Made by a program: the position numbers and the translations under genes. Shown here one piece after another: positions 1-64,000 of a stretch of DNA of 64,000 nucleotides. The notes below the pieces were generated by a model, which saw nothing but the letters and a program-made list of their open reading frames with translations, did not search any database and had not been told where the DNA came from. Within the stretch, counting starts at the first letter, position 1; every line of letters starts with the position of its first letter. Origin of the DNA: Geodermatophilus sabuli (GTDB taxonomy: Bacteria > Actinomycetota > Actinomycetes > Mycobacteriales > Geodermatophilaceae); contig NZ_JAAGWF010000005.1 in NCBI RefSeq assembly GCF_010686765.1, forward strand, positions 1 to 64,000, given 5' to 3'.

Positions 1-434
1 AGCCCGCCAATCGCTTCGTCGCTGACTTCATCGGTTTCGACAACATCCTCAAGGCGGAAGTGGTGGAGTCCTCGGCGAGCGGGGCGCTCCTCCGGCTGGG
101 CGGTGACGGCCCACTGTTGCGCTACACCACGGTCGCCAGCCACCCGCCGGGAGCCGTCATCGAGGTGGCTGCGCGTGCGAACGCCTTCCACCTCGTGCCC
201 CAGGTGGCCGACGAACAGTGCTTCGCCGCCGAGGTCGAAGGGGTCACATACCTCGGTGACGATGTCGAGTTCCGCGTCCGCGTGGGCCAGAACGGCCTGA
301 TCGCGCGGATCAGCGACGCAGAGGTCAGGAGCGCCGGCACCGTCGCCGCCCCCGCGGCGGGCGACCGGATCCACCTGCGGATCGCCCCGGACGAGCTCAT
401 CGAGATCAACGGTTCGATGGAGGAGAGTGCATGA
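1..434 (+). CDS. ABC transporter ATP-binding protein, C-terminal part (TOBE domain)
   Basis: Partial gene that enters from the left edge in frame 3. The first visible residues, PANRFVADFIGFDNIL, match the segment just after the nucleotide-binding domain in polyamine/iron-type (PotA/FbpC) ATPases; the remaining ~120 residues fit a TOBE substrate/regulatory domain. Walker motifs would lie outside the window. The stop overlaps the start of the next gene (ATGA at 431-434), so the ATPase and the binding protein are translationally coupled. The family energises import of spermidine, putrescine, Fe(III) or similar small solutes; the substrate cannot be read from this fragment. Confidence 0.85.
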   Translation, partial: PANRFVADFIGFDNILKAEVVESSASGALLRLGGDGPLLRYTTVASHPPGAVIEVAARANAFHLVPQVADEQCFAAEVEGVTYLGDDVEFRVRVGQNGLIARISDAEVRSAGTVAAPAAGDRIHLRIAPDELIEINGSMEESA

Positions 435-1543
435 CAGGCATGAGGAGAACTCCTGCTCGGGCGATGGCGGCGGCGGCAGGTCTCTGCCTCCTCCTCACGT
501 CCTGTGGCGGTGGCGACGACGCTGCGGCCGGCGGCAGCGGCGGCGGCGGGGGTGCCGAGCCCTCCGGCGGCGGCGGCGAGTCGATGGACGACCTGTACGC
601 GGCCGCGCAGGAGGCCGGGGAGGACACCGTCGTGGTCTACGGCATCAAGACCGGCACTGCCTGCTACGACCAGTTCTCCGAGACCTACTCGGACATCACG
701 GTCCAGACCCAGTACATGGTCGGTGAGACCCAGGCCCGGCTGCAGCAGGAGCACGTCAGCGGGCAGAACGTCGGCGACGTCCTGCGCACGGGGAACACCT
801 CGATGCTGGCGCTGATCCAGGACGGGATCCTCACCGAGTACGTGCCGGCCGACGTCGAGGGCATCCCGGACGCCGCCTACGGGCCGGAGAACGCGATGAT
901 CAACGACTCGCAGCGGCTGTCGGGCATCGCCTACAACTCGGCCAACGTGCCCGACGCGGATGCGCCGCAGAGTTGGGAAGACCTGGTGGACCCGAAGTTC
1001 CGGGGCCGCATCGTCATGCCCGACCCCACGGTGCCGGGCGCGGGTCTGAGCATCCTGCAGTCCCTGCTCGACACCGGCGCGGTGGACGAGGAGTGGCTCG
1101 AGGCACTCGCGGCCAACGAGCCGGCCCTGATCCAGGGCGTCCAGCCGGCCATCGAGGCGCTCAAGACCGGCGAGTACGACGTGATGCTCGGCGGCCTGGA
1201 CCAGATCACCGGCCCCGCGCTGGAGCAGGGAACCGACCTCCGGTACGTGTTTCCCGTGGAGGGCGCCACGCCGCTCACCAAGCACTACACCGGGGTCATC
1301 ACCAAAGCGCCGCACCCCAACGCGGCCCGGCTGCTGACCAGCTGGCTGGTCAGCGAGGAGGGGCAGACCTGCCTCGCGGAGAAGGAGACCGAGATGCCGG
1401 TCCGGGAGGGCGTTGCTCCCCCGGAGGGGGTCCCGCCCCTCGACGAGCTGCCTGCCGTGGCCGAGCAGAAGCCGGCCAGCTTCGACGAGCTGGACGCCCA
1501 GACCGCGCTCCTGCAGCAGTTCAAGCAGGTCTTCGGCCGGTGA
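431..1543 (+). CDS. ABC transporter solute-binding lipoprotein (polyamine/iron family 1)
   Basis: 370 residues. A type II signal peptide with lipobox LTSC (lipidated Cys25) is followed by a Gly/Ser-rich linker and a periplasmic-binding-protein fold of the Fe(III)/spermidine/putrescine/thiamine class. Phrases such as VVYGIKTG near the mature N-terminus and the SWEDLVDPKFRGRIVMPDPT segment (about residues 180-200) are typical of family 1 binding proteins. It would be anchored outside the membrane and deliver ligand to the permease served by the upstream ATPase. The start overlaps the ATPase stop by 4 bp. A GC hairpin follows at 1554-1585. The ligand is unknown; the following oxygenase makes an organic acid possible, but that is inference. 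Confidence 0.88.
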   Translation: MTGMRRTPARAMAAAAGLCLLLTSCGGGDDAAAGGSGGGGGAEPSGGGGESMDDLYAAAQEAGEDTVVVYGIKTGTACYDQFSETYSDITVQTQYMVGETQARLQQEHVSGQNVGDVLRTGNTSMLALIQDGILTEYVPADVEGIPDAAYGPENAMINDSQRLSGIAYNSANVPDADAPQSWEDLVDPKFRGRIVMPDPTVPGAGLSILQSLLDTGAVDEEWLEALAANEPALIQGVQPAIEALKTGEYDVMLGGLDQITGPALEQGTDLRYVFPVEGATPLTKHYTGVITKAPHPNAARLLTSWLVSEEGQTCLAEKETEMPVREGVAPPEGVPPLDELPAVAEQKPASFDELDAQTALLQQFKQVFGR

Positions 1544-1553
1544 GCGCCCGGGT

Positions 1554-1585
1554 GGGCGGCCCGGCCCAGGGGGCACGGGCCGCCC
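1554..1585 (+). terminator. GC hairpin terminator after the binding protein
   Basis: Perfect 10-bp arms GGGCGGCCCG (1554-1563) and CGGGCCGCCC (1576-1585) with a 12-nt loop, starting 11 bp after the stop codon. There is no U-tract, as is usual in actinobacteria. Confidence 0.6.
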
Positions 1586-1727
1586 GCGGGAAGCGGGCCG
1601 TCCGCCGGCGGCTGTCACTGGTCATCCGTGTCGGGCGGCGCCCGGCGCAGCTCCACCCCTTCTGAGACACGCCCTCGGCGAACCCTCGCCCGGCGACCGA
1701 CGAGGTATCCACGACGACTGAGAGACG

Positions 1728-3095
1728 GTGAGCGACGTGCTGCGTCCCGAGGACAACATGCTGCTGACCCAGGTGGGGCGCGGAACCCCGATGGGCGAGC
1801 TCTTCCGCCGGTTCTGGCTGCCGGTGGTCACCAGTGCCGACATCGAGGAGATCGACGGGGCCCCGGTGCGGCTACGCGTCCTGGGCGAGGACCTGATCGC
1901 CTTCCGCGACACCCAGGGCAGGGTCGGCCTGCTCAGCACCTGGTGCCCGCACCGTCGCGCGAACCTGTTCTTCGGCCGCAACGAGGAGTGCGGGCTGCGC
2001 TGCGTCTACCACGGCTGGAAGTTCGACGTGGACGGCAACTGCGTCGACCTGCCCTCGGAGCCGCCGACGTCGAACTTCAAGACCAAGGTCCGCATCGCCT
2101 CCTACCCGACCGTGGAGAAGGGCGGTCTGGTCTGGACCTACATGGGCCCGCCGGAACTCCAGCCCGCCTTCCCCGAGTACGAGTGGGCCGATGTCCCCGA
2201 CAAGCACCGGGTGATCAACTCCAGCCTGGTCGAGTGCAACTGGCTGCAGACGCTCGAGGGCGACATCGACACCGCCCACGTCTCGTTCCTCCACCGGCCC
2301 CTGGAAGCGGGCAAGGCGCTCAAGTGGGCGCGGTTCGTCCCGAACTTCGGCGAGTACGTGGCCAAGGACAAGGCCCCGTCGCTCACGGTCAAGGAGACCG
2401 ACTACGGGTTCGTCTACGGCGGCCGGCGGGTCGGCGGAGAGGACGACTACTACTGGCGCTTCTCGCACTGGCTGATCCCGTCGACCTCGGAGACCCCCGG
2501 CTCGGTGGAACGGCCCGGACGCATCGTCGTGCCGATCGACGACTTCAACACCACCTCGTTCTCGTTCGTGTGGCACCCCCATCGGCCGCTGTCGGCGGAG
2601 GAGGCCATCGCCAACGACCGCACCCTGAACCAGCCACTCGCGCCCTTCCAGCTCGCCGACGGCTACATCATCGACACCCGCCGGTCGTCGCTGACCAAGG
2701 AGAACGACTTCAAGATCGACCGCAAGGTGCAGAAGACCAAGAGGTTCAGCGGCATCTACGGCACGCCGCCGGAGGAGGACCGGGCGATGACCGAGACGAT
2801 GGAGCCGGTCCTCGATCGCAGCAAGGAGCACCTGGGCACCAGCGACGTCGCCATTATCGCCATGCGCCGCCGCCTGCTCCGGCTGGCCAAGGACCTGCAG
2901 AAGGGCATCGAGCCACCGCTGGCCTCGCTGCCCGGTGCCTTCCGCACCCGTGGCTTCGACGTCGTCTCGACGCACGGGGACTTCAACACGGCGGTCGAGG
3001 ACTGCGCCGACGAGATCATGCCGCCCCGCGACGGAGCGGCCGGTCGCCCCGCCGACGTCCCGAGCGACGGGCAGCGGTCGGCCGAGCCGGTCTAG
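1728..3095 (+). CDS. Rieske [2Fe-2S] oxygenase, large (oxygenase) subunit
   Basis: 455 residues, GTG start. The Rieske cluster ligands are C73-P-H75 and C92-V-Y-H95. The mononuclear iron site is visible as D181-x2-H184-x4-H189. The N-terminus (LLTQVGRGTPMGELFRRFWLP, about residues 12-32) and the whole layout are those of the phthalate 4,5-dioxygenase/O-demethylase group, which also contains the LigXa oxygenase of dehydrodivanillate O-demethylase. The enzyme would hydroxylate or O-demethylate an aromatic acid using electrons from a separate reductase; no reductase or ferredoxin is in this window. It converges on a minus-strand block with a LigW-like decarboxylase and a gentisate dioxygenase, which suggests one aromatic route. 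Exact substrate not determined. Confidence 0.88.
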   Translation: MSDVLRPEDNMLLTQVGRGTPMGELFRRFWLPVVTSADIEEIDGAPVRLRVLGEDLIAFRDTQGRVGLLSTWCPHRRANLFFGRNEECGLRCVYHGWKFDVDGNCVDLPSEPPTSNFKTKVRIASYPTVEKGGLVWTYMGPPELQPAFPEYEWADVPDKHRVINSSLVECNWLQTLEGDIDTAHVSFLHRPLEAGKALKWARFVPNFGEYVAKDKAPSLTVKETDYGFVYGGRRVGGEDDYYWRFSHWLIPSTSETPGSVERPGRIVVPIDDFNTTSFSFVWHPHRPLSAEEAIANDRTLNQPLAPFQLADGYIIDTRRSSLTKENDFKIDRKVQKTKRFSGIYGTPPEEDRAMTETMEPVLDRSKEHLGTSDVAIIAMRRRLLRLAKDLQKGIEPPLASLPGAFRTRGFDVVSTHGDFNTAVEDCADEIMPPRDGAAGRPADVPSDGQRSAEPV

Positions 3096-3180
3096 CGCAG
3101 CCGTCGGGCCGGGTGCATCCGCACCCGGCCCGGCGGACGGAACGCGAGCGGAGGAGCGAGGAGTGCCCGAGGAGGACCGG

Positions 3181-3528
3181 ATGGACACCGCGGACGCGGT
3201 CGAGGGTGCCGAGCCACCGCCGACCCCCATCGAGGAGGCCGACCCGTGGCGCATCGTCGACGTGCAGACACTGGACGCCGTCACGGTGTCGGCCGTCATC
3301 GGACAGGTCGAGGTGTCGCCACAGGCCGACCAGCTCGCCTACCGCGAGTCGGAGATCGACGCGCTGTGGACGCTCGCCGACATGGCCGTCAAGGCCGGCC
3401 GGCCTGGCGCGCAGGAGTGGCTGGAGCTGCTCTGGGAGGCTCACGACCACGTCGGCGACGGCAACCACGCGCAGGCGCTGGCCGCCCTCCAGCAGCTGCG
3501 GGACACCCTGGGGGCGCACGCCGTCTGA
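3181..3528 (+). CDS. Small hypothetical protein next to the Rieske oxygenase
   Basis: 115 residues from ATG 3181, which has AGGAGG at 3170-3175 with 5-nt spacing; an in-frame GTG at 3163 is an alternative. I do not recognise the family. The sequence is acidic, has no signal peptide or membrane segment, and its C-terminal half is predicted helical (WTLADMAVKAGRPGAQEWLE, then a Leu/Ala-rich helix ending LQQLRDTLG). It follows the oxygenase by 85 bp on the same strand and may be cotranscribed, but nothing in it resembles a ferredoxin, a beta subunit or a reductase. Function unknown. Confidence 0.6.
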   Translation: MDTADAVEGAEPPPTPIEEADPWRIVDVQTLDAVTVSAVIGQVEVSPQADQLAYRESEIDALWTLADMAVKAGRPGAQEWLELLWEAHDHVGDGNHAQALAALQQLRDTLGAHAV

Positions 3529-3559
3529 CGCGCGCCCGGCTCGGCGAGCCTCGCCGACG

Positions 3560-4447
3560 TCAGCGCACCGGCACCGACATCGCCCCGATCCGGCTGACGG
3601 TCATCTCCAGCTCCTCGCCGGCGGCGATCGGGCCGACCCCGGGCGGCGCGCCGGTGAAGATCACGTCCCCGGGCAGCAGGGTCATGATCGTCGAGGCGTA
3701 GGCGACGATCTGCGGCACCGGCGTGAGCAGGTCGCTGGTGTTCACCGCCTGTCGTACCTGCCCGCCGCTGGTCAGGCGGATGTCCAGACCCGAGCCGTCG
3801 CCGATCTCGTCGGCGGTGACCAGCCACGGCCCCAGCGGGCTGAAGGTGTCGTAGCTCTTGCGCCGGGAGCGGTCGGCCGCCGAGCGCACGGTGATGTCCA
3901 GGCCGGCGGTGAACCCGAGGACGGCGTCCATGGCGGACGCCACGGGGATGTCCCGGCCACCGGTCCCGACGACCACGACCAGCTCCGACTCGTGGTGCAC
4001 CTCGTGCCCGGCGGCGACCACGTCCGGGGGCAGCACGACGGCCGAGCCCGGCCCGATGATCGACGACGGCGCCTTGAGGAAGACGTCGAACTCCATCATC
4101 CAGGCCTCGACCCGGCCCAGGGTGCGCTGCTGGACGCCGTGCATCTCGGCCACGTGGTCGCCGTAGTTGCTGGCCGCGGCGATCACCTTGGAGGGCCCGA
4201 GCACCGGCGCCCGCAGGGTCACCCCGGCCACCGGCCGCGGCGCGCCGACCGCGGCGGCCTCCGCCAGCCGGGGTGCCACCGCCGCGAAGTCCCGGCACAG
4301 CGCCCGCCACCAGCCCGCGGTCACCGGGTCCGGGTCGTGCGGCCAGGGCAGCGCGTCGGTGACGTCGACCAGCGTGGCGCCGGCCGGGTCGGCGTCGTCG
4401 GCGGTGACCACGCCCAGCCGGGCGTCGTCGAACAGGGCGAGCTTCAC
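3560..4447 (-). CDS. Fumarylacetoacetate hydrolase family protein (fumarylpyruvate hydrolase-like)
   Basis: 295 residues, GTG start, 12 bp downstream of the gentisate dioxygenase stop on the same strand. The FAH fold is clear: the acyl-binding segment FLKAPSSIIGPG (about residues 120-135), the acidic metal-binding stretch HHESELVVVVG and the closing GDVIFTGAPPGVG. Members cleave C-C bonds of ring-cleavage products; directly after gentisate dioxygenase the expected substrate is maleyl- or fumarylpyruvate, giving pyruvate plus maleate or fumarate. Unlike the second FAH protein in this window (32295-33200), it carries a longer N-terminal domain with LALFDDARLGVV. The specific substrate is inferred from context. 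Confidence 0.85.
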   Translation of the reverse strand: MKLALFDDARLGVVTADDADPAGATLVDVTDALPWPHDPDPVTAGWWRALCRDFAAVAPRLAEAAAVGAPRPVAGVTLRAPVLGPSKVIAAASNYGDHVAEMHGVQQRTLGRVEAWMMEFDVFLKAPSSIIGPGSAVVLPPDVVAAGHEVHHESELVVVVGTGGRDIPVASAMDAVLGFTAGLDITVRSAADRSRRKSYDTFSPLGPWLVTADEIGDGSGLDIRLTSGGQVRQAVNTSDLLTPVPQIVAYASTIMTLLPGDVIFTGAPPGVGPIAAGEELEMTVSRIGAMSVPVR

Positions 4448-4459
4448 GGGACTCCCTGG

Positions 4460-5554
4460 TCAGCGGGGGCGGAAGGTGCCGGTGACCGTCTGCGGCCCGG
4501 GCAACTGCTGCTCGCGGTACACCCCGAGGGCGCGCAGCACGGGGGCGTCGGTCACCACGAAGACGTCGGCCTGCTCGTCGGCGGCGTGCTCGACCGCGGA
4601 CCAGGACGGCGCGACGAACATGTCCCCCGGGCCCCACTCGAAGCGCTGGCCGTCGATGACCGTCGTCCCGTGGCCCTGGAAGGCGACGAACACCGCGTTC
4701 CCGGTCCGGCGGACCGGGCGGCTGTGCCCGCCGGCGCGGATCCGGAGCACGCCGCAGGAGAGGGTCGGCAGCACGCTGGCCCCGGTGGCCGGGTTGACGT
4801 ACTCCAGGGCGAGCAGCGGCTCGTCGGACCCGGCGGCCAGCTCGTCGAGCTCGGCGGCGGTGTCGGCCCAGCGGTAGACCAGCAGGGGGGACGGCGCCGG
4901 GGTGAGCGGGCCGTCGACCGCGCCCCGCACGTAGCGGGTGCCCGGCGGGTGGGCGCGCTCGGAGACGTTGTGCTCGGCCGGCTCGGGCTGGTTCTCCCCC
5001 GGCCCCGGGTACTGCTCGAAGAAGATGCTGTCCAGGGCCTCGATCATCGGCAGGTCCAGGCCGTCGAACCAGAACATCTCCGAGTCGCCGCCGTTGACGT
5101 GGTCGTGCCAGTTCATCGACGGCGTGAGCACGAGGTCGCCGGGGTGCATGTCGCAGGCGTCGCCGTCGACCGTCGTCCAGACGCCCTCGCCCTCGAGCAC
5201 CCAGCGGATGGCGCCGGGGGTGTGCCGGTGCGCCGGGGCGGTCTCCCGCGGGCCCAGGCACTGCAGCGCCCCCCACAGGGTGCCCGCCGCGTAGGGGCGG
5301 CCACCCAGACCGGGGTTCTGCAGGCTCAGCACCCGCCGCTCGCCGCCCCGCTCCACGGGCACCAGCTCGATCGCGCGGCGGGCCAGCGGCTTCATCGTCG
5401 CCGCGGACCACAGCCACGGCACGGCCCGAGGCCGCGGCGTCGGGGTGAGCAGCTGCTCGGTGATCGTCCACAGCGGGCGCAGGTCGACCGCGGCCAGGTC
5501 GCGGTAGAGCGCCTCGAGGGCGAGATCCGCCTCGGTGGCGGGCAACACGGTCAT
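4460..5554 (-). CDS. Gentisate 1,2-dioxygenase (bicupin)
   Basis: 364 residues with a good RBS (GGAGGT). Two cupin domains are visible: the N-terminal active cupin has the iron-binding HRH motif (PAHRHTPGAIRWVLEG) and the HDH motif (PSMNWHDHVNGG), both diagnostic of gentisate/1-hydroxy-2-naphthoate dioxygenases; the C-terminal cupin (FQGHGTTVIDG to VEHAADEQ) is degenerate. The enzyme opens gentisate between C1 and C2 to maleylpyruvate with Fe(II) and O2 in the cytoplasm. The FAH hydrolase lies immediately downstream. A dedicated maleylpyruvate isomerase is not adjacent; a mycothiol-type family member lies at 19926 but its link is speculative. Confidence 0.9.
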   Translation of the reverse strand: MTVLPATEADLALEALYRDLAAVDLRPLWTITEQLLTPTPRPRAVPWLWSAATMKPLARRAIELVPVERGGERRVLSLQNPGLGGRPYAAGTLWGALQCLGPRETAPAHRHTPGAIRWVLEGEGVWTTVDGDACDMHPGDLVLTPSMNWHDHVNGGDSEMFWFDGLDLPMIEALDSIFFEQYPGPGENQPEPAEHNVSERAHPPGTRYVRGAVDGPLTPAPSPLLVYRWADTAAELDELAAGSDEPLLALEYVNPATGASVLPTLSCGVLRIRAGGHSRPVRRTGNAVFVAFQGHGTTVIDGQRFEWGPGDMFVAPSWSAVEHAADEQADVFVVTDAPVLRALGVYREQQLPGPQTVTGTFRPR

Positions 5555-5664
5555 CCACGGACCTCCGACTCCGACTCCGGCCGGGGGGCGGCCGGTCCCG
5601 AACCTCTGCCCACTCTGCCGCAGGCACCCTCGCGACCGTGGGCGCGGTCTGCTCGGGGAGGGCG

Positions 5665-5710
5665 GGAGGCGGCGGCCGCCCCTCGGTGCCGGGGACCGGC
5701 CGCCGCCTCC
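5665..5710 (-). terminator. Hairpin between the decarboxylase and gentisate dioxygenase genes
   Basis: Perfect 14-bp arms GGAGGCGGCGGCCG (5665-5678) and CGGCCGCCGCCTCC (5697-5710); the loop itself holds a CCCC/GGGG stem. It starts 9 bp past the decarboxylase stop on the minus strand, so it should terminate or attenuate transcription before the dioxygenase. Confidence 0.6.
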
Positions 5711-5718
5711 GGGCGTGC

Positions 5719-6786
5719 TCAGAGACCGAACACGTGCTCCGCGTTGGTCTGGAAGAACTGCTTCTTGGCGGCGGCGTCCAGCGGGAGCTCGTCCTGCATG
5801 GTGACCTCGTCGGGCTCGTACTGGTACGGGTAGTCCATCGCGTACAGCACCCGCTCCGCGCCCAGCACCTCGCGGCAGTACATGATCGTCGGCGCGGCCG
5901 GCATCCCGCTGGTGGTGACCCAGACGTTCTCGCGCAGGTACTCGCTGACCTTGCGCTGCAGCGGCTTCATGGTCTCGTAGCGGCCCGACCGCACGCTGGC
6001 CGCGTGCATGTAGTCCAGCCGGTACAGCCAGAACGGCAGGGCCTCACCGAGGTGGCCGACGACCAGCTTCAGCCGCGGGAACTCGTCGAACACGCCGGCG
6101 ACGATCATTCGCAGCGTGTGCAGGGCGACCTCGACGGAGAACCCGTAGATGGCGCCCTCGAGCCCGACGTCCATCATCGGCTGGATCAGCCCGCGGGACG
6201 GCGTCGTCGGGTGCAGGTAGACGGGGGTGTCCAGCGCCTGCGCGGCCTCGAAGATCGGCCAGTACTTCTTGTCGTCGAGGTACTCGCTGTGGGTGTGCGA
6301 GTTGATGATGACGCCCTTGAGCCCGAGCCCGTGGCCGCGCTCGATCTCCTTCGCCGCGAGGTCCGGCGCCTGCGGGGCGACCGCGGTGAGCCCGGTGAAC
6401 CGGGTGGGGTGCGTCCGGCAGGCCTCGGCCAGCTGGTCGTTGGCCAGCGTGGCCATGGCGACGCCGGTGTCCCGGTCGAAGGCCTGGGTGCCCGGCGCGG
6501 TCAGCGCGATGACCTGGCGGTCGATGCCGCTCTCGTCCATGTGCGCCAGCCGCCGCTCGCCGAGGCTGGTCAGGCCCTCGCGGATGAACGTGGCCCGCGC
6601 GCTCGGGCTGTTGCCGTAGAACCCGCCCCACATGCTGAGGAAGCCGGGGTCGTCGTTGCTGCCGTTCGCCGCGGTCTCGAGCCACAGCTTCAGGAACTCC
6701 TCGGGGGCCCAGGCCTCCTCGGTCGCGATCCGCTCGTACCCGCGCTCCCGGGCGGCCGCCGCCCGCGCGTCGTCGGTGCTGCTCAC
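5719..6786 (-). CDS. Amidohydrolase-superfamily aromatic decarboxylase, LigW-like (5-carboxyvanillate decarboxylase family)
   Basis: 355 residues, GTG start. The sequence follows the LigW/2,3-dihydroxybenzoate decarboxylase pattern closely: N-terminal RIATEEAW, LSMWGGFYGNSPSARA, GIDRQVIALTAPG, GVIINSHTHSEYLDD, VVGHLGEALPFWLYRLDYMH, YAMDYPYQYEPDEV and a C-terminal FFQTNAEHVFGL. LigW-type enzymes use a divalent metal held by Glu/His/Asp to decarboxylate o-hydroxy aromatic acids such as 5-carboxyvanillate without oxygen. The upstream binding protein and the downstream dioxygenase are both separated from it by hairpins, but all share the strand and an aromatic theme. Family membership is firm; choice among 5-carboxyvanillate, resorcylate or dihydroxybenzoate is inferred. 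Confidence 0.87.
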   Translation of the reverse strand: MSSTDDARAAAARERGYERIATEEAWAPEEFLKLWLETAANGSNDDPGFLSMWGGFYGNSPSARATFIREGLTSLGERRLAHMDESGIDRQVIALTAPGTQAFDRDTGVAMATLANDQLAEACRTHPTRFTGLTAVAPQAPDLAAKEIERGHGLGLKGVIINSHTHSEYLDDKKYWPIFEAAQALDTPVYLHPTTPSRGLIQPMMDVGLEGAIYGFSVEVALHTLRMIVAGVFDEFPRLKLVVGHLGEALPFWLYRLDYMHAASVRSGRYETMKPLQRKVSEYLRENVWVTTSGMPAAPTIMYCREVLGAERVLYAMDYPYQYEPDEVTMQDELPLDAAAKKQFFQTNAEHVFGL

Positions 6787-6865
6787 GTCAGTCCATTCCG
6801 CGCCGCCGGGCAGCGCTGTCTCGCGATGGTGCCGACGGACCGCCGGCCGGGAGTGATCGGGGCCG

Positions 6866-6897
6866 CCGTGGTCCGGTGCCCAGGCACCGGACCACGG
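6866..6897 (-). terminator. Perfect hairpin terminator after the NMT1-type binding protein
   Basis: 15-bp perfect arms CCGTGGTCCGGTGCC (6866-6880) and GGCACCGGACCACGG (6883-6897) separated by 2 nt. It lies 8 bp past the stop of the binding-protein gene on the minus strand. No U-tract. Confidence 0.65.
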
Positions 6898-6904
6898 CCG
6901 GCAG

Positions 6905-7885
6905 TCAGCCGACGACGATCTCGTCGAGGTCGACCGGCTCGTCGAGCAGCTCGTAGTCGACCATCAGGTCCTGGATCAGCTCGAGGGACTCCTCGTCGCT
7001 CGCCCCCTGCCAGAGGTTGATCCGGACCTGCTCGGCCAGCTCCGGGGAGACGTCACCGATCTCGGGCAGCGCCGCCCGGAAGGCATCGGGGTCCTCGCGG
7101 ATCGAGTCGGCGGTGGCCTGCACGCCCTCCTGGAAGGCCTCGACGACGTCCGGGTTCTCCCCGATGAACTGCTCGCTCATGACGTAGGTGCCGATCTGTA
7201 GCCCGGGCTTGAGCTCGGTGTACGGGCGGCCGATGATCTTCATGCCCTGCTGCTCGGCGATGGTGAGGAACGGCTCGATGAGCAGCGCGCCGGCGACGTC
7301 CCCGCCCTCGATGGCGGCGGCCATGTCGGGGAAGGGCAGCTCGACGAACGTGACGCTGTCGCGGGCGAGGCCGGCCTCCTCCAGCATGGCGCCGAGGACG
7401 ATGTCGTTGATGTTGCGGAGGGTGTTGACCGCGATCCGCTGACCCTCCAGGTCGGCGATGCTGGTCGCCGGGTTGTCCGCCCGGACGACGAGGCCGGAGA
7501 AGTCCTGCTCGGACTCCTCCGAGGTGCTCGTCCCGCCGGCGACCATGCGCACCGGCAGCCCCTCGCCGGCGGCGATCAGCACCGAGACGACGTTGGAACC
7601 GGCCACGTCCAGGTCCCCGCCGACGAGCTGCGGGATGACCGTGGCGCCACCGGTGGAGGCGGTGATGTCGAGGGTGACGCCGGCGTCCTCGAAGAAGCCC
7701 TGCTGCTGGCCGTAGGTCAGGAAGTACAGCGGCGCGCCGGCGGTGTCGGCGACGGTGACCGTGGTCGGTCCGCTCTCGCCGCCACCCGTCTCCGGGGACG
7801 ACTCGGCGTCCGACCCGCCGCCGCAGCCGGTGGCGAGCAGGGCGGTCGCGGCCAGCGCGGCCCCGGTTCTGGTCCAGGTTCTCAT
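6905..7885 (-). CDS. ABC transporter substrate-binding lipoprotein, NMT1/SsuA/TauA family (orphan)
   Basis: 326 residues. A short signal peptide ends in lipobox LATGC (lipid Cys21) and a Gly/Ser/Glu linker. The mature part has the NMT1/taurine-nitrate-sulfonate binding fold: GAPLYFLTYGQQQGFFEDAG, a GGDLDVAGSNVVS segment, DLEGQRIAVN and LPFPDMAAAIEGGDVAGALL. Such proteins feed importers of sulfonates, thiamine precursors or aromatic acids. No permease or ATPase is next to it, so its partners must be encoded elsewhere. The aromatic-acid genes downstream suggest an aromatic ligand, but this is inference. A strong hairpin (6866-6897) follows. Confidence 0.85.
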   Translation of the reverse strand: MRTWTRTGAALAATALLATGCGGGSDAESSPETGGGESGPTTVTVADTAGAPLYFLTYGQQQGFFEDAGVTLDITASTGGATVIPQLVGGDLDVAGSNVVSVLIAAGEGLPVRMVAGGTSTSEESEQDFSGLVVRADNPATSIADLEGQRIAVNTLRNINDIVLGAMLEEAGLARDSVTFVELPFPDMAAAIEGGDVAGALLIEPFLTIAEQQGMKIIGRPYTELKPGLQIGTYVMSEQFIGENPDVVEAFQEGVQATADSIREDPDAFRAALPEIGDVSPELAEQVRINLWQGASDEESLELIQDLMVDYELLDEPVDLDEIVVG

Positions 7886-8071
7886 GGGTGTCCTTCTCTC
7901 GGCCGGGCCGCGGCGGGTCGGCGCGATGTGGCCCCCGCCCGTTGTCGTTGACGCACGTTATCCGATGTAGCGCCCTGCGCTCCATGGCGGCGCCGAAGTT
8001 CCGCTATGTCGAACGCCGTGGGTTCGCTGTGCTGCCAGGCGACGCGTGCGGTTGCGCACCCCCCGCCCGGG

Positions 8072-8077
8072 TAGGGC
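8072..8077 (+). promoter_or_regulatory. -10-like element of a leaderless promoter (PaaI thioesterase)
   Basis: TAGGGC ends exactly 6 nt before ATG 8084, placing the transcription start at or next to the initiation codon. No Shine-Dalgarno sequence is needed or evident in this arrangement. Confidence 0.45.
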
Positions 8078-8083
8078 GGCGGC

Positions 8084-8467
8084 ATGGCAGGCCAGGAGGG
8101 ACCGGGCGGGTTCGCGGAACGGCTCGGTGCCGAGGTCGCCGGCGCCGACGACGGCGGCGCGCGGATCGAGTTCACCGTCACTGAGGAGCACCTCAACCCC
8201 GCCGGCACGCTGCACGGCGGCGTCCTGGCTACGCTGGTGGACACCGCCATGGGCCAGGCGGTCCGCAGCACGACCGACGAGGGCGAGGTCCCGGCGACCA
8301 GCCAGCTGACCGTCACGTACCTGCGGCCCGGCCGGCCCGGGCGGTTGGTCGTCACGGCACGGGTCCGCACCCGGGGTGAGCACCTGACCGTCTGCGAGGC
8401 GGAGGTGGAACAGGACGGGCGGGCGCTCGCCCACGCCCTCGCCACCTTCGCCCTGCTGCACCACTGA
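8084..8467 (+). CDS. PaaI family hotdog thioesterase
   Basis: 127 residues. A single hotdog domain with the PaaI/YdiI signature LNPAGTLHGGVLATLVDTAMG (first 20 residues of the motif around positions 45-65), then SQLTVTYLRPGRPG and a C-terminal CEAEVEQDGRALAHALATF strand-helix unit. The Asp in LVDTAMG and the HGG turn correspond to the catalytic region. Members hydrolyse aromatic or acyl-CoA thioesters, often clearing dead-end CoA adducts in aromatic degradation. The gene stands alone between the binding protein (divergent) and a small zinc-ribbon gene. Probably leaderless (see 8072). Substrate not inferable. Confidence 0.87.
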   Translation: MAGQEGPGGFAERLGAEVAGADDGGARIEFTVTEEHLNPAGTLHGGVLATLVDTAMGQAVRSTTDEGEVPATSQLTVTYLRPGRPGRLVVTARVRTRGEHLTVCEAEVEQDGRALAHALATFALLHH

Positions 8468-8522
8468 CCGCCGATCCCGCGCTCGTCGGCGCGGTCGCCG
8501 GGGTGGGGCTGGCGCCGGGAAC

Positions 8523-8528
8523 TACCGT
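8523..8528 (+). promoter_or_regulatory. -10-like element of a leaderless promoter (small Cys-rich gene)
   Basis: TACCGT lies exactly 6 nt before the GTG at 8535. The same hexamer is found 8 nt before the start of the large LuxR-type regulator on the other strand (12068-12073). Confidence 0.45.
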
Positions 8529-8534
8529 CTGGGG

Positions 8535-8795
8535 GTGACACCCACCGGGAGGCACCCCGTCGACAGACCACGCGGACTCTGCACCGAAGCCCATCTGGGC
8601 TGCCCCTGCCGGGGCGACCAGACCATCCACGAGGAGCGCTCGCAGGAGATCGCCGACGCCCGGGCCCAGGCCGGCGAACCCGTCGAGTGCCCCGAGTGCG
8701 GCGCCTCGACGACGGCACTGAGCATCGTCAGCTGGGGCAACTGCCGCGCCTGCCGCACCGCCCACTCGCGCGAGACGCACCCGCTGCGCTGGTGA
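8535..8795 (+). CDS. Small zinc-ribbon-like hypothetical protein
   Basis: 86 residues from GTG 8535. Two Cys pairs, CPECG and CRAC about 20 residues apart, form a probable rubredoxin-like zinc knuckle in the C-terminal half; a further pair, CPC, lies near residue 25 (HLGCPCRGD). No signal or membrane segment. I do not recognise a named family; the protein could bind zinc and contact nucleic acid or another protein. It is isolated between the thioesterase and the DUF4242 gene. Confidence 0.6.
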   Translation: MTPTGRHPVDRPRGLCTEAHLGCPCRGDQTIHEERSQEIADARAQAGEPVECPECGASTTALSIVSWGNCRACRTAHSRETHPLRW

Positions 8796-8875
8796 GCCCG
8801 CGGGCCGGCCCCGCGGTGAGCGGGCCGGCCCGGCGGGAGGGGCCCTGGTCCCTGGTACCGGCAGCGCGCCGCCGG

Positions 8876-8881
8876 TACGGT
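8876..8881 (+). promoter_or_regulatory. Possible -10 element ahead of the DUF4242 gene
   Basis: TACGGT about 37 nt before ATG 8919, with GGAGGAGG as a strong ribosome binding site in the leader. A conventional leadered counterpart to the leaderless genes nearby. Confidence 0.3.
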
Positions 8882-8918
8882 CGACCCGGCCGCCCGGTTC
8901 CTCGGAGGAGGATGCCCC

Positions 8919-9188
8919 ATGCCCGTCTTCATGGTGGAGCGCCGGTACGCCGACGTCCTCGAACTCAGCGCCGACGTGGCCGACGGGGTCAACCAGATCA
9001 ACGACGACGAGGGCGTCCGCTGGCTGTACTCCTTCCTCTCCGCCGACAAGCGCAAGACCTACTGCCTCTACGAGGCACCGTCGAGCGACGCCATCCGCCG
9101 TGCCGCCCAGCGGGCCGGGCTGCCCGCCGACGTGGTCGTCGAGCTCTCCTCGACCGTGCAGCCCGACGGTTCACTGGCCCCGGTCTGA
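8919..9188 (+). CDS. DUF4242 (SCO4226-type, nickel-binding family) protein
   Basis: 89 residues, ATG start with RBS GGAGGAGG. It begins [13 protein letters not shown] and has the family's [20 protein letters not shown] core followed by an [19 protein letters not shown] helix-strand unit, giving a small ferredoxin-like fold. The Streptomyces homologue SCO4226 is described as nickel-binding; the physiological role of the family is not settled. The last 18 bp overlap the end of the convergent LuxR-type regulator gene. Confidence 0.8.
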
Positions 9189-12059
9189 CCCCTCGAGCAG
9201 CCCGTGCGCGGCCGCGTACATCGCGGCCTGAGTCCGGTTCCCGGCGCCGGTCTTGGCCAGGATGGCGCGCACGTGGTTGGCGACGGTGTTCTCGCTGATC
9301 ACCAGGCGGGCGGAGATCTCCCGGTTGAGCAGGCCGGCGCCGACCAGGCGGAGCACCTCCTCCTCCCGCGCGGTCAGCCCGGCCGGCCGGGGCGTGCGCC
9401 GGCTGGGGACGGCCATCGGTGCGGCCGCGGGCCCGAGCGCCGCGAGGACCCGCCGCAACCCGAGGCCCTGGGCCAGGTCGCGGGCCTCCTCGACCAGCTC
9501 CCCCGCCCGGCGCGGCGCCGCGCCGACGCGACGCAGGTGCGCGGCGAGGGCGACCAGGCTCTGCGCCCGGTGCACCGACGCGTCCATCCGGGTGTCCATC
9601 TCCAGGGCCGCCGCCAGCTGCTCCTCCGCCGCGGGCCGGCCGAGCCGCGAGTCCAGGGCACCGAGGTACCGGTCGGCACTGCCGAAGACGGCGACGAACT
9701 GGCCGGCCACCAGGTTGACCCCGGCGTACTCGGCCAGCCGCGGCCGCAGCGCCTGGAGCGCGGCGTCGTCGTGCAGGTGCAGGGCGCCCTCGACGAGGAA
9801 GGCGAGCACGCAGGGCCACTGCGCGGAGTCCGCGTACCGGTCCAGCCGCCCCTCGAGCAGCCACCTCAGCACCCGGCCGGCGGGGACGTCGAGCCCCAGC
9901 TCGGTGTAGAGCGCGAGCAGCCCGGGCGCCCAGTGCGCCTCGGGCGACTCCTGCCCGCTCACCAGTGACCGCACCGCCGCGACCGCGCCGGTCTCGCGCC
10001 GCACCATGAAGGTCTGTACCGCCGAGGACCCCTCGGTGTCGTCGGTACCGAAGGACTCGCCCAGCTCCAGCAGCGCCGCGCAGGTCGCCCCCGCGCCGGC
10101 GAGGTCGCCCGCGGCGAACTGACGGCCGTACCGGATGCACCCGGCGACGTACTCGAAGTACGGCTCACCGGTGGCGCTGGCCATGTACAGCTCGTCCTCG
10201 TAGGCGTCGGCGACTCCTTGCGGCTCGCCCCGCTGGTAGGAGATCGCGGCCCGCCAGAACGCCGCCGGACCGAGGTGCCCGAGGTCGCCGGTGCGGCGCG
10301 CGAGCTGGGAGAGCTCGGTGGCCCGGGCCAGCTTGGCGGAGGCGTCGGTGGGGCGCAGCCCGTTCCACAGGCTGGCCTGCAGGGTCGCGGCCAGCAGTCC
10401 GTCGTCCCCCAGCGCCCGGGCCATCTCGAGCGACCGGCGGCCCAGGACGCCGGCCTGCTCGGTCGCCCCGGTGAACGCCAGCGCCCGGCCGAGGCCGGCC
10501 AGGCCACGCACGTAGAGCGGGTCCGCCGGGTCGGCCGGCACCTCCCGCAGCGCCCCGGTGAGCAGCTCGACCGCGCGCCCACCGGGCAACCCGGGACGCC
10601 AGGACGCCGCCTCGAACCCGATCGCCGCCTCCAGGCGGATGCGGCCGTGGGAGCCGCCGGCCACCGTGTCGAACAGCGTCCGCGCGCGGGTGGCGTCCCC
10701 GGCGAGCAGGGTGGCGCCGGCCGCGGCCAGCAGCAGCTCCGCGCGGCGGGGCGCGTCGTCGCCGCAGAGCGCGGCGGCCTGCTCGAACCACCGGGCGGCG
10801 TCCTCGTGCGCGAGGTCCCGCGAGGCCGCCCGGGCGGCCTCGGTGAGGTGGTGGACGGCCTGGTCGGCGTGGCCGAGGACCGCGCCCTGGGCGTAGTGGT
10901 GGGCCAGCCGCTGGGTGCGCCGGTCCGAGGGCACCCCCGAGGCCTCCAGGACGGCGGCGACCCGCAGGTGCTCGCGGGCCCGGCGGGTCGCCGGCATCAG
11001 GTCGAGCACGGCCTGGCGCGCGAGACTGTGCGGGAACCGGAAGGCCGGTCCGCCGGACTCCAGGAGGCCGAACTCCACCGCGGTGTCGAGCGCGGCCAGC
11101 GTCGTGTCCGGGCCCCAGGCGGAGACGGCGAGCACCGTCGTGAGGTCCGCCTCCTCCCCCACGACCGCCGTCAGCTCGAGGGTCTGCCGCTCGGGATCGG
11201 TCAGCCGCGTCAGCCGGGCGGCGACCATGTCCCGCACCGACAGGGGCGTGGTCGACACGGTGTCCGGCGCGTTCCCGCGCCCCGCCGCCTCCCGCACCAG
11301 CTCCCGGAGGAGGAACGGGTTGCCTCCGGTCCGGTCGCGCAGCAGCGCCGCGGTGACCCGGGCCCGGTGCGGGGACAGCCGTGCCTCCGCCGCCAGGTAC
11401 TCGGCGATCTCCTCGGTCGCCAGGCCGGCCAGGTCCACCCGCCGGACACCGTCGAGCCGGTAGAGCTGCGCGATCGTCCCGGTCAGGGCCGGCGACCGCT
11501 CGGGCGCCGTCGTCCGGTGGGTGGCGAGGACCAGCACCGGGCACTCCGCCGTCCGCTCGACCAGGTGGGCGAGCAGCTGCAGCCCCGCGGGACCCGCCCA
11601 GTGCACGTCCTCCAGCGCGAGCACGACCGGTCCGGACGCCGCCAGCTCCCGGACCGCGTCGACGGCGGCGTCGTAGAGCTCGCGGCGGGTGTCGGGGCCC
11701 GGTGTGTCGGCGGCGCCCCGGCCGGCCAGCCGGGACAGCGGCCCGGCCGGGTCCGCGGCACCGGCGAGCAGCGCCTCGACCGGCTCGACGAACGGCTGGT
11801 AGGGCGGGCCGAACTCGGCCGCGCAGGTGCCGAGCAGGACCGTCGCCCCGCGGGCGTGCAGCACGCCGCAGAACTCGGCGAGCAGCCGCGACTTGCCGGC
11901 GCCCGGCTCACCGCCGAGGAACGCGACCTGGCGGGCCCCGGCGGTGACCGCCGTCCACAGCTGCTCGAGGGCGGCCAGCTCCGCGCGGCGGCCGACGAAC
12001 AGCGGGCGCGCGGATCCCGTCCAGCGCGCCGGGAGGGACGGCGCCGTCCGGCCGGACAC
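9171..12059 (-). CDS. Large ATP-binding LuxR family transcriptional regulator (LAL type)
   Basis: 962 residues from GTG 12059. N-terminal AAA/STAND ATPase: [11 protein letters not shown] entry, Walker [13 protein letters not shown] (about residues 48-60) and a Walker B-like [13 protein letters not shown] long helical TPR-like middle is followed by a C-terminal LuxR helix-turn-helix ([15 protein letters not shown] to [14 protein letters not shown], last ~65 residues). An upstream in-frame GTG at 12140 would add 27 residues, but it falls inside an inverted repeat, while a TACCGT hexamer sits 8 nt before 12059, so I prefer 12059. Such regulators bind ATP and a ligand to activate nearby genes; the divergent FAD oxidoreductase/cupin pair is the obvious target. 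Confidence 0.88.
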
Positions 12060-12067
12060 GCTCCCGG

Positions 12068-12073
12068 ACGGTA
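12068..12073 (-). promoter_or_regulatory. -10-like element for the LuxR-type regulator
   Basis: On the minus strand TACCGT ends 8 nt before GTG 12059, consistent with a leaderless or nearly leaderless transcript and with the shorter start chosen for the regulator. Confidence 0.4.
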
Positions 12074-12100
12074 GCCCTGCCCGCGCGCGGCTGTCGATGG

Positions 12101-12146
12101 CCAGAAGTGACCACCCCCGCCGTCGCCGAGATCCGCGCACTTCTGG
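12101..12146. repeat. Inverted repeat between regulator and FAD oxidoreductase
   Basis: Arms CCAGAAGTG (12101-12109) and CACTTCTGG (12138-12146) flank a 28-nt spacer. It sits in the divergent intergenic region. It could be the regulator's operator or a dispersed palindromic element; the spacing is long for a simple operator. Confidence 0.45.
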
Positions 12147-12172
12147 TCATGTGCCACGCCCGGCGCCGTCCC

Positions 12173-12178
12173 TAGCGT
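12173..12178 (+). promoter_or_regulatory. CTAGCGT-type -10 element ahead of the FAD oxidoreductase
   Basis: TAGCGT preceded by C, 38 nt before GTG 12217. The same heptamer recurs upstream of five other transcripts in this window. Confidence 0.45.
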
Positions 12179-12216
12179 CGTCGGTCATCGAGCACTGGGA
12201 ACCCCGAGGAGGGACC

Positions 12217-13587
12217 GTGACCACACAGCTGCCGGGAACACTGGCCGACCGGATCAGGGGCCAGGTGATCCGCCCGGGGGACGACGACTACGAGCAGGCC
12301 CGCAGGGTCTACAACGGCATGATCGACGCGCATCCCGACCTGGTCGTGCGCTGCACCGGACCCGACGACGTGGCCGCCGTGCTGCGGTACGCGGCGGAGA
12401 ACGGCCGGGACCTCGCCGTGCGGGGCGGCGGGCACAGCGTGCCCGGCTTCGGCACGGGCGACGGCGCCGTCGTCGCGGACCTGTCGCTGATGCAGGCGGT
12501 CGACGTCGACCCGGCGTCCCGCACCGCCACCGCCGGCGGCGGCACCACCTGGGGCCGGTTCAACGACGCGACCGGCGCCTCCGGGTTGGCCACGACGGGC
12601 GGCATCATCTCGACCACCGGGATCGGCGGGCTGACCCTCGGCGGCGGGATCGGCTACCTGTGCCGCGGCTACGGCCTCTCCTGCGACAACCTGCTGGCCG
12701 CGGAGGTCGTGACCGCCGACGGCACGGTGGTCACCGCCGACGAGAACGACAACAGCGACCTGTTCTGGGCACTGCGCGGCGGTGGCGGCAACTTCGGCGT
12801 GGTCACCCGGTTCACCTACCGGCTGCACCCGGTGGAGACCATCTACGGCGGACCGATGTTCTTCGAGCTCTCCGACGCCACCGCGGTGTTCCAGATGTTC
12901 CGCGAGCTGGTCCGGGAGGCCCCGCGCGAGTTCGGCGGGTTCCCCGCATTCCAGATGGCCCCACCGCTGCCCTTCGTCCCCGAGGACCGGGTCGGCGACA
13001 CGTTCGTGCTCGTGGTGCCCTGCTGGACCGGGTCGCAGGCGGAGGGTGAGCGGCTGGTCGACCGGATCCGCCAGGTGGCACCGGTGGTGGCCGAGCACGT
13101 CGGCCCGATGCCCTACGCGGCGCTCAACAGCGCCTTCGACCCGCTGCTCCCGCCGGGGCTGCAGAACTACTGGAAGGCCGCCTACGCCACCGAGCTGACC
13201 GACGAGGCGATCGCCGCGCACGTCGAGCACGGGTCCCGCGTCCCGAACACGCAGTCGACGATGCACCTGTACCCGATCAACGGCGCGGTGCACGACGTGG
13301 CACCGGACGCGACGGCCTTCGGGCACCGGGACGCCACCTGGGCGGCCAACATCGCCGGGTTCTGGCCCGACCCGGCCGACAACGAGGCGAACACCCAGTG
13401 GGTGCGCGACTACTACGCGGCGATCACCCCGCACTCGGCGGCCGGCGGCTACACCAACTTCGCCTCCGGGGACGACGGCCACAAGGCGCCGGAGAACTAC
13501 GGCGCGAACTACGAGCGGTTGCGCGCGGTCAAGCGCACCTACGACCCCGGCAACCTGTTCCACCTCAACCAGAACATCCGGCCATGA
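12217..13587 (+). CDS. FAD-binding (BBE-type) oxidoreductase
   Basis: 456 residues from GTG 12217, chosen for the GAGGAGGG ribosome binding site; the open frame extends upstream without coding signs. The PCMH FAD domain (about residues 40-210) shows [16 protein letters not shown], whose His is the usual 8-alpha-histidyl FAD anchor, and [20 protein letters not shown]. The berberine-bridge C-terminus [18 protein letters not shown] is clear. The group oxidises alcohols, sugars or alkaloid-like substrates with O2. It is divergent from the LuxR-type ATPase regulator and overlaps the next gene by 4 bp (ATGA). No signal peptide, so it acts in the cytoplasm. Confidence 0.9.
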
Positions 13588-13970
13588 GCGCCTCGGAGGC
13601 GTCGACGCGCACGATGCAGGCCATCGACCGGACCGACCTGCCCGTCGCGGTCGAGGGGAACGGCGTGGAGTTCCGGACCGCCCGGGTCGGGGACATGAGC
13701 ATCGGCTGGATGCGGCTGCCCGCCGGGGCGGACCTCCGCCCGGCGGTGGCCGGCCTCCCGGGCGACCTGTGCCCGTGCCCCCACTGGGGTTACCTGATCA
13801 GCGGAGAACTGGTCATGCACGGCGCGGACGGCGCGTCGACCTACGAGGCGGGTCAGGCCTTCTACTGGGGGCCGGGCCACGCGCCCGAGGCGCTGACCGA
13901 CTGCGAGTACGTGGACTTCTCGCCGTCGGAGGAGCTGGAGGCGGTGGTCCGGCACATCCGCGGCGGCTGA
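13584..13970 (+). CDS. Small cupin-like protein coupled to the FAD oxidoreductase
   Basis: 128 residues, ATG start overlapping the preceding stop (ATGA), hence translational coupling. The core [34 protein letters not shown] and [10 protein letters not shown] has the double-stranded beta-helix rhythm of a cupin, with His in CPHWGY and GHAPE as possible metal ligands. It likely works with, or on the product of, the FAD enzyme; members often accompany oxidoreductases, but no reaction can be assigned. Confidence 0.72.
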
Positions 13971-13988
13971 CCGGCGTCCGCGGGGAAT

Positions 13989-14026
13989 GTGGCCATGTGG
14001 CGGCGTGTTCGCCGTCACATGGCCAC
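13989..14026. repeat. Near-perfect palindrome overlapping the DUF427 start codon
   Basis: Arms of 17 bp, GTGGCCATGTGGCGGCG (13989-14005) and CGCCGTCACATGGCCAC (14010-14026), pair with one mismatch around a TGTT loop. The ATG of the next gene (14019) lies inside the right arm, and no Shine-Dalgarno sequence precedes it. The hairpin would occlude the start in RNA, or serve as a DNA operator or a dispersed repeat. Confidence 0.75.
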
Positions 14027-14300
14027 TGCGAGCTGGAACGGCACCGTCATCGCCGAGTCCGACGACATCGTCACCGTCGAGGGGAACGCCTACTTCCCCC
14101 GCCAGGCGGTGCGCGACGACGTCCTGCGCCCCTCGGACACCACCTCGGTGTGCCCGTGGAAGGGGACGGCGTCCTACTACACCCTCGAGGTGGACGGGGC
14201 GACCAACCCCGACGCCGTCTGGTACTACCCGGCACCCAAGGACGCGGCCCGGGAGATCACCGGGCGCGTGGCGTTCTGGAAGGGCGTCGAGGTCCGCTGA
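14019..14300 (+). CDS. DUF427 domain protein
   Basis: 93 residues. The start at 14019 gives the family's canonical N-terminus (MATASWNGTVIAESDDIV), followed by VEGNAYFPRQAVRDDVL, CPWKGTASYYTL and VWYYPAPKDAAREITGRVAFWKG. DUF427 proteins are small beta-rich cytoplasmic proteins, widespread in actinobacteria, without a firm function. The ATG is embedded in a 38-nt palindrome. The gene ends 4 bp from the convergent 14305 gene. Confidence 0.85.
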   Translation: MATASWNGTVIAESDDIVTVEGNAYFPRQAVRDDVLRPSDTTSVCPWKGTASYYTLEVDGATNPDAVWYYPAPKDAAREITGRVAFWKGVEVR

Positions 14301-14304
14301 CGGC

Positions 14305-14730
14305 TCAGCGGCCGGGCTGCGCGCCGGCCAGCTCGCGGGCGGCCGCGGCGGCATCCGCGTCGAGAACGCGGGCCCGCTCCTGACGCTCGATGAGCCGGTG
14401 GAACAGCGCCCACGCCTCCTCCGGTGAGACGTCGAGGGCGGCGGCGATCTGCGGCCACGACGCCCCGCCGCGCAGGGCGGCACGGAAGCCCACCAGCTGG
14501 CTGTCGTGGGCCTTGCGGGCGACGACCTCGCCCAGGGCCAGCAGCTCCAGGGACTCGGCGACGTCGAGCGAGGTGGCCGCCTCCTTGAAGGAGCTCCAGT
14601 CGTCGACGTCGACCTCGGCGGCGGTGTTCAGGGTGGTGGCCCCGCTGTCCCGGCGGCTCAGGAAGTCCAGCCGGGTGACGGCCGTCGGCAGGGTGAACTC
14701 CTGCTCCAGGGCCTCGGGTGTGATGCTCAT
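14305..14730 (-). CDS. Hypothetical protein with C-terminal helix-turn-helix-like segment
   Basis: 141 residues, ATG start. The C-terminal part GASWPQIAAALDVSPEEAWA is a good helix-turn-helix candidate (about residues 90-110), followed by HRLIERQERARVL. The N-terminal half is acidic and helical. No named family recognised. It may be a small DNA-binding regulator; a target is not obvious. Related actinobacterial proteins are often annotated only as hypothetical. Confidence 0.6.
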   Translation of the reverse strand: MSITPEALEQEFTLPTAVTRLDFLSRRDSGATTLNTAAEVDVDDWSSFKEAATSLDVAESLELLALGEVVARKAHDSQLVGFRAALRGGASWPQIAAALDVSPEEAWALFHRLIERQERARVLDADAAAAARELAGAQPGR

Positions 14731-14802
14731 GCGTCAGTGCATCCCCTCCCTGGTCGGCGGGTCAAACGGTCGTGTCGCGCAGATCTCAACCCGATGACGA
14801 CG

Positions 14803-14835
14803 GAGGGCCCGCACCCCTGGGGGGTGCGGGCCCTC
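14803..14835 (-). terminator. Perfect hairpin terminator after the ferritin-like gene
   Basis: 15-bp perfect arms GAGGGCCCGCACCCC (14803-14817) and GGGGTGCGGGCCCTC (14821-14835), 3-nt loop, 66 bp past the stop of the minus-strand ferritin-like gene. No U-tract. Confidence 0.7.
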
Positions 14836-14900
14836 GCAGTCAGGCCCCGTCCCGAGGCTCACCCCGAGCGTGCGAGGGGTGAGGAGGGCAGGGTCCTCTG

Positions 14901-15872
14901 TCAGGCGTCGACGCCCACGGCCTCCTTGGCCAGGTCGGCCAGGCGGGTCTGGGTGGCACTGACGATGCCCGACCGGTTCTTGTGGGTCTCCTCGTACCGG
15001 ATGACCACGCGCAGGTCGTGCGGCGAGGTGAGGCCCTTGACGGCCTTGACCGCGTCCTGGGTGGACAGCGAGTCGTAGCCCTTGATCGGCAGCTCGTCGG
15101 CGTTCACGTCGCCCAGCTCCTCGCGGGCGGCCTTGGCCGTCTTCGCGGCCTCCTTGTTGCCCTCGCGGCGGGCGATCCGCTCGGCCCGCCGGAGCGCGGC
15201 GCTGCGGCCGACGACGAGGGTCTCGCGGACGGCGTCGCTGAACGAGGTGGCCTTGTCGGCGACCTCACCGAGCTTCTGGCCGACCTCCTCGCGACGCTGC
15301 TGCGCCGAGTCGGCGACCTCGTTGACCCGGTTGGCCACGAAGCGGACCGGGGCGTTGGCCGCGCGCGCCGCGGTGCCGGCGACCCGCTGGAAGGCGGTCG
15401 GCTGCAGGGCCGCGGGGCCACCGAGGGCCTCCTCGGCCAGGACCACGGTCAGCCACTCGACCGTCGCCGAGTGGGCGGTGATCAGACGCTCGGCCAGCTG
15501 CTTGACCCGGGGCAGCTCGGCGGTCTCGGCCAGGACCTTGACGTAGGTCGCGCGGTCGAGCAGCTGGTGCTCGAGCTGCAGGTCCTGCAGCAGGGCCTCC
15601 TCGAGCGGCTCGGCCTGCTCGAAGGTGGCCTTGAGGACGGCGGAGAGCCGGCCCAGCGCGGGCGTCACGACGTCCGGCACGCCACCGATGGCGCGCAGCT
15701 GGTCGGTGATGGCCCGAGTCCGCTCGGCGGCGTGGTCGGCGTTCTGGGTGAGCTCCCGGCGCACGGCGTCGGTGCGGGCCTGGGAGACGCGGGTGCGTGC
15801 GACCTGCTCCTCGGTCTGCGTGAGCAGGACGAGGGCGCGCAGCTGATTGATGATCTTGCTGTTGTCGGCCAT
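14901..15872 (-). CDS. Ferritin-like-domain hypothetical protein
   Basis: 323 residues, ATG start. The first ~150 residues form long amphipathic helices (NQLRALVLLTQTEEQVARTR, EEALLQDLQLEHQLLDRATY) with Glu/His spacing resembling a four-helix ferritin-like bundle. The middle (RFVANRVNEVADSAQQRREE) is highly charged and coiled-coil-like. The C-terminal part ends with LPIKGYDSLSTQDAVKAVKG, a short motif also seen in actinobacterial lipid-droplet and membrane-associated proteins. No signal peptide. Function unknown; a stress or membrane-surface role is possible. Confidence 0.7.
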   Translation of the reverse strand: MADNSKIINQLRALVLLTQTEEQVARTRVSQARTDAVRRELTQNADHAAERTRAITDQLRAIGGVPDVVTPALGRLSAVLKATFEQAEPLEEALLQDLQLEHQLLDRATYVKVLAETAELPRVKQLAERLITAHSATVEWLTVVLAEEALGGPAALQPTAFQRVAGTAARAANAPVRFVANRVNEVADSAQQRREEVGQKLGEVADKATSFSDAVRETLVVGRSAALRRAERIARREGNKEAAKTAKAAREELGDVNADELPIKGYDSLSTQDAVKAVKGLTSPHDLRVVIRYEETHKNRSGIVSATQTRLADLAKEAVGVDA

Positions 15873-15982
15873 GGACTCAGCATGCCCGCTGCGGTCGCAT
15901 CGCTAACTCCTGCAAGCACATTGCTAGCAGTGAGGCTGATCACGACACCCCGACTCGTCCCACGACTCCGGCGCAGTCGGCC

Positions 15983-16738
15983 TCAGGCGGCCGGCGGGCG
16001 GTACTCCTCGGGCACCCCGAGCACCAGGCTCAGCGCCCGGAGCTCGGCCTCGAACATGGGCCCGGCGTCGTCGAGGGCGAACCGCAGATGGCCGAAGACC
16101 TCCATGCAGACCAGCCCGTAGAGCCGGATCCAGCAGGACAGGAACACGTGCACCACGCCCAGTGGCAGCGCGACCGGGAGCTTGGCGCACCAGTTCCGCA
16201 GCTGGACCTGCAGCGCCGGCTCGATGTCCTCCTCCGCCGGCACCGGGAAGTGCCGCTCGAGGTGGACCTGCGCGACCAAGGCGGCGAAGACGGCTCCGAA
16301 CCGCTGGCCGGCCAGCTGCACCGGGCGGTCACCGTCGCCGTGCACGTCGTCGGGCCGGAAGACCCCCTGGGCGGAGCTGCCGAACAGCAGCCCGAACTCG
16401 GCGCGGTGGGTGGTCGCCCACTGCCGGAACGCGCGGGCCACGGACAGCAGCTGGAAGCCCGGCGTGGCCGGGTCGGCGGCGTCGCGGACCGCCTCCAGCA
16501 CGTCGGTGAGCTCGTCGTAGAGGTCGGCGACGACGTTCTCGACCAGGTCCTCGCGACTGCTGAAGTAGCGGTACAGGCCCGGCGCGGTCATGCCCATCTC
16601 ACGGGCGACCGCGCGCAGGGCGAGTCCGTCGACGCCCTGGTCCACCAGCACCCGCCGGGCGGTCTGCTTGATCTCACGGACCGTGTCGGCGCGCGCGCGG
16701 TCACGCCGGCTCAGCGGCTCGTCGACCAGTTCCGTCAT
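15983..16738 (-). CDS. TetR family transcriptional repressor
   Basis: 251 residues from ATG 16738, which has a GGAG ribosome binding site; the open frame continues upstream without support. The N-terminal helix-turn-helix is typical (ARRVLVDQGVDGLALRAVAREMGMTAPGLYRYFSSREDL split across residues ~27-65). The C-terminal TetR_C-type ligand domain is alpha-helical. It is divergent from an MMPL exporter, with two 11-bp inverted arms and a 10-bp palindrome in between, so it very likely represses the exporter and itself. Confidence 0.9.
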   Translation of the reverse strand: MTELVDEPLSRRDRARADTVREIKQTARRVLVDQGVDGLALRAVAREMGMTAPGLYRYFSSREDLVENVVADLYDELTDVLEAVRDAADPATPGFQLLSVARAFRQWATTHRAEFGLLFGSSAQGVFRPDDVHGDGDRPVQLAGQRFGAVFAALVAQVHLERHFPVPAEEDIEPALQVQLRNWCAKLPVALPLGVVHVFLSCWIRLYGLVCMEVFGHLRFALDDAGPMFEAELRALSLVLGVPEEYRPPAA

Positions 16739-16765
16739 GGCTCCTCGGCAATCCCCTTGACAGCG

Positions 16766-16811
16766 GTGAACGGTGTAAGCAGAGTGACCGCCGTTAGCTA
16801 ACACCGTTCAC
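16766..16811. promoter_or_regulatory. Divergent operator region between TetR and MMPL genes
   Basis: Perfect 11-bp arms GTGAACGGTGT (16766-16776) and ACACCGTTCAC (16801-16811) flank a spacer that contains the 10-bp palindrome GTTAGCTAAC (16793-16802). A consensus -35 TTGACA lies at 16757-16762 on the plus strand. This is the expected place for TetR binding. Confidence 0.7.
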
Positions 16812-16819
16812 TGGAACCG

Positions 16820-16825
16820 ACGCTA
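16820..16825 (-). promoter_or_regulatory. CTAGCGT-type -10 element for the TetR gene
   Basis: Minus-strand TAGCGT preceded by C, 81 nt before ATG 16738; the operator arms lie between it and the gene, so repressor binding would block this promoter. Confidence 0.4.
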
Positions 16826-16840
16826 GCACCGGGAGACACC

Positions 16841-19033
16841 GTGTTCGAGAGCCTCGGCCGGATCGTGTACCGCCGCCGTCGCTGGGTGGTGGCACTGGCG
16901 CTGGCGTTCGTCGCCTTCGCCGGCGTCTGGGGCACCGGCGTCTTCGGCGCCATGACCGGCGGCGGGTTCGAGGACCCCGACAGCGAGAGCTCCCTCGCGA
17001 GCGAGGTCGCCGAGCGTGAGCTCGGCCGCGCCGGCGGCGACGTCGTCGTCCTGTACTCCAGCGACGAGCTGACCGTGGACGACCCGGCCTTCGCCGCGGC
17101 CGTCGAGCAGAGCCTCGCCGCCCTCCCGGACGACGTCGTCGAGGAGTCGGTGACCTTCTTCGCGACCGGAGCGCCCCAGCTGGTCAGCGAGGACCGCTCC
17201 GCCACCTACGCCCTGCTCACCCTGACCGGCGACGAGGACGAGCGCACCGAGGGCCTCGAGCTGGTCGAGGACCGGCTGTCGGCCCCCGGCCTGGAGACGC
17301 AGATCGGCGGCGGGACGACGATCAACCGCGACATCAACGAGCGGGTCAGCGCCGACATCGCCCGCGCGGAGATGATCTCGCTGCCGATCCTGGCCGTGCT
17401 GCTCGTGCTCATCTTCGGCAGCGTCGCCGCGGCCGGGCTGCCTCTGGCGATCGGCGTCGTGGCGATCCTCGGAGCCTTCGCGGCACTGCGCGGGTTCTCC
17501 ACGGTCGCCGACGTCTCGATCTTCGCCGTCAACGTCGTCACGATCACCGGCCTCGGGCTGGCCATCGACTACGGCCTGTTCATGGTGAGCCGGTTCCGCG
17601 AGGAGATCCGCCGCCAGCCCGACACCGAGACGGCCCTGGCCCGGACGATGGCGACGGCCGGCCGCACGGTCGCGGTCTCCGGCGCCACCGTGGCGATCTC
17701 GCTGGCCGGGCTGCTGATCTTCCCGCAGGTGTTCCTCCGCTCGATGGGGTTCGGCGGGATGAGCGCCGTCCTCATCGCGATGCTGGCCGCGCTCACCCTG
17801 CTGCCCGCGCTGCTGGCGATGCTCGGCCCCAGGGTGGACGCGCTGTCGGTGCGGCCGTGGCTGCGCCGGGTGTTCCACCGCGTGCCGACGGCGACCACCG
17901 GCGACCACGGCGCCTGGGCACGGATCGCGCACAGCGTCATGCGCCGGCCGGTGGTCTACACCGTCGTCGTCACCGCGGTGCTGGTCGTCCTCGCACTGCC
18001 GTTCCTGCGGGTGCAGTTCGGCGGGGTCGACGAGCGCGCGCTGCCGGAGGGAACCGAGAGCCGGGTGGTCGCCGAGACGATCCAGGCGGACTTCCCGCCG
18101 TCCGAGCGCGGGCCCATCGCCGCGATCGTGACGCTGGCCGACCCGGTCGACTCCCCCGCCGGCGGCGCCGCCCTGCAGGGCTACGTCGAGGCGGTGGCGG
18201 CGGTCCCCGGGGTGGACGGCGCGACGGTGGCCGGCGCGGCCGGGGACACCGCCCGGGTCGACGTCGCCTACGCCGGCGACCCGCTGTCCACCGAGGCGCG
18301 CGACCTGGTCGGCGAGGTCCGGTCCGTCCCGGCTCCCGACGGCGGCGATGTGCTGGTCGGCGGCCAGACCGCGGCCCTGGAGGACCTGCTCGACAGCCTC
18401 GCCTCGCTGCTGCCGTGGATGGCGGTGTTCGTCGTCGCGACGACGTTCGTGCTGCTGTTCCTGGCCTTCGGCTCGCTGGTGCTGCCGGTGAAGGCGGTCG
18501 TGATGAACGTGCTGTCGCTGGGCGCCTCGTTCGGGGCGCTGGTCTGGATCTTCCAGGAGGGCAACCTGTCGGGGCTGCTGGACTTCACCCCGACCGGGTT
18601 CGTCGAGGCCACCCAGCCGATCCTGGTGCTGGCCATCGTGTTCGGGCTCTCGATGGACTACGAGGTGTTCCTCATGTCCCGGATCCGGGAGCAGTACGAC
18701 CTGACCGGCGACAACACGACGGCGGTGGCGACCGGGCTTCAGCGCACCGGCGGGATCATCACCAGCGCCGCGCTCCTGCTGCTCGTCGTGATCGGTGCGT
18801 TCTCGCTGTCGGGGATCACCTTCATCAAGATGATCGGCGTCGCGATGCTCATCGCGATCGTGGTGGACGCGACCGTCGTCCGGATCCTGCTCGTGCCGGC
18901 CACGATGCGGCTGCTCGGCCGGGCCAACTGGTGGGCGCCGGGGCCGCTGGGCCGGCTGTACGCGCGCTACGGCATCCGCGAGTCCGACGGCGAGCCGGTG
19001 GCCGAGGTCCCGGAGCTGGTCCCCACCCGCTGA
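16841..19033 (+). CDS. MMPL family RND transporter
   Basis: 730 residues, GTG start with GGGAGA upstream. Twelve membrane segments in two MMPL repeats: an N-terminal helix, an extracytoplasmic loop (~40-175), five helices holding GLAIDYGLFMVSRFREE (about residues 240-256), then the second half with FGLSMDYEVFLMSRIREQ. The paired Asp-Tyr in these helices are the proton-relay residues of MmpL/HpnN-type pumps. Substrates are usually lipids, hopanoids, siderophores or drugs. Controlled by the divergent TetR. A 26-bp palindromic terminator follows. Confidence 0.92.
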   Translation: MFESLGRIVYRRRRWVVALALAFVAFAGVWGTGVFGAMTGGGFEDPDSESSLASEVAERELGRAGGDVVVLYSSDELTVDDPAFAAAVEQSLAALPDDVVEESVTFFATGAPQLVSEDRSATYALLTLTGDEDERTEGLELVEDRLSAPGLETQIGGGTTINRDINERVSADIARAEMISLPILAVLLVLIFGSVAAAGLPLAIGVVAILGAFAALRGFSTVADVSIFAVNVVTITGLGLAIDYGLFMVSRFREEIRRQPDTETALARTMATAGRTVAVSGATVAISLAGLLIFPQVFLRSMGFGGMSAVLIAMLAALTLLPALLAMLGPRVDALSVRPWLRRVFHRVPTATTGDHGAWARIAHSVMRRPVVYTVVVTAVLVVLALPFLRVQFGGVDERALPEGTESRVVAETIQADFPPSERGPIAAIVTLADPVDSPAGGAALQGYVEAVAAVPGVDGATVAGAAGDTARVDVAYAGDPLSTEARDLVGEVRSVPAPDGGDVLVGGQTAALEDLLDSLASLLPWMAVFVVATTFVLLFLAFGSLVLPVKAVVMNVLSLGASFGALVWIFQEGNLSGLLDFTPTGFVEATQPILVLAIVFGLSMDYEVFLMSRIREQYDLTGDNTTAVATGLQRTGGIITSAALLLLVVIGAFSLSGITFIKMIGVAMLIAIVVDATVVRILLVPATMRLLGRANWWAPGPLGRLYARYGIRESDGEPVAEVPELVPTR

Positions 19034-19039
19034 CGCCCC

Positions 19040-19065
19040 GGGGACTCCCGGTACCGGGAGTCCCC
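19040..19065. terminator. 26-bp perfect palindrome, bidirectional terminator
   Basis: Complementary arms GGGGACTCCCGG and its complement meet at a central TA in GGTACC. It lies between the MMPL gene and the convergent zinc-ribbon gene (ends at 19073), so it can serve both. Confidence 0.7.
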
Positions 19066-19072
19066 GAGCGGG

Positions 19073-19255
19073 TCAGCGGGTCGGGACGGCGGGCCGCGAC
19101 GGGCGGTCGAGCCGCAGCACCGGCTGGGTCAGCTCGTCGGACAGCGGCGTCCGGGGGCGGGGGGCGGCGGTGACCGCGAAGCGCCGCACGGAGCGTCCGC
19201 ACCCGACGCAGAACCGGCCGCGCTGGTCCTGCGCTCCGCACTCGGTGCACGACAT
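19073..19255 (-). CDS. Small zinc-ribbon protein
   Basis: 60 residues from ATG 19255 with GAGGAGG ribosome binding site. N-terminal double zinc knuckle MSCTECGAQ and RFCVGCGRSV (CxxC-x10-CxxC), followed by a Pro/Arg-rich tail. No membrane segment. Such tiny ribbons commonly act as adaptor or RNA/DNA-contacting domains. No specific role visible. Confidence 0.65.
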   Translation of the reverse strand: MSCTECGAQDQRGRFCVGCGRSVRRFAVTAAPRPRTPLSDELTQPVLRLDRPSRPAVPTR

Positions 19256-19371
19256 GGGGTACCTCCTCGACACCGGGAGTCCCGTCGACCCCGTCCGTCT
19301 GCGCACCCTGCCAGGGCCGACGCCCTCGACCAGCCGTTCCGGGATGGGTGGGACGTCACGTCACCGGAACG

Positions 19372-19845
19372 TCATGTGCCGGGTCCGGCGACCACGTCGA
19401 GCAGCCGGTCGAGGAAGGGCACCTGGCCCGGGACCAGCTTGACCCGGGCATCGTCGACCGCGAACCACGCCGCCCGGTCGATCTCCGGGAACTCGTGGAC
19501 GCGGCCGGACCGGGGCGGCCACTCCAGCTCGAAGGTGTTGCTGCGGCAGGTCGCGGCATCGAGGTCGCCCTCGGCCGCCCAGACGGTGAGCAGTTTCGCG
19601 CCGGCCCGCAGCGGGCCGAGGGCGGCGAAGCCCTCCGCGGGCACCGGGGACCCGAGCTCCTCCTCGAACTCCCGGCGGGCGACGGCGAACGGGTCCTCGC
19701 CGTCGGCGTACTCGCCCTTCGGGATCGACCAGGCACCGTCGTCCTTGCGCGCCCAGAACGGCCCGCCCATGTGCCCGAGCAGGACCTCGCACCCGCCGTC
19801 CGGGCGACGGCGGTACAGCAGCACCCCCGCGCTGGTCCTGGCCAC
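19372..19845 (-). CDS. NUDIX hydrolase
   Basis: 157 residues from GTG 19845. Starts ARTSAGVLLYRRR, typical for NUDIX proteins, and holds a full Nudix box: G-x5-E-x7-REFEEELG (GEYADGEDPF to REFEEELGS, about residues 45-68). The Glu residues of REFEEE bind Mg2+. The segment LLGHMGGPFWARKDDGAWSI resembles the group active on diadenosine polyphosphates or other nucleotide derivatives. It is divergent from the DinB-family gene at 19926, with an 80-bp shared promoter region. Substrate unassigned. Confidence 0.88.
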   Translation of the reverse strand: MARTSAGVLLYRRRPDGGCEVLLGHMGGPFWARKDDGAWSIPKGEYADGEDPFAVARREFEEELGSPVPAEGFAALGPLRAGAKLLTVWAAEGDLDAATCRSNTFELEWPPRSGRVHEFPEIDRAAWFAVDDARVKLVPGQVPFLDRLLDVVAGPGT

Positions 19846-19913
19846 GGCGGCCAGTGTGCCCGCCCCAGGTCGGGGTCCCGGATCTGCACGGACGGACGGG
19901 CCTCCGGCCATGC

Positions 19914-19919
19914 CAGGAT
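19914..19919 (+). promoter_or_regulatory. -10-like element of a leaderless promoter (DinB-family gene)
   Basis: CAGGAT ends exactly 6 nt before GTG 19926. The context CAGGATCGCCT is repeated before the ADP-ribosylglycohydrolase start at 63658. Confidence 0.5.
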
Positions 19920-19925
19920 CGCCTC

Positions 19926-20552
19926 GTGGACACGTTCGCGGAGATCGCCGACGAGCGGCGCGGTCTGGCTGCCCTGGTGTCGGGACTGACGGACGAGCAG
20001 CTGGCGACGCGGAGCCTGTGCAGCGAGTGGAGCGTCCACGACGTGCTCGCCCACCTGGTCGTGCCGCTGGAGGTGGGCATCCCGAAGTTCGCGCTGGCCA
20101 TGCTGGTGTGCCGCGGGAACTTCGACCGGGCCAACGTCCGGCTGACCCGCGAGCAGGCACGACGGCCCGTCAGCGAGCTCACCGAGGTGTTGCGCCGGAG
20201 AGCCGACTCGCGGTTCACCCCGCCCGGGTCAGGTCCCGAGGCGCCCCTCACCGACCTCCTGGTCCACGGCCTGGACATCCGCTGGCCGCTGGGACTGCCG
20301 CGCGAGGTCCCCGAGGAGCGCGTGCGCACGTCGCTGACCTTCCTGACCGCCGGCTCCGCGGGGGGCATCGTCGCCAAGGGCACCCTGGACGGGTTGCGGT
20401 TCGAGGCGGACGACATCGACTGGGCGCACGGCGGCGGTCCGACCGTGCGCGGCAACGCAGAGGCGCTCCTGCTGGCGATCACCGGCCGGGCGACCGCTCT
20501 GAGCCACCTCAGCGGCGACGGCGTGCCGACGTTGCGGAGCCGACTGGCCTGA
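19926..20552 (+). CDS. Mycothiol-dependent maleylpyruvate isomerase family (DinB-like) protein
   Basis: 208 residues from GTG 19926. The four-helix DinB/MDMPI fold is indicated by GLAALVSGLTDEQLATRSLC, SEWSVHDVLAHLV (first metal His) and TDLLVHGLDIRWPLG (second His region near residues 115-130). The family includes mycothiol-dependent maleylpyruvate isomerase, which would link maleylpyruvate to fumarylpyruvate in the gentisate route, but most actinobacterial members are mycothiol-dependent enzymes of unknown substrate. It lies 14 kb from the gentisate genes, so a pathway link is only a possibility. Confidence 0.8.
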   Translation: MDTFAEIADERRGLAALVSGLTDEQLATRSLCSEWSVHDVLAHLVVPLEVGIPKFALAMLVCRGNFDRANVRLTREQARRPVSELTEVLRRRADSRFTPPGSGPEAPLTDLLVHGLDIRWPLGLPREVPEERVRTSLTFLTAGSAGGIVAKGTLDGLRFEADDIDWAHGGGPTVRGNAEALLLAITGRATALSHLSGDGVPTLRSRLA

Positions 20553-20616
20553 CCCGGTTCCGAGCGGAGCCTCGAACCCGTGACGGGTTCGTCGACCGAC
20601 CAGGAAGGACACGCGA

Positions 20617-20955
20617 GTGGCCTACGACACCGAGCTCGCCGGCCGCGTTCGCGCCGCGCTCTCCGACGAGGAGGACGTGCGTGAGGTGACGATGTTCGGC
20701 GGCCTCGCGTTCATGGTCCGTGAGCAGATGGTGGCCTGCGTCTCCGGTGGCGGCGGCGCCCTGCTCGTGCGCGTGTCCCGCGATCGCGATGCCGAGTACC
20801 TGGGGGTCCCCGGGGCCCGCCGGGCCGAGATGGGCACGGGCCGGTCGATGGGCGAGGGCTGGATCACCGTCGACGAGGAGGCGCTCAGCGACGACGGCGA
20901 CCTGCGGTTCTGGATCGACGCCGTCCTGGCGTACAACGCCGAGACGACCCGGTGA
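20617..20955 (+). CDS. TfoX/Sxy N-terminal domain family protein
   Basis: 112 residues, GTG start with AGGAAGGA. The family core EVTMFGGLAFMVREQMVACV is near residues 23-45, followed by LLVRVSRDRDAEYL and a C-terminal WIDAVLAYNAETTR helix. Only the N-terminal TfoX domain is present, as in many actinobacterial proteins, so a competence role as in gamma-proteobacteria is not implied. A small hairpin (arms CGAACCCG 20573-20580 and CGGGTTCG 20584-20591) precedes it. Confidence 0.82.
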   Translation: MAYDTELAGRVRAALSDEEDVREVTMFGGLAFMVREQMVACVSGGGGALLVRVSRDRDAEYLGVPGARRAEMGTGRSMGEGWITVDEEALSDDGDLRFWIDAVLAYNAETTR

Positions 20956-20994
20956 CCGAGCGCCGGATGGGCCGCTCACGTCTGGAGGCGCGCC

Positions 20995-21789
20995 CTAGCG
21001 GCCCCGCCAGCGCGGCGGCCGCTTGTCCAGCTGCGCGGCGATGCCCTCCTCGCGGTCCTCGGACAGGTAGGGGTTGGGGCCCACGTCGAGCCGCAGCGCC
21101 TGCCACAGCGGGAGCTCGAGCGCCTTGACCGCGGTCTCCTTCATCCGCCGGACCGACAGCGGGGCGTTGGCCGCGATCGCCTCGGCCAGCCGCAGCGCCG
21201 TGGGCAGCACGTCGTCGGCCGGGACGAGGCGGTTGACCAGCCCCCACCGCTCGGCGACCTCGCTCGTGACGTACTCGCCGGTGTAGAGCAGTTCCAGCGC
21301 GATGCCCATCGGGATGCGCTTGGGCAGGACGACGGAGCCGAAGTTGGCGCCCATCCCGATCTTGGCCTCGGGCAGGCCCATCGGGATGCCGGGCGCGGCG
21401 ACCCGCAGATCACAGGCCAGGGCAAGCTCGAACCCGCCGGCGACCGCCGCTCCGTTCAGCGCCGCGACGATCGGGACCGGTGTCTCGGTGACCACCTCGA
21501 ACAGCGCCCGGGTGGGCCGGTTCATCGGCGGGCGGAAGTGCTCGCCGCGGCGGTCGCCCTCGCGGATCTCCTTGAGGTCGAAGCCGGCGCAGAAGGCCGG
21601 ACCGGTGCCGGTGAGCACGATCGCCCGCACCTCCCGGTCCTCGGCGCAGCGCAGCAGCTCCTCGACGAGGTCGGCCTGGATCGCCGACGACAGCGCGTTG
21701 CGCCGCTCGGGTCGGTCGAGGGTGAGCAGGCGGACGTGCCCGCGGTCCTCGACGACCAGTCCCGACTCATGGCGCTGCGCTGCACTCAT
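20995..21789 (-). CDS. Enoyl-CoA hydratase/isomerase (crotonase) family protein
   Basis: 264 residues from ATG 21789; a TTG 9 bp upstream is less likely. Crotonase fold with oxyanion-hole segments SSAIQADLVEEL and AALNGAAVAGGFELALACDL (about residues 95-115), then GLPEAKIGMGANFGSVVLP. In the hydratase active-site positions the sequence carries EAKIGMGA rather than the EE-type Glu pair, so hydratase activity is uncertain and isomerase or other crotonase chemistry is possible. A CAGGTT hexamer lies 7 nt before the ATG. Monocistronic. Confidence 0.87.
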   Translation of the reverse strand: MSAAQRHESGLVVEDRGHVRLLTLDRPERRNALSSAIQADLVEELLRCAEDREVRAIVLTGTGPAFCAGFDLKEIREGDRRGEHFRPPMNRPTRALFEVVTETPVPIVAALNGAAVAGGFELALACDLRVAAPGIPMGLPEAKIGMGANFGSVVLPKRIPMGIALELLYTGEYVTSEVAERWGLVNRLVPADDVLPTALRLAEAIAANAPLSVRRMKETAVKALELPLWQALRLDVGPNPYLSEDREEGIAAQLDKRPPRWRGR

Positions 21790-21843
21790 GCCGGCCAACC
21801 TGCGCCACCTCCGCCGGGGAGCGCAAACCGCAGCCGCGAGGGA

Positions 21844-22461
21844 TCAGTTCTCGCAGCCCACGCCGTCGCCGTCGCGGTCCAGCTTCGAGCTGTAGCCGGG
21901 CTCGCCGCTGCGGATGGGGGCGGCGCCGGCGGCCCTGACCGCGTCGCAGTTGGCGTAGGAGACGCTCGAGGGAGCCGGAGCCGGGGCCGGGGCCGGGGCC
22001 GGCGCGGGTGCCGGCGCGGGTGCTGGTGCTGGTGCTGGTGCAGGTGCCGGGGCAGGGGCAGGGGCAGGAGCCGGCGCAGGGCGGGGTGCGGGCGCCGGGG
22101 CCGGGGCCGGCCGGGGCGCGGGGGCGGTCGACGCGGGGGGCGTCGGCACCACGGTGGCCGGCGGGGGGCTGACCGCCGGCTGCGGAACCGTGGAGGCGGC
22201 CGAGGGCGGGGCCACCAGCCCGCTGGCCGACGACCGGGCGGCCGGCGAGGAGGACGGCGACGTCGCCGGTGCGGAGGTCTCCGCCGTGGGTGTGGTGCTG
22301 GCGGCGGGCTCGGTCTCGGGCGGCCCCGCGATGCTGCCGATCAGGAAGAGCCCGAGCAAGATGCTCGCCGTCACGACGACCCAGCGGCGCTTCCAGAACG
22401 GTGTGGCCGGGGCCGGCTGCGGCTCCGGCGGGAGCTGCGGCATGAGCATGGTGTCGTTCAT
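21844..22461 (-). CDS. Membrane-anchored excalibur-domain protein with Pro-Ala repeat
   Basis: 205 residues from ATG 22461 (RBS GGGGAG). A short cytoplasmic N-terminus, one membrane helix (FWKRRWVVVTASILLGLFLI region, residues ~22-45), a Ser/Thr/Pro-rich stretch, ~50 residues of Pro-Ala repeat (about 112-165), and a C-terminal excalibur calcium-binding domain: YANCDAVRAAGAAPI to LDRDGDGVGCE, with the DxDxDG loop and paired Cys. The rigid repeat would project the excalibur domain through the cell wall. The family is often on nucleases or wall proteins; here no catalytic domain is attached. Confidence 0.85.
   Translation of the reverse strand: MNDTMLMPQLPPEPQPAPATPFWKRRWVVVTASILLGLFLIGSIAGPPETEPAASTTPTAETSAPATSPSSSPAARSSASGLVAPPSAASTVPQPAVSPPPATVVPTPPASTAPAPRPAPAPAPAPRPAPAPAPAPAPAPAPAPAPAPAPAPAPAPAPAPAPAPSSVSYANCDAVRAAGAAPIRSGEPGYSSKLDRDGDGVGCEN
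21974..22115. repeat. Low-complexity GC hexamer repeat encoding Pro-Ala
   Basis: Imperfect hexamers of the GCCGGG/GCAGGT/GCTGGT type (seen on the plus strand) encode the Pro-Ala spacer of the excalibur protein. Length variation by slippage between strains is likely. Confidence 0.75.
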
Positions 22462-22612
22462 CGGGACTCCCCCGTGACGCGTGCGCGGACCGCCGGACCG
22501 TACGAACGGGTGCCCGTCGCCGTGCACCACCACCGTTCCGAAACGCCGTCCCGTTCCTCTCCCGCCCCAGGGACCCCGGCGGCCATGTCCACCGGTCCTG
22601 ACGGGGTCTGGC

Positions 22613-23860
22613 TCAGCGCGGCCGCGGCGGGCGCCGGCCCGGTGCGGTCGCGACCGCCAGCGGCAGGCTGCCCGCGACGAGCAGCGCACACAGCACGTAG
22701 GTCCACGGCAGGCCGAGGGCCGTGCCGGCGACCGCCCCGACCACCAGCGCACCCACGGCGAGCCCGGTGTCGAACGCGGCGTTCCACACGGCGCTGGCGG
22801 TGGCTGCCCGGTCCGGACCCACCCGGCCGAACGCGGCCACCAGGGTCAGGTTCTGCACCGCACCCCAGCCGACGCCGAAGACCGTGGCGCCGAGGAGGAC
22901 CACCGCATCCCGGCCCGGCCCCCGGCCGGCAGCCAGCCCGCCGGCGACCAGGACGAGCCCGGCCGCGCACAGGCACAGCGCCGCCGGCAGCAGCAGCCGG
23001 CTCCCGGTCCGGTCCGCGAGCGCCCCGGCCCGCCACCGGGTGAGGGCGGCCGTCCCACCGAAGAACAGCAGGGACACCGTGGCGAGCACGCCGTCCGGAC
23101 GACCGATCGGCAGGAAGGTGACCAGCCCGCTGCACGCCAGCGCGGCCACCAGCAGCACGACGGCGGGACCGGCCGCGGCGAGGAGCGCGCGGCGCGGCGC
23201 CCCGGGCGCCGGTGCACTGCTCCGCCCCGGCGCGGGGTGACCCCGACCGAGCGCCCGCACGAGCGGCACCGCGAGAACGGGTGCGGCGGCCAGGACGGCG
23301 ACCCACTCGAAGTGCCCGGCGAGGGTGAGCGCCACGCCGGCCGGCACGGCGAGCAGGTTGGGCAGTGAGCTGGACAGGCTGTAGATGCCGACGGCCTCCC
23401 CGTGCCGCCCCGGGGGCGCGATGCCTGCGGTCACGGTCGCGCCCACCACCGTCACCACGGCGAACCCGGCCCCGCGGAGGGCGGAGACGGCCATCAACCA
23501 CCACAGCGCGTCGCTGACCAGGTAGCCCAGCGCCGGCAGGCCGAGGGCCACCAGGCCGAGGGCGAAGAGCCGGGGCGGCCCGAGCCGGGCGACGAGCACC
23601 GGGACCACGGCCTGCGTGAGCACCGTGCAACCGAGCAGCACGGCGATCACCAGGCCGGCGGCGGCCGGCGTCGCGCCGCCGGCCGCCGCCCACGAGGGGA
23701 GGGCGCTGAGCGTCAGGCAGAAGCTGGTGAAGCCGGCCAGGCTGACCGCCACCAGGGCCTGCATGGCCGGCAGGCGCCAGAGCGACACCGCGGCCGGGGC
23801 GGCCCCTGCCGGCGCCGCCGGAGGGTGCCCGAGCCCCGGCGCCCCGTCCGGCGCGGTCAC
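22613..23860 (-). CDS. MFS transporter
   Basis: 415 residues from GTG 23860, overlapping the upstream hydrolase stop by 4 bp. Twelve predicted helices; the loop RLGPPRLFALGLVALG and the later RAGALADRTGSRLLLPAAL correspond to the conserved loop 2-3 and loop 8-9 arginine/glycine motifs of the major facilitator superfamily. Short hydrophilic ends. It is cotranscribed with the alpha/beta hydrolase at 23857. Direction and ligand are unknown; a role in export or uptake of the hydrolase substrate is inference. Confidence 0.85.
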   Translation of the reverse strand: MTAPDGAPGLGHPPAAPAGAAPAAVSLWRLPAMQALVAVSLAGFTSFCLTLSALPSWAAAGGATPAAAGLVIAVLLGCTVLTQAVVPVLVARLGPPRLFALGLVALGLPALGYLVSDALWWLMAVSALRGAGFAVVTVVGATVTAGIAPPGRHGEAVGIYSLSSSLPNLLAVPAGVALTLAGHFEWVAVLAAAPVLAVPLVRALGRGHPAPGRSSAPAPGAPRRALLAAAGPAVVLLVAALACSGLVTFLPIGRPDGVLATVSLLFFGGTAALTRWRAGALADRTGSRLLLPAALCLCAAGLVLVAGGLAAGRGPGRDAVVLLGATVFGVGWGAVQNLTLVAAFGRVGPDRAATASAVWNAAFDTGLAVGALVVGAVAGTALGLPWTYVLCALLVAGSLPLAVATAPGRRPPRPR

Positions 23861-24711
23861 CCGAGCTGGCGGCGCCGCCAGCCGGCCATGATCTCGGCGA
23901 AGCGGTCGGGGTCCTCGAAGTACGGGGCGTGGCCGCAGCCGGTCATCACGGCGAGCTCCGACCCCGGCAGGGCGGCGTGCGCCGCCTCGCCCATGGACAG
24001 CGGCGTCCAGCGGTCGTCCTCGCCCCAGACCAGCAGCGTGCGGGTGCCCAGACCCGCGGCGCGCAGCGCGTCGGCGAGGAGGTCGTCGTTGCAGGGGCCG
24101 AGCAGGAAGTCCGCCGTCGCGGTGAGCGACTCGCGGGCACCCAGCGACGAGTTGATCATCGACTCCTCGCGGACCCACGCGTCGGTCACCATCGCCGGGT
24201 CCGCGACGAGCAGGTCCAGCTTGCGGCGGACGCCCGCGTCGCTGGCGTCGGCCAGCACCTCGCGCGGCGTCATGTTCTCCTCCGGCAGCGGTGCCAGGCC
24301 GATGGCACCGATCAGCACCAGTGACGAGACGAGGTCCGGCCGGGTGAGCGCCAGGTGCGCCGCCACGTGCGCGCCCAGTGAGGTGCCCGCGACGGTGACG
24401 GCGGAGAGCCCGAGCTGGTCCAGGACACCGGTGACGAAGGAGGCGAACCCCGCGGCGGTGTACTCGGGGCCGGCACCCTTGTCGGCGAGCCCGTGTCCCG
24501 GCGAGTCGATCGCGTAGACGTGGTAGCCGGCGTCGACCAGCCCCGGGACGGCCGGTACGAACCGGTCGGCCCGCGAGCCCGCGCCGTGCAGGCAGACCAG
24601 CGGCGTCCCGCCGCCGACGGACTCGACGACGCGGGTGCGGATGCCGGCGGCGGTGACCGGATAGCTGATGACCTGGTCGCGGCCGGAGGTGAAGGGACGG
24701 GCGTCGGACAT
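23857..24711 (-). CDS. Alpha/beta hydrolase
   Basis: 284 residues from ATG 24711 (GGAG upstream). Oxyanion motif LVCLHGAGS (residues ~38-47), nucleophile elbow GTSLGAH (about 105-111), acid WGEDDRW, and catalytic His in TGCGHAPYFEDP. Resembles meta-cleavage-product or lactone hydrolases. It follows the CUT2 binding-protein gene across a strong terminator (24745-24787), so it belongs to a separate or attenuated transcript with the MFS gene. Confidence 0.87.
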   Translation of the reverse strand: MSDARPFTSGRDQVISYPVTAAGIRTRVVESVGGGTPLVCLHGAGSRADRFVPAVPGLVDAGYHVYAIDSPGHGLADKGAGPEYTAAGFASFVTGVLDQLGLSAVTVAGTSLGAHVAAHLALTRPDLVSSLVLIGAIGLAPLPEENMTPREVLADASDAGVRRKLDLLVADPAMVTDAWVREESMINSSLGARESLTATADFLLGPCNDDLLADALRAAGLGTRTLLVWGEDDRWTPLSMGEAAHAALPGSELAVMTGCGHAPYFEDPDRFAEIMAGWRRRQLG

Positions 24712-24744
24712 CTCGGGCTCCTGGTCGGTCGGTCTCACGAGTGG

Positions 24745-24787
24745 CCCGCTCCCGGTCCGGCAGGGTGGGTGCCGGACCGGGAGCGGG
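24745..24787 (-). terminator. Strong hairpin terminator after the sugar-type binding protein
   Basis: 17-bp perfect arms CCCGCTCCCGGTCCGGC (24745-24761) and GCCGGACCGGGAGCGGG (24771-24787) with a 9-nt loop, beginning 3 bp past the stop of the binding-protein gene. It should end the long catabolic/ABC transcript. No U-tract. Confidence 0.75.
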
Positions 24788-24789
24788 TC

Positions 24790-25827
24790 TCAGCAGTCGC
24801 CGGAGGCGATGAGCGCCTCGACGTCCTCGTAGGTGTCCGGGGTCACCATCTGGCTGGTCACGTCGACGGTGCGCCCGGAGGGCTCCTCGCCGTCCCGGAT
24901 GAAGGTCACCAGGGTGTCCATCGCCTGCTTGCCGTTCAGGAACCCGCACAGCGTGATGGTCATGTCCAGCTCACCGGCGGCCACCGCCTGCCGGGCCGGC
25001 TCGCCCCCGTCGGTGCCGATGATGACGATGTCCTCCATGGCGATCCCCCGCTGCTGGGCGGCGAGCACCCCGCCCAGGGCGATGTCGTCGTTGTCGAAGT
25101 AGAGGGCGTCGACGTCGGGGTTGGCGGTGAGCACGTTCTCCGCGGCGGCCAGGCCGGCGTCGGAGCTGAACTCACCGGTGTAGGGGCCCTCGATGACGGT
25201 GATGCCGGGGTTCTCGGCGAAGACCTCCCTCGCCCCCTCCGCCTGCAGCTCGCTGAACAGCAGGCCGCGGATGCCGTGGATGATCGCGACCGTCCCCTGC
25301 CCGCCGAGGGTGTCGACGAGGTACTGCGCCTTCTCCCGGCCGACCTCGGTGTACTCCTTGCCGACGTGGCCGACGACCGACGCCCAGCCGTCCTCCTCGA
25401 TGTCGTTGATCGCCGTGAGCACCGGGATGCCGCCGTCCGACGCCTGCTGGAAGACGGGGATCAGGGCAGCCGGGTCGACGGGGACGACGATCACGCCGTC
25501 CGGCGACTGGGTGAGCGCGTTCTGCACCTGGTCGTACTGCAGCTGCGGATCGGTCTCGCCGTAGGTGACGTTGAGGGTCACGCCCTCGGCGTCGGCCCGC
25601 TCCTGGGCTCCCGCCACGAAGTCCTGGAAGTAGGGCAGGGACCGCGAGTAGAGGTTCATCTCGACGGTCAGGTCGTCGTCGCCACCCCCGCCCCCGGCGG
25701 CGGCTGCCTCGTCGCTGCCACCGGAGCAGGCGGCGAGGGAGAGGACGAGCCCGGCGGCGGTCAGCGCGCCGGCGGTACGCCGGCGGGTGGCCGAGCGGGT
25801 GGAGAGGGGCAGGGTCGAGGTGCGCAC
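24790..25827 (-). CDS. CUT2 (ribose family) ABC transporter substrate-binding lipoprotein
   Basis: 345 residues from GTG 25827 with AGGAGG. Lipobox LAAC (lipid Cys34) and an acidic Gly-rich linker. Type I periplasmic binding fold of the RbsB class: GVIVVPVDPAALIPVFQQA, GIPVLTAINDI, TANPDVDALYFDNDDIALG and VIIGTDGGEPARQAVAAG. Members bind sugars, autoinducer-2, purines or other small polar solutes. It is the last gene of the rbsA-rbsC-rbsB-like set. The catabolic neighbours suggest a non-sugar ligand. Confidence 0.9.
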   Translation of the reverse strand: MRTSTLPLSTRSATRRRTAGALTAAGLVLSLAACSGGSDEAAAAGGGGGDDDLTVEMNLYSRSLPYFQDFVAGAQERADAEGVTLNVTYGETDPQLQYDQVQNALTQSPDGVIVVPVDPAALIPVFQQASDGGIPVLTAINDIEEDGWASVVGHVGKEYTEVGREKAQYLVDTLGGQGTVAIIHGIRGLLFSELQAEGAREVFAENPGITVIEGPYTGEFSSDAGLAAAENVLTANPDVDALYFDNDDIALGGVLAAQQRGIAMEDIVIIGTDGGEPARQAVAAGELDMTITLCGFLNGKQAMDTLVTFIRDGEEPSGRTVDVTSQMVTPDTYEDVEALIASGDC

Positions 25828-25952
25828 GGGTGCCTCCTGGAGGGGTGGTGGACATCGGCCGGGGGACGGCGCTGTCCGGGACCGGAGCGGTACGTGCAGG
25901 CGGGGGGACCTGCGGACGCGCGCGGCACGATCGGGCCAGGCGCGGGCTGGGG

Positions 25953-27080
25953 TCAGCGGGGTGGGGCGGCCGCTGACGGCGGGGGGACGTCGGTGCCGGC
26001 GGCGACCTCGCCGGGTGCCGGATCCGGCGGCGCGGGGGTGGACAGCGCGGGACCGGCGGAGGACGGGGTGACCCGACGGCGGACCAGGCGTCGGCGGAGG
26101 AAGTCCACCGACGCGGCGAGGATGAACACCGTCCCGAGGACCACCTGCTTGTAGTCCTCGCTGATGCCGCTGAGGTCCAGTCCGTTGCGCAGGACCGCGA
26201 TGAGCAGCACGCCCCAGAGGGTGCGCACGACCGAGCCGCGGCCGCCGTTGAGGCTGGTGCCGCCGACGACGACGGCCGCGATCGCCTCGAGGGCCAGCGT
26301 GCCGTTGGCGTTGGGCTGCCCGGACTGCACGCGGACGAGCAGCGCCAGCGCGGCCAGCGCCGTCGCGGCGCCGGCCAGGACGAACACCAGCAGCCGGACG
26401 CGACCCAGCGAGATGCCCGAGAGCCGGGCGGCCTCGGCATTGCCGCCGACCGCGAGCACCTGGTAGCCGAAGACCGTCTGGCGCTGCAGCCACCACAGGA
26501 GCAGGAAGACCGCGGCGGTCCCCCAGACCAGCACCGGCAGGCCGAACAGGCGCAGCGTGGCCACCTCGCGGAAGCCGGAGGGGAGCCCGCTGACCACGCC
26601 GCCGTTGGTCAGGGCGAGCGCGACGCCACCGCAGATGATCATCGTGCCGAGGGTCGCGATGAACGAGGGCACCTGGAGCGCGGTGACCACCAGGCCGTTG
26701 ACCAGGCCCAGCAGCAGCCCGGCCAGCAGGCACACCGCGACCCCGAGCAGGATCGAGCCGGTGTCGACCATCACGGTCGCGCCGATGACGCTGATCAGCG
26801 CCGAGCCGGTGCCCATCGACAGGTCCAGCTGCCCCGCCATGATCACGAACGTGGCGCCGAAGGAGACGATCGCCAGGATCGACGCCTGCATGAGCACGTT
26901 CGTGACGTTGATCCGGGAGAAGAACGCGTCGTTGGTCGCGGACAGGTAGGCGATCAGCGCCAGCAGGACGACCGGGACGAACAGCCGGTCGAAGAGGGCA
27001 CCACGGACCCGCACCTGCGGCCGGGGGGTTCCCTCCCCCGTGGGGTCACTGCGGACAGGGCGTTCACGCATCGCGGTCAT
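25953..27080 (-). CDS. CUT2 ABC transporter permease (RbsC family)
   Basis: 375 residues from ATG 27080, overlapping the ATPase stop (ATGA). About ten membrane helices; the family signature GQLDLSMGTGSALISVIGAT (residues ~85-105) and the EAIAAVVVGGTSLNGGRGSV motif (about 275-295) are clear. An unusually long Pro/Ala/Ser-rich C-terminal tail (~40 residues after RRRLVRRR) lies in the cytoplasm and is not typical of RbsC. It forms the homodimeric channel with the ATPase at 27077-28708. Confidence 0.9.
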   Translation of the reverse strand: MTAMRERPVRSDPTGEGTPRPQVRVRGALFDRLFVPVVLLALIAYLSATNDAFFSRINVTNVLMQASILAIVSFGATFVIMAGQLDLSMGTGSALISVIGATVMVDTGSILLGVAVCLLAGLLLGLVNGLVVTALQVPSFIATLGTMIICGGVALALTNGGVVSGLPSGFREVATLRLFGLPVLVWGTAAVFLLLWWLQRQTVFGYQVLAVGGNAEAARLSGISLGRVRLLVFVLAGAATALAALALLVRVQSGQPNANGTLALEAIAAVVVGGTSLNGGRGSVVRTLWGVLLIAVLRNGLDLSGISEDYKQVVLGTVFILAASVDFLRRRLVRRRVTPSSAGPALSTPAPPDPAPGEVAAGTDVPPPSAAAPPR

Positions 27081-28708
27081 CGGGAGCTCTCCATCCGGAG
27101 GGTCGGGCGAGCGGACGGGATCGAGGAGGACGGCGGGGCGGGGGAAGCCGGGAACGCGCCGTCCGCGGGCGAGGGACCGTGGCCGCGGGGACCGTCCTCC
27201 TCGCCTGCGGTGAGGGCGGTGAGCCGGGCCTGGTCGAGGTCGCCGACGGGGTGGACCCGCGACAGTCCGCCGTGGCGGAAGACCGCGACCCGGTCGGCGA
27301 GCCCGAGGACCTCGCGGACGTCGGTGGAGAACAGCACCACCGCGCCCCCGCCGGCCGTGAACTCGTGCAGCAGGTCGTGGATCTGCGCCCGCCCGCCGAT
27401 GTCGACGCCCTGGGTGGGCTCCTCCACGGCGAGCAGCCGGACGCCGGAGGCGAGCCACTTGGCGACCAGCACCTTCTGCTGGTTGCCGCCCGAGAGGGTC
27501 GACGCCGGGGCGTCGAGGGACGGCATCCGGATGTCCAGCCGGGTCCGGAAGTCCTCGGCCCGGCGCAGCAGCCGGCGCCGGGACACCCGTCCGGCGGTGG
27601 CGACCTGGCCGAGCGACGCGAGCGAGATGTTGACCGCGCACGAGTGCTCGAGGACCAGGCCCCGCGCCTTGCGGTCCTCGGGGATGAAGCCGATCCCCTG
27701 GGCCTGCGCGTCCCGCGCGGTCCGCAGCGGCACCGGGCGACCGTCGATCTCCGCGCGGCCACGCAGGGGCACGTCGCCGCCGACCATGGCGACGAACCGC
27801 GCCGCCCCGGAGCCGACCAGCCCGGTGACCGCGAGGATCTCGCCCACGTGCACGTCGAGGTCGAAGGCGCCGCCGTCGTCGGAGACCCGGACCTCGTGGA
27901 CCCGGAGCAGCACCTCCGGGCGGACCGTCGGCACCGCAGGGCGCAGGGACTCCTGCGGCCGGTCGCCCACCATCAGGCGGGCCATCTCGGCGGTGGTCAG
28001 CCCGGCGCTGGGACGCTCGGCCACCCGCTGCCCGTCCCGCAGCACGGTCACCCGGTCGGCGGTGGCCGCCACCTCGTCCAGCCGGTGGGAGACGAAGGCC
28101 AGCCCGACGCCGTGCGTCCGCAGGGTGCGCATGAGGGTGAGCACCCGGTCGGCGGCGGCCGGCTCGAGCGAGGCGGTCGGCTCGTCGAGGACCAGGAACC
28201 GCGGCTCGGTCACCATCGCCCGGGCGATCTCGACGAACTTGCGCTCGGCGGGGCCGAGCGTGCCGACCAGCGCCCGGGGGTCGAGGTCGACGCCGAGCCG
28301 GTGCAGCAGCTCGCGCACCCGGCGCCGCCAGGCGCGGTGGTCGACGGCACCGAGGCCGGTGACCCGCCGTGGGACGTCCGCGGCACTGGCGAGCAGGGTC
28401 TTCTCGACCGAGAGGTCGGGGAACAGGTTGTAGTTCTGGTGCACGACCGCGACCCCGGCCGCCTGCGCCTGCTGGGGGGTGGCGAGGTGGATCGGCTCGC
28501 CGTCGAGGAGGAGCGTGCCGCCGGTCGGCCGCACCGCCCCGGTGAGCACCTTGATCAGCGTGCTCTTCCCCGAGCCGTTCTCCCCGAGCAGCGCATGGAT
28601 CTCCCCGCCGCGCAGCTCGAAGTCGACCTCGCGGAGCACGACGACCCCCGAGTAGTCGTGGACGGCGGCGCGGACGCCGAAGCGCGTCGCGCCCGTGGTC
28701 GCGGCCAT
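27077..28708 (-). CDS. CUT2 ABC transporter ATP-binding protein (RbsA family, double NBD)
   Basis: 543 residues with two ABC domains. First: Walker A GENGSGKST, the degenerate RbsA-type signature LGPAERKFVEIARA and Walker B FLVLDEPTAS. Second: degenerate Walker A GLVGSGAAR, signature LSGGNQQKVLVAKWL and LLAVEEPTQGVD. This asymmetry (one degenerate site per domain) is normal for RbsA/MglA. A Ser/Pro/Gly-rich tail of ~30 residues follows. It starts 5 bp after the alpha/beta hydrolase stop and overlaps the permease gene by 4 bp. Confidence 0.92.
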   Translation of the reverse strand: MAATTGATRFGVRAAVHDYSGVVVLREVDFELRGGEIHALLGENGSGKSTLIKVLTGAVRPTGGTLLLDGEPIHLATPQQAQAAGVAVVHQNYNLFPDLSVEKTLLASAADVPRRVTGLGAVDHRAWRRRVRELLHRLGVDLDPRALVGTLGPAERKFVEIARAMVTEPRFLVLDEPTASLEPAAADRVLTLMRTLRTHGVGLAFVSHRLDEVAATADRVTVLRDGQRVAERPSAGLTTAEMARLMVGDRPQESLRPAVPTVRPEVLLRVHEVRVSDDGGAFDLDVHVGEILAVTGLVGSGAARFVAMVGGDVPLRGRAEIDGRPVPLRTARDAQAQGIGFIPEDRKARGLVLEHSCAVNISLASLGQVATAGRVSRRRLLRRAEDFRTRLDIRMPSLDAPASTLSGGNQQKVLVAKWLASGVRLLAVEEPTQGVDIGGRAQIHDLLHEFTAGGGAVVLFSTDVREVLGLADRVAVFRHGGLSRVHPVGDLDQARLTALTAGEEDGPRGHGPSPADGAFPASPAPPSSSIPSARPTLRMESSR

Positions 28709-28713
28709 GGCGC

Positions 28714-29520
28714 TCAGCCCGCCGACCTGCTGAGGAACTCCTCGACGGCCTTGTTCAGCGCGGCCGGCTGCTCGAGGAACGCCAGGTGCCCGGCGCGGGG
28801 GATCTCGACGTACTCCGCGCCGGGGATCGCGGCGGCGACCCGCCGGTTGTAGCGCGGGAGGGTGATCCGGTCCTCGTCACCGTGCACGACGAGCACCGGC
28901 ACCGAGATCGACGGCAGCCGGTCGATGGCGTCGTGCGCGAGGTCGGCGGTGAAGTGCCCGATGAAACCGGAGACGTCCTTCGACCCGGTCCACCCCCGCA
29001 GCTCGGCCTCCAGCGCGCAGATGCGGTCGTGCTCCTCCTCCAGCAGCGTCGGCGACCACATCCAGAACGCGAACTTGCCGAACACGTCCATGGGCCCGTG
29101 CTGCAGCGCGTACCGGCGTGACTCGTAGTGGCGCCGGACGTGGTTCTCGTCCGCCGTCCTGGACCAGGTGGACAGCAGCACCACCGAGCGCACCCGATCG
29201 GGGTGGGCCAGCACCAGCTCCTGCGCGGTGCACGAGCCGAGGCTGAAGCCCATGACGTGCGCGGCGTCGATGCCGAGCGCGTCGAGCAGGGCGACGGCGT
29301 CCTCGGCGAGCAGCGCGGGGGTGTAGTCCGAGTCGGTGCAGTCGGCGGTGCCGACGCCGCGCATGTCGTAGGTGATGCAGCGGTACCGGGCGGACAGCTC
29401 CTCGACCTCGTGGGCCCAGGCCCGGCCGCTCATCCCGGTGCCCATGATGAGCAGCAGCGGCTCGCCGGTGCCGGCCTCCCACCAGGTGGTGGTGTGGCCG
29501 TTGATGACCACCTCAGGCAT
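28714..29520 (-). CDS. Alpha/beta hydrolase, enol-lactonase/RutD-like
   Basis: 268 residues, ATG start overlapping the RidA stop by 8 bp. Motifs: LLLIMGTGMSGRAW (oxyanion region), YDMRGVGTADCTD, nucleophile elbow GFSLGSCTA (Ser near residue 93), VLVVHGDEDRIT (acid) and RAGHLAFLEQP (catalytic His). The layout fits 3-oxoadipate enol-lactonase and RutD aminoacrylate hydrolase. Its overlap with a RidA gene recalls the RutC/RutD pair of pyrimidine breakdown, though the rest of that pathway is absent here. Likely hydrolyses an intermediate of the cotranscribed route. Confidence 0.87.
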   Translation of the reverse strand: MPEVVINGHTTTWWEAGTGEPLLLIMGTGMSGRAWAHEVEELSARYRCITYDMRGVGTADCTDSDYTPALLAEDAVALLDALGIDAAHVMGFSLGSCTAQELVLAHPDRVRSVVLLSTWSRTADENHVRRHYESRRYALQHGPMDVFGKFAFWMWSPTLLEEEHDRICALEAELRGWTGSKDVSGFIGHFTADLAHDAIDRLPSISVPVLVVHGDEDRITLPRYNRRVAAAIPGAEYVEIPRAGHLAFLEQPAALNKAVEEFLSRSAG

Positions 29521-29956
29521 CGTCGACCCCCACCTGGGCGGCGCCGGGGACGGCGGCGATGGCCTCCACCTCGATCAACAGCGGTTCCTCGACCAGGCGC
29601 TCGACGAACAGCAGCGTGTTGGGCGGGTAGCCCCCGTCGGGGTAGATGTCGGCGAAGACCTCGCCGCGCACGCTCATGAACTCCGGCAGGTGGGTGCCGC
29701 CGCCGACCAGGTAGGTGGTCATCTTGGCGATGTCGGCGAACGTGCCCCCGACGGCGGCGAGGGCGGTGCCGAGGTTGGCGTAGGCACCGCGGACCTGGTC
29801 GGCGAAGCTGCCGTCGCCGTAGAGCTCGCCGTCCTCGGTCATGCCGACCTGCCCGGCGATCAGCACGGGGTCGCCGTCGGCGACGACGGCCACGTGGGAG
29901 TAGCGGCCCAGCGGCTCGCCGAGACCCTTGGGCTTGCGGTGCAGGTTGACGGTCAC
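29513..29956 (-). CDS. RidA/YjgF/RutC family protein (enamine/imine deaminase-like)
   Basis: 147 residues, GTG start. Chorismate-mutase-like trimeric fold with YSHVAVVADGDPVLIAGQVG, DQVRGAYANLGTALAAVGGT, MTTYLVGG and a C-terminal LLIEVEAIAAVPG. The catalytic Arg of canonical RidA (in the R-ANRT segment near the C-terminus) is replaced in the region GGYPPNTLLFVERL, so the classical 2-aminoacrylate activity is uncertain. Overlaps the hydrolase gene by 8 bp, implying coupled action on an enamine/imine or enol intermediate. Confidence 0.85.
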   Translation of the reverse strand: MTVNLHRKPKGLGEPLGRYSHVAVVADGDPVLIAGQVGMTEDGELYGDGSFADQVRGAYANLGTALAAVGGTFADIAKMTTYLVGGGTHLPEFMSVRGEVFADIYPDGGYPPNTLLFVERLVEEPLLIEVEAIAAVPGAAQVGVDDA

Positions 29957-30050
29957 GGAGGTGCTCCCTTCGGTCGGCCGCCCGGGTCCGGGCAGCGCGG
30001 GATCGGTGGGCCGGCGACGGCCGGCGGTCGGTGCGCGGGGGGTGGGGCCG

Positions 30051-31493
30051 TCAGTCGTGGACGGCGCCGTCCTCGGGGACGAGGGCCTGCTGGCTGCGGT
30101 CGATCTCGTGGGCGATCTCGAGGCCGTCGGTCATCGACCACGGCAGCACGCTGTAGGGCTTGTCCGGGTTGTCGCCGGTGACCATGTCGTAGGTCAGCTC
30201 GGTCTGGCTGTAGATCAGCGGGTCCCGGTCGTTGTGGTACCGGACCATGTCCAGGTCGTCGGGGAACTCCTGGACGACGCCGTCCTTGATGACGATCTCG
30301 ACGTTGCGCTTGTCCACCAGGACGTGCAGGTCGTCGGCCGGGTTGCCCTTCACCACGATGACGTCGGCGAGGTAGCCGGGGAGCAGCTTGCCGAGCCTGC
30401 CCTCCAGGTCCAGCATCTTCGCGCCGTTGGCGGTGGCCGCGAGGATGCAGTCCATGTTCGACATGCCGGCGTAGACCCGCAGCAGCTCCAGTTCGCGGGC
30501 GTGCCACTCGCCGTAGGGGGTGACGGCGAAACCGGTGTCGGTCCCCATGGCGAACTGGACGCCGGCCGCGTGCGCCTTGTGCAGGCTCTCGACGCTCTTC
30601 TCGAGCATCCGGCGGGCCCCGTGGTACTGCGGGTAGGGGGCGCCGGTGAGCTCGGGCCAGTCGCCGAGGTTGGCCAGCAGGAGCAGCGTGGGCACCAGGG
30701 TGACGTCGTTCTCGACGAGCTTCTCGATGCCCTCGTCGGTCATGACGTTGCCGTGCATGATCCAGTCGAAGCCGGCGTCCGCGGCGGCCCGCACCTCGCC
30801 CGGGCCGCGGGCGTGGATGGTGACCTTCTTCCCCAGCTGGTGCACCAGGTCGGCGACGAGCTTCATCTCGTCGTTGGTGAAGGCCTGGTAGTCGCCGTAG
30901 GGGCTGTCGGCCAGCTTGATGAGGTCGACGCCGTTCTTGACCTGGTGCCGGATCTCGTTCTTCATCGCGTCGGCGGTGTTGGTCAGCGTGCCGATGTTGC
31001 CGTCCGGGACGCCGACGGAGTCGGGGAACCAGTCGGTCAGGCCGTTGCTGGTCGTCAGGTAGCGGCCGGCCGCGCTCATCCGTGGCCCCTGCACCAGTCC
31101 GGCCTTGATGCCCTCGCGGATGCCGACGCCGATGTAGTAGCTGCCGCCGGGCTGGGAGATGCTCGTGACGCCGGCCCGCAGCACCTTGCGGGCGTTGGCG
31201 GCCGCGATCAGCGTGCGCATCTCCGCGCTGGTGTAGAGGTCGATCTCCTCCTCGTACCGGGCCTCGCCGTAGGTCATGTGGCAGTGCACGTCGATGAGGC
31301 CGGGCATCACCGTCCGCCCGGTGGCGTCGATCCGCCGCATCTGCTCCTTGGGCGGCATGGGGATGCCGGTGCTGTCCTCACCGACGGCGACGATCGTGTC
31401 GCCGTGCAGGACCACGTCGGTGTCGCGGCGGGGGTCGGCGCCGGTGGCGTCGATGACGGTGCCACCGGTGATCAGGGTCCAGTCCTCGTACAC
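30051..31493 (-). CDS. Metal-dependent amidohydrolase family protein
   Basis: 480 residues, GTG start with AGGAGAGGAG. Amidohydrolase TIM barrel flanked by a small beta-sandwich: VMPGLIDVHCHMTYGEA (HxH ligands, residues ~65-75), VKNGVDLIKLADSPYGD (bridging Lys candidate), KKVTIHARGPGEV and FDWIMHGNVM (His ligands) and AMGTDTGFAVTPYG (Asp). Closest to the imidazolonepropionase/prolidase-like group. Expected to hydrolyse a C-N or lactone bond of the pathway compound. The C-terminal ~60 residues extend beyond the usual family end. Confidence 0.88.
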   Translation of the reverse strand: MYEDWTLITGGTVIDATGADPRRDTDVVLHGDTIVAVGEDSTGIPMPPKEQMRRIDATGRTVMPGLIDVHCHMTYGEARYEEEIDLYTSAEMRTLIAAANARKVLRAGVTSISQPGGSYYIGVGIREGIKAGLVQGPRMSAAGRYLTTSNGLTDWFPDSVGVPDGNIGTLTNTADAMKNEIRHQVKNGVDLIKLADSPYGDYQAFTNDEMKLVADLVHQLGKKVTIHARGPGEVRAAADAGFDWIMHGNVMTDEGIEKLVENDVTLVPTLLLLANLGDWPELTGAPYPQYHGARRMLEKSVESLHKAHAAGVQFAMGTDTGFAVTPYGEWHARELELLRVYAGMSNMDCILAATANGAKMLDLEGRLGKLLPGYLADVIVVKGNPADDLHVLVDKRNVEIVIKDGVVQEFPDDLDMVRYHNDRDPLIYSQTELTYDMVTGDNPDKPYSVLPWSMTDGLEIAHEIDRSQQALVPEDGAVHD

Positions 31494-31608
31494 GGGGACT
31501 CCTCTCCTGGCTGTCGAAGGGTGTGCGGGACCACGGCACGCCCTCCTCGCCGGCGTCCGGCGCCGGGTGGAGGGGTGTCGTGGTGCGTGTGCGGTGGTGG
31601 AGTGCTGG

Positions 31609-32298
31609 TCAGCCGCCGTCGGCGGCGAGGGCGGGGGCGACGTGCGCGGCGGTGCCCTGCAGGTGCGAGCGGATCGCCGCCTCCATCGCGTCGGGATCTC
31701 GCCGGGTGAGCGCGGCGAGCATCTCCCCGTGCTCGCCGTGCGCCACTGCCGCGGAGGGACCCGTGGAGACGAGGATGCGGACGTAGAACTTGGCCCGGGC
31801 CGACAGCGTGCTGATCAGCGCGATCAGTTCCCGGTTCTCACAGGGCGCGTAGAGCGTGGCGTGGAACTGCTGGTTGAGCTGCGCCCAGGCCACCGGGTCG
31901 GTGACGCCCTGCATCGAGTCGTGCAGGTCGTGCACGGCGCGGATGTGGGCGTCCGTGGTGCCGGCGACCACCTTGCGGCCGGCCAGCACCTCGAGCTGCT
32001 CGCGGATCTCGTAGAGGTCGAGCAGCTGCGCGACCGACGGGCGGGTGACCACCGCGCCCCGGTGCGCGTCGAAGGTGACCAGTCCCTCGCTGGCCAGGGC
32101 GTGCAGCGCCTCGCGCAGTGGGGTCCGGCTGATGCCGAGCCGGGCGGCGAGCTCGTCCTGGCGCAGTGGGGTGTCGACCTCGACGCCGCCGCTGATGATC
32201 AGGTCGCGGAGCGCGTCGCGGGTGGCGTCGCGGATCGTGCCGCGCTGGATGGGCGAGAACCCGGCCAGGGCACCGGCGGCTGTGGGGTCAGGGCTCAT
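31609..32298 (-). CDS. GntR family regulator with FCD ligand domain (FadR subfamily)
   Basis: 229 residues from ATG 32298, overlapping the FAH stop by 4 bp. Winged helix-turn-helix: ALRDLIISGGVEVDTPLRQ, DELAARLGISRTPLREALH, LVTFDAHRGAVV (residues ~25-85). The FCD domain holds metal-binding His/Asp: LNQQFHATLYA and AHGEHGEMLAALTRRD. These regulators usually sense a pathway acid and repress the operon they sit in; the palindrome at 34439-34465 in front of the first gene is the best operator candidate. Confidence 0.9.
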   Translation of the reverse strand: MSPDPTAAGALAGFSPIQRGTIRDATRDALRDLIISGGVEVDTPLRQDELAARLGISRTPLREALHALASEGLVTFDAHRGAVVTRPSVAQLLDLYEIREQLEVLAGRKVVAGTTDAHIRAVHDLHDSMQGVTDPVAWAQLNQQFHATLYAPCENRELIALISTLSARAKFYVRILVSTGPSAAVAHGEHGEMLAALTRRDPDAMEAAIRSHLQGTAAHVAPALAADGG

Positions 32299-33200
32299 CC
32301 GGACGCTCCGTGGTCGGTCCCGGCGGCCCCGCCGACCGTGTTGGTCAGCGTGCCCAGCCCGGTGATGCTGATCTCGACAGTGTCGCCCGACCGCAGGAAC
32401 CGCGGCGGGTCGAACCCGATCCCGACCCCCGCCGGAGTGCCGGTCGCGATGACGTCGCCGGCCTGCAGGGTCATGCCGGCGCTGATCGTGGCGATGAGCG
32501 TGGGGACGTCGAAGATCAGGTCGGAGGTCTTCGCGCTCTGCCGCAGCTCCCCGTTCACGCGGGTCTCGACCAGCAGGTCGGTGAGGTCCACCTCGTCGGC
32601 GGTGACCGCGAACGGTCCCATCGGGCAGGACCCGTCCAGCGACTTGCCGAGGAACCACTGGCGGTGGTCGCGCTGCACGTCCCGGGCGGTGACGTCGTTG
32701 ACGATCGTGTAGCCCCAGACGTGGTCGAGGGCCTCCTCGGCCGGGATGCCCCGCCCCCCGCGGCCGATGATGACGGCGAGCTCGGCCTCGTAGTCCAGCT
32801 CGGTGGTCAGCGCGTCGTGCAGCGGGATGACGTCACCGGGCCCGATGACCGAGCTGGGCGCCTTGGTGAAGACCACCGGGCGGTCCGGGACCCCGTTGCT
32901 GGGGGTCGAGTTGTACCCCGAGGCGTCGAACTCCAGCGAGTGCTGGTGGTAGTTCTGGCCGACGCAGATCACGTTGCGCGGCGGGCGCGGGATCGGTGCC
33001 AGCAGGTGGACGTCGGTCAACGGCACCGGGCTGGTCGAGCAGGGCACCGAGTGCGGTGCTCCCCGCTGGATCAGCTCGAGCAGCCCGAGGGGATCGCCGT
33101 CGGCGCTGACCGCGTACCCGTGCGGGACGGGGAACACGTTCTCACCGAGCACCACCCCGACGCCGGGACCGGTGTCGCTGAGGAACGACACGTACTTCAC
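32295..33200 (-). CDS. Fumarylacetoacetate hydrolase family protein
   Basis: 301 residues from GTG 33200 with GGAGG. Classical FAH domain: NVICVGQNYHQHSLEF (residues ~78-93), VVFTKAPSSVIGPGDVIPL, ELDYEAELAVIIGRGGRGI (metal-binding Glu pair), DVTARDVQRDHRQWFLGKS and GDVIATGTPAGVG. Members act as acylpyruvate hydrolases, oxaloacetate decarboxylases or 2-hydroxyhepta-dienedioate isomerases. Placed directly after the FAD hydroxylase, it probably cleaves a ring-opened product, although no ring-cleavage dioxygenase is in this operon. Confidence 0.9.
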   Translation of the reverse strand: MKYVSFLSDTGPGVGVVLGENVFPVPHGYAVSADGDPLGLLELIQRGAPHSVPCSTSPVPLTDVHLLAPIPRPPRNVICVGQNYHQHSLEFDASGYNSTPSNGVPDRPVVFTKAPSSVIGPGDVIPLHDALTTELDYEAELAVIIGRGGRGIPAEEALDHVWGYTIVNDVTARDVQRDHRQWFLGKSLDGSCPMGPFAVTADEVDLTDLLVETRVNGELRQSAKTSDLIFDVPTLIATISAGMTLQAGDVIATGTPAGVGIGFDPPRFLRSGDTVEISITGLGTLTNTVGGAAGTDHGASG

Positions 33201-33247
33201 GAGAGAGCCTCCAGGTTCGTGGGCACGGCAACGGGGCGGTTCCGGGT

Positions 33248-34393
33248 TCAGGCGGACGAGAGCGACGTGGTCCGGGCGCCGGCGGGCACGTGCCGGGCTC
33301 CCTTGTTCAGACCGTTCTGGAAGGGCCGGGTGCCGGACACCGAGCGCAGGAGGCGTGCCCGCACGCCGTCCATCCGCTCGGGCACCTTGGCGACGACGAA
33401 CCCGTAGAGGTAGGACCACCACTGCACGTGGTCGGTCAGCGCCCGGTTCTCGCGCTCCCACTGGGCGAGCGCGGTCGGGACGTCCTTCTCGTGCTCGAGG
33501 GTCATCGCCAGCGCCATCGCGTTGATGAACGCGGTGTTGGCGGCCTGACCGAGGTTGGGGGGCATGGCGTGGGCGGCGTCCCCGACGACGGCGACGTGCC
33601 CCTTCGACCAGTAGCGGCAGCGGACGTTGACCAGGCGGTCCCAGCGGCTGGCCTCGGCGAACCGATCGACCAGGTGGGCCGCGGCCGGGAACTCCGTCCG
33701 CCACAGGTCCCGGTCGACGGGCATCCGGCTGGCCCGCTCGTCGGACACCGGTGCGCTCAGGAAGATGTAGTCCTGGCCGTCGGTGCACGGGTTGTAGAGC
33801 AACCGGCGCCGGCCGTGCCAGTACTCGATGATGGTGTCCTCGGGATCGCCCTCGTCGCGCTCGATCATCATCCGGATGCCGGCCTCGGTGCCGAAGTCCA
33901 TCCACGCGGTCGAGAAGATCGACTCGCGCAGCCGGGAGTAGGCGCCGTCGGCGGCGACCACCAGGTCGGCCGCGTACTCCCGGCCGTCCTCCATCTGCAG
34001 CCGGCCCTCCGGCGACGCACCGACCGCGAGCGACGAGGTCTCGATCTGCACCCCGAAGTGCTGTGCCTGCGCGATGAGCGCCTCGTAGAGGTCCGCCCGC
34101 GGCGGCAGCAGGAGCCGGTCGTCCGGAGTCGTGCGGCGGGACATGAGGACACCGCCGTCCCGGTCGGCGATCCGCCACTCGGCGATGCTCCGGGCCCGGG
34201 CCGTCGCCTGGTCGAAGGCGCCGATCGTCTCGAGCGTCCGGAGCCCGCTCTCCCAGATCCAGATGCCGGCCCCGAACATCCGCAGCTCGGGGTTGCGCTC
34301 GTGCAGCCGCACCTGCCAGCCGAGCTGCGCCAGCCGCGTGGCGAGGACGAGGCCGGACAGTCCGGCGCCGGCTATCTCGGCTGTTCTGGGCAC
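33248..34393 (-). CDS. FAD-dependent aromatic hydroxylase (salicylate/6-hydroxynicotinate monooxygenase-like)
   Basis: 381 residues, GTG start with GGAGGT. Dinucleotide fingerprint IAGAGLSGLVLATRLAQLG at the N-terminus, the DG motif VVAADGAYSRLR (about residues 145-156) and the GD motif VAVVGDAAHAMPPNLGQ (about 270-287) place it in the class A flavoprotein monooxygenases. It would hydroxylate an aromatic or heteroaromatic acid with NAD(P)H and O2. First gene of the long minus-strand operon, so it probably starts the degradation route. Substrate is not determinable; the RidA and amidohydrolase partners hint at a nitrogen-containing ring. Confidence 0.9.
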   Translation of the reverse strand: MPRTAEIAGAGLSGLVLATRLAQLGWQVRLHERNPELRMFGAGIWIWESGLRTLETIGAFDQATARARSIAEWRIADRDGGVLMSRRTTPDDRLLLPPRADLYEALIAQAQHFGVQIETSSLAVGASPEGRLQMEDGREYAADLVVAADGAYSRLRESIFSTAWMDFGTEAGIRMMIERDEGDPEDTIIEYWHGRRRLLYNPCTDGQDYIFLSAPVSDERASRMPVDRDLWRTEFPAAAHLVDRFAEASRWDRLVNVRCRYWSKGHVAVVGDAAHAMPPNLGQAANTAFINAMALAMTLEHEKDVPTALAQWERENRALTDHVQWWSYLYGFVVAKVPERMDGVRARLLRSVSGTRPFQNGLNKGARHVPAGARTTSLSSA

Positions 34394-34438
34394 ACGCCAC
34401 CTCCGCGATAGGGCCGCTGACCTGCACGTTCACGTCTC

Positions 34439-34465
34439 GGATCCCGGATCCAAGGTCCGGGATCC
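34439..34465. promoter_or_regulatory. Palindromic operator candidate upstream of the FAD hydroxylase operon
   Basis: Perfect 10-bp arms GGATCCCGGA (34439-34448) and TCCGGGATCC (34456-34465) around a 7-nt centre, 46 bp before the operon's first start codon. GntR/FCD proteins typically bind such short dyads; the operon encodes one. Confidence 0.6.
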
Positions 34466-34708
34466 AGAAGGTAGCGCTGTCTCGTGGTCAGGGGAAGGGG
34501 TTCTCGTGAACCCCGTGGAAGTTCTTCGTTCCGGCCGTGTTACGGCCTCCGGCCGCGCGCGCCAGCGGCGGCCGGCCATCGGCACGCGACGCCCGGGTCG
34601 TGACCCTCCGGAGGCGTCGCAGGGGTCCTCCGTGGTCAGATCCGACGCTCCCGCCCCACCCGTCCCAGCCGCCGCCCGCGCCTGACCGGACCGGTCCGTC
34701 CGGACCGG

Positions 34709-34714
34709 TAGACA
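34709..34714 (+). promoter_or_regulatory. -10-like element directly before the helicase start
   Basis: TAGACA ends 7 nt before ATG 34722, compatible with a leaderless start; an AGGGA 3 nt before the ATG is a weaker alternative ribosome binding site. Confidence 0.35.
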
Positions 34715-34721
34715 GGGACCC

Positions 34722-37700
34722 ATGGGCACCACCACGGATCTGCGGCCGAGCGCGAGCGACACCGGCGCCCGTCCGGCCGTGGCGGTCGCGGCGACGTCGA
34801 CCCCGGTGCTCAGCTACGCCCTGGCGCACAACCGTGTCCCGGTGGTCTCCCGGCTGGCGTTCACCAACCACGGCGGTCCCGTCCACGGGGCGACGGTGCG
34901 ACTGGGCGTGTGCGACGCGGAGGGCCCGATCGGCACCGCCGTCGAGCTGCTGGTCGACCTCGACGCGGGCCAGACGACGGTGCTCAGCGACGTCGGGCTG
35001 GTCATGGACCCCGCCGCGATGCTGCAGATCGAGGAGCAGCGGCCGGGCTCGATCGAGATCGACCTGCTGGTGGACGGCGCGGACGTCGCCGGCACCGCCG
35101 TCCCCGTGCAGGTGCTGGCCGCCAACCAGTGGCTGGCCGCCCCCGTCCCCCTGGCGCTGGAGATGCTCGCCGCGCACGTCCTCCCGCACCACCCGGCCGT
35201 CACCGCGCTCATCGACGAGGCCGGCGCGCTGCTCGAGGAGCGCACCGGCAGTGGCGCGGTGCAGGGCTACCAGTCCGGGCCCGAGCGGGTGGACGAGATC
35301 GTCGCCGCCCTCGCCGAGGCCATGCGACGGCGGGCCGTGCGGTACAGCCAGCCGCCGGCCAGCTGGGCCGACGTCGGCCAGAAGGTCCGCACCCCCGGCG
35401 ACGTCCTGGACGGGCGCGTGGGCACGTGCCTGGACACCGTCGTCGTCCTCGCCGCCGCGCTGGAACGGGCCGGCATCCGGCCGCTGCTGTGGCTGGCCGA
35501 GGGGGCCGGGAACGGGCACGCCTTCCTCGGCTACTGGCGGGAGGAGCGCGGTGCCGAGAGCGCCGCCACCACCGACGTCGCACCCCTGGTCAACCTGGTC
35601 GACCTCGGGCTGGTGCGGCTGGTCGAGACCACGATGCTGACCAACCGCGGTGGGGACGGCGACCTGCACGCCGCCGCCTACGAGGCCTGGCTGGCCGGCG
35701 ACCTGGACCGGGTCCTCGGTGTGACCGACGTCCACCGCGCCCGGCGCGACGGCATCGTCCCGCTTCCGGCCCGGACCCGCGGCGCCGACGGCACGGTGCA
35801 GGTCGCCGAGTACCGGCCGGCGGTGCACAGCGTCGCGGCGCGGCCGGTCGAGCGGGTCGCCCCGGCGGCGGCCGGCACCCGGCCGGAGGAGCCGGCGCGG
35901 ATCCAGCAGTGGAAGAACAGCCTGCTCGACCTCTCGCTGCGCAACCGGCTGATCAACTACACCGAGCGCGCCGGCCTGCCGCTGACCGTCCCGGGCACGC
36001 ACCTGGCGACGCTGGCCGGCCTGCTGCACGCCGGGACGGCGGTGTCCCTGCTCCCCAGCGACCGGCTGGCGGCCGTCCAGCAGGAGCGCGGGCTGCGGTC
36101 GGCCGTCGAGCTCCCGGCCGACCAGCTGGCCGAGCTGCTGGTCGAGCGCCGGTCGGTGCACACCGACGTCACCGAGGGCGGCTACCTGCCCCGGCTGCGC
36201 AACCTCGCCTACAAGGCCAAGACCGTCCTCGAGGAGACCGGCGCCAACAACCTGCACCTGGCGCTGGGCAGCCTGGTGTGGGAACTCGACGGCCGGCCGC
36301 TGCGCTCACCGCTGGTGCTGGTCCCGGTCGTGCTGACCGCCACCAGCCGCAACGGCGTGTACCGGCTCACCGTCGACGACACCGGCACGAGCACGCCGAA
36401 CCACTGCCTGCTGGAGAAGCTGCGGCAGCTGCACGGCCTGACCGTGCCGGGGCTGACCGGGCCCGGCACCGCGGACGACGACGCGGGCGGCGCCGGCATC
36501 GACGTGGACCGGGCGGTGCAGGCCGTGCGCCAGGCCCTGGCCGATGCCGCGCTCCCCTACCGCGTCGAGCCGACCGCCGACCTCGCCGTCCTCCAGTTCG
36601 CCAAGTACCGGCTCTGGAAGGACCTCGACGAGCACTGGGCCGACTTCACCGCCAACCCGCTCGTGGCCCACCTCGTGCACTCCCCCACCGAGGCGTTCCA
36701 CGACCCGGCGCCCGACCCGGCCGGCCGGACCGACCTCGACGAGCTGGCCGCGCAGTGCCCGGTGCCCGCCGACGCCTCGCAGCTGCGCGCCGTGGCCGAG
36801 GCCGCCGCCGGACGCACCTTCGTGCTCGAGGGCCCGCCCGGCACCGGCAAGTCCCAGACGATCACCAACCTGCTCACCCGCGCGGTCGCCGACGGCAAGC
36901 GGGTGCTCTTCGTCGCCGAGAAGCGGGCGGCGCTCGACGTGGTGGCCCGCCGGCTCGACGCCGTCGGCATGAGCCCGTTCGCCCTCGACCTGCACGACAA
37001 GGGCAGCAAGAGCTCCGTCGTCCGGGCGCAGATCACGGCCGCGCTGCAGCACGCCGTCGCCGTCGACGAGCAGGGGCTGGCCGCCGACAGCGAGGACCTG
37101 CACTCGGCCCGGCGCACCCTGGCCCGCTACGCCGACCGGCTGCACGCGCCCAACGCCGCCGGGCTGTCCTACTACTCGGCACGCACCGCGACGCTGTCGG
37201 TGCGCGACGGCGTCCCCTCGATGCCGGTGCCCGCGGCGTTCGCGGCCGCCGTCCCCGAGGAGATGCTGACCTCGGTGCGCCGTGCCCTGGCGCTGCTGCC
37301 CGACATCGCCGACCTGGTGCGGCCCTCGCCCCGGCACGCCTGGGCGTTCGTCGAGACCGCCGACGTCGACCTCGTCGCCGCCCAGCAGACCGCGGCCGCC
37401 GTCGACCAGGCCATCCGCGACCTGCCCGCCGAGCCGCACCTGGCCCGCGCGCTGCGGGAGGCGCGCACCCCGGAGGACCTCGACGCGCTGGCCCACCTGC
37501 TGTCGGGGCCGGCGACCACGCTCGACGTGCTCGACGAGGTGCCGACACAGCGCTGGACCACGGCCACGACGGACGTGCTCGGCGAGGTCGCCGCCTTCAG
37601 CACCGGCGTCCACCCCGGGATGGAGCGGGCCACCCCAGCGGCGCTGGAGCTGCCGCTGGCCGAGCTGTACGTCGCCGCGCAGACCGCGCAGGCGGCGACC

Positions 37701-40700
37701 TGGTTCGCCCGCCGGGCGGGGCTGCGGGCGGTCCGCGACCGGCTGCGGCCGGTGCTGCGGCCCGGCGTGACGGTCAAGCTGGGGGACGTCGCCGAGCTGA
37801 CCGCCCAGCTGTGGCGGGTGCAGACCGCGGGCCAGGGCATCGTGGCCCGCGCCTCGGTGATCCCCGGCCTGTCGGTGCCCCCGACGTGGAACCCGATGCT
37901 CGACCCGGAACTGCTCGTCGGCCAGGTGGAGTGGCTGGCGACCGCCGGTGCCGCCGCCGACAGCGCCAGCGGGTTCGCCGTCGCGCTGCGCCGGTACGTC
38001 GTCCAGGGGCCCGGTCCCGACCGCGCCGCCGGCGCCGCCGTCGCCCGGCTGCGCGGCGCCCTGGTCGCGCTGGCGCGGGTGTGCCGGACCGGGTCGCGGC
38101 AGCTGGCGCGCTGGTGCGGGGACGACGGGCTGATCCTGCGCTGGCAGATGACCCGCCCCGAGCGCGGCGTGGAGCACACCGGGCTGATGTCCCTGCGCCG
38201 GTGGGCCGACTTCATCGACACCCTGGAGCCGCTGCGCGTCGCCGGACTGGCGGAGGCCCGGGCGCGGCTGGTCCGGGGTGAGCTGCCCGCCGACGACGCC
38301 CTGCGCGCCTTCGAGCACGGACTGGCGCTGGCCTCGCTCCCGGAGCGGCGCGCCGCCAGTGGCCTGGAGGCCTTCGACGCCGAGGTCCACGAGAAGGCCA
38401 TCGCCCGGTTCGCCGCGGCCTCACGGGCGGTCCGCGCGCACCTGCGCAGCGCGCTGCCGGCGTCGGTGCTGGCGGCCCGGTCGCTCGAGCCGGCCGGCGG
38501 CGCGGGACAGCTCGGCGCGCTGCAGCGGGAGCTGGCGAAGTCCCGCCGCGGGCTGGGCGTGCGCGGGCTGCTGGCCCGGTACGGCGAGCTGGTCACCGCC
38601 GTCATGCCGTGCGTGCTGGTCAGCCCGGACTCGGTGGCGCGGTTCTTCCCCGCCGAGGCCGGCCTGTTCGACCTGGTCGTGTTCGACGAGGCCTCGCAGA
38701 TCCGGGTGGCCGACGCGGTGGGCGCGCTCGGCCGGGCGAAGGCGGCGGTCGTCGTCGGCGACAGCCGGCAGATGCCCCCGACCTCGTTCGCCGAGCCGTC
38801 GTCGGGCTCGGCCGAGGACGACGCGATGGAACTGCTGGGCACCGCGGTCGAGGACGAGGAGTCGATCCTCTCCGAGTGCGTGCAGGCGCGGGTGCCCCGG
38901 CAGTGGCTGTCCTGGCACTACCGGAGCCAGGACGAGTCGCTGATCGCGTTCAGCAACGCCAACTACTACGACAACCGGCTCTCGTCGTTCCCGGCGCCGA
39001 CCCACGGCCGCCCCTCGGCCGACGTCGACGGTCGCGGCATCTCGCTGGTCCGCGTCAACGGCACCTTCCACCGCTCGGGCGCCGGCCGGCTGCTGCGCAC
39101 CAACCCGATGGAGGCCAAGGCGGTGGTGGCGGAGATCCGCCGCCGCTTCGACGCCTCGCCGGACACGCTGCCCTCCATCGGTGTGGTGACCTTCAACGCC
39201 CAGCAGCGGGCCTACATCGAGGGGCTGCTGCGCGACGCCGGGGACGACCGGCTGACCGAGGCGCTGGAGCGCACCGACGGCGAGGGCCTGTTCGTCAAGA
39301 ACCTGGAGAACGTGCAGGGCGACGAGCGGGACGTCGTCCTCTTCTCGACCGGCTTCAGCGTCAACGACCGCGGCTTCCTGCCGCTGAACTTCGGCCCGCT
39401 CAACCGGGTGGGCGGCGAGCGTCGGCTCAACGTGGCGGTCACCCGCGCCCGGCGGCAGGTCGTCGTCTTCACCTCCTTCGAGCCCGCCCAGCTGCGCGCC
39501 GAGCAGACCTCGTCGGTGGGCATCAAGCACCTGCGCGCCTACCTCGACCTGGCCGCGCTGGGCACCGACGCGCTGCCGCGGGACGCCCGGCCGGTGGGCG
39601 TGCCCGACCGGCACCGCGAGGAGATCGCGGCCGCGCTGCGCGAGCGCGGGCTGGCCGTGCGCACCGACGTCGGCCTGTCGGACTTCCGGATCGACCTGTC
39701 GGTGGCCCCGGCGGACGCGCCCGAGACGCTGGTGATGGCGGTGCTGCTCGACGGTCCGGCCTGGGCCGGCCGGCGCACCGTGGGCGACCGCGACGGCCTG
39801 CCCGTCGAGGTGCTGTCGGGCATGCTGCGCTGGCCCGCCGTCGAGCGGGTGTGGCTGCCGACCTGGCTGGCCGACCGCACCGCCGTCCTGGACCGGCTCG
39901 TCGCCGCCGTCGAGGCGATCGCCCCGTCCCCGCTCCCGGCCATCGTGGCCACGATGGCCGCCGACGAGCCGGCCCTCGTGGCGCCCCCGGCCGACGCAGG
40001 GGCAGGGCCGGCCGTTCCCGCCCCGCCGGTCGAGCCGGACGTCGTGGTCGTGGCGCCGCTGCGGGCCGCCGTCCCGGCTGTGGTGGAGCCGGTCGTCGCC
40101 GACCCGGAGCCCGTCGCCGCCGCGCCGAAGCCGGCCCGGCGGGCGCCGCGCAAGGCGCCCGCGGCGCCGCAGCTGGACGGCGAGGCACCGTTCGTGCCGT
40201 GGGCGCCCAAGAGCGCCGGCGACCGCAAGGCCCTGGACTCCCTGGCCGACGCGCGGGTGGCCCGCACGGTCAAGCGGGTGCTGCTCGCCGGGGTCAAGGC
40301 CGAGGGCCCGGTGCACCGCGACCGCCTGACCCGGCTGACCGCCGCCGCGTTCGGGCTGACCCGGGTGACCGAGGCCCGGCGCGACGCTCTGCTGGCGCTG
40401 CTGCCGCCGGCCACCCTCGACGGCGAGTTCGTCTGGGCCGAGGACGCCGACCGCGGCAGCTGGGTGGGGTTCCGCCGCCAGGCCGCCAGCGCCGAGCGCC
40501 CGCTGGAGCACGTGGCCCCGATCGAGGTCGGCAACGCGATGGTGGCGCTGTGCCGGACCGGGGCGGGGATGACGCAGGACGAGCTGTTCCTGCGGACGGC
40601 GGAGGTCTTCGGCTACCGCCGCCGGACGCCGTCCCTGCTGCCGCTGCTGCAGGTGGCCCTGGACGGCGTCCTCGGCGCCGGCCGGGTCACCCGCCAGGAG

Positions 40701-40724
40701 TCCGGCCTGCTCACCGCCGTCTGA
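34722..40724 (+). CDS. Giant SF1 helicase with DUF4011, Vsr-like nuclease and DUF3320 domains
   Basis: 2000 residues. In order: an N-terminal beta region plus transglutaminase-like domain (Cys236 in GTCLDTVV, His266 in GNGHAFLGYW); DUF4011 (RIQQWKNSLLDLSLRNRLIN, from ~393); an SF1 helicase split by a long insert, with Walker A EGPPGTGKSQT (~703), Walker B VVFDEASQI (~1322), GDSRQMPPTSF, SWHYRSQDESLIAFSN and motif VI RRLNVAVTRARR (~1566); a restriction-like fold (about 1620-1730, GLAVRTDVGLSDFRIDLSV); a Pro/Ala linker; and a DUF3320-like C-terminus. The family is a recognised candidate for DNA-targeting defence or repair. Monocistronic; VapBC and a GTPase conflict-type operon follow. Confidence 0.9.
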   Translation: MGTTTDLRPSASDTGARPAVAVAATSTPVLSYALAHNRVPVVSRLAFTNHGGPVHGATVRLGVCDAEGPIGTAVELLVDLDAGQTTVLSDVGLVMDPAAMLQIEEQRPGSIEIDLLVDGADVAGTAVPVQVLAANQWLAAPVPLALEMLAAHVLPHHPAVTALIDEAGALLEERTGSGAVQGYQSGPERVDEIVAALAEAMRRRAVRYSQPPASWADVGQKVRTPGDVLDGRVGTCLDTVVVLAAALERAGIRPLLWLAEGAGNGHAFLGYWREERGAESAATTDVAPLVNLVDLGLVRLVETTMLTNRGGDGDLHAAAYEAWLAGDLDRVLGVTDVHRARRDGIVPLPARTRGADGTVQVAEYRPAVHSVAARPVERVAPAAAGTRPEEPARIQQWKNSLLDLSLRNRLINYTERAGLPLTVPGTHLATLAGLLHAGTAVSLLPSDRLAAVQQERGLRSAVELPADQLAELLVERRSVHTDVTEGGYLPRLRNLAYKAKTVLEETGANNLHLALGSLVWELDGRPLRSPLVLVPVVLTATSRNGVYRLTVDDTGTSTPNHCLLEKLRQLHGLTVPGLTGPGTADDDAGGAGIDVDRAVQAVRQALADAALPYRVEPTADLAVLQFAKYRLWKDLDEHWADFTANPLVAHLVHSPTEAFHDPAPDPAGRTDLDELAAQCPVPADASQLRAVAEAAAGRTFVLEGPPGTGKSQTITNLLTRAVADGKRVLFVAEKRAALDVVARRLDAVGMSPFALDLHDKGSKSSVVRAQITAALQHAVAVDEQGLAADSEDLHSARRTLARYADRLHAPNAAGLSYYSARTATLSVRDGVPSMPVPAAFAAAVPEEMLTSVRRALALLPDIADLVRPSPRHAWAFVETADVDLVAAQQTAAAVDQAIRDLPAEPHLARALREARTPEDLDALAHLLSGPATTLDVLDEVPTQRWTTATTDVLGEVAAFSTGVHPGMERATPAALELPLAELYVAAQTAQAATWFARRAGLRAVRDRLRPVLRPGVTVKLGDVAELTAQLWRVQTAGQGIVARASVIPGLSVPPTWNPMLDPELLVGQVEWLATAGAAADSASGFAVALRRYVVQGPGPDRAAGAAVARLRGALVALARVCRTGSRQLARWCGDDGLILRWQMTRPERGVEHTGLMSLRRWADFIDTLEPLRVAGLAEARARLVRGELPADDALRAFEHGLALASLPERRAASGLEAFDAEVHEKAIARFAAASRAVRAHLRSALPASVLAARSLEPAGGAGQLGALQRELAKSRRGLGVRGLLARYGELVTAVMPCVLVSPDSVARFFPAEAGLFDLVVFDEASQIRVADAVGALGRAKAAVVVGDSRQMPPTSFAEPSSGSAEDDAMELLGTAVEDEESILSECVQARVPRQWLSWHYRSQDESLIAFSNANYYDNRLSSFPAPTHGRPSADVDGRGISLVRVNGTFHRSGAGRLLRTNPMEAKAVVAEIRRRFDASPDTLPSIGVVTFNAQQRAYIEGLLRDAGDDRLTEALERTDGEGLFVKNLENVQGDERDVVLFSTGFSVNDRGFLPLNFGPLNRVGGERRLNVAVTRARRQVVVFTSFEPAQLRAEQTSSVGIKHLRAYLDLAALGTDALPRDARPVGVPDRHREEIAAALRERGLAVRTDVGLSDFRIDLSVAPADAPETLVMAVLLDGPAWAGRRTVGDRDGLPVEVLSGMLRWPAVERVWLPTWLADRTAVLDRLVAAVEAIAPSPLPAIVATMAADEPALVAPPADAGAGPAVPAPPVEPDVVVVAPLRAAVPAVVEPVVADPEPVAAAPKPARRAPRKAPAAPQLDGEAPFVPWAPKSAGDRKALDSLADARVARTVKRVLLAGVKAEGPVHRDRLTRLTAAAFGLTRVTEARRDALLALLPPATLDGEFVWAEDADRGSWVGFRRQAASAERPLEHVAPIEVGNAMVALCRTGAGMTQDELFLRTAEVFGYRRRTPSLLPLLQVALDGVLGAGRVTRQESGLLTAV

Positions 40725-40754
40725 CCCGGGGACTCCCCCGCGCCAGAGCCCGGG

Positions 40755-40782
40755 TCCGGACTCTCGGCGCCGAAAGTCCGGA
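40755..40782. terminator. Hairpin between helicase and chitosanase genes
   Basis: Arms TCCGGACT (40755-40762) and AGTCCGGA (40775-40782) with an inner TCGGCGCCGA palindrome. Lies between convergent genes and can terminate either. Confidence 0.6.
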
Positions 40783-40827
40783 GGACTCCGCGCGGAGAGG
40801 TCCAGAGCCCGGCGCGGGGCGCCCTGG

Positions 40828-41787
40828 TCAGGGGATGCGGTAGGCGTCGCCGTAGGTCGCCCAGCGCAGCGGGGGGTTGAGGTGCAGGTTGCCCTGCTCC
40901 AGGAACTGCCGCTGCCCGGTGTCGACCCGGCTCGTGTCGCGGTGCGCCCGCTCCGCCTGCATCGCCGCGACGCGGGCGTCGAGGAAGGCGTCCAGCCACT
41001 CGACCTCGTCGCCGCCCTGGCTGGGCGGGGAGGCCACCTGCAGCGCGGCGTCCCGGATGCCGCCGAAGCTCCGGGCGTCCGTCCCGGGCCCGTGCATGAC
41101 CAGGGCGTCGAAGTAGATGAACTGGCCGAGCGCGTGCACGCCGTCGGCGCGGCCCTGCTCGACGGCCGGGTCGAAGTAGACGAGGTCCAGGACGTGGTCC
41201 TGCGCCGCCTGGAACAGCGGGTCATCGGCGGCGGCGCGCCAGTCGTCGACGAACGCCCGGCCCAGGCCCGCCTGCGTCACGTTGCCCATGCCGAGCTCCT
41301 CCTGCTCGCGCAGGGCGGGGAGGTAGCGCTCCAGCCGGTTCCCGGGGGCGGTGCTGGCGTAGTACTCGACCAGCCGGGTCATGTCGCCGCAGCCGCTGCA
41401 GAAGCCGATGAGGCCGGCGGTGTAGCCGCGGTTCTCCTCCGGGACGCCCTCGACGTCCCACTCGATGTAGCCGTACTGCGCCCGCCAGTCGAGCGTGGAG
41501 TTCTCCGCGCTGGAGACCAGCTGCAGCGCGCGGTCGCGCTTGGCCGGATTGGTCAGGTCGGTGGTGTCCTCGGGCGTCGGGCTCGCCTCCTCCGACGTCG
41601 TCGGCGCGGCCTCGCCGGGCAGCAGGTGGCGCGCCCCGGGGACGACGACGGCGACCAGCACCAGCGCCGCCAGCAGGCCGACCACGGCAGCGGCCGCGAG
41701 GACCACCGGCCGGCCGTTCCTGGGCCGGCGGGGCGGCGGAGGAGTCACGGCATGGCGCGGCCGGGACCCGGTCCGCATCCCGCTCAT
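40828..41787 (-). CDS. Glycoside hydrolase family 46 chitosanase, membrane-anchored
   Basis: 319 residues from ATG 41787 (other in-frame starts at 41814 GTG and 41778 ATG). An N-terminal membrane helix (VVLAAAAVVGLLAALVLVAVV) and a Ser/Thr/Glu linker precede the GH46 domain. The family signature is plain: LQLVSSAENSTLDW with the catalytic Glu, then YIEWDVEGVPEENRGYTAGL, where the family's catalytic Asp region carries a short insertion, and IGFCSGCGDMTRLVEYY. It hydrolyses chitosan outside the cell, anchored by the uncleaved or slowly cleaved helix. Stands alone between convergent genes. Confidence 0.9.
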   Translation of the reverse strand: MSGMRTGSRPRHAVTPPPPRRPRNGRPVVLAAAAVVGLLAALVLVAVVVPGARHLLPGEAAPTTSEEASPTPEDTTDLTNPAKRDRALQLVSSAENSTLDWRAQYGYIEWDVEGVPEENRGYTAGLIGFCSGCGDMTRLVEYYASTAPGNRLERYLPALREQEELGMGNVTQAGLGRAFVDDWRAAADDPLFQAAQDHVLDLVYFDPAVEQGRADGVHALGQFIYFDALVMHGPGTDARSFGGIRDAALQVASPPSQGGDEVEWLDAFLDARVAAMQAERAHRDTSRVDTGQRQFLEQGNLHLNPPLRWATYGDAYRIP

Positions 41788-41862
41788 CCGCCACCCCAGA
41801 GATCTCGCCCGCACGTGCTCCGAGACCCCAACGTCCCGGACGGACCTCTGTGTTCCGCTCCC

Positions 41863-42258
41863 TCAGTCCGGCAGGAGGAACGCGCAGGTGGGGCCACTCG
41901 CGCGGGCGAGCCGGCGGTCGAGCGTGACCAGCGGGGCGTCCAGCGCCTCGGCCAGGGCCACGTAGGCGGCGTCGTAGGCGGTCACGGTGGGGTGCAGCTC
42001 CCACACCCGGTCCGCCAGCGGCTCGAAGGCGAAGGTCCCCACCCGGAGATCGGTGAGGTCCCGATGGGCCAGGGCGGCGACGTCGCGACTCAGGTGGCCG
42101 GTCAGCACGGCGCGCCGCAGGACGGCGGACACCTCGACGAGCAGGTGCCCTGGAGCCGCGAGGGGCCGGCGGGCCAGCGTCCGCGCTGCCCACTCGCCGT
42201 CCGGCCCCCCGTCGACGAGCGCCGCGAACACCGCCGAGGAGTCGGCGACCACGGTCAT
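41863..42258 (-). CDS. vapC: VapC-type PIN-domain toxin
   Basis: 131 residues, ATG start overlapping the antitoxin stop (ATGA). PIN fold with the acidic set: VVADSSAVFAALVDG (first Asp), LLVEVSAVLRRAV (Glu), TAYDAAYVALAEAL (Asp) and LVTLDRRLARASG (fourth acid). These bind Mg2+/Mn2+ for RNA cleavage; tRNA or rRNA are the usual VapC targets. All four acids are present, so it should be active. Confidence 0.9.
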   Translation of the reverse strand: MTVVADSSAVFAALVDGGPDGEWAARTLARRPLAAPGHLLVEVSAVLRRAVLTGHLSRDVAALAHRDLTDLRVGTFAFEPLADRVWELHPTVTAYDAAYVALAEALDAPLVTLDRRLARASGPTCAFLLPD

Positions 42259-42491
42259 CGCCGGTCGGCGTCCCGGGCCTCGAGGACGACGTCGGCGGGG
42301 ACCCGCGTGCCGGTGGCGCGCACCCGGCTCCGGACGCGGTCCCAGAGGTCGTCGGGACTGGGCCGCGCGGCCAGCGCGGTCAGTTCTGCTCGCACGTACT
42401 CCTGCAGGGACTGGCCGGCTCGGGCGGCACGGGCGGCGAGGACGTCGCGGGTCTCGTCCGGCACGTCGCGGATGGTCATGGACACCGGCAT
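42255..42491 (-). CDS. vapB: VapB/FitA-type ribbon-helix-helix antitoxin
   Basis: 78 residues from ATG 42491; an in-frame ATG at 42479 is the alternative. N-terminal ribbon-helix-helix MTIRDVPDETRDVLAARAAR and AGQSLQEYVRAELTALA bind DNA; the C-terminal tail DLWDRVRSRVRATG wraps the toxin. No Shine-Dalgarno precedes 42491, but a TATCAT hexamer ends exactly 6 nt before it, so the mRNA is probably leaderless. A palindrome at 42495-42518 covers the promoter, fitting autoregulation. Confidence 0.87.
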   Translation of the reverse strand: MPVSMTIRDVPDETRDVLAARAARAGQSLQEYVRAELTALAARPSPDDLWDRVRSRVRATGTRVPADVVLEARDADRR

Positions 42492-42494
42492 GAT

Positions 42495-42518
42495 TGCATG
42501 ATAGCTGCGATACATGCA
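42495..42518 (-). promoter_or_regulatory. vapBC promoter/operator
   Basis: Palindrome TGCATG (42495-42500), 12-nt centre ATAGCTGCGATA, CATGCA (42513-42518). The minus-strand -10-like TATCAT (42503-42498) lies inside it, 6 nt from the vapB ATG. The VapBC complex likely binds here. Confidence 0.6.
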
Positions 42519-42563
42519 GATCACATGTGGGTGACGTGCATGGTGGTTCACAGGTTCGCGCTC

Positions 42564-42569
42564 TAGCGT
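42564..42569 (+). promoter_or_regulatory. CTAGCGT-type -10 element of the kinase-GTPase operon
   Basis: TAGCGT preceded by C, 38 nt before GTG 42608, with GGGGAGGA as ribosome binding site in the leader. Confidence 0.45.
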
Positions 42570-42607
42570 CGGAGCCCAGCCGCCGACGACGGGGAGGACC
42601 GCCCACC

Positions 42608-43723
42608 GTGGACGAGGCTCTCGACGTGGCCGTCGCCGACCTGGCCGACACGCGGCAGGTGGACCCACTGGAGCCCGGCGACGCCGACCGGATCGGCCCG
42701 TACGCGCTGCTGTGCCGCCTGCCCCGCGGTGGGCAGGGCGCCGACGTGTTCGTGGGCCGGCGCGCGCCGGAGGGCCCGGACGGCGGGGACGGCCCGCTGG
42801 TGGTCATCAAGCGGCTGCCCGAGGCGGCACCCGAGCTCGCCCGCCGCCGGCTGGCCAAGGAGGTCGAGAACGCCTCCCGGGTGAAGAGCTCACGGGTGGC
42901 GCGCATCGTCGACCAGGACCTCACCGCGGGCGCCCCCTACTACGTGCAGGAGTACGTGCAGGGGACGCCGCTGGACGAGTTCCTCGCCCACCGCTCCGCC
43001 GGCCTCAACGCCGAGGAGCTGCGCCGGATCGCGATCGGCCTGCTGCGGGCGCTGCGCGACGTGCACGCCGCGGGCGTCGTCCACCGCGATGTCAAGCCGG
43101 GCAACATCATCATCTCGGGCACCGACGTCTGGCTGGTCGACTTCGGCATCAGCCGCTACATCGGCCCGGAGGCACCGTCGGGGACCGCCACGACGGGCAT
43201 TGCGGCGCTGGGCACGAAGCTGTTCGCCAGCCCCGAGCAGCTGCAGGGGGCGGTGCTCACCGAGGCCAGCGACGTCTACAGCTGGGGCCTGGTGATCGCC
43301 TACGCCGCAGGCGCCGTCCACCCGGTGGACCCCGACGACGACATGCCCGACTCCGACTACTTCCTCGCACTCCGGGCCGGGCGGCTGGACCTCTCCCCCG
43401 TGCCGCCGAACCTGCTCGACAGCGTCACCCAGGCGCTGAAGTTTGCGCCCGAGCGGCGTCCCACGGTGGCCCGGCTGGCCCGGCAGGTCGAGCAGCGGAC
43501 CCGCTGGCTGGGCGGGACGTCGCAGATCCCCGACCCGCGGACGACGATGCGCGACCTGCAGTCCCTCGGGGCGGTCGTCGAGGCCGGGCGGTACGAGCTG
43601 GCCCGCCTGGAGCGCGCCGTCGCCGACACCCGGGCGGGCTTCGCCGCGGCGGTCGCGGTCGCCGTGCTGCTGGGCATCGTCGCGGGACTGGTGCTGGCCG
43701 TCCTCTTCCACGTCGTCGTCTGA
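42608..43723 (+). CDS. Membrane-anchored Ser/Thr protein kinase of the GTPase operon
   Basis: 371 residues from GTG 42608. Kinase domain: atypical Gly loop LPRGGQGADVFVG, VAIK-equivalent VVIKRLPE, HRD loop VVHRDVKPGNIII, DFG in WLVDFGISRY, and ASDVYSWGLVIAYAAG. The activation segment is followed by PEQLQG (APE equivalent). A juxtamembrane helix and one C-terminal membrane segment (FAAAVAVAVLLGIVAGLVLA) end the protein with no extracellular sensor domain, so it cannot sense by an outer domain. It leads an operon with a membrane peptide, a GTPase and a GAP1-like protein. It probably phosphorylates one of them. Confidence 0.9.
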   Translation: MDEALDVAVADLADTRQVDPLEPGDADRIGPYALLCRLPRGGQGADVFVGRRAPEGPDGGDGPLVVIKRLPEAAPELARRRLAKEVENASRVKSSRVARIVDQDLTAGAPYYVQEYVQGTPLDEFLAHRSAGLNAEELRRIAIGLLRALRDVHAAGVVHRDVKPGNIIISGTDVWLVDFGISRYIGPEAPSGTATTGIAALGTKLFASPEQLQGAVLTEASDVYSWGLVIAYAAGAVHPVDPDDDMPDSDYFLALRAGRLDLSPVPPNLLDSVTQALKFAPERRPTVARLARQVEQRTRWLGGTSQIPDPRTTMRDLQSLGAVVEAGRYELARLERAVADTRAGFAAAVAVAVLLGIVAGLVLAVLFHVVV

Positions 43724-43735
43724 GAGGGGACCTGC

Positions 43736-43873
43736 GTGTCTGGCATGTACGAGCGGGCCCTGGCCCAGCAGCGCCTCGACGCGCGCCGCCAGCGGTTCCG
43801 CGAGCGCCAGCGGGTGCTGCTCGCGGTGTTCTGCGCGACCGCCGTCGTCTTCTTCGCGCTCTTCGTCCGCTGA
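43736..43873 (+). CDS. 45-residue membrane peptide between kinase and GTPase
   Basis: A short gene: GTG 43736 with GAGAGGGG ribosome binding site, 12 bp after the kinase stop, ending TGATG that overlaps the GTPase ATG. It encodes VSGMYERALAQQ, a strongly basic helix (DARRQRFRERQR) and one membrane helix (LLAVFCATAVVFFALFV). The tight spacing and coupling argue that it is real. It may be a membrane tether or subunit for the GTPase complex. No family recognised. Confidence 0.7.
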   Translation: MSGMYERALAQQRLDARRQRFRERQRVLLAVFCATAVVFFALFVR

Positions 43874-45042
43874 TGAGGCGCCGCGTCTGCCCCCGCTGCC
43901 TGGAACCCCTGACCACCCCGGTGTGGCGGGACGCCACCGGCGTCCCGCAGCGCCCACCGGTGGAGCGCCGGACCCGGTGGCAGAAGCTGCTCGACCCGCT
44001 GCGCATGGAGCCCGCGCCGCTGCCCACCCCGAAGGACGCCGCCGGTGCCGCCGCGGCCAACGTGGCGCCCACCTGCCCGAACGGCCACCGGCTGCCCCCG
44101 GACTACCTCGACCGGCCGACCGTCGTCGTTGGGCTGGTCGGGCTCACCGGCGCGTCGAAGAGCACCTACCTGACGGTGCTGGTCGACCTGCTGCACGAGG
44201 GGGCGCTGGCGCCGCTGGGCATCTCGGTGGAGATGGACGAGGAGAGCGCCGCCCGCTTCGACGACCACCGCTACCGGCTGATGGTGCAGAAGCGGCAGCT
44301 GCCGCTGACCCTGCCGCTGCTCGGCGAGGGCAGCTCACCGGAGCCGTTCATGCTGGTCCTGCGCGGCGCCGGCCGGGGCGGGACCGAGCGGGCGGTCAAC
44401 CTGGTCTTCTTCGACGCCTCGGGCGAGCAGCTCTACCGGAGCGAGGACATGGGCCAGTACGGCCGCTTCCTGTACGCGGCGACGTCGCTGCTGGTGATCC
44501 TCTCCCCCGGCGTCTTCCCGCGGCTGCGGCACCTGGCCGACGCCGGGGAGGAGTCGATCGGCCTGGCCCGGCACACCCAGATGGTGGTCAACCTGGCCAA
44601 CCTGCTGCGGACGGCGCGCAACGTGCACCCCGACAGCCACCTCGCCGACGTGTCCACCGCGGTCGTGCTCAGCAAGGCCGACAAGCTGCGGTCGGTGCCC
44701 GACTTCCCCGCCGACGTCCTGCGCGACACCGACCTGGCCGCCCGCCCGCTGGCCTCCTGGTTCGAGGACGTGCGCCGCAACAGCTCCCGGCTGGTCGACT
44801 TCCTCGAGCTCAGCGGCGGCTCGAACCTGCTGACCGCGGTGCTCAACCGGCTGCCGCGGCCGACCGTGCACGCCGTGTCGGCCACCGGCGTCGACGCGAA
44901 GGACGGCGGCTATCCCGAGATCTCCCCGGTCGGCTGCCTGGACCCGCTGCTGGTGCTGCTGGCCCGGCACGGCGTCGTCTCCGAGGAGGGGCTGGACCCG
45001 GAGGAGACCGGCTCGGCGCTGCGCGGCGAGTGGTCGGGATGA
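43873..45042 (+). CDS. Double-GTPase-like (DO-GTPase/TRAFAC) protein with zinc-binding N-terminus
   Basis: 389 residues, start overlapping the membrane-peptide stop. N-terminal zinc knuckle CPRCLEPL and CPNGHRLP (about residues 6-70). GTPase core: P-loop VGLTGASKSTYLTVL (residues ~90-104, SKS replacing the usual GKS), Walker B-like LVFFDASGEQLYRSEDM and the base-specificity motif LSKADKL. This matches the bacterial double-GTPase group found with GAP1 proteins. The substitution in the P-loop (Ser for Gly) is odd but the Lys is kept. Overlaps the next gene by 4 bp. Likely the switch of a multi-protein complex. Confidence 0.82.
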   Translation: MRRRVCPRCLEPLTTPVWRDATGVPQRPPVERRTRWQKLLDPLRMEPAPLPTPKDAAGAAAANVAPTCPNGHRLPPDYLDRPTVVVGLVGLTGASKSTYLTVLVDLLHEGALAPLGISVEMDEESAARFDDHRYRLMVQKRQLPLTLPLLGEGSSPEPFMLVLRGAGRGGTERAVNLVFFDASGEQLYRSEDMGQYGRFLYAATSLLVILSPGVFPRLRHLADAGEESIGLARHTQMVVNLANLLRTARNVHPDSHLADVSTAVVLSKADKLRSVPDFPADVLRDTDLAARPLASWFEDVRRNSSRLVDFLELSGGSNLLTAVLNRLPRPTVHAVSATGVDAKDGGYPEISPVGCLDPLLVLLARHGVVSEEGLDPEETGSALRGEWSG

Positions 45043-46745
45043 GCGGGCGGACCTTCCCCCAGGCGCTGTACACGTCGGCCAGCCGGACGCTCGAGGGTCC
45101 CGGGTTCGGCGTCTTCGCGCTGTCGGCCGACTGGCCCGCGGAGGTCGGCCGCACCCGCAAGGCGCTGGGCGCGCTGGTCGGGTTCCGCCCGGACGCCGGG
45201 GAGGCCTACGGGCTGCTGCAACGGGGCGCCGGTCGGGTGCTCTACCGCAAGGTGGCCGCCAGCGCCGACGGCTTCGGCCGTCCGGGCAACTACCTGGTGC
45301 ACCTCCTGTGGGACGGCGGTGGGAGGCTGGGCGTGCGCGACCTGCTGGCGCTGCGCCGTGCCGGCCGGTTCCTGGACGCGCTGCCCGGCGACGCCGCACC
45401 GACCGCCGAGTCCCCGCCGCTGCGCGTGCCGCCGGCTCCCCGCTCGTCGCCGGCCCTGCCGCCCGAGGAGGTGGACGCGCTCACCCCGTCGGTGGCGCTG
45501 CTGCTGGCCGCGCTGGCCGCGGGCGAGGGGGTCGTCGCGCTGCCCCGCCGGACGCCGTCGGGGCGGGAGGTGGCCGACGTGGTCTTCGACGTCCTGCCGC
45601 GCGCGCTGACCGCCGCGGTGACGCTGCACGCCGGCCCGCGGGAGGACGACGGGGACACCGCGGCCGTCGTCGTCGAGCTGGCCGACACCGGCCCGGCGCG
45701 GGCGTCGGCGGGCGGACGGCGGCTGGCCGCGGGGCCGGCCGACACCGACCGCGCCCGGACGCTGCTCGAGGCGGCCAGCAAGGCGGAGCTGCCCCCCGAC
45801 GACGTCGCCGACCTGCGCGGCATGGATGCCTGGCTGTTCGCCGACGCGTGGGCCGAGCAGGACGCCGACGCGCTGACCGCCGACCAGGTCGAGTGCGTGC
45901 TGGCCTCCGGCGCCGGGCCGGGCTGGCTGGTGCGCGGGCGCAACGCGGCCGCCGCCCTGGACCTGGCCGCCGACGACGCGGTGATCGCCGGCGCCCTGCA
46001 GGCGGCGGCCGGCCGGTCGCCCGCCGCGGCCGACCGGCTGCGGCTGGCGGTGCTGGCCGCCCTGCTCGACGAGGTGTTCGACGGCGCCGCCGGCCCGGCC
46101 GAGTCCGCCGTGCAGCTGGCCGGCCTGACCCAGGGCGACCTGTGCACCGCCTTCGCCGACGCGGTGGCCGGCGGGCGGCGGATCGCCCGGCTGGACCGGG
46201 CGGCCGGGCTGCTGGTCGAGCAGACGCTGAGCCTGGGCGTCCCGCTGCCGCTGCTGGACCTGACCGTCGACCGGTGGGAGCTGGCGCTGCTGGCGACCCG
46301 GCGGCGGGTGGTCGGCGACGAGCTCACCGCCCAGTGGCGCGCGGCCGGCGGGGCGTGGGAGGAGGAGCACCGGGCGCTGCTCGGGCACCTGCTGGTCGCC
46401 GACGTCGGCTGGCTGACCCGGCTGGAGTCCGCCGTGCCGGTCTCCGGGCTGCCCCCGGTGCTGCGCTGGGCGGCGCTGCGGATGGACGTCGCCGGCGTGG
46501 AGCGCCTCGCCGTCGCCGTGGCCACCGGCGGCACGGCGGGGAACGGCTGGGCGCTGCGCGAGGTGGTCTTCGGTGCGGAGCTGCCGGCCGCCGACGTGGA
46601 CGGCATCCTGACCCGGCAGCTGGCGCTGCTCCTGGTGGACGACGACTGGCCGCGGGAGCTCGCCGAGTCCTTCGCCCGGCGCCAGGGCGGCGAGCCCGAC
46701 GACGGCCCGCCCCGCCGGCACCGGCGCCGCCCCGGCACCCGCTGA
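45039..46745 (+). CDS. GTPase-associated protein 1-like (GAP1-N2) protein
   Basis: 568 residues, ATG overlapping the GTPase stop (ATGA). The N-terminus FPQALYTSASRTLEGPGFGV, LVGFRPDAGEAYGLLQ and GRPGNYLVHLLW fits the GAP1-N2 domain. The rest is Ala/Leu-rich helical repeats with few conserved residues and ends in an Arg/Pro tail. GAP1 proteins always go with double GTPases and are proposed adaptors/effectors of NTP-dependent conflict systems. No catalytic motif seen. The GC palindrome GCCCGCGCGCGGGC at 46746-46759 directly after the stop may terminate the operon. Confidence 0.78.
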   Translation: MSGRTFPQALYTSASRTLEGPGFGVFALSADWPAEVGRTRKALGALVGFRPDAGEAYGLLQRGAGRVLYRKVAASADGFGRPGNYLVHLLWDGGGRLGVRDLLALRRAGRFLDALPGDAAPTAESPPLRVPPAPRSSPALPPEEVDALTPSVALLLAALAAGEGVVALPRRTPSGREVADVVFDVLPRALTAAVTLHAGPREDDGDTAAVVVELADTGPARASAGGRRLAAGPADTDRARTLLEAASKAELPPDDVADLRGMDAWLFADAWAEQDADALTADQVECVLASGAGPGWLVRGRNAAAALDLAADDAVIAGALQAAAGRSPAAADRLRLAVLAALLDEVFDGAAGPAESAVQLAGLTQGDLCTAFADAVAGGRRIARLDRAAGLLVEQTLSLGVPLPLLDLTVDRWELALLATRRRVVGDELTAQWRAAGGAWEEEHRALLGHLLVADVGWLTRLESAVPVSGLPPVLRWAALRMDVAGVERLAVAVATGGTAGNGWALREVVFGAELPAADVDGILTRQLALLLVDDDWPRELAESFARRQGGEPDDGPPRRHRRRPGTR

Positions 46746-46776
46746 GCCCGCGCGCGGGCCCGCCCGGGCCGACGGC

Positions 46777-46782
46777 GAGGAT
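46777..46782 (+). promoter_or_regulatory. -10-like element of leaderless ilvA promoter
   Basis: GAGGAT ends exactly 6 nt before GTG 46789. Confidence 0.45.
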
Positions 46783-46788
46783 GGCGGG

Positions 46789-48078
46789 GTGACGGCAGAG
46801 CCCCTGGAGACCGCGGAACCGCGCCTCGACCCCGCCGAGTTCGCCGCGCGGGTGCGCGCCGCCGTCGACCGGCTGGCCGGCGTGGCGCTGCGGACGCCGC
46901 TGCAGCGCGCCGACCGGCTGTCCGCCGCCACCGGCGCCGACGTGTGGCTCAAGCGCGAGGACCTGCAGGTCGGCCGCTCCTACAAGGTCCGCGGCGCCTA
47001 CACCACGATCAGCGGACTGGACGCCGGCGCGCGCGCCGCCGGGGTGGTGTGCGCCAGCGCGGGCAACCACGGCCAGGGCGTGGCGCACGCCTGCCGGGTG
47101 CTGGGGGTGCACGGCTCGGTGTTCGTGCCGGGGACGACGCCGCGGCAGAAGCGGGAGCGGATCGCCGCACTGGGCGGGGACGCCGTCGAGCTGGTCGTCG
47201 CCGGCGACACCTACGACGACGCCGCCGCCGCCGCGGAGGCGCGGGCACGGGCCACCGGCGCCACGCTGGTGCCGGCCTTCGACGCGCTGTCGACGGTGAT
47301 CGGGCAGGCGACGGTCGCCGTCGAGCTGCTGGAGCAGCTGCCGCAGGCCCCCGACGTCGTGGTGCTGCCGGTCGGCGGCGGAGGCCTGCTGGCCGGCTGC
47401 GGCACCTGGCTGCGCGCGCACAGCCCGGGCACCCGGATCGTCGGGGTCGAGCCGGCCGGGGCCGCGAGCATGGCGGCGGCGCTGGCCGCGGGGCGGCCGG
47501 TGGAGCTGCCGGAGATCGACACCTTCGTCGACGGCGCCGCCGTCCGCCGCTCCGGGAGCGTCACCACGCCGCTGGTCCGCGACTGCGGCGCGGAGCTGCT
47601 GCCGGTGCCCGAGGGCCAGGTCTGCACCGAGATGCTGGACCTGTACCAGGTGGACGGGATCATCGCCGAGCCCGCCGGGGCGCTGGCGGCGGCCGCGCTG
47701 TCGGGTGGGGTGGTCCGCGTCGAGCCCGGTCAGACGGTGGTGTGCCTGCTCTCGGGCGGCAACAACGACGTCAGCCGGTACGCCGAGGTGATCGAGCGCT
47801 CGCTGGTGCACCGCGGCCTGAAGCACTACTTCCTGGTGGAGTTCCCGCAGGAGCCGGGTGCGCTGCGGCGCTTCCTCGACGAGGTGCTCGGCCCCGACGA
47901 CGACATCGTGCTGTTCGAGTACGTCAAGCGGGACAACCGGGAGACCGGCGCCGCGCTGACCGGCATCGAGCTGGGCCGCGCCGACACCCTCCCCGCGCTG
48001 CTGGCGCGGATCGAGGCCAGCCCGCTCCGGATCCAGCACCTCGCCCCGGGGACGACGGCCTACCGCTTCCTCGTGTGA
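46789..48078 (+). CDS. ilvA: Threonine ammonia-lyase (threonine dehydratase)
   Basis: 429 residues, GTG start. PLP fold type II: the Schiff-base Lys66 in GRSYKVRGAY, the Asn/Ser turn ASAGNHGQGVA, the phosphate loop VGGGGLLAG (about residues 196-204) and C-terminal LLSGGNND. A single ACT-like regulatory domain (~95 residues, LKHYFLVEFPQEPGALRRFL) ends the protein, as in biosynthetic, isoleucine-sensitive enzymes of the one-ACT type. It converts threonine to 2-oxobutanoate and ammonia, the first step to isoleucine. Monocistronic and probably leaderless. A 7-bp stem GGTCGCC/GGCGACC at 48119-48137 follows. Confidence 0.93.
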   Translation: MTAEPLETAEPRLDPAEFAARVRAAVDRLAGVALRTPLQRADRLSAATGADVWLKREDLQVGRSYKVRGAYTTISGLDAGARAAGVVCASAGNHGQGVAHACRVLGVHGSVFVPGTTPRQKRERIAALGGDAVELVVAGDTYDDAAAAAEARARATGATLVPAFDALSTVIGQATVAVELLEQLPQAPDVVVLPVGGGGLLAGCGTWLRAHSPGTRIVGVEPAGAASMAAALAAGRPVELPEIDTFVDGAAVRRSGSVTTPLVRDCGAELLPVPEGQVCTEMLDLYQVDGIIAEPAGALAAAALSGGVVRVEPGQTVVCLLSGGNNDVSRYAEVIERSLVHRGLKHYFLVEFPQEPGALRRFLDEVLGPDDDIVLFEYVKRDNRETGAALTGIELGRADTLPALLARIEASPLRIQHLAPGTTAYRFLV

Positions 48079-48142
48079 GGTGTGCGGCGCCTCTCGCCCG
48101 ACCCGGGACCTTGGGCCCGGTCGCCGGAGGGGCGACCGCCCC

Positions 48143-48148
48143 TAGCGT
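48143..48148 (+). promoter_or_regulatory. CTAGCGT-type -10 element ahead of phaC
   Basis: TAGCGT preceded by C, 31 nt before ATG 48180; the leader carries GAGGAG. Confidence 0.45.
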
Positions 48149-48179
48149 GGACCTCCCCGGCCCACAGCGAGGAGCACCG

Positions 48180-49871
48180 ATGTCCGATGCCGTGACCGTC
48201 CCCCCGCCCCGCACCTCGCAGGAGGCCGACCGCCCCCACGTCCCGGAGGGTGGCGCCGCGCCGGCCCACGCCGCGCCGGGCGGTCTCGCCGGGGCGCTCG
48301 CGGGAGCGAAGGCCGTCGTCGCCGAGACGGTGGGTCTCGGCCGCGACCTGGCGGCGATCACGGCGGGCACCGCCCGCACCGCGCCGGCCCCGGAGGACCG
48401 GCGCTTCGCCGACCCGGCCTGGCGGGACAACCCGGCCTACCGGCGGCTGGGGCAGGGCTACCTCGCCTGGTCCGCCGCCCTCGATCGGCTGGTCGACCGG
48501 TACCAGGCCGGAGGCGGCGACCCGCGCGCCGTCGAGCGGGCCCGCTTCGCCGTCGGCGCACTGACCAGCGCGGCCGCACCGACGAACACCCTGCTCGGCA
48601 ACCCGGCCGCGCTGAAGAAGGCCGTCGAGACCGGTGGGCGCAGCGTCGTCCGCGGCGCGAAGGCGCTCGTGACCGACGTGGTGCACAACGGCGGCCTCCC
48701 CCAGCAGACCGACCGCTCGGCGTTCGTCGTCGGCCGCGACGTCGCCGTCACCCCGGGCGCGGTCGTGTACCGGGACGAGGTCATCGAGCTGATCCAGTAC
48801 CGGCCCACGACGGCGCGTGTCCGGGAGCGGCCGCTGCTCCTGGTGCCGCCGATGATCAACCGCTACTACATGCTCGACCTGCGGCCGGGCCGCAGCTTCG
48901 TCGAGTACGCGGTCGCGCAGGGCCTGCAGGTCTTCCTCATCAGCTGGCGCAACCCGTCGCGGCAGCACGCGCACTGGGACCTCGACACCTACGCGGAGCG
49001 GATCCGCCGGGCCATCGCCGTGGCCCGCCAGGTCACCGGCTCCCCGGACGTCAACACGATGGGGTTCTGCGCCGGGGGCATCGTGCTGACCACGCTGCTC
49101 AACCACCTCGCCGCCGTCGAGGACACCAGCGTGCACAGCGCCGCGTTCGGCGTCACCCTGCTCGACTTCAGCGGGTCCGCACCGATCAACGCCTTCTCCG
49201 GCCGACGGATGGTCGGCCTGTCCAAGCGCATCTCGCGGACCCGCGGGGTCATCCCCGCCCGGACGATGGGCAGCGTCTTCACCTGGATGCGCCCCGACGA
49301 CCTCATCTTCAACTACCTGGTCGACCAGTGGCTCATGGGGCAGGCGCCCCCGGCGTTCGACGTCCTCGCGTGGAACGCCGACGGCACCAACCTGCCGGCC
49401 GCCCTGCACGAGCAGTTCCTGCGGATCTACCAGGAGCACACGCTGGTCCGGCCGGGCGCGGAGACCGTGCTCGGCAGCCCGGTCGACCTCGGCTCCATCA
49501 CCGTGCCGACGTTCGTCACCGGCGCGGTCACCGACCACATCACGCCCTGGACCGGGTGCTACCGGACCACCCAGCTGTTCTCGGGCCCGAGCACGTTCGT
49601 CCTCAGCTCCAGCGGGCACGTCCAGAGCCTGGTCAACCCGCCGGGCAACCCGCGGATGAACTGGTCGATCGGCAGCGCGACCGGCCCCGACCCCGAGGAG
49701 TGGCGCGCCACGGCCGAGCGGCACACCGGCAGCTGGTGGGAGAGCTGGGCGCCCTGGACGGTCGAGCGCTCGGGCGACGAGGTGCCCGCGCCGCGCGAGC
49801 TGGGCAGCGGGAACCACCCGCCGCTCGAGGCGGCACCCGGGTCCTACGTGCTGGACCGCGTGCCGGGCTGA
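48180..49871 (+). CDS. phaC: Poly(3-hydroxyalkanoate) synthase
   Basis: 563 residues from ATG 48180. N-terminal PhaC_N region (WRDNPAYRRLGQGYLAW, TLLGNPAALKKAVETGG), then LLLVPPMINRYYMLDLRPGRS, the modified lipase box GFCAGG with nucleophile Cys297, and the catalytic Asp/His in VTDHITPWTG and SSGHVQSLVNPPGNP. Polymerises (R)-hydroxyacyl-CoA into storage polyester on granules. The length and single-subunit layout fit class I or II. No phasin, PhaA or PhaB nearby. Confidence 0.93.
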   Translation: MSDAVTVPPPRTSQEADRPHVPEGGAAPAHAAPGGLAGALAGAKAVVAETVGLGRDLAAITAGTARTAPAPEDRRFADPAWRDNPAYRRLGQGYLAWSAALDRLVDRYQAGGGDPRAVERARFAVGALTSAAAPTNTLLGNPAALKKAVETGGRSVVRGAKALVTDVVHNGGLPQQTDRSAFVVGRDVAVTPGAVVYRDEVIELIQYRPTTARVRERPLLLVPPMINRYYMLDLRPGRSFVEYAVAQGLQVFLISWRNPSRQHAHWDLDTYAERIRRAIAVARQVTGSPDVNTMGFCAGGIVLTTLLNHLAAVEDTSVHSAAFGVTLLDFSGSAPINAFSGRRMVGLSKRISRTRGVIPARTMGSVFTWMRPDDLIFNYLVDQWLMGQAPPAFDVLAWNADGTNLPAALHEQFLRIYQEHTLVRPGAETVLGSPVDLGSITVPTFVTGAVTDHITPWTGCYRTTQLFSGPSTFVLSSSGHVQSLVNPPGNPRMNWSIGSATGPDPEEWRATAERHTGSWWESWAPWTVERSGDEVPAPRELGSGNHPPLEAAPGSYVLDRVPG

Positions 49872-49887
49872 CCGGGTCCGGCGCCGC

Positions 49888-52101
49888 TCAGGTGCGGCCG
49901 AGGCCGACCAGGGTGACGTCGTCGGCGTCCGGGGGGTCCAGGGCGGCGAGGACGGCGTCCAGCAGCGCCTCCGGGCCCGCCTCGGCCGTCCCCGCGGCGG
50001 CGCGGAGGGTGTCCAGCCGGTCGGGCAGCGGGACGTCGCGCCGCTCGACCAGGCCGTCGCTGTAGAGCAGCAGCCGGTCGGCGTCGACCAGCCGGGTCCG
50101 GGCCTCGGGGTAGTCGACGGTGTCGAGCAGGCCGAGGGCCGGTCCGCGGCCCTCGCGCAGCAGCGAGACCCCGGCGGCGGTCACGTGCAGCGCCGGCAGG
50201 TGCCCGGCGTTGGTCACGGCGACGTCCCCGGTCTCGGGGTCGACCTCGGCGATGACGGCGGTGGCGAGCTCGCCGGGCAGCAGCGCGGCGATCACCTCGT
50301 TGAGGGCCTGCAGCGCCGCGGCCGGGCCGCGGTCGCGGAGCAGGTGGGCGCGCAGCGCGTGCCGAAGCTGCGCGGTGATGGCCGCCGCCGCGAGCCCGTG
50401 GCCGGCCACGTCGCCGAGCACGATCGAGATCCGGCCGCTCGGCAGCGGCACCAGGTCGTACCAGTCGCCGCCCACCACGTCGGCCGTGCTGGGCCGGTAG
50501 CGGGCGGCCAGCTCCAGACCGGGCACCTCGGGCAGCTGCTCGAGCAGCAGCGTGCGCTGCAGGGCGGCGGCCAGCCGGTTGTCCTCGCCGGCCCGCTGCA
50601 GGGCCGACTCGGTGAGGTGCCCGGCCAGTGCCCGGGCGGCGGCGATCTCGTGCGGGCGCCAGGGCGGCGCCGTTCCGCGGACCGTCTCGCTCCAGGCGGC
50701 GAAGGACCGCCGGGGGGACAGCCGCGGGCCGGCGCCGGTGTCGACGGTCTTCGACGTGTGCGGGTCGCCGCCCCAGGTCACCTCGCGGACGGTCTCCGGG
50801 CGGAACCAGGCGAGGAAGTCCCCGGCACCGACCTCGACGGCGAGCAGGCCGCTGGCCGTGGCGGCGACGTCGGCGGCCCCGGGCAGCACCTGCGCCAGCG
50901 CGTCGGTGGCCGGCGCCCCGGTGGCCAGCAACGCCGGGACCAGCGCGGCGACCCGGTCGGCGGGCGGCGTCGTCCCGATCAGGTGCAGCCGCCCGTCCAG
51001 GCGGAGCGCCGCGCCACCCGCGGGCAGCAGGTCGAGCACGGTCGGCGACCCCTCGGTGAGCGCCTGCGCCGGCGCGCGCGGCGTGCGGCCCAGCGCCGCC
51101 ACCAGCGCCGCCTGGCGCTCGGCCACCCCGACGACGTCGTCGCGCTCGCCGGCCTCGACCGTGGTGTGCAGCAGCAGCGAGGCCGTGCGGCCGAGGAACT
51201 CCGCCGCCGTCCGGTCGGCCACCGAGGGCCGGTGCGGGCCGGCGTAGTGGTGGCAGGCGATGAGGCCCCACAGCCGGCCGCGGTCGATCAGCGACACCGA
51301 CATCGAGGAGATCACGCCCATGTTGGCGAGGTACTCCAGGTGCACCGGCGAGACGCTGCGCAGCGCGGCCCCGGAGAGGTCCAGCGGCCGCCCGGTCCGC
51401 GGATCCGTCGCCGGCCGCAACGGCACCGGGCGGTAGGTGGCGTCGGGGATCAGCCGCAGCCAGTTGGTCGTGTAGAGCGCGCGGGCCTGGGCCGGGATGT
51501 CGCTGGCGGGGTAGCGCAGGCCGAGGAAGGGGGCGAGGTCGGCACGCCGGGCCTCGGCGACCACCTCGCCGTTCCACTCCGGGTCGAAGCGGTAGACCAT
51601 CACGCGGTCGAACCCGGTGAGCGTGCGGACGTCGCGGGCGAGGGTGTCGGCGAGCCCGGCCAGACCGGTGGTGGCCGACAGCCGCTGGAGCACCGCCGGC
51701 AGCCGGCGGTGCCAGGCCGCCCCGGCCTCCTCGGCGCCCTCGACCGGCTCCCACTCGGTGAGCAGCAGCCCGTCGGCGCGGGACACGACGAGGTCGAACT
51801 CGGCGCCGCGCACGGTCACCCGCAGCGGGTTGAGCTCCGCGAGGTCACCGGCCAGCCCGGCACGCAGCCGGGTGAGATCGGCGTCCCCCAGGACGGCGGA
51901 GAGGTCGTCCCCCTCGCCCAGCAGCTCCGCGGCGTTGGCCGAGGCGACGACGACGGCGAGCTCGGGCTCGGTGACCGCGAGCAGGGCGCCGTGCGGCTGG
52001 ATGGCGCCGGGGACGGCGATCGGCTCGTCCGCGCAGCGCTGCAGGGCCTCGTCGCCGAGGGCCGGGACACCGGTCGGTGCGGAACTCGGCGGCGACGTCA
52101 T
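49888..52101 (-). CDS. Bacteriophytochrome fused to a SpoIIE/PP2C phosphatase
   Basis: 737 residues. PAS with the biliverdin-linking Cys23 in the CxxEPIxxPGxIQPHG pattern (RCADEPIAVPGAIQPHG); GAF with the phytochrome motif PASDIPAQARALY (Asp near 201); PHY with the tongue motif PRRSF (about 460); then SpoIIE phosphatase from ~540 (VVGGDWYDLV, LGDVAGHGLAAAA, LLYSDGLVER, DDVTLVGLGR). All chromophore-binding and metal-binding residues I can check are present. A red/far-red light receptor that dephosphorylates a partner instead of acting as a histidine kinase. A STAS protein is encoded 11 bp upstream on the same strand; the anti-sigma-type kinase is divergent. Confidence 0.92.
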   Translation of the reverse strand: MTSPPSSAPTGVPALGDEALQRCADEPIAVPGAIQPHGALLAVTEPELAVVVASANAAELLGEGDDLSAVLGDADLTRLRAGLAGDLAELNPLRVTVRGAEFDLVVSRADGLLLTEWEPVEGAEEAGAAWHRRLPAVLQRLSATTGLAGLADTLARDVRTLTGFDRVMVYRFDPEWNGEVVAEARRADLAPFLGLRYPASDIPAQARALYTTNWLRLIPDATYRPVPLRPATDPRTGRPLDLSGAALRSVSPVHLEYLANMGVISSMSVSLIDRGRLWGLIACHHYAGPHRPSVADRTAAEFLGRTASLLLHTTVEAGERDDVVGVAERQAALVAALGRTPRAPAQALTEGSPTVLDLLPAGGAALRLDGRLHLIGTTPPADRVAALVPALLATGAPATDALAQVLPGAADVAATASGLLAVEVGAGDFLAWFRPETVREVTWGGDPHTSKTVDTGAGPRLSPRRSFAAWSETVRGTAPPWRPHEIAAARALAGHLTESALQRAGEDNRLAAALQRTLLLEQLPEVPGLELAARYRPSTADVVGGDWYDLVPLPSGRISIVLGDVAGHGLAAAAITAQLRHALRAHLLRDRGPAAALQALNEVIAALLPGELATAVIAEVDPETGDVAVTNAGHLPALHVTAAGVSLLREGRGPALGLLDTVDYPEARTRLVDADRLLLYSDGLVERRDVPLPDRLDTLRAAAGTAEAGPEALLDAVLAALDPPDADDVTLVGLGRT

Positions 52102-52112
52102 CGCCGGCGACC

Positions 52113-52463
52113 CTACGGGCCGACCACTCCGTCGATGCCCCTGGCCGCCTCCACGACGGGGACCAGCGCCTGCAGCTCCAGGAGGTCGATGACCAAGCGG
52201 ACCGGCCGGTTCTCCTGCGGGCAGACCACCTGGAGGGGCACGCCGCTGCCGGTGGCAGCGCGGGCGGAGCGCGCCAGTTGCCGGGCGCCGGAGGAGTCCA
52301 TGAACGTCGTCTCCGTGAGGTCGATGACCATCGAACTCGGGGACGTGGCCAGCTGCGCGTCGACCGCCTCGGCCAGCCGTGGCGCCGTCGCGATGTCGAG
52401 CTCGCCGCGTACCCTCACCGCAGGGCGTCCGAGCACCGTCGTCCGCTCGATCTCGAACAGCAC
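52113..52463 (-). CDS. STAS-domain anti-sigma factor antagonist
   Basis: 116 residues from GTG 52463 with GAGGGG. RsbV/SpoIIAA-like: VRGELDIATAPRLAEAVD, VIDLTETTFMDSSGARQLA with the phosphorylatable Ser in DSSG (about residue 58), and a C-terminal EAARGIDGVV. In such switches the anti-sigma kinase phosphorylates this Ser and the SpoIIE phosphatase removes it. The phytochrome-phosphatase gene follows 11 bp downstream, so the pair is cotranscribed. Divergent from the anti-sigma-type ATPase at 52539. Confidence 0.92.
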   Translation of the reverse strand: MLFEIERTTVLGRPAVRVRGELDIATAPRLAEAVDAQLATSPSSMVIDLTETTFMDSSGARQLARSARAATGSGVPLQVVCPQENRPVRLVIDLLELQALVPVVEAARGIDGVVGP

Positions 52464-52538
52464 GGGTCGGTCCCCTCGTCGGTGTGCACTGGCTCCTCCG
52501 CAGGGTAGTTGCCGCCGACCGCGAAGGGTGATCCGCCC

Positions 52539-52970
52539 GTGGACATCTCGTTCACCGTCCGTCTGCCGGTGGACTCGACCAGCGTCCCGTTCGTCCGGGG
52601 GCTCTGCCGCCAGGCGCTGGAGCACCTGCAGGTCGACCCGCCCGTGGTCGACGAGGTCGCGCTGGCGCTGACCGAGGCGTGCGCCAACGTGGTCCAGCAC
52701 GCGGCGGGGGACGTGGACTACGAGGTCCAGGTCGACATCGTCGACGGGACCTGCCGGATCAGCGTGTTCGACGGCGGCGACGGGTTCGACGTCGACGCGC
52801 TGCCCGCCGGCGAGGAGCGCTCCCCGCTGGACGACGGCCGCGGGCTGCTGCTCATGCAGGCGCTGGTGGACCGGTTGAGCTTCGTGCACGAGCCCGACGG
52901 CCGGCACCGGGTCACCCTGGAGAAGCGGCTGGTCCTGCACCCGCCGCTGCGCCTGGTCGACCCGGTCTGA
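52539..52970 (+). CDS. HATPase_c anti-sigma factor-type kinase (RsbW-like)
   Basis: 143 residues from GTG 52539. GHKL fold: N-box VALALTEACANVVQHA (residues ~45-60), G1 VFDGGDGFDV and G2 DGRGLLLMQALVD. It resembles RsbW/SpoIIAB and the stand-alone actinobacterial ATP-binding proteins. It would bind a sigma factor or phosphorylate the STAS antagonist at 52113. No sigma factor is encoded in this window. The kinase gene at 52982 follows by 11 bp in the same transcript. Confidence 0.9.
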   Translation: MDISFTVRLPVDSTSVPFVRGLCRQALEHLQVDPPVVDEVALALTEACANVVQHAAGDVDYEVQVDIVDGTCRISVFDGGDGFDVDALPAGEERSPLDDGRGLLLMQALVDRLSFVHEPDGRHRVTLEKRLVLHPPLRLVDPV

Positions 52971-52981
52971 CCGTCGCGCCG

Positions 52982-54505
52982 ATGCAGAAGGCGGGCAGCG
53001 TCCTCGAGGACCGGTACGAGCTGCAACTCCTCCTCGCCACGGGCGGGATGGGGCAGGTGTGGCGCGCCCGTGACCTCGTCCTCGGCCGGCAGGTCGCGGT
53101 CAAGGTGCTGCGCAGCGAGTACACCGGCGACGCGGTCTTCCTGACCCGCTTCCGGACCGAGGCCCGGCTCTCCGCGGGGCTCGTGCACCCCAACGTCGCC
53201 GTGCTGCACGACTACGGCGAGGTGGACGCCGGCGGGGACCGGCTGGTCTACCTGGTGATGGAGCTCGTCGAGGGCGAGCCGCTGTCGACGGTGCTGCAGC
53301 GGGAGCGGCGGCTGTCTCCGACCCGGGCCCTCGACGTGCTGCGCCAGGCCGCCGCCGGGCTGGCCGCGGCGCACGCGGCCGGGGTCGTGCACCGGGACGT
53401 CAAGCCGGGCAACGTCCTGGTCGGCGACGACGGCACCGTCAAGATCACCGATTTCGGGATCGCCTGGTCGGCGGCGAACGCGGCGGTCACCCGCACCGGC
53501 CACGTCGTCGGCACCGCCCAGTACCTCGCGCCCGAGCAGGTGGAGGGCGCGAAGGCCACCGCCGCCAGCGACGTCTACTCCTGGGGCATGGTCGCCTACG
53601 AGTGCCTGGCCGGCCGGCGTGCGTTCGACGGGGACAACCCGGTCGACGTGGCGGTGCTCCAGCTGCGGGAGACCCCGGCCCCGCTGCCGGACGACGTCCC
53701 CGAGCCGGTGCGGCGGCTGGTCGACCGGACGCTGGTCAAGGACCCGGCCGGCCGGATCGCCGACGGCGCGGCGCTGCTGGCCGCGATCGACGAGGTGGTC
53801 GCCCCGGACGGGCCCGCCCGGTTCGACACCCTGGTGATGCCCGCGGTGCGCACCGAGCCGGAGACCCGTGCCATGGCCGTGCCGCTCGGGGACGTCGGTG
53901 GTGCGCCCCAGGACCGTGCCGGGCTGCCGGACGACGACGTCCTCGACGAGGCCTCCGGCTCCCGCCGGTGGGGGGCCCGCGTGCTCGTGCCGCTGGTCGT
54001 CGCGCTGCTGGCGGTCGCGGCGGTGGCGACCGGGCTGCTCCTGGGGTCGAGCGGCGACCCGGCAGCGACCAGCGGGCCGTCGGCGGTGCCGACGCCCTCG
54101 CCCTCGTCGGTGGCCGCCGCGCCGCCGGCGCCGCTCGTGCCGCGCGTCCGGCTGGTCGCCGCGGAGCACGTCGGCCGGCCGGTGGACCGGGTCCAGGCCG
54201 AGCTCACCGGGCTGGACCTCGTCGTCGTCCTGCGGGCGGTCGAGACCACCGACGTGCCGGCGGGTGCGGTGACGGCGCTGGAACCGGTGGGTGACGTGCC
54301 CGTCGGCACCACGGTCACCGTCACCCACGCCGTCGCGCCACCCCCTCCCCCGCCTCCGCCGCCCCCGCCCGTGGTCGTCGCCCCGCCGGTGCCGGACACC
54401 GCGGGCGAGGGGGACGGGGACGACGGGGACCGGGAGGAGCGGCGCCGCGAGCGGGCCGAGGAACGCGAGGACCGGGAGCGCGATCGAGGCCGCGGCCGCG
54501 ACTGA
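52982..54505 (+). CDS. PknB-type Ser/Thr kinase with one PASTA domain
   Basis: 507 residues from ATG 52982. Kinase domain ~12-275: LLATGGMGQVWRARD, VAVKVLRSEY, VVHRDVKPGNVLV, ITDFGIAW, GTAQYLAPEQ. Membrane helix about 340-362 (VLVPLVVALLAVAAVATGLLL). Outside: a Ser/Pro linker, one PASTA repeat (LVAAEHVGRPVDRVQAELTG to VPVGTTVTVTHA), an eleven-Pro run and a terminal Glu/Arg mixed-charge tail. PASTA kinases respond to muropeptides; here only one copy is present instead of the usual three or four. Cotranscribed with the anti-sigma-type ATPase, which may be its substrate. Confidence 0.92.
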   Translation: MQKAGSVLEDRYELQLLLATGGMGQVWRARDLVLGRQVAVKVLRSEYTGDAVFLTRFRTEARLSAGLVHPNVAVLHDYGEVDAGGDRLVYLVMELVEGEPLSTVLQRERRLSPTRALDVLRQAAAGLAAAHAAGVVHRDVKPGNVLVGDDGTVKITDFGIAWSAANAAVTRTGHVVGTAQYLAPEQVEGAKATAASDVYSWGMVAYECLAGRRAFDGDNPVDVAVLQLRETPAPLPDDVPEPVRRLVDRTLVKDPAGRIADGAALLAAIDEVVAPDGPARFDTLVMPAVRTEPETRAMAVPLGDVGGAPQDRAGLPDDDVLDEASGSRRWGARVLVPLVVALLAVAAVATGLLLGSSGDPAATSGPSAVPTPSPSSVAAAPPAPLVPRVRLVAAEHVGRPVDRVQAELTGLDLVVVLRAVETTDVPAGAVTALEPVGDVPVGTTVTVTHAVAPPPPPPPPPPPVVVAPPVPDTAGEGDGDDGDREERRRERAEEREDRERDRGRGRD

Positions 54506-54545
54506 CCGCGGGGCGGGAACGGCCGTGTCCGCCCTCCCGACGGGG

Positions 54546-54551
54546 TATGGG
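54546..54551 (+). promoter_or_regulatory. -10-like element of leaderless rtcB promoter
   Basis: TATGGG ends exactly 6 nt before GTG 54558. Confidence 0.4.
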
Positions 54552-54557
54552 CCGACC

Positions 54558-55715
54558 GTGGAGACCATCAACGAGCGGCTGCTGAACTGGGCGTCGATCC
54601 TCGAGCCGACCACCCGCCTGCAGGCCGAGCGCACCGCGTCGATGCCGTTCATCCACCCGCACCTGGCGCTGATGCCCGACGCGCACCTGGGCATGGGCGC
54701 CACCGTCGGCTCGGTCATCCCGACCGACGGCGCGATCATCCCAGCGGCGGTCGGGGTGGACATCGGCTGCGGGATGAACGCCGTCCGCACCCAGTTCACC
54801 GCGGCCGACCTGCGCGGCCGGAACCTGGCGGTGCTGCACGAGCAGATCTCCCGGGCGGTCCCGCTGTCGGCCGGCCGGTACAACAAGAAGGTCCGCGACA
54901 CCGCCGCGGCGCGGGTCGCCGAGCTGCGCGGGCTGCCCGGCGCGGACCAGGCCGACGGCGTCAGCTCGAACTGGCCGCTGCAGCTGGGCTCGCTCGGGTC
55001 GGGCAACCACTTCATCGAGGTCTCGCTGGACGAGGCCGACCGGGTGTGGCTGTTCCTGCACTCCGGCTCGCGCGGGGTGGGCAACCGGCTGGCGTCCACG
55101 CACATCCGGATCGCGCAGGAGCGCTGCCGCGGGATCGACCTGCCCGACCGCGACCTCGCCTACCTGGAGGAAGGGACGCCGGAGTTCGACGCCTACATCG
55201 AGGCGCTGCGCTGGGCCCAGCGGTTCGCCGCCCTCAACCGCGAGGAGATGATGGACCGCGTCGCCGAGCAGGTCTCACGGTTCCTCGGCACCGAGGTGGA
55301 GCGGGTCACCGAGATCAGCTGCCACCACAACTACACCGAGCGCGAGACGCACGCCGGACGGTCGGTGTGGCTGTCCCGCAAGGGCGCGATCTCGGCCCGC
55401 GCGGGGCAGGAGGGCCTGATCCCGGGGTCGATGGGGGCGGCGTCCTACGTCGTCGCCGGCAAGGGCAACGCCGACGCCCTGATGTCGGCGCCGCACGGCG
55501 CGGGCCGCAACCACTCGCGGAACGCGGCTCGGCGGCTGTTCTCCCGCGCCGACCTCGACAAGCGGATGACGGGCATCGCCTGGGGCCGCTCGGACGCCTT
55601 CCTCGACGAGCACCCGGATGCGTACAAACCGATCGACACCGTGATGGCCGACGCCGCCGACCTCGTGGAGATCCGGCACACGCTGCGCCAGGTGGTCAAC
55701 GTCAAGGGCGACTGA
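54558..55715 (+). CDS. rtcB: RtcB family RNA-splicing/repair ligase
   Basis: 385 residues from GTG 54558. Motifs of RtcB in order: LMPDAHLGMGATVGSVIPT, GVDIGCGMNAVRT (metal Cys), GSLGSGNHFIEV, LHSGSRGVGN, SCHHNYTER (metal His), RKGAISARAGQEG, IPGSMGAASYVVAGKGN and SAPHGAGR, whose His is the guanylated residue. It joins 2',3'-cyclic phosphate or 3'-phosphate RNA to 5'-OH ends with GTP and Mn2+. Usually RNA repair in bacteria. No RtcA or archease gene nearby. Confidence 0.92.
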   Translation: METINERLLNWASILEPTTRLQAERTASMPFIHPHLALMPDAHLGMGATVGSVIPTDGAIIPAAVGVDIGCGMNAVRTQFTAADLRGRNLAVLHEQISRAVPLSAGRYNKKVRDTAAARVAELRGLPGADQADGVSSNWPLQLGSLGSGNHFIEVSLDEADRVWLFLHSGSRGVGNRLASTHIRIAQERCRGIDLPDRDLAYLEEGTPEFDAYIEALRWAQRFAALNREEMMDRVAEQVSRFLGTEVERVTEISCHHNYTERETHAGRSVWLSRKGAISARAGQEGLIPGSMGAASYVVAGKGNADALMSAPHGAGRNHSRNAARRLFSRADLDKRMTGIAWGRSDAFLDEHPDAYKPIDTVMADAADLVEIRHTLRQVVNVKGD

Positions 55716-55750
55716 GGACATCCGGCCCGGCGTGGGGGCCCGGGGCGGGC

Positions 55751-55756
55751 TAGCGT
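55751..55756 (+). promoter_or_regulatory. CTAGCGT-type -10 element ahead of the SDR gene
   Basis: TAGCGT preceded by C, 34 nt before ATG 55791, with a GGGAG ribosome binding site. Confidence 0.45.
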
Positions 55757-55790
55757 CGGCCGGGCACGGGGCCGGAGCGGGAGATGCGCG

Positions 55791-56711
55791 ATGGGCACGC
55801 TGCTGCTGTGCGGTGGCACCGGCGTCCTCGGCGGGCGGATCGCCACGCTGCTGGCCGGGCGCGGAGTGCGTGTGCGGGTGATGGTCCGTGCGGGGAGCGA
55901 CGAGAGCGCCCTGCGAGCGCTCGGCGCCGAGATCGTGACCGGCGACCTGACCGACCCGGCGAGCCTGGACCGGGCGGTGACCGATGCGGGCACGGTCGTC
56001 TCGACCGCCAACGCCATCGGGCGGCTGCTCGCCGGGCGGGCGCGCGGCCTGACCCTCGACGCCGTCGACCGCGTCGGCAACCTCGCGCTGGTGCGCGCGG
56101 CGGAGACAGCCGGCGTCGAGCGGTTCGTGTTCGTGTCGATGTCCGGGCTGAGCGCCGCCATGGTCGCCCGCTCGCCCTTCGCCGCGGCCAAGCGGCAGAC
56201 GGAGCGGGCCCTGGCCGCCTCCCCGATGCCGTCGGTGGTCGTCCGGCCGAGCCGGTTCCAGGAGACGTGGCTGTCCCCGCGGACCGGCATCCACCCGGAC
56301 CGGCGGCTCGCCGTGGTCTACGGGCGCGGCCGGACGCCGGAGCGATTGGTCGCCGTCGGCGACGTCGCCGAGGCCTGCGTCCGGCTGGCGCTCGCCGGCG
56401 ATCCGCCGTCGACCGTGGAGGTCGGCGGGTCGGAGGCGCTCACCCGGCATCAGGTGGTCGACGGCTTCGAGAGGGAGACGGGCACCCGGTTCCGGCGGAT
56501 CCGCGTGCCGCGGCCGGCGCTGGCGGCAGGGAGCCGGGCGCTGCGGCGGGCCAAGCCGGAGCTCGCCTCGATCCTCGGCATGGCCCTGACCGCCGACGAG
56601 GAGGACGACGGTGTCGGACCCGACGCGCTGCGTCGACTCGGCATCGAGCCCCGGACGACGTCGCAGGCGATCTCCGACCTGGTGCGGGAGCGTGTCGCCG
56701 CCGACGGGTGA
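55791..56711 (+). CDS. NAD(P)-binding atypical short-chain dehydrogenase (NmrA/SDR_a5-like)
   Basis: 306 residues. Rossmann start LLCGGTGVLGGRIATLLAGRG (first 20 residues carry the GxxGxxG motif), ALGAEIVTGDLTDPASLDRA, FVFVSMSGLSAA, an active-site region without a clear YxxxK, VVRPSRFQETWLSP and SEALTRHQVVDGFE. The absence of the Tyr-Lys pair fits NmrA-like sensors or complex-I-type reductases as much as true dehydrogenases. Convergent with the amidase gene. Confidence 0.82.
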   Translation: MGTLLLCGGTGVLGGRIATLLAGRGVRVRVMVRAGSDESALRALGAEIVTGDLTDPASLDRAVTDAGTVVSTANAIGRLLAGRARGLTLDAVDRVGNLALVRAAETAGVERFVFVSMSGLSAAMVARSPFAAAKRQTERALAASPMPSVVVRPSRFQETWLSPRTGIHPDRRLAVVYGRGRTPERLVAVGDVAEACVRLALAGDPPSTVEVGGSEALTRHQVVDGFERETGTRFRRIRVPRPALAAGSRALRRAKPELASILGMALTADEEDDGVGPDALRRLGIEPRTTSQAISDLVRERVAADG

Positions 56712-56761
56712 CCTGTGGCCCGGCCGGCACGGGCTGCGCCGGTGGCCGACGTCGAGGGCGA

Positions 56762-58102
56762 CTAGGGGCGTCGGGTGTGCCAGTCGGTCGCCTCCTGGTA
56801 GGCGGCGGCGACCTGGAACAGCGTCGCCTCGTCGAACCGGCGGGCCGCGAGTGACACCCCGACCGGGTTCCCGCTCCGGGGGTGGAAGCCGATCGGCAGG
56901 CTCAGGGTGGGGCCGTCGTGCAGGGACCAGGGCACCGTGGCGCGGCCGAGCACCCCCGCCGGGTCCCAGGACGACTCCCCCGCGGCGACCGGCGCCTCCA
57001 CGGGCACCACCGGGGTGACGACGACGTCGACGTCGTCGAACACCTCGGCGAGGCGCCGACGGTAGCGCTGCCGGAACTCCAGGGACCGCACGAGGTCGGT
57101 CCCGGCGACCGCCATCCCCGACGACAGGCGGGCCCGGACGTCCGGGGAGAAGTCCTGCGGGGACGCGGCCAGCCGCTCCTGGTGGAACGCCGCGCCCTCG
57201 CACCGGATGATGCGCAGGCAGTGTTCCGTGGCGTCGGCGGCCCGGAGGTCCGGGACGGCGGCGGAGGCGGTGCCCTGGTCGGCGAGCCACCGCAGGAAGT
57301 CCTCGACGAGGGCGCCGATGCCGTCGTCCAGCTCGTCGAAGAAGAAGTCGCGGGCTACCCCGGCCCGCATCCCGTCGAGGGGCTTCCCGATCAGCGCCGT
57401 CGCCGGGAGCCCGTCGCTGACCGTCGACCACGGGTCGGTCGGGTCGGGAGCCCGGAGGGCGTCCGCCAGCTGGGCGACCTGCACCGCGGAGCGGCCCATG
57501 GGGCCGACCGTGTCGATGCTGCGCCCGACCGGGACGACGCCCGACGTGGAGATCGTGCCGACGCTGGGCCGCAACCCCACGACGCCGTTGAGCGCCGCGG
57601 GGATGCGCACCGACCCCCCGGTGTCGGTGCCCAGCGCGAGGTCGCAGTAGCCGGCGGCGAGGGCGGCGCCCGGGCCCCCGCTGGACCCTCCGGCGGTGCG
57701 GTCGGTGTCCCAGGGGTTGCGGCAGGAGCCGTACCAGGGGTTCTGCGTCATCGTCCCCCACGCCAGCTCGGCCATGTTGAGCTTGGCGACCACGACCGCC
57801 CCGGCGCGCCGGAGGAGCGCGACGCTGGGCGCGTCCGATACCGCGACGTGGTCGGCGCGGTACGCCGACCCGGCCGTGGTCAGCACCCCGGCGGCGTCGA
57901 TGTTGTCCTTGAGCCCCACGAGCGCCCCGTCCAGCGGACCGCGGGACTCCCCGGCGGCGCGTCGCCGGTCCGCGGCCGCGGCGGCACCGCGTGACTCCTC
58001 GATCCAGGTGATGACGGCACGGAGGTCGGCGTCGCGGGCCTGCCACCGCGCGCGGGCCTCGTCCCACCGCTGCGTCGCGGGCGTCTCGTCCGGGTCCTGC
58101 AT
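56762..58102 (-). CDS. Amidase (amidase signature family)
   Basis: 446 residues from ATG 58102 with GGAGGT. Ser-cisSer-Lys triad: Lys in LVGLKDNID (about residue 65), cis-Ser in RTAGGSSGGPGAALAAG, and nucleophile Ser in GTDTGGSVRIPAALNG (about 160). Hydrolyses small amides or acts like AtzF/AtzE-type enzymes. No GatB/GatC nearby and the sequence lacks tRNA-associated features, so it is not GatA of the amidotransferase. Cytoplasmic. A run of imperfect 15-bp repeats lies just upstream. Confidence 0.88.
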   Translation of the reverse strand: MQDPDETPATQRWDEARARWQARDADLRAVITWIEESRGAAAAADRRRAAGESRGPLDGALVGLKDNIDAAGVLTTAGSAYRADHVAVSDAPSVALLRRAGAVVVAKLNMAELAWGTMTQNPWYGSCRNPWDTDRTAGGSSGGPGAALAAGYCDLALGTDTGGSVRIPAALNGVVGLRPSVGTISTSGVVPVGRSIDTVGPMGRSAVQVAQLADALRAPDPTDPWSTVSDGLPATALIGKPLDGMRAGVARDFFFDELDDGIGALVEDFLRWLADQGTASAAVPDLRAADATEHCLRIIRCEGAAFHQERLAASPQDFSPDVRARLSSGMAVAGTDLVRSLEFRQRYRRRLAEVFDDVDVVVTPVVPVEAPVAAGESSWDPAGVLGRATVPWSLHDGPTLSLPIGFHPRSGNPVGVSLAARRFDEATLFQVAAAYQEATDWHTRRP

Positions 58103-58149
58103 CCCCACCTCCGGAGGTCTGGGGCGCCCGGTGGCTCCCGGGCGGTCGA

Positions 58150-58205
58150 TCACGACGCGGCTCAGCTCGGCGCGGCTGTGCTCGCTGCGGTTCGGCTCGG
58201 CGCGC
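58150..58205. repeat. Imperfect 15-bp tandem repeat between amidase and NmrA remnant
   Basis: Units of the type CTCGGCGCGGCTGTG, CTCGCTGCGGTTCGG and CTCGGCGCGCCGGGG follow each other. They run into the 3' end of the NmrA remnant (58162). Confidence 0.45.
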
Positions 58206-58452
58206 CGGGGCTCCAGCCGCTCGCGGCCAGCCAGGCCGGGAGGTCGTGGGTGTCCGGGGCGAGGGCGCGGGTGGCGGCGACGTCGCCCTGGTAGGCGGGC
58301 AGTTCGCCGAACCAGGCGAACATCGCCCGCAGGTCCTCGTCGTCGCCGAGGACGTCGAGCGGCAGGGGCTCGTAGCGTGCGCGCAGCGCGCGGGCGGTGG
58401 CACCGCCCTGCCGTCCGGTGGCGCCGACGACGGCGATCAGGGGTTCGGGCAC
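58162..58452 (-). pseudogene. NmrA-family gene with large internal deletion
   Basis: A 96-codon open frame from GTG 58452. The N-terminus PLIAVVGATGRQGGATARAL is a full NmrA Rossmann fingerprint; it then switches to RYEPLPLDVLGDDEDLRAMF and GYQ-like YQGDVAATRALAPDTHDLPAWL, which in intact NmrA proteins (~280-310 residues) forms the C-terminus. About 190-200 residues in the middle are missing, in frame. The last ~15 residues run into the tandem repeat. The product cannot have a complete fold, so it is likely a decayed gene. Confidence 0.6.
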
Positions 58453-58651
58453 GCGGCGGCTCCTCGGACACAGGGGTGGACCGGCACCACTGTGCCCGCC
58501 GGGTCCGACGACGTGGAGATCAGGGGGACCCGGTGCCCACTGCGAACGGGGGCGCCCAGACGCCGCGGGCCTCATCCGGGCGGCGGCCGCGGTCGGCGGA
58601 CGGGTCGTGCTCGAGGCGGCTCGGCTGCCCAGCGGCTCCGGGCCGGTCAGC

Positions 58652-58822
58652 TCACGCGCCGAGCCGCTCCAGGGCGACGGCGACCCGCAGGCGCGCCTCG
58701 GGCACGCGGGTCTCCCCCGTCCGGAGGTGGCGGCCCAGGACGTCGGCGGCGCGCTGCAGCTCCGGGACGGACTTGGGCTGGTCGCTGTTGATCCACGCGA
58801 TCAGGTCGTCGAGCTCGGTCAT
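58652..58822 (-). CDS. Small hypothetical protein
   Basis: 56 residues from ATG 58822. Acidic and helical: TELDDLIAWINSDQPKSVPE, LQRAADVLGRHLRTGE and RLRVAVALERLGA. Two amphipathic helices suggest a small dimeric protein. No family recognised. Could be an accessory of the D-hydroxyacid dehydrogenase gene upstream (58914), 91 bp away, but there is no direct evidence. Confidence 0.5.
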   Translation of the reverse strand: MTELDDLIAWINSDQPKSVPELQRAADVLGRHLRTGETRVPEARLRVAVALERLGA

Positions 58823-58913
58823 GGGGGCCTCCGGGCCGTTGCTTGGCGCAATGAGGGTTGCCCATGGACGGCGGCGTGCACAGGGACCAACGTCCGCAGT
58901 GATCAACTGCACG

Positions 58914-59867
58914 TCAGCCGGAGAGCACCCGGATGGGCTGGCCGGCGAGGAAGGCGGCGATGTCCTCGACCGCCTCGCCGTAGAAGACCGCGTAGGTGTC
59001 GCGGGTCACGTAGCCCAGGTGCGGGGTGAGCACCGTGCGCGGGGCGCGCCGCAAGGGGTGGCCGGCGGGCAGCGGCTCGCGGTCGTAGACGTCGATGCCG
59101 GCAGCGGCGACGCGGCCGGTGGTCAGCGCGTCGACCAGGGCGGTCTCGTCGACGATCGGCCCGCGGGAGGTGTTGACCAGGATCGCGGTCGGCTTCATCC
59201 GGTCGAGTTGCGGGCGGCCGACCAGCCCGCGGGTGCGGTCGGAGAGGACGAGGTGGACGGTGACGACGTCCGCGGTGGCGAACAGCGTCTCCTCCTCCAC
59301 CCGGCGGACGCCGGCCGCGGCCGCGCGCTCCTCGGTCAGGTTGGGGCTCCAGGCGACGACGTCCATGTCGAAGGCCTGGCCGATGCGGGCGACCCGGGTG
59401 CCCAGCCGGCCCAGTCCGACGACGCCGAGCGTGCCGCCGGCGAGGTCGGTGCCGAGGGTCGTCTGCCAGCGGCCGGCGCGCAGGGCGGCGTCCTCCTGCG
59501 GCACCTGCCGGGCGACGGCCAGGATCAACGCCCAGGTCAGCTCGACGGTGCCGGGGGTGTGAGCGCCGGTGCCGCAGACGGTGACCCCGTGCGCGCGGGC
59601 CGCGGCGAGGTCGATGGCGGCGTTGCGCGCGCCGGTGGTGACCAGCAGGCGGAGGCGGGGCAGGCGCTCGAGCAGCGCGCGCGGGAACGGCGTCCGCTCG
59701 CGCATGGCGACCACGACGTCGAAGGGCTCGAGCCGCCGGACGAGGCGGTCGGCGTCGTCCACGTGGTCGGCGAAGAAGGCGACCTCGGCCGTCCCGGGGA
59801 GTGCGGACCAGTCGGCGGAGGCGGCGGCGACGGTCTGGTAGTCGTCGAGGACGGCGATGCGCGTCAT
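58914..59867 (-). CDS. D-isomer specific 2-hydroxyacid dehydrogenase
   Basis: 317 residues. NAD-binding fingerprint LGVVGLGRLGTRVARIG (residues ~147-163), substrate Arg in LVNTSRGPIVDE, Glu in YDREPLPAGHP and catalytic His in VLTPHLGYVT (near 285). Typical length and layout of the D-3-phosphoglycerate/hydroxypyruvate/formate dehydrogenase superfamily. Substrate not determinable from sequence; serine-pathway neighbours are absent. Confidence 0.88.
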   Translation of the reverse strand: MTRIAVLDDYQTVAAASADWSALPGTAEVAFFADHVDDADRLVRRLEPFDVVVAMRERTPFPRALLERLPRLRLLVTTGARNAAIDLAAARAHGVTVCGTGAHTPGTVELTWALILAVARQVPQEDAALRAGRWQTTLGTDLAGGTLGVVGLGRLGTRVARIGQAFDMDVVAWSPNLTEERAAAAGVRRVEEETLFATADVVTVHLVLSDRTRGLVGRPQLDRMKPTAILVNTSRGPIVDETALVDALTTGRVAAAGIDVYDREPLPAGHPLRRAPRTVLTPHLGYVTRDTYAVFYGEAVEDIAAFLAGQPIRVLSG

Positions 59868-59922
59868 GGCATGCGCCGGCGACCCCGGCCCGGTGTCGGG
59901 CCGGGGTCGCCGGGCGGGGAGA

Positions 59923-60087
59923 TCAGTGGCCGCGGCCGTAGCCCCTGGTGCCGCCTGAGCCCTTCTGCTTGGCCTGGAAGTCGGCGATCATCTTCTTGAT
60001 CTTGGCCTGGTTCTGCGGCTTGCGGGCCTCCTGGAGGACCTTCGCCGCGATCCCCGACGCCAGGACCTTCCTGAGCATTCCAGCCAT
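59923..60087 (-). CDS. Small basic hypothetical protein
   Basis: 54 residues from ATG 60087 with GAGGAGG-like CCTCCTCG complement upstream. Sequence MAGMLRKVLASGIAAKVLQE, then a Lys/Gln-rich helix (RKPQNQAKIKKMIADFQAKQ) and a Gly/Arg tail. Strongly basic and amphipathic; could coat nucleic acid or membrane. It recurs in actinobacteria as an unnamed protein as far as I can judge. Confidence 0.6.
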   Translation of the reverse strand: MAGMLRKVLASGIAAKVLQEARKPQNQAKIKKMIADFQAKQKGSGGTRGYGRGH

Positions 60088-60197
60088 GTCTCGGCCTCCT
60101 CGTGGTTCGTCGTGCCGGTGGTTGCCTTGATCGTGCCCGGGGAACGGCCGGGCCAACCCCTCGGGTTCCGCCGCGCCGCTGGGAGTCGCCGTCCGCA

Positions 60198-60221
60198 CAC
60201 GGTGCGTCCAGGCGCACCGTG
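60198..60221. other. Hairpin upstream of the 54-residue gene
   Basis: Perfect arms CACGGTGCG (60198-60206) and CGCACCGTG (60213-60221), 6-nt loop, 111 bp before the minus-strand start at 60087. Possibly an operator; no gene ends here that would need a terminator. Confidence 0.35.
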
Positions 60222-60379
60222 ACGTGACGAGGTTTCCCCCGGACCGCTGACCTGCGCTTCTCCGGACCGGCCGACGGGCGTCGTCCGGCGTCGGCGGTGG
60301 TCAGGACGGCGTTTCGGGGTGCGACCGGCGGTCGTCCACAGCGGGGCCCCCGTGGTCAGCGGCGCCCCCGGCACCGACC

Positions 60380-60385
60380 TAGCGT
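60380..60385 (+). promoter_or_regulatory. CTAGCGT-type -10 element of the riboswitch transcript
   Basis: TAGCGT preceded by C. The predicted start near 60392 puts the whole riboswitch in a ~210-nt leader. Confidence 0.45.
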
Positions 60386-60404
60386 CTGTTCCGGCCCGGA
60401 GGGG

Positions 60405-60580
60405 GCCTCTCGCCACCCGAACCGTGGTGGCACCCCGCCGGACACCGCCGAACCACCGCGCCGGCCGATGGCCGGCGCCCGGACCGGGGACCCATCGCAG
60501 TCCCGGGGTGAAGCGCGATCCGTCGCGCCGGGCGACTCCCCCGCCCGAACCCGTCAGCTAACCCGGTAGGCGGTCGTGGA
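60405..60580 (+). ncRNA. c-di-AMP riboswitch (ydaO/yuaA class)
   Basis: The leader of the NlpC/P60 gene carries the conserved 3' block of actinobacterial ydaO riboswitches, CCGAACCCGTCAGCTAACCC followed by GGTAGGCG (60544-60571), and the middle block CAGTCCCGGGGTGAAGCGCG (60498-60517). A 5' stem around CCACCCGAACCGTGGTGG (60412-60429) fits the first helix. Boundaries are estimates. The class binds c-di-AMP and normally turns the downstream cell-wall hydrolase off when ligand is high, by terminator formation or RBS occlusion; the GGAGAAC ribosome binding site lies shortly after. Confidence 0.85.
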
Positions 60581-60601
60581 GAACAGGAGAACCCGTCGTC
60601 C

Positions 60602-61120
60602 ATGACGACCGCACGCACGTCTTCAGCACGCCATCTGTTCCGCGGGATCGCCGTCGCCACCGTCGCCGGTGCCGGCATCGCACTCTCGCCGGTCGCCGCC
60701 TCCGCTGACACCGGCGGCGTCACGATCCAGTCGGTCGCCCCCGCCGCGGCGCCCGTGGCGGCTCCGAACGCCGCCGCCCAGGTCGCCGTCGACACCGCGC
60801 TCGCCCAGGTCGGCGACCGCTACGTGTACGGCGCCACCGGCCCGAACTCGTTCGACTGCTCGGGTCTGACCAGCTACTCCTACGCGGCGGCCGGGGTCAC
60901 GATCCCGCGCACGTCGAAGCTGCAGTCGACGTCGGGGACCCCGGTCGCCAAGGCCGACCTCAAGCCCGGTGACCTGGTGTTCTTCTACAGCCCGGTCTCG
61001 CACGTGGGCATGTACATCGGCAACGGGCAGATGGTGCACGCCTCGACGGCGAGCAAGCCCGTCGCGGTCGTCAACCTCGACTCGATGCCCGGCTACAACA
61101 CCGCGCGCCGCGTCGTCTGA
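60602..61120 (+). CDS. Secreted NlpC/P60 family peptidoglycan endopeptidase
   Basis: 172 residues. A Sec signal peptide (HLFRGIAVATVAGAGIALSP, cleavage near residues 36-38) is followed by a short Ala-rich linker and one NlpC/P60 domain: catalytic Cys86 in NSFDCSGLTSYSY, His134 in VSHVGMYIG and His146 in QMVHAS. It cuts peptide stems in the cell wall outside the membrane. No SH3 or coiled-coil targeting domain. Controlled by the upstream c-di-AMP riboswitch. Strong terminator at 61130-61161. Confidence 0.93.
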   Translation: MTTARTSSARHLFRGIAVATVAGAGIALSPVAASADTGGVTIQSVAPAAAPVAAPNAAAQVAVDTALAQVGDRYVYGATGPNSFDCSGLTSYSYAAAGVTIPRTSKLQSTSGTPVAKADLKPGDLVFFYSPVSHVGMYIGNGQMVHASTASKPVAVVNLDSMPGYNTARRVV

Positions 61121-61129
61121 GGCTCGTCC

Positions 61130-61161
61130 GTGCCCCGGCCGCCATCGAGCGGCCGGGGCAC
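61130..61161. terminator. Perfect hairpin, bidirectional terminator
   Basis: 13-bp arms GTGCCCCGGCCGC (61130-61142) and GCGGCCGGGGCAC (61149-61161), loop CATCGA. Lies between the NlpC/P60 gene and the convergent beta-propeller gene. No U-tract. Confidence 0.7.
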
Positions 61162-61171
61162 GGGTCCCCGG

Positions 61172-62917
61172 TCAGCGCAGGCGGAAGGTCGCCGTGAGGG
61201 TCGACCCGTCGCGGAACCGCAGCACCAGCTCGCGGCAGCCCGTGTCCGTGCGCGCGGTCTTCCACACGTAGCTGTAGGTCTGGGAGGCAGCGTCGTAGGT
61301 CAGGCCGGAGTTGCTGGCGGCGACGCTCTCCTCGACGGCGTCCGTGGTCGTGCCGCAGGTGGCACTGACCACCCTCGGGTACCCGGGGACAAGGACGTCG
61401 AGGCCGCGGTCGCCACCGAGGCGGAACTTCACCGGCACCGCCGAGCCCGCCTTGACAGTGTTCACGGTCGGCTGGGCATCCACCGGCGGGAAGGGCCCGG
61501 TGACGCTGTAGCCGAGCCGCCCGAAGGTCCAGGTGCTGAAGTGCGACGTCCGGACCGTCACCGCCACGTCGCCGTCCCCGGCGGCGGTACGGCTGACGAG
61601 ACACGGGTCGGGCACGGCGGCGGTGGGGCCGGTGCACGCGGCCAGTGCCACGCCGTCGCGCCACACCTGCACGTCCGCCGGCGCGACCCCGCCGACGAGT
61701 GAGACGTCGAGGGTGAAGGTCACGCGGTAGGGCGCCACAGCCGTGCCGACCGGTCCCTCGATGACGACCTGCCGGCCGAACAGGGCGAACCCGGACGGGG
61801 CCGCGGCGGTGGTGGGCTGCGCGTCGACCGTGAGGGTCCCGCTGACCCCGGCCGGGACCGCGATCTGGGTCTGCAGGGGCGCGTCGGCGGTGGCCGAGGC
61901 GCCGGTGGACACGGTCTCCGGGCCGGTGACGGTGGTGTCCAGGTCGCCGGGCGCCGGAGGGTTGGCCGTCGGCAAGGGCTGCCACGCGACGTTGTACTCC
62001 TGCTGCCCTTCCGCGAGATCGCTCGGCACGACGCGCACCGCGCCGGAGCCGAGGTCCAGCACGTGGGTGCGGGTGCGCTCGTCCGGGGACTCCGCGGGGT
62101 CGGTGGCCACGAATGCCACCTGGGAGCCGTCCGGACTGAACACCGGCGACCTCGTCCGCCCGCGGTCGCCGTCCACCCGCTCGGGATCGGCGCCGTCGGT
62201 GCTCATGAGCCACAGCCCGCCAGGCTCGTCGAGCGAGTCGCTCGTCCCGCCGGTGGCGACGACCAGGAGACCACCTGCCGGGTGGACGTCGACGTCGACC
62301 TCGGTCACCGGGGTGTCAGCGACGAGCGCCACGGGCCCGCCCGTGGCGAGGACGCGGTGGACGTCGTCCGGGTGTGCGGCCGCCTGGTCGCAGACCGTGA
62401 AGTAGAGGTGACCGTCGACACCCCAGGCGGCGTCGTTCATGCAGTCGGTGTCCACCAGGAGCCGGGGCTCCCCCGAGCCGTCGGAGGCGATCACGTAGAG
62501 GTCGTCGGTGGACGTCGTGTAGGCCAGTTCGCTGCCGTCGGGGCTCCACGCGACGTCGAAGGCACGGTGGGTGGTCGGGCTGACTGGCCGACGGTCGGTC
62601 CCCGTGATGCTCGCCGTGTACACCAGCCGGGTGTCATCGACGTCGTTCCGGACGGTCACAGCGAGGCGCGTGCCGTCGGGACTGAACGCGGGCTTCCGCA
62701 CGAACGTGTCTTCCCACACCAGCTGCTGCCCCGAGCCGTCCGGGTTCATGGTGTAGACGCCCGGCAGGTGGTCGGGGCCCTCATCTCGCATGACCGCGAG
62801 GAGGCCGGGCGCGCCGGGCGTCTGGGCGCCGGCGGACGGGGCCAGGGAGAGGGCGAGTGCCGCCGTCGACGTGGTCGTGACCAGCGCGACGAGTCCGCGG
62901 CGGAGGGTGGTGGTCAT
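61172..62917 (-). CDS. Secreted PD40/TolB-like beta-propeller protein with PxKF domain
   Basis: 581 residues. Sec signal peptide (LVALVTTTSTAALALSLAPS, cleavage after AGA). N-terminal half: repeated WD40-like PD40 blades with FSPDGTRLAVT, WSPDGSELAYTT and FSPDGSQVAFVA. Middle: Ala/Val/Thr-rich beta domains. C-terminus: PxKF-type domain VPVKFRLGG to YDAASQTYSYVWKTA and an FRLR end. No catalytic residues seen; probably surface-exposed binding or scaffold protein. Six to seven blades cannot be counted exactly. Monocistronic, convergent with the NlpC/P60 gene. Confidence 0.82.
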   Translation of the reverse strand: MTTTLRRGLVALVTTTSTAALALSLAPSAGAQTPGAPGLLAVMRDEGPDHLPGVYTMNPDGSGQQLVWEDTFVRKPAFSPDGTRLAVTVRNDVDDTRLVYTASITGTDRRPVSPTTHRAFDVAWSPDGSELAYTTSTDDLYVIASDGSGEPRLLVDTDCMNDAAWGVDGHLYFTVCDQAAAHPDDVHRVLATGGPVALVADTPVTEVDVDVHPAGGLLVVATGGTSDSLDEPGGLWLMSTDGADPERVDGDRGRTRSPVFSPDGSQVAFVATDPAESPDERTRTHVLDLGSGAVRVVPSDLAEGQQEYNVAWQPLPTANPPAPGDLDTTVTGPETVSTGASATADAPLQTQIAVPAGVSGTLTVDAQPTTAAAPSGFALFGRQVVIEGPVGTAVAPYRVTFTLDVSLVGGVAPADVQVWRDGVALAACTGPTAAVPDPCLVSRTAAGDGDVAVTVRTSHFSTWTFGRLGYSVTGPFPPVDAQPTVNTVKAGSAVPVKFRLGGDRGLDVLVPGYPRVVSATCGTTTDAVEESVAASNSGLTYDAASQTYSYVWKTARTDTGCRELVLRFRDGSTLTATFRLR

Positions 62918-63099
62918 GGTTGGCTTCTCTCGGGAGAGCGCAGACCTCGATGCCGACCACGGTATGGCGCCGCAGGTGGCGCCGACATTGGACGATCCGG
63001 GGGTTGTACAGGCGGGATGGCATACGGGCCGGAGTGCCGACGGCGCATTCCGTCACTGCGACATCGATGCCCGTCCCGCGCACCCCGGTGGAGCGGCCA

Positions 63100-63474
63100 T
63101 CAGCTCCGGCAGGGCGCCGCGGGGTGCTCGGCCGGCTGGAGTGAGAAGACCGCGGACTGGTCGCGCGGCCACGCCCGGAGGAACAGCAGTCCGAGCCGGG
63201 TGTTGAGGAAGGCCGCGGGGCCGCAGTCGCGGACCTGCGCGGCGAGGTGCGCGGCGTCGTGATTGCGCCAGCGCTGCAGGTCGGCGCCGAGCGCCAGGGT
63301 GACGACGTCGTCCACCGCGCCCATGACGATCACGACCTCCCAGTGCTCGGCGGCGTCGTCGCGGCACAGCTGCACGCGCGCCGGGTGCGGGGCGTGTCCG
63401 GGGGCGTGGCTGCCGCACCGCGTCAGCCCGGGCGTCCGCCGTCCCGAGGGGGACTCGAGCTCACGATCGGACAT
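63100..63474 (-). CDS. Hypothetical protein
   Basis: 124 residues from ATG 63474; an upstream GTG/ATG at 63534 is less likely. No family recognised. Recognisable segments are an N-terminal Arg/Pro/His-rich part, a hydrophobic strand HWEVVIVMGAVDDVVTLALG, and a helix DLQRWRNHDAAHLAAQVRD followed by FLNTRLGLLFLRAWP. Three Cys residues are scattered. Cytoplasmic. Divergent from the ADP-ribosylglycohydrolase. Confidence 0.55.
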   Translation of the reverse strand: MSDRELESPSGRRTPGLTRCGSHAPGHAPHPARVQLCRDDAAEHWEVVIVMGAVDDVVTLALGADLQRWRNHDAAHLAAQVRDCGPAAFLNTRLGLLFLRAWPRDQSAVFSLQPAEHPAAPCRS

Positions 63475-63645
63475 GAGGCGCTCCTCGCATCGTCGCCAGG
63501 TGAGGAGGAGCGTCTGCCCGCGCGGCGGTCGCACGAACGTCGCCGGCCACCCGGACCCCCCATCGGGGTGCCGTCGTCCTCCCCGGGGGTGGACGACGCG
63601 GTCCCGGGTGACGCACGGTCAGCGGCGGCCGGGCGCGGCTCGTTG

Positions 63646-63651
63646 CAGGAT
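63646..63651 (+). promoter_or_regulatory. -10-like element of leaderless ADP-ribosylglycohydrolase promoter
   Basis: CAGGAT ends exactly 6 nt before GTG 63658, in the same CAGGATCGCCT context as at 19914. Confidence 0.5.
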
Positions 63652-63657
63652 CGCCTG

Positions 63658-64000
63658 GTGACCACCACCATGCACCGCTCGCACCGGGTCGCCGGCGCCC
63701 TCGTCGGCTCGGCCGTCGGCGACGCCCTCGGCGCGCCGTTCGAGTTCGGCCCGGCGGGCGCCTTCTCCGCGCGCTTCCCCGTTCCCGCCCGGGGCGTCGA
63801 GACCGAGATGTGCGGCGGTGGTTCCCTGGGCTGGGAGCCCGGCGAGTTCACCGACGACACCCAGATGGCGCTGCTCGTCGCGACGTCCCTGGTCGAGCGC
63901 GGCGGCCTGGACGAGGCCGACCTGTTCGACCGGTTCCGCACCTGGGCGCAGGCCGACCCGCCGGACATCGGCATCCAGACCCGCGCCGTCCTCGCCTCCG
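63658..64000 (+). CDS. ADP-ribosylglycohydrolase family protein, N-terminal part
   Basis: Partial gene that leaves the window at the right edge; 114 complete codons are visible. From GTG 63658: HRVAGALVGSAVGDALGAPF (GxxxGDxxG start of the DraG/ARH fold) and WEPGEFTDDTQMALLVATSL with the TDDT motif that binds the two Mg2+ ions. Removes ADP-ribose from proteins or small molecules; exact target unknown. An internal ATG at 63670 is an alternative start, but the -10-like hexamer 6 nt before 63658 favours the GTG. Confidence 0.87.
   Translation, partial: MTTTMHRSHRVAGALVGSAVGDALGAPFEFGPAGAFSARFPVPARGVETEMCGGGSLGWEPGEFTDDTQMALLVATSLVERGGLDEADLFDRFRTWAQADPPDIGIQTRAVLAS

Follow-up and report, generated by a model that had tools for sequence, protein, structure and literature searches.

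What does an operon of a protein kinase, a tiny membrane peptide, a GTPase, and a GAP1-like protein do in Geodermatophilus, and is it a system of its own? Such an operon is contained in the window studied here (the whole stretch of DNA analyzed, 64,000 nucleotides [nt]; its source genome spans 4.79 Mb over 122 contigs). The initial annotation had read it as a candidate conflict system made of a previously undescribed four-part set. Here, we ask what its products are, where the set occurs, and how it relates to known systems.

The four genes and their products

All four genes are located on the forward strand. A gene for a Ser/Thr protein kinase (42608..43723, 371 aa, GTG start) is followed after a 12-nt gap by a gene for a basic single-transmembrane (TM) peptide without an assigned family (43736..43873, 45 aa, GTG start). 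This gene overlaps by 1 nt with the gene for a DO-GTPase2-type GTPase (43873..45042, 389 aa), which in turn overlaps by 4 nt with the gene for a GAP1-N2-type protein (45039..46745, 568 aa). The 1-nt stop/start overlap and the 4-nt overlap make co-translation likely. Thus, the arrangement of overlapping or nearly overlapping genes was as annotated. The domain names were also borne out by Pfam, with Pkinase (1.8e-26), DO-GTPase2 (PF19993; 4.2e-9, 36.9 bits versus a cut-off of 27), and GAP1-N2 (PF20013; 4.4e-6) all matching above their gathering cut-offs; both a double-GTPase and a GAP1 hit were therefore present.

The catalytic Lys and Glu, the catalytic-loop Asp and Asn, and the DFG Asp of the kinase (K68, E85, D161, N166, and D178) were invariant in all 11 aligned kinases, and the enzyme should therefore be active. 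Hydropathy revealed a single C-terminal TM helix with almost no residues beyond it and no outer domain, in agreement with the annotated C-terminal anchor without outer sensor. Judged by these residues and the TM helix, the kinase appears to have the kinase-theme feature of GAP1-N2 systems, an active kinase that may also be TM-fused. A GxxxG motif in the last 30 residues was found in only 17 of 24 orthologues, so packing of this helix with the peptide is a guess. The kinase matched 36 PADLOC families (best, PD-T4-6, 6.6e-39), which we take as general kinase likeness, and none of its best 25 NCBIfam matches reached its cut-off.

The GTPase carries zinc-ligand-like pairs (CPRC...CPNGH) at its N terminus and an altered P-loop, GLTGASKST, at residues 90-98. 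All 24 close orthologues, counting the copy in the window, share the alteration noticed in the initial annotation. At the position before Lys, Gly was found in all 37 other DO-GTPases, which are encoded upstream of other GAP1 genes (38 loci with a gene before GAP1 were chosen; one, L145, yielded no P-loop). We take the Ser position to correspond to Gly15 of Ras, and changes at Gly15 of Ras impair nucleotide binding. In the text available, Kaur et al. 2020 (PMC7159879) do not give a Gly before Lys as defining DO-GTPases. As judged from these alignments, the Gly-to-Ser change is fixed and particular to the Geodermatophilaceae group, and it is predicted to have an effect on the enzyme. The remaining motifs are retained: the Thr, DxxGE, SKAD, and SATG positions (T146, D181/G184/E185, K268/D270, and S336/G339) were invariant in 13 DO-GTPases, 4 of them from the Geodermatophilaceae group, and the conserved Walker B glutamate is present in FFDASGE. 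The AF2 model was of moderate confidence (pLDDT 71.4). In Foldseek, it matched the G domains of atlastin, GBP1, EF-Tu, RagD, and MglA; the best E was 1.7e-5, but the query TM-scores were low (0.2-0.35). The term "double GTPase" in the initial annotation holds as a family name but not as a gene count, since the whole genome yielded one DO-GTPase2 match at E ≤ 0.001. A second copy is not obligatory, two copies being described in only 38% of systems in the available text of Kaur et al. (PMC7159879).

The GAP1-N2 gene lies directly downstream of the GTPase gene, as is a feature of GAP1-N2 systems. Of 16 aligned members, 15 gave a GAP1-N2 match at E ≤ 10 (best, 2e-9), and none gave a Pfam match to GAP1-M or GAP1-C. 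Alignment by hhalign to 13 canonical GAP1 proteins (E 2.7e-14) covered residues 5-199, corresponding to N2 and part of M. Of the GAP1 domains that the initial annotation proposed to search for, GAP1-N2 was thus found, and GAP1-M (reached in part by hhalign) and GAP1-C were not found by Pfam. The AF2 model (mean pLDDT 86.5) has a helical C-terminal half. It gave no Foldseek match at E 0.001 or better; armadillo-type matches had low TM-scores, and the TagF structure 9t0n was listed at rank 13 with a nonsignificant E of 0.22. By sequence, no solved structure was matched up to E 10. The N-terminal strand order of the model is b-b-a-b-b-b-a, which would presumably fit a longin-like domain. For TagF, a likeness to the Sec22b longin domain has been reported, according to the part of that source available (PMC3325213). 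A TagF/longin likeness of the model would fit a platform for GTPase regulators and is regarded as a lead only.

A small membrane gene in this and other GAP1-N2 loci

The peptide gene was located between the kinase and GTPase genes at 24 of 24 loci, showing that its neighborhood is kept. No Pfam or PADLOC match was obtained at E ≤ 1, and nothing near the cut-off was found in NCBIfam (best E 0.043). Nevertheless, it is a real gene under purifying selection: among 15 copies within the genus (105 pairs), median pS was 0.262 and median pN 0.097, and pN was lower than pS in 101 of the 105 pairs. In these copies, pN was 0.034 in the tail (codons 1-27) and 0.159 in the TM part. Over all 24 copies, 12 positions were invariant, 11 of which lie in tail residues 1-27, and residues 1-28 carried a net charge of +4 to +7. 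The GTG start is supported by copies with Leu instead of Met at residue 4, in which the internal ATG is gone. An amphipathic tail was also considered and was not supported, its hydrophobic moment being reached by 86% of shuffles. With a conserved basic tail and a freer TM helix, it resembles a subunit for docking more than a peptide that lyses membranes. The suggestion that it tethers a complex to the membrane is plausible, the predicted cytoplasmic tail being the conserved part.

Is such a gene special to the four-part set, as the initial annotation implied? We surveyed 60 further GAP1-N2 loci (50 places from one search and 10 added loci), which include HSP70-type and kinase/PP2C/vWA-type systems. 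The GAP1 gene was callable in 56 and not in 4; a multi-TM operon gene was present within three genes after GAP1 in 34 and absent in 22. At 25 of the 34 loci, the downstream membrane gene was immediately followed by a small TM ORF (38-81 aa, at least one TM helix rather than exactly one, positive coding score). By the same rule, such ORFs followed 1 of 186 genes of at least 300 aa outside operons and 0 of 39 multi-TM genes (at least two helices). The difference between 25/34 and 1/186 (Fisher p 2e-24) is to be read with the loci not being independent; L125 and L126, for example, are nearly identical and belong to one genome. The ORF of L113 had a negative coding score and is not among the 25, and a second GAP1 place in genome G386 was not scored separately. 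The gene caller used had genes of the window as its training set and performs poorly on low-GC genomes. Thus, the small membrane gene is not peculiar to the four-part set.

The 24 close copies were used to build a peptide HMM, with which we scanned 28 slot peptides (24 of the 25, with one duplicate omitted, plus those of L113, L042, L043, and L153) and 235 background TM ORFs, 221 of which were scored. The slot peptides outranked the background (p 2.6e-8; p 6.8e-5 for 20 versus 82 charge-matched peptides), and 13 of the 28 were in the top 20, with a best single E-value of 0.014; the 28 form 8 clusters at 40% identity and are not independent. Moreover, 13 of the 28 were reached by at least 10 of 50 of their own shuffles. 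The profile similarity to the window's peptide is weak, and homology across loci is suggested but falls short of proof. By the survey of loci, a tiny membrane gene seems general in GAP1-N2 systems. The main text of Kaur et al. (PMC7159879), as available, contains no mention of a small or short protein, a microprotein, or a small TM protein, nor of longin, roadblock, or TagF. It does describe other variable components as often containing TM segments, and the tiny genes may be among these.

Distribution and genomic neighborhood

A close copy of the GTPase was found in 24 of 112 Geodermatophilaceae genomes, distributed over 4 of 12 genera and including 15 of the 26 genomes of the genus. All four genes were present together in each of the 24 (one of which, L005, has a GAP1 gene cut short near a contig end), and the co-occurrence that the initial annotation asked for is therefore real. 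The same gene order was detected in Microlunatus kandeliicorticis (L042) and in a Propionibacteriaceae MAG (L043). There, a kinase with a C-terminal TM helix and an added N-terminal part is followed by a 40-aa basic TM peptide (in L043 missed by the gene caller and taken from the reading frame by eye), a GTPase 27-29% identical to the window's, and GAP1.

Within the genus, operon presence is clearly clustered, not scattered. In a tree of the neighboring helicase gene, one clade carried the operon in 15 of its 16 genomes and the other in 0 of 10, requiring 2 changes (shuffled mean 8.7; 0/500 as low). The operon-lacking sixteenth genome of the clade, G060, is a 610-contig assembly that also had no rpoB match, so its lack of the operon says little. 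Since the helicase gene is linked to the operon, the analysis was repeated with an unlinked rpoB-region DNA tree of 25 of the 26 genomes. The operon was present in 13 of 13 genomes of one group and in 2 of 12 of the other, namely G058 and the genome that contains the window; 3 changes were needed (shuffled mean 8.1; 0/500 as low). A single clade holding all 15 bearers was not rejected by the rpoB data (p-AU 0.178). Both trees were midpoint-rooted. Although 15 of 26 genomes had looked patchy, a scattered mobile island is weakened by these 2-3 changes versus 8-9 in shuffled data. One or two transfers of the block, or losses, may have taken place, and helicase and operon may have been transferred together into the window's lineage.

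The helicase gene is present in all 26 congeners, with or without the operon. In operon-lacking genomes, it was found together with ilvA and a phytochrome-type phosphatase gene in 10 of 10 loci fetched (of 11); an extra gene intervened in one of these, a 28-codon ORF in another, and the helicase was split in two in a third. Upstream of the operon, the helicase was separated from it by 0-3 genes in 12 of 13 operon-bearing loci; the thirteenth begins at a contig edge. The phytochrome-type phosphatase gene is at most two genes downstream of the operon in 8 of the 13; of the other five, four have other genes of the same region instead, and in one the contig ends. The ilvA gene adjoins the operon only in the window and in a G. 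sabuli locus (L028), on opposite sides. Thus, the neighborhood is the same, but rearranged. In the window, a gene for a SpoIIE-type phosphatase (49888-52101, other strand) lies beyond ilvA (46789) and phaC. Also near the operon are a PIN/FitA-like toxin-antitoxin pair and the helicase gene itself, which encodes a DUF4011 protein with a PADLOC PDC-S37 match of 5.6e-262. Pfam revealed no secretion genes among 14 window proteins scanned and no PP2C or vWA among the scanned operon neighbors (ilvA at 46789 left out); the two PP2C_2 matches of the genome sit on other contigs.

Proposed mechanism, alternatives, and known systems

Our preferred reading, to which we give an even chance, is that the operon encodes one membrane-docked signaling complex, a compact kinase-linked form of the GAP1-N2/DO-GTPase systems with a kinase-controlled GTPase switch. 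The peptide tail would dock the soluble pair of zinc-ribbon GTPase and GAP1 at the membrane beside the kinase. In doing so, it may take the place of the membrane-bound second GTPase of fuller systems, in which the membrane GTPase would be the anchor and the tiny peptide would sit beside it. The P-loop Ser could weaken or slow the binding or turnover of nucleotide, leaving control of the switch to phosphorylation or GAP1 instead of intrinsic hydrolysis. By phosphorylating the GTPase, GAP1, or the peptide tail, the kinase would set the timing of the change in GTPase state. As output, GAP1-dependent assembly at the membrane may bring about an envelope or stress response that could be directed at invaders. 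The docked complex is supported by the domains, the four-gene unit at 24 of 24 loci with the same order in L042 and L043, the tail-conserved peptide, the small TM ORFs in 25 of 34 other loci, and the P-loop Ser in 24 of 24 versus Gly in 37 of 37. It also agrees with the text available of Kaur et al. (PMC7159879), in which a site of action near the membrane is predicted for GAP1-N2 systems. Against it stand the absence of PP2C and vWA partners among the scanned neighbors, the lack of a detectable GAP1-C, the predicted effector-coupling part, and the presence of GxxxG in only 17 of 24 kinases. More tentatively, a constant tiny membrane subunit may dock GTPase and GAP1 in these systems in general, the operon being a minimal form in which the kinase has replaced the membrane GTPase and drives a Ser-P-loop GTPase by phosphorylation.

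Other outputs and other roles of the peptide have to be weighed against this complex. In line with the proposal of Kaur et al. for GAP1-N2 systems, the switch may instead sense infection and lead to containment or to the death of the cell; an anti-phage or conflict system of this kind is possible, if on the doubtful side. It would agree with their prediction for the GAP1-N2 family and its association with a multicellular habit, as given in the text available (PMC7159879), and with the toxin-antitoxin pair and the PDC-S37-matching helicase nearby. However, the helicase is kept in all congeners regardless of the operon, and clustered presence beside it is unlike quick turnover. Furthermore, Pfam, PADLOC, and NCBIfam recognized no effector domain in the four proteins, and PADLOC matched neither GTPase and GAP1 nor the peptide at E ≤ 1, while its kinase matches are taken as general. 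The same clustering, the shared neighborhood, and purifying selection would suit a stable stress or envelope module, mostly vertically inherited in part of Geodermatophilus and not acting in defense, which we consider somewhat unlikely. A survey of PSP operons places a DO-GTPase in some envelope-stress operons, according to its available text (PMC11237479). Yet the operon is dispensable, since a close copy is missing from 88 of the 112 genomes of the family, and GAP1-N2 systems elsewhere are described as mobile in the text available of Kaur et al. (PMC7159879). The helicase and rpoB trees also disagree on two bearers, the window's genome included. On the rpoB tree, these two sit among operon-lacking genomes, which block transfer would explain; this lowers our estimate for a stable module and slightly raises that for defense. 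The output may be either defense or an envelope-stress response.

The 45-aa peptide could itself be the effector, damaging the membrane unless restrained by GTPase, GAP1, and kinase. It is small and basic with a single TM helix, small TM genes recur in GAP1-N2 loci, and pore-forming SLATT effectors are predicted in related systems in the available text of Kaur et al. (PMC7159879). We nevertheless regard this as improbable, as the conserved part is a nonamphipathic tail and not the TM helix, and the same text describes the effectors of these systems as variable. 

If a tiny membrane subunit is general, the gene lists of GAP1-N2 systems may be incomplete. In addition, a minimal form of four genes, only one of them for a GTPase, could be reconstituted as a whole, which would make the role of GAP1 and DO-GTPases testable. 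Among the literature matches listed, there was no experimental study of these families or of the operon.

The operon can be compared with three known systems. It shares a kinase and a posttranslational regulator with the T6SS threonine-phosphorylation module, which we take to consist of PpkA, PppA, and TagF; the TagF match of the GAP1-like model (E 0.22) is nonsignificant and only a lead. A kinase-theme locus, L088, comes from a genome of the same class and has DO-GTPase2, GAP1-N2, a kinase, and a single-TM peptide (48 aa) in common with the operon. L088 additionally encodes a membrane DO-GTPase, PP2C_2, vWA (with a VWA match just below the Pfam cut-off), GAP1-M, and GAP1-C, and the two kinases align at E 1.5e-8 only.

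The closest described relatives are the systems of Kaur et al. 2020 (PMC7159879), who define DO-GTPases, GAP1-N2, and three themes of organization and, in the text available, describe DO-GTPase/GAP1 systems as widespread in bacteria. Their third theme, which is confined to actinobacteria and makes up 10% of GAP1-N2 neighborhoods, features an active protein kinase that may be TM-fused, usually accompanied by PP2C and vWA. The operon is likewise actinobacterial, with a zinc-ribbon DO-GTPase, GAP1-N2 downstream, and an apparently active kinase, and the claim that the set is undescribed therefore does not hold for its kinase link. Unlike this theme as described there, it has no PP2C, vWA, or membrane DO-GTPase, its 568-aa GAP1 protein has no detectable GAP1-C, its kinase lacks a zinc ribbon, and it carries a tiny TM gene and the P-loop Ser. 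The operon thus belongs with the kinase-linked GAP1-N2 systems as a compact variant; new here are the apparent generality of the tiny membrane gene, the fixed P-loop Ser, and the clustered presence in Geodermatophilus.

The helicase upstream of the operon and its possible transfer

Upstream of the operon lies a DUF4011 helicase of 2000 aa with an REase_MTES_1575 domain (34722-40724, + strand), which matched PADLOC PDC-S37 at 5.6e-262. Its C-terminal 300 aa found a match in all 26 Geodermatophilus genomes, so despite the PDC-S37 match it is to be classed with the core genes and not with defence genes of sporadic occurrence. The position of the window genome within the genus differed between the rpoB-region and helicase trees (L161 versus L044, the loci compared): it grouped with operon-lacking genomes by rpoB region and with operon-bearing genomes by helicase. 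Given this conflicting placement, the helicase-operon block may have been transferred.

Neighboring genes

Between helicase and kinase, a GH46 (chitosanase-type) hydrolase gene (40828-41706, - strand) is followed by a PIN-domain toxin gene with a FitA-like antitoxin gene (41863-42524, - strand). This pair is divergent from the operon kinase, the starts lying ~80 nt apart, and adjoins the operon in only some relatives. Downstream, genes for a Phytochrome-SpoIIE phosphatase, a STAS protein, an HATPase_c_2 protein and a second Ser/Thr kinase are adjacent (49888-54505), possibly forming a light-regulated partner-switching set. The phosphatase, STAS and HATPase_c_2 genes were also grouped in most of the fetched operon-lacking genomes.

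Other DO-GTPase and GAP1 loci

Two congeners without the operon (G042 and G064) carry a different DO-GTPase2 match elsewhere (L074 and L075), surrounded by large genes at L075. In two genomes of another genus (G101 and G102), the compact operon (L097 and L098) occurs alongside a DO-GTPase/GAP1 system of the HSP70 type (L077 and L078), which includes a TM gene of 70-72 aa. At four loci (L150, L152, L153 and L155), a tiny TM ORF directly follows the GAP1 gene, and there is no membrane GTPase. These ORFs have similar ends containing CGLV, and the loci perhaps represent another compact architecture.
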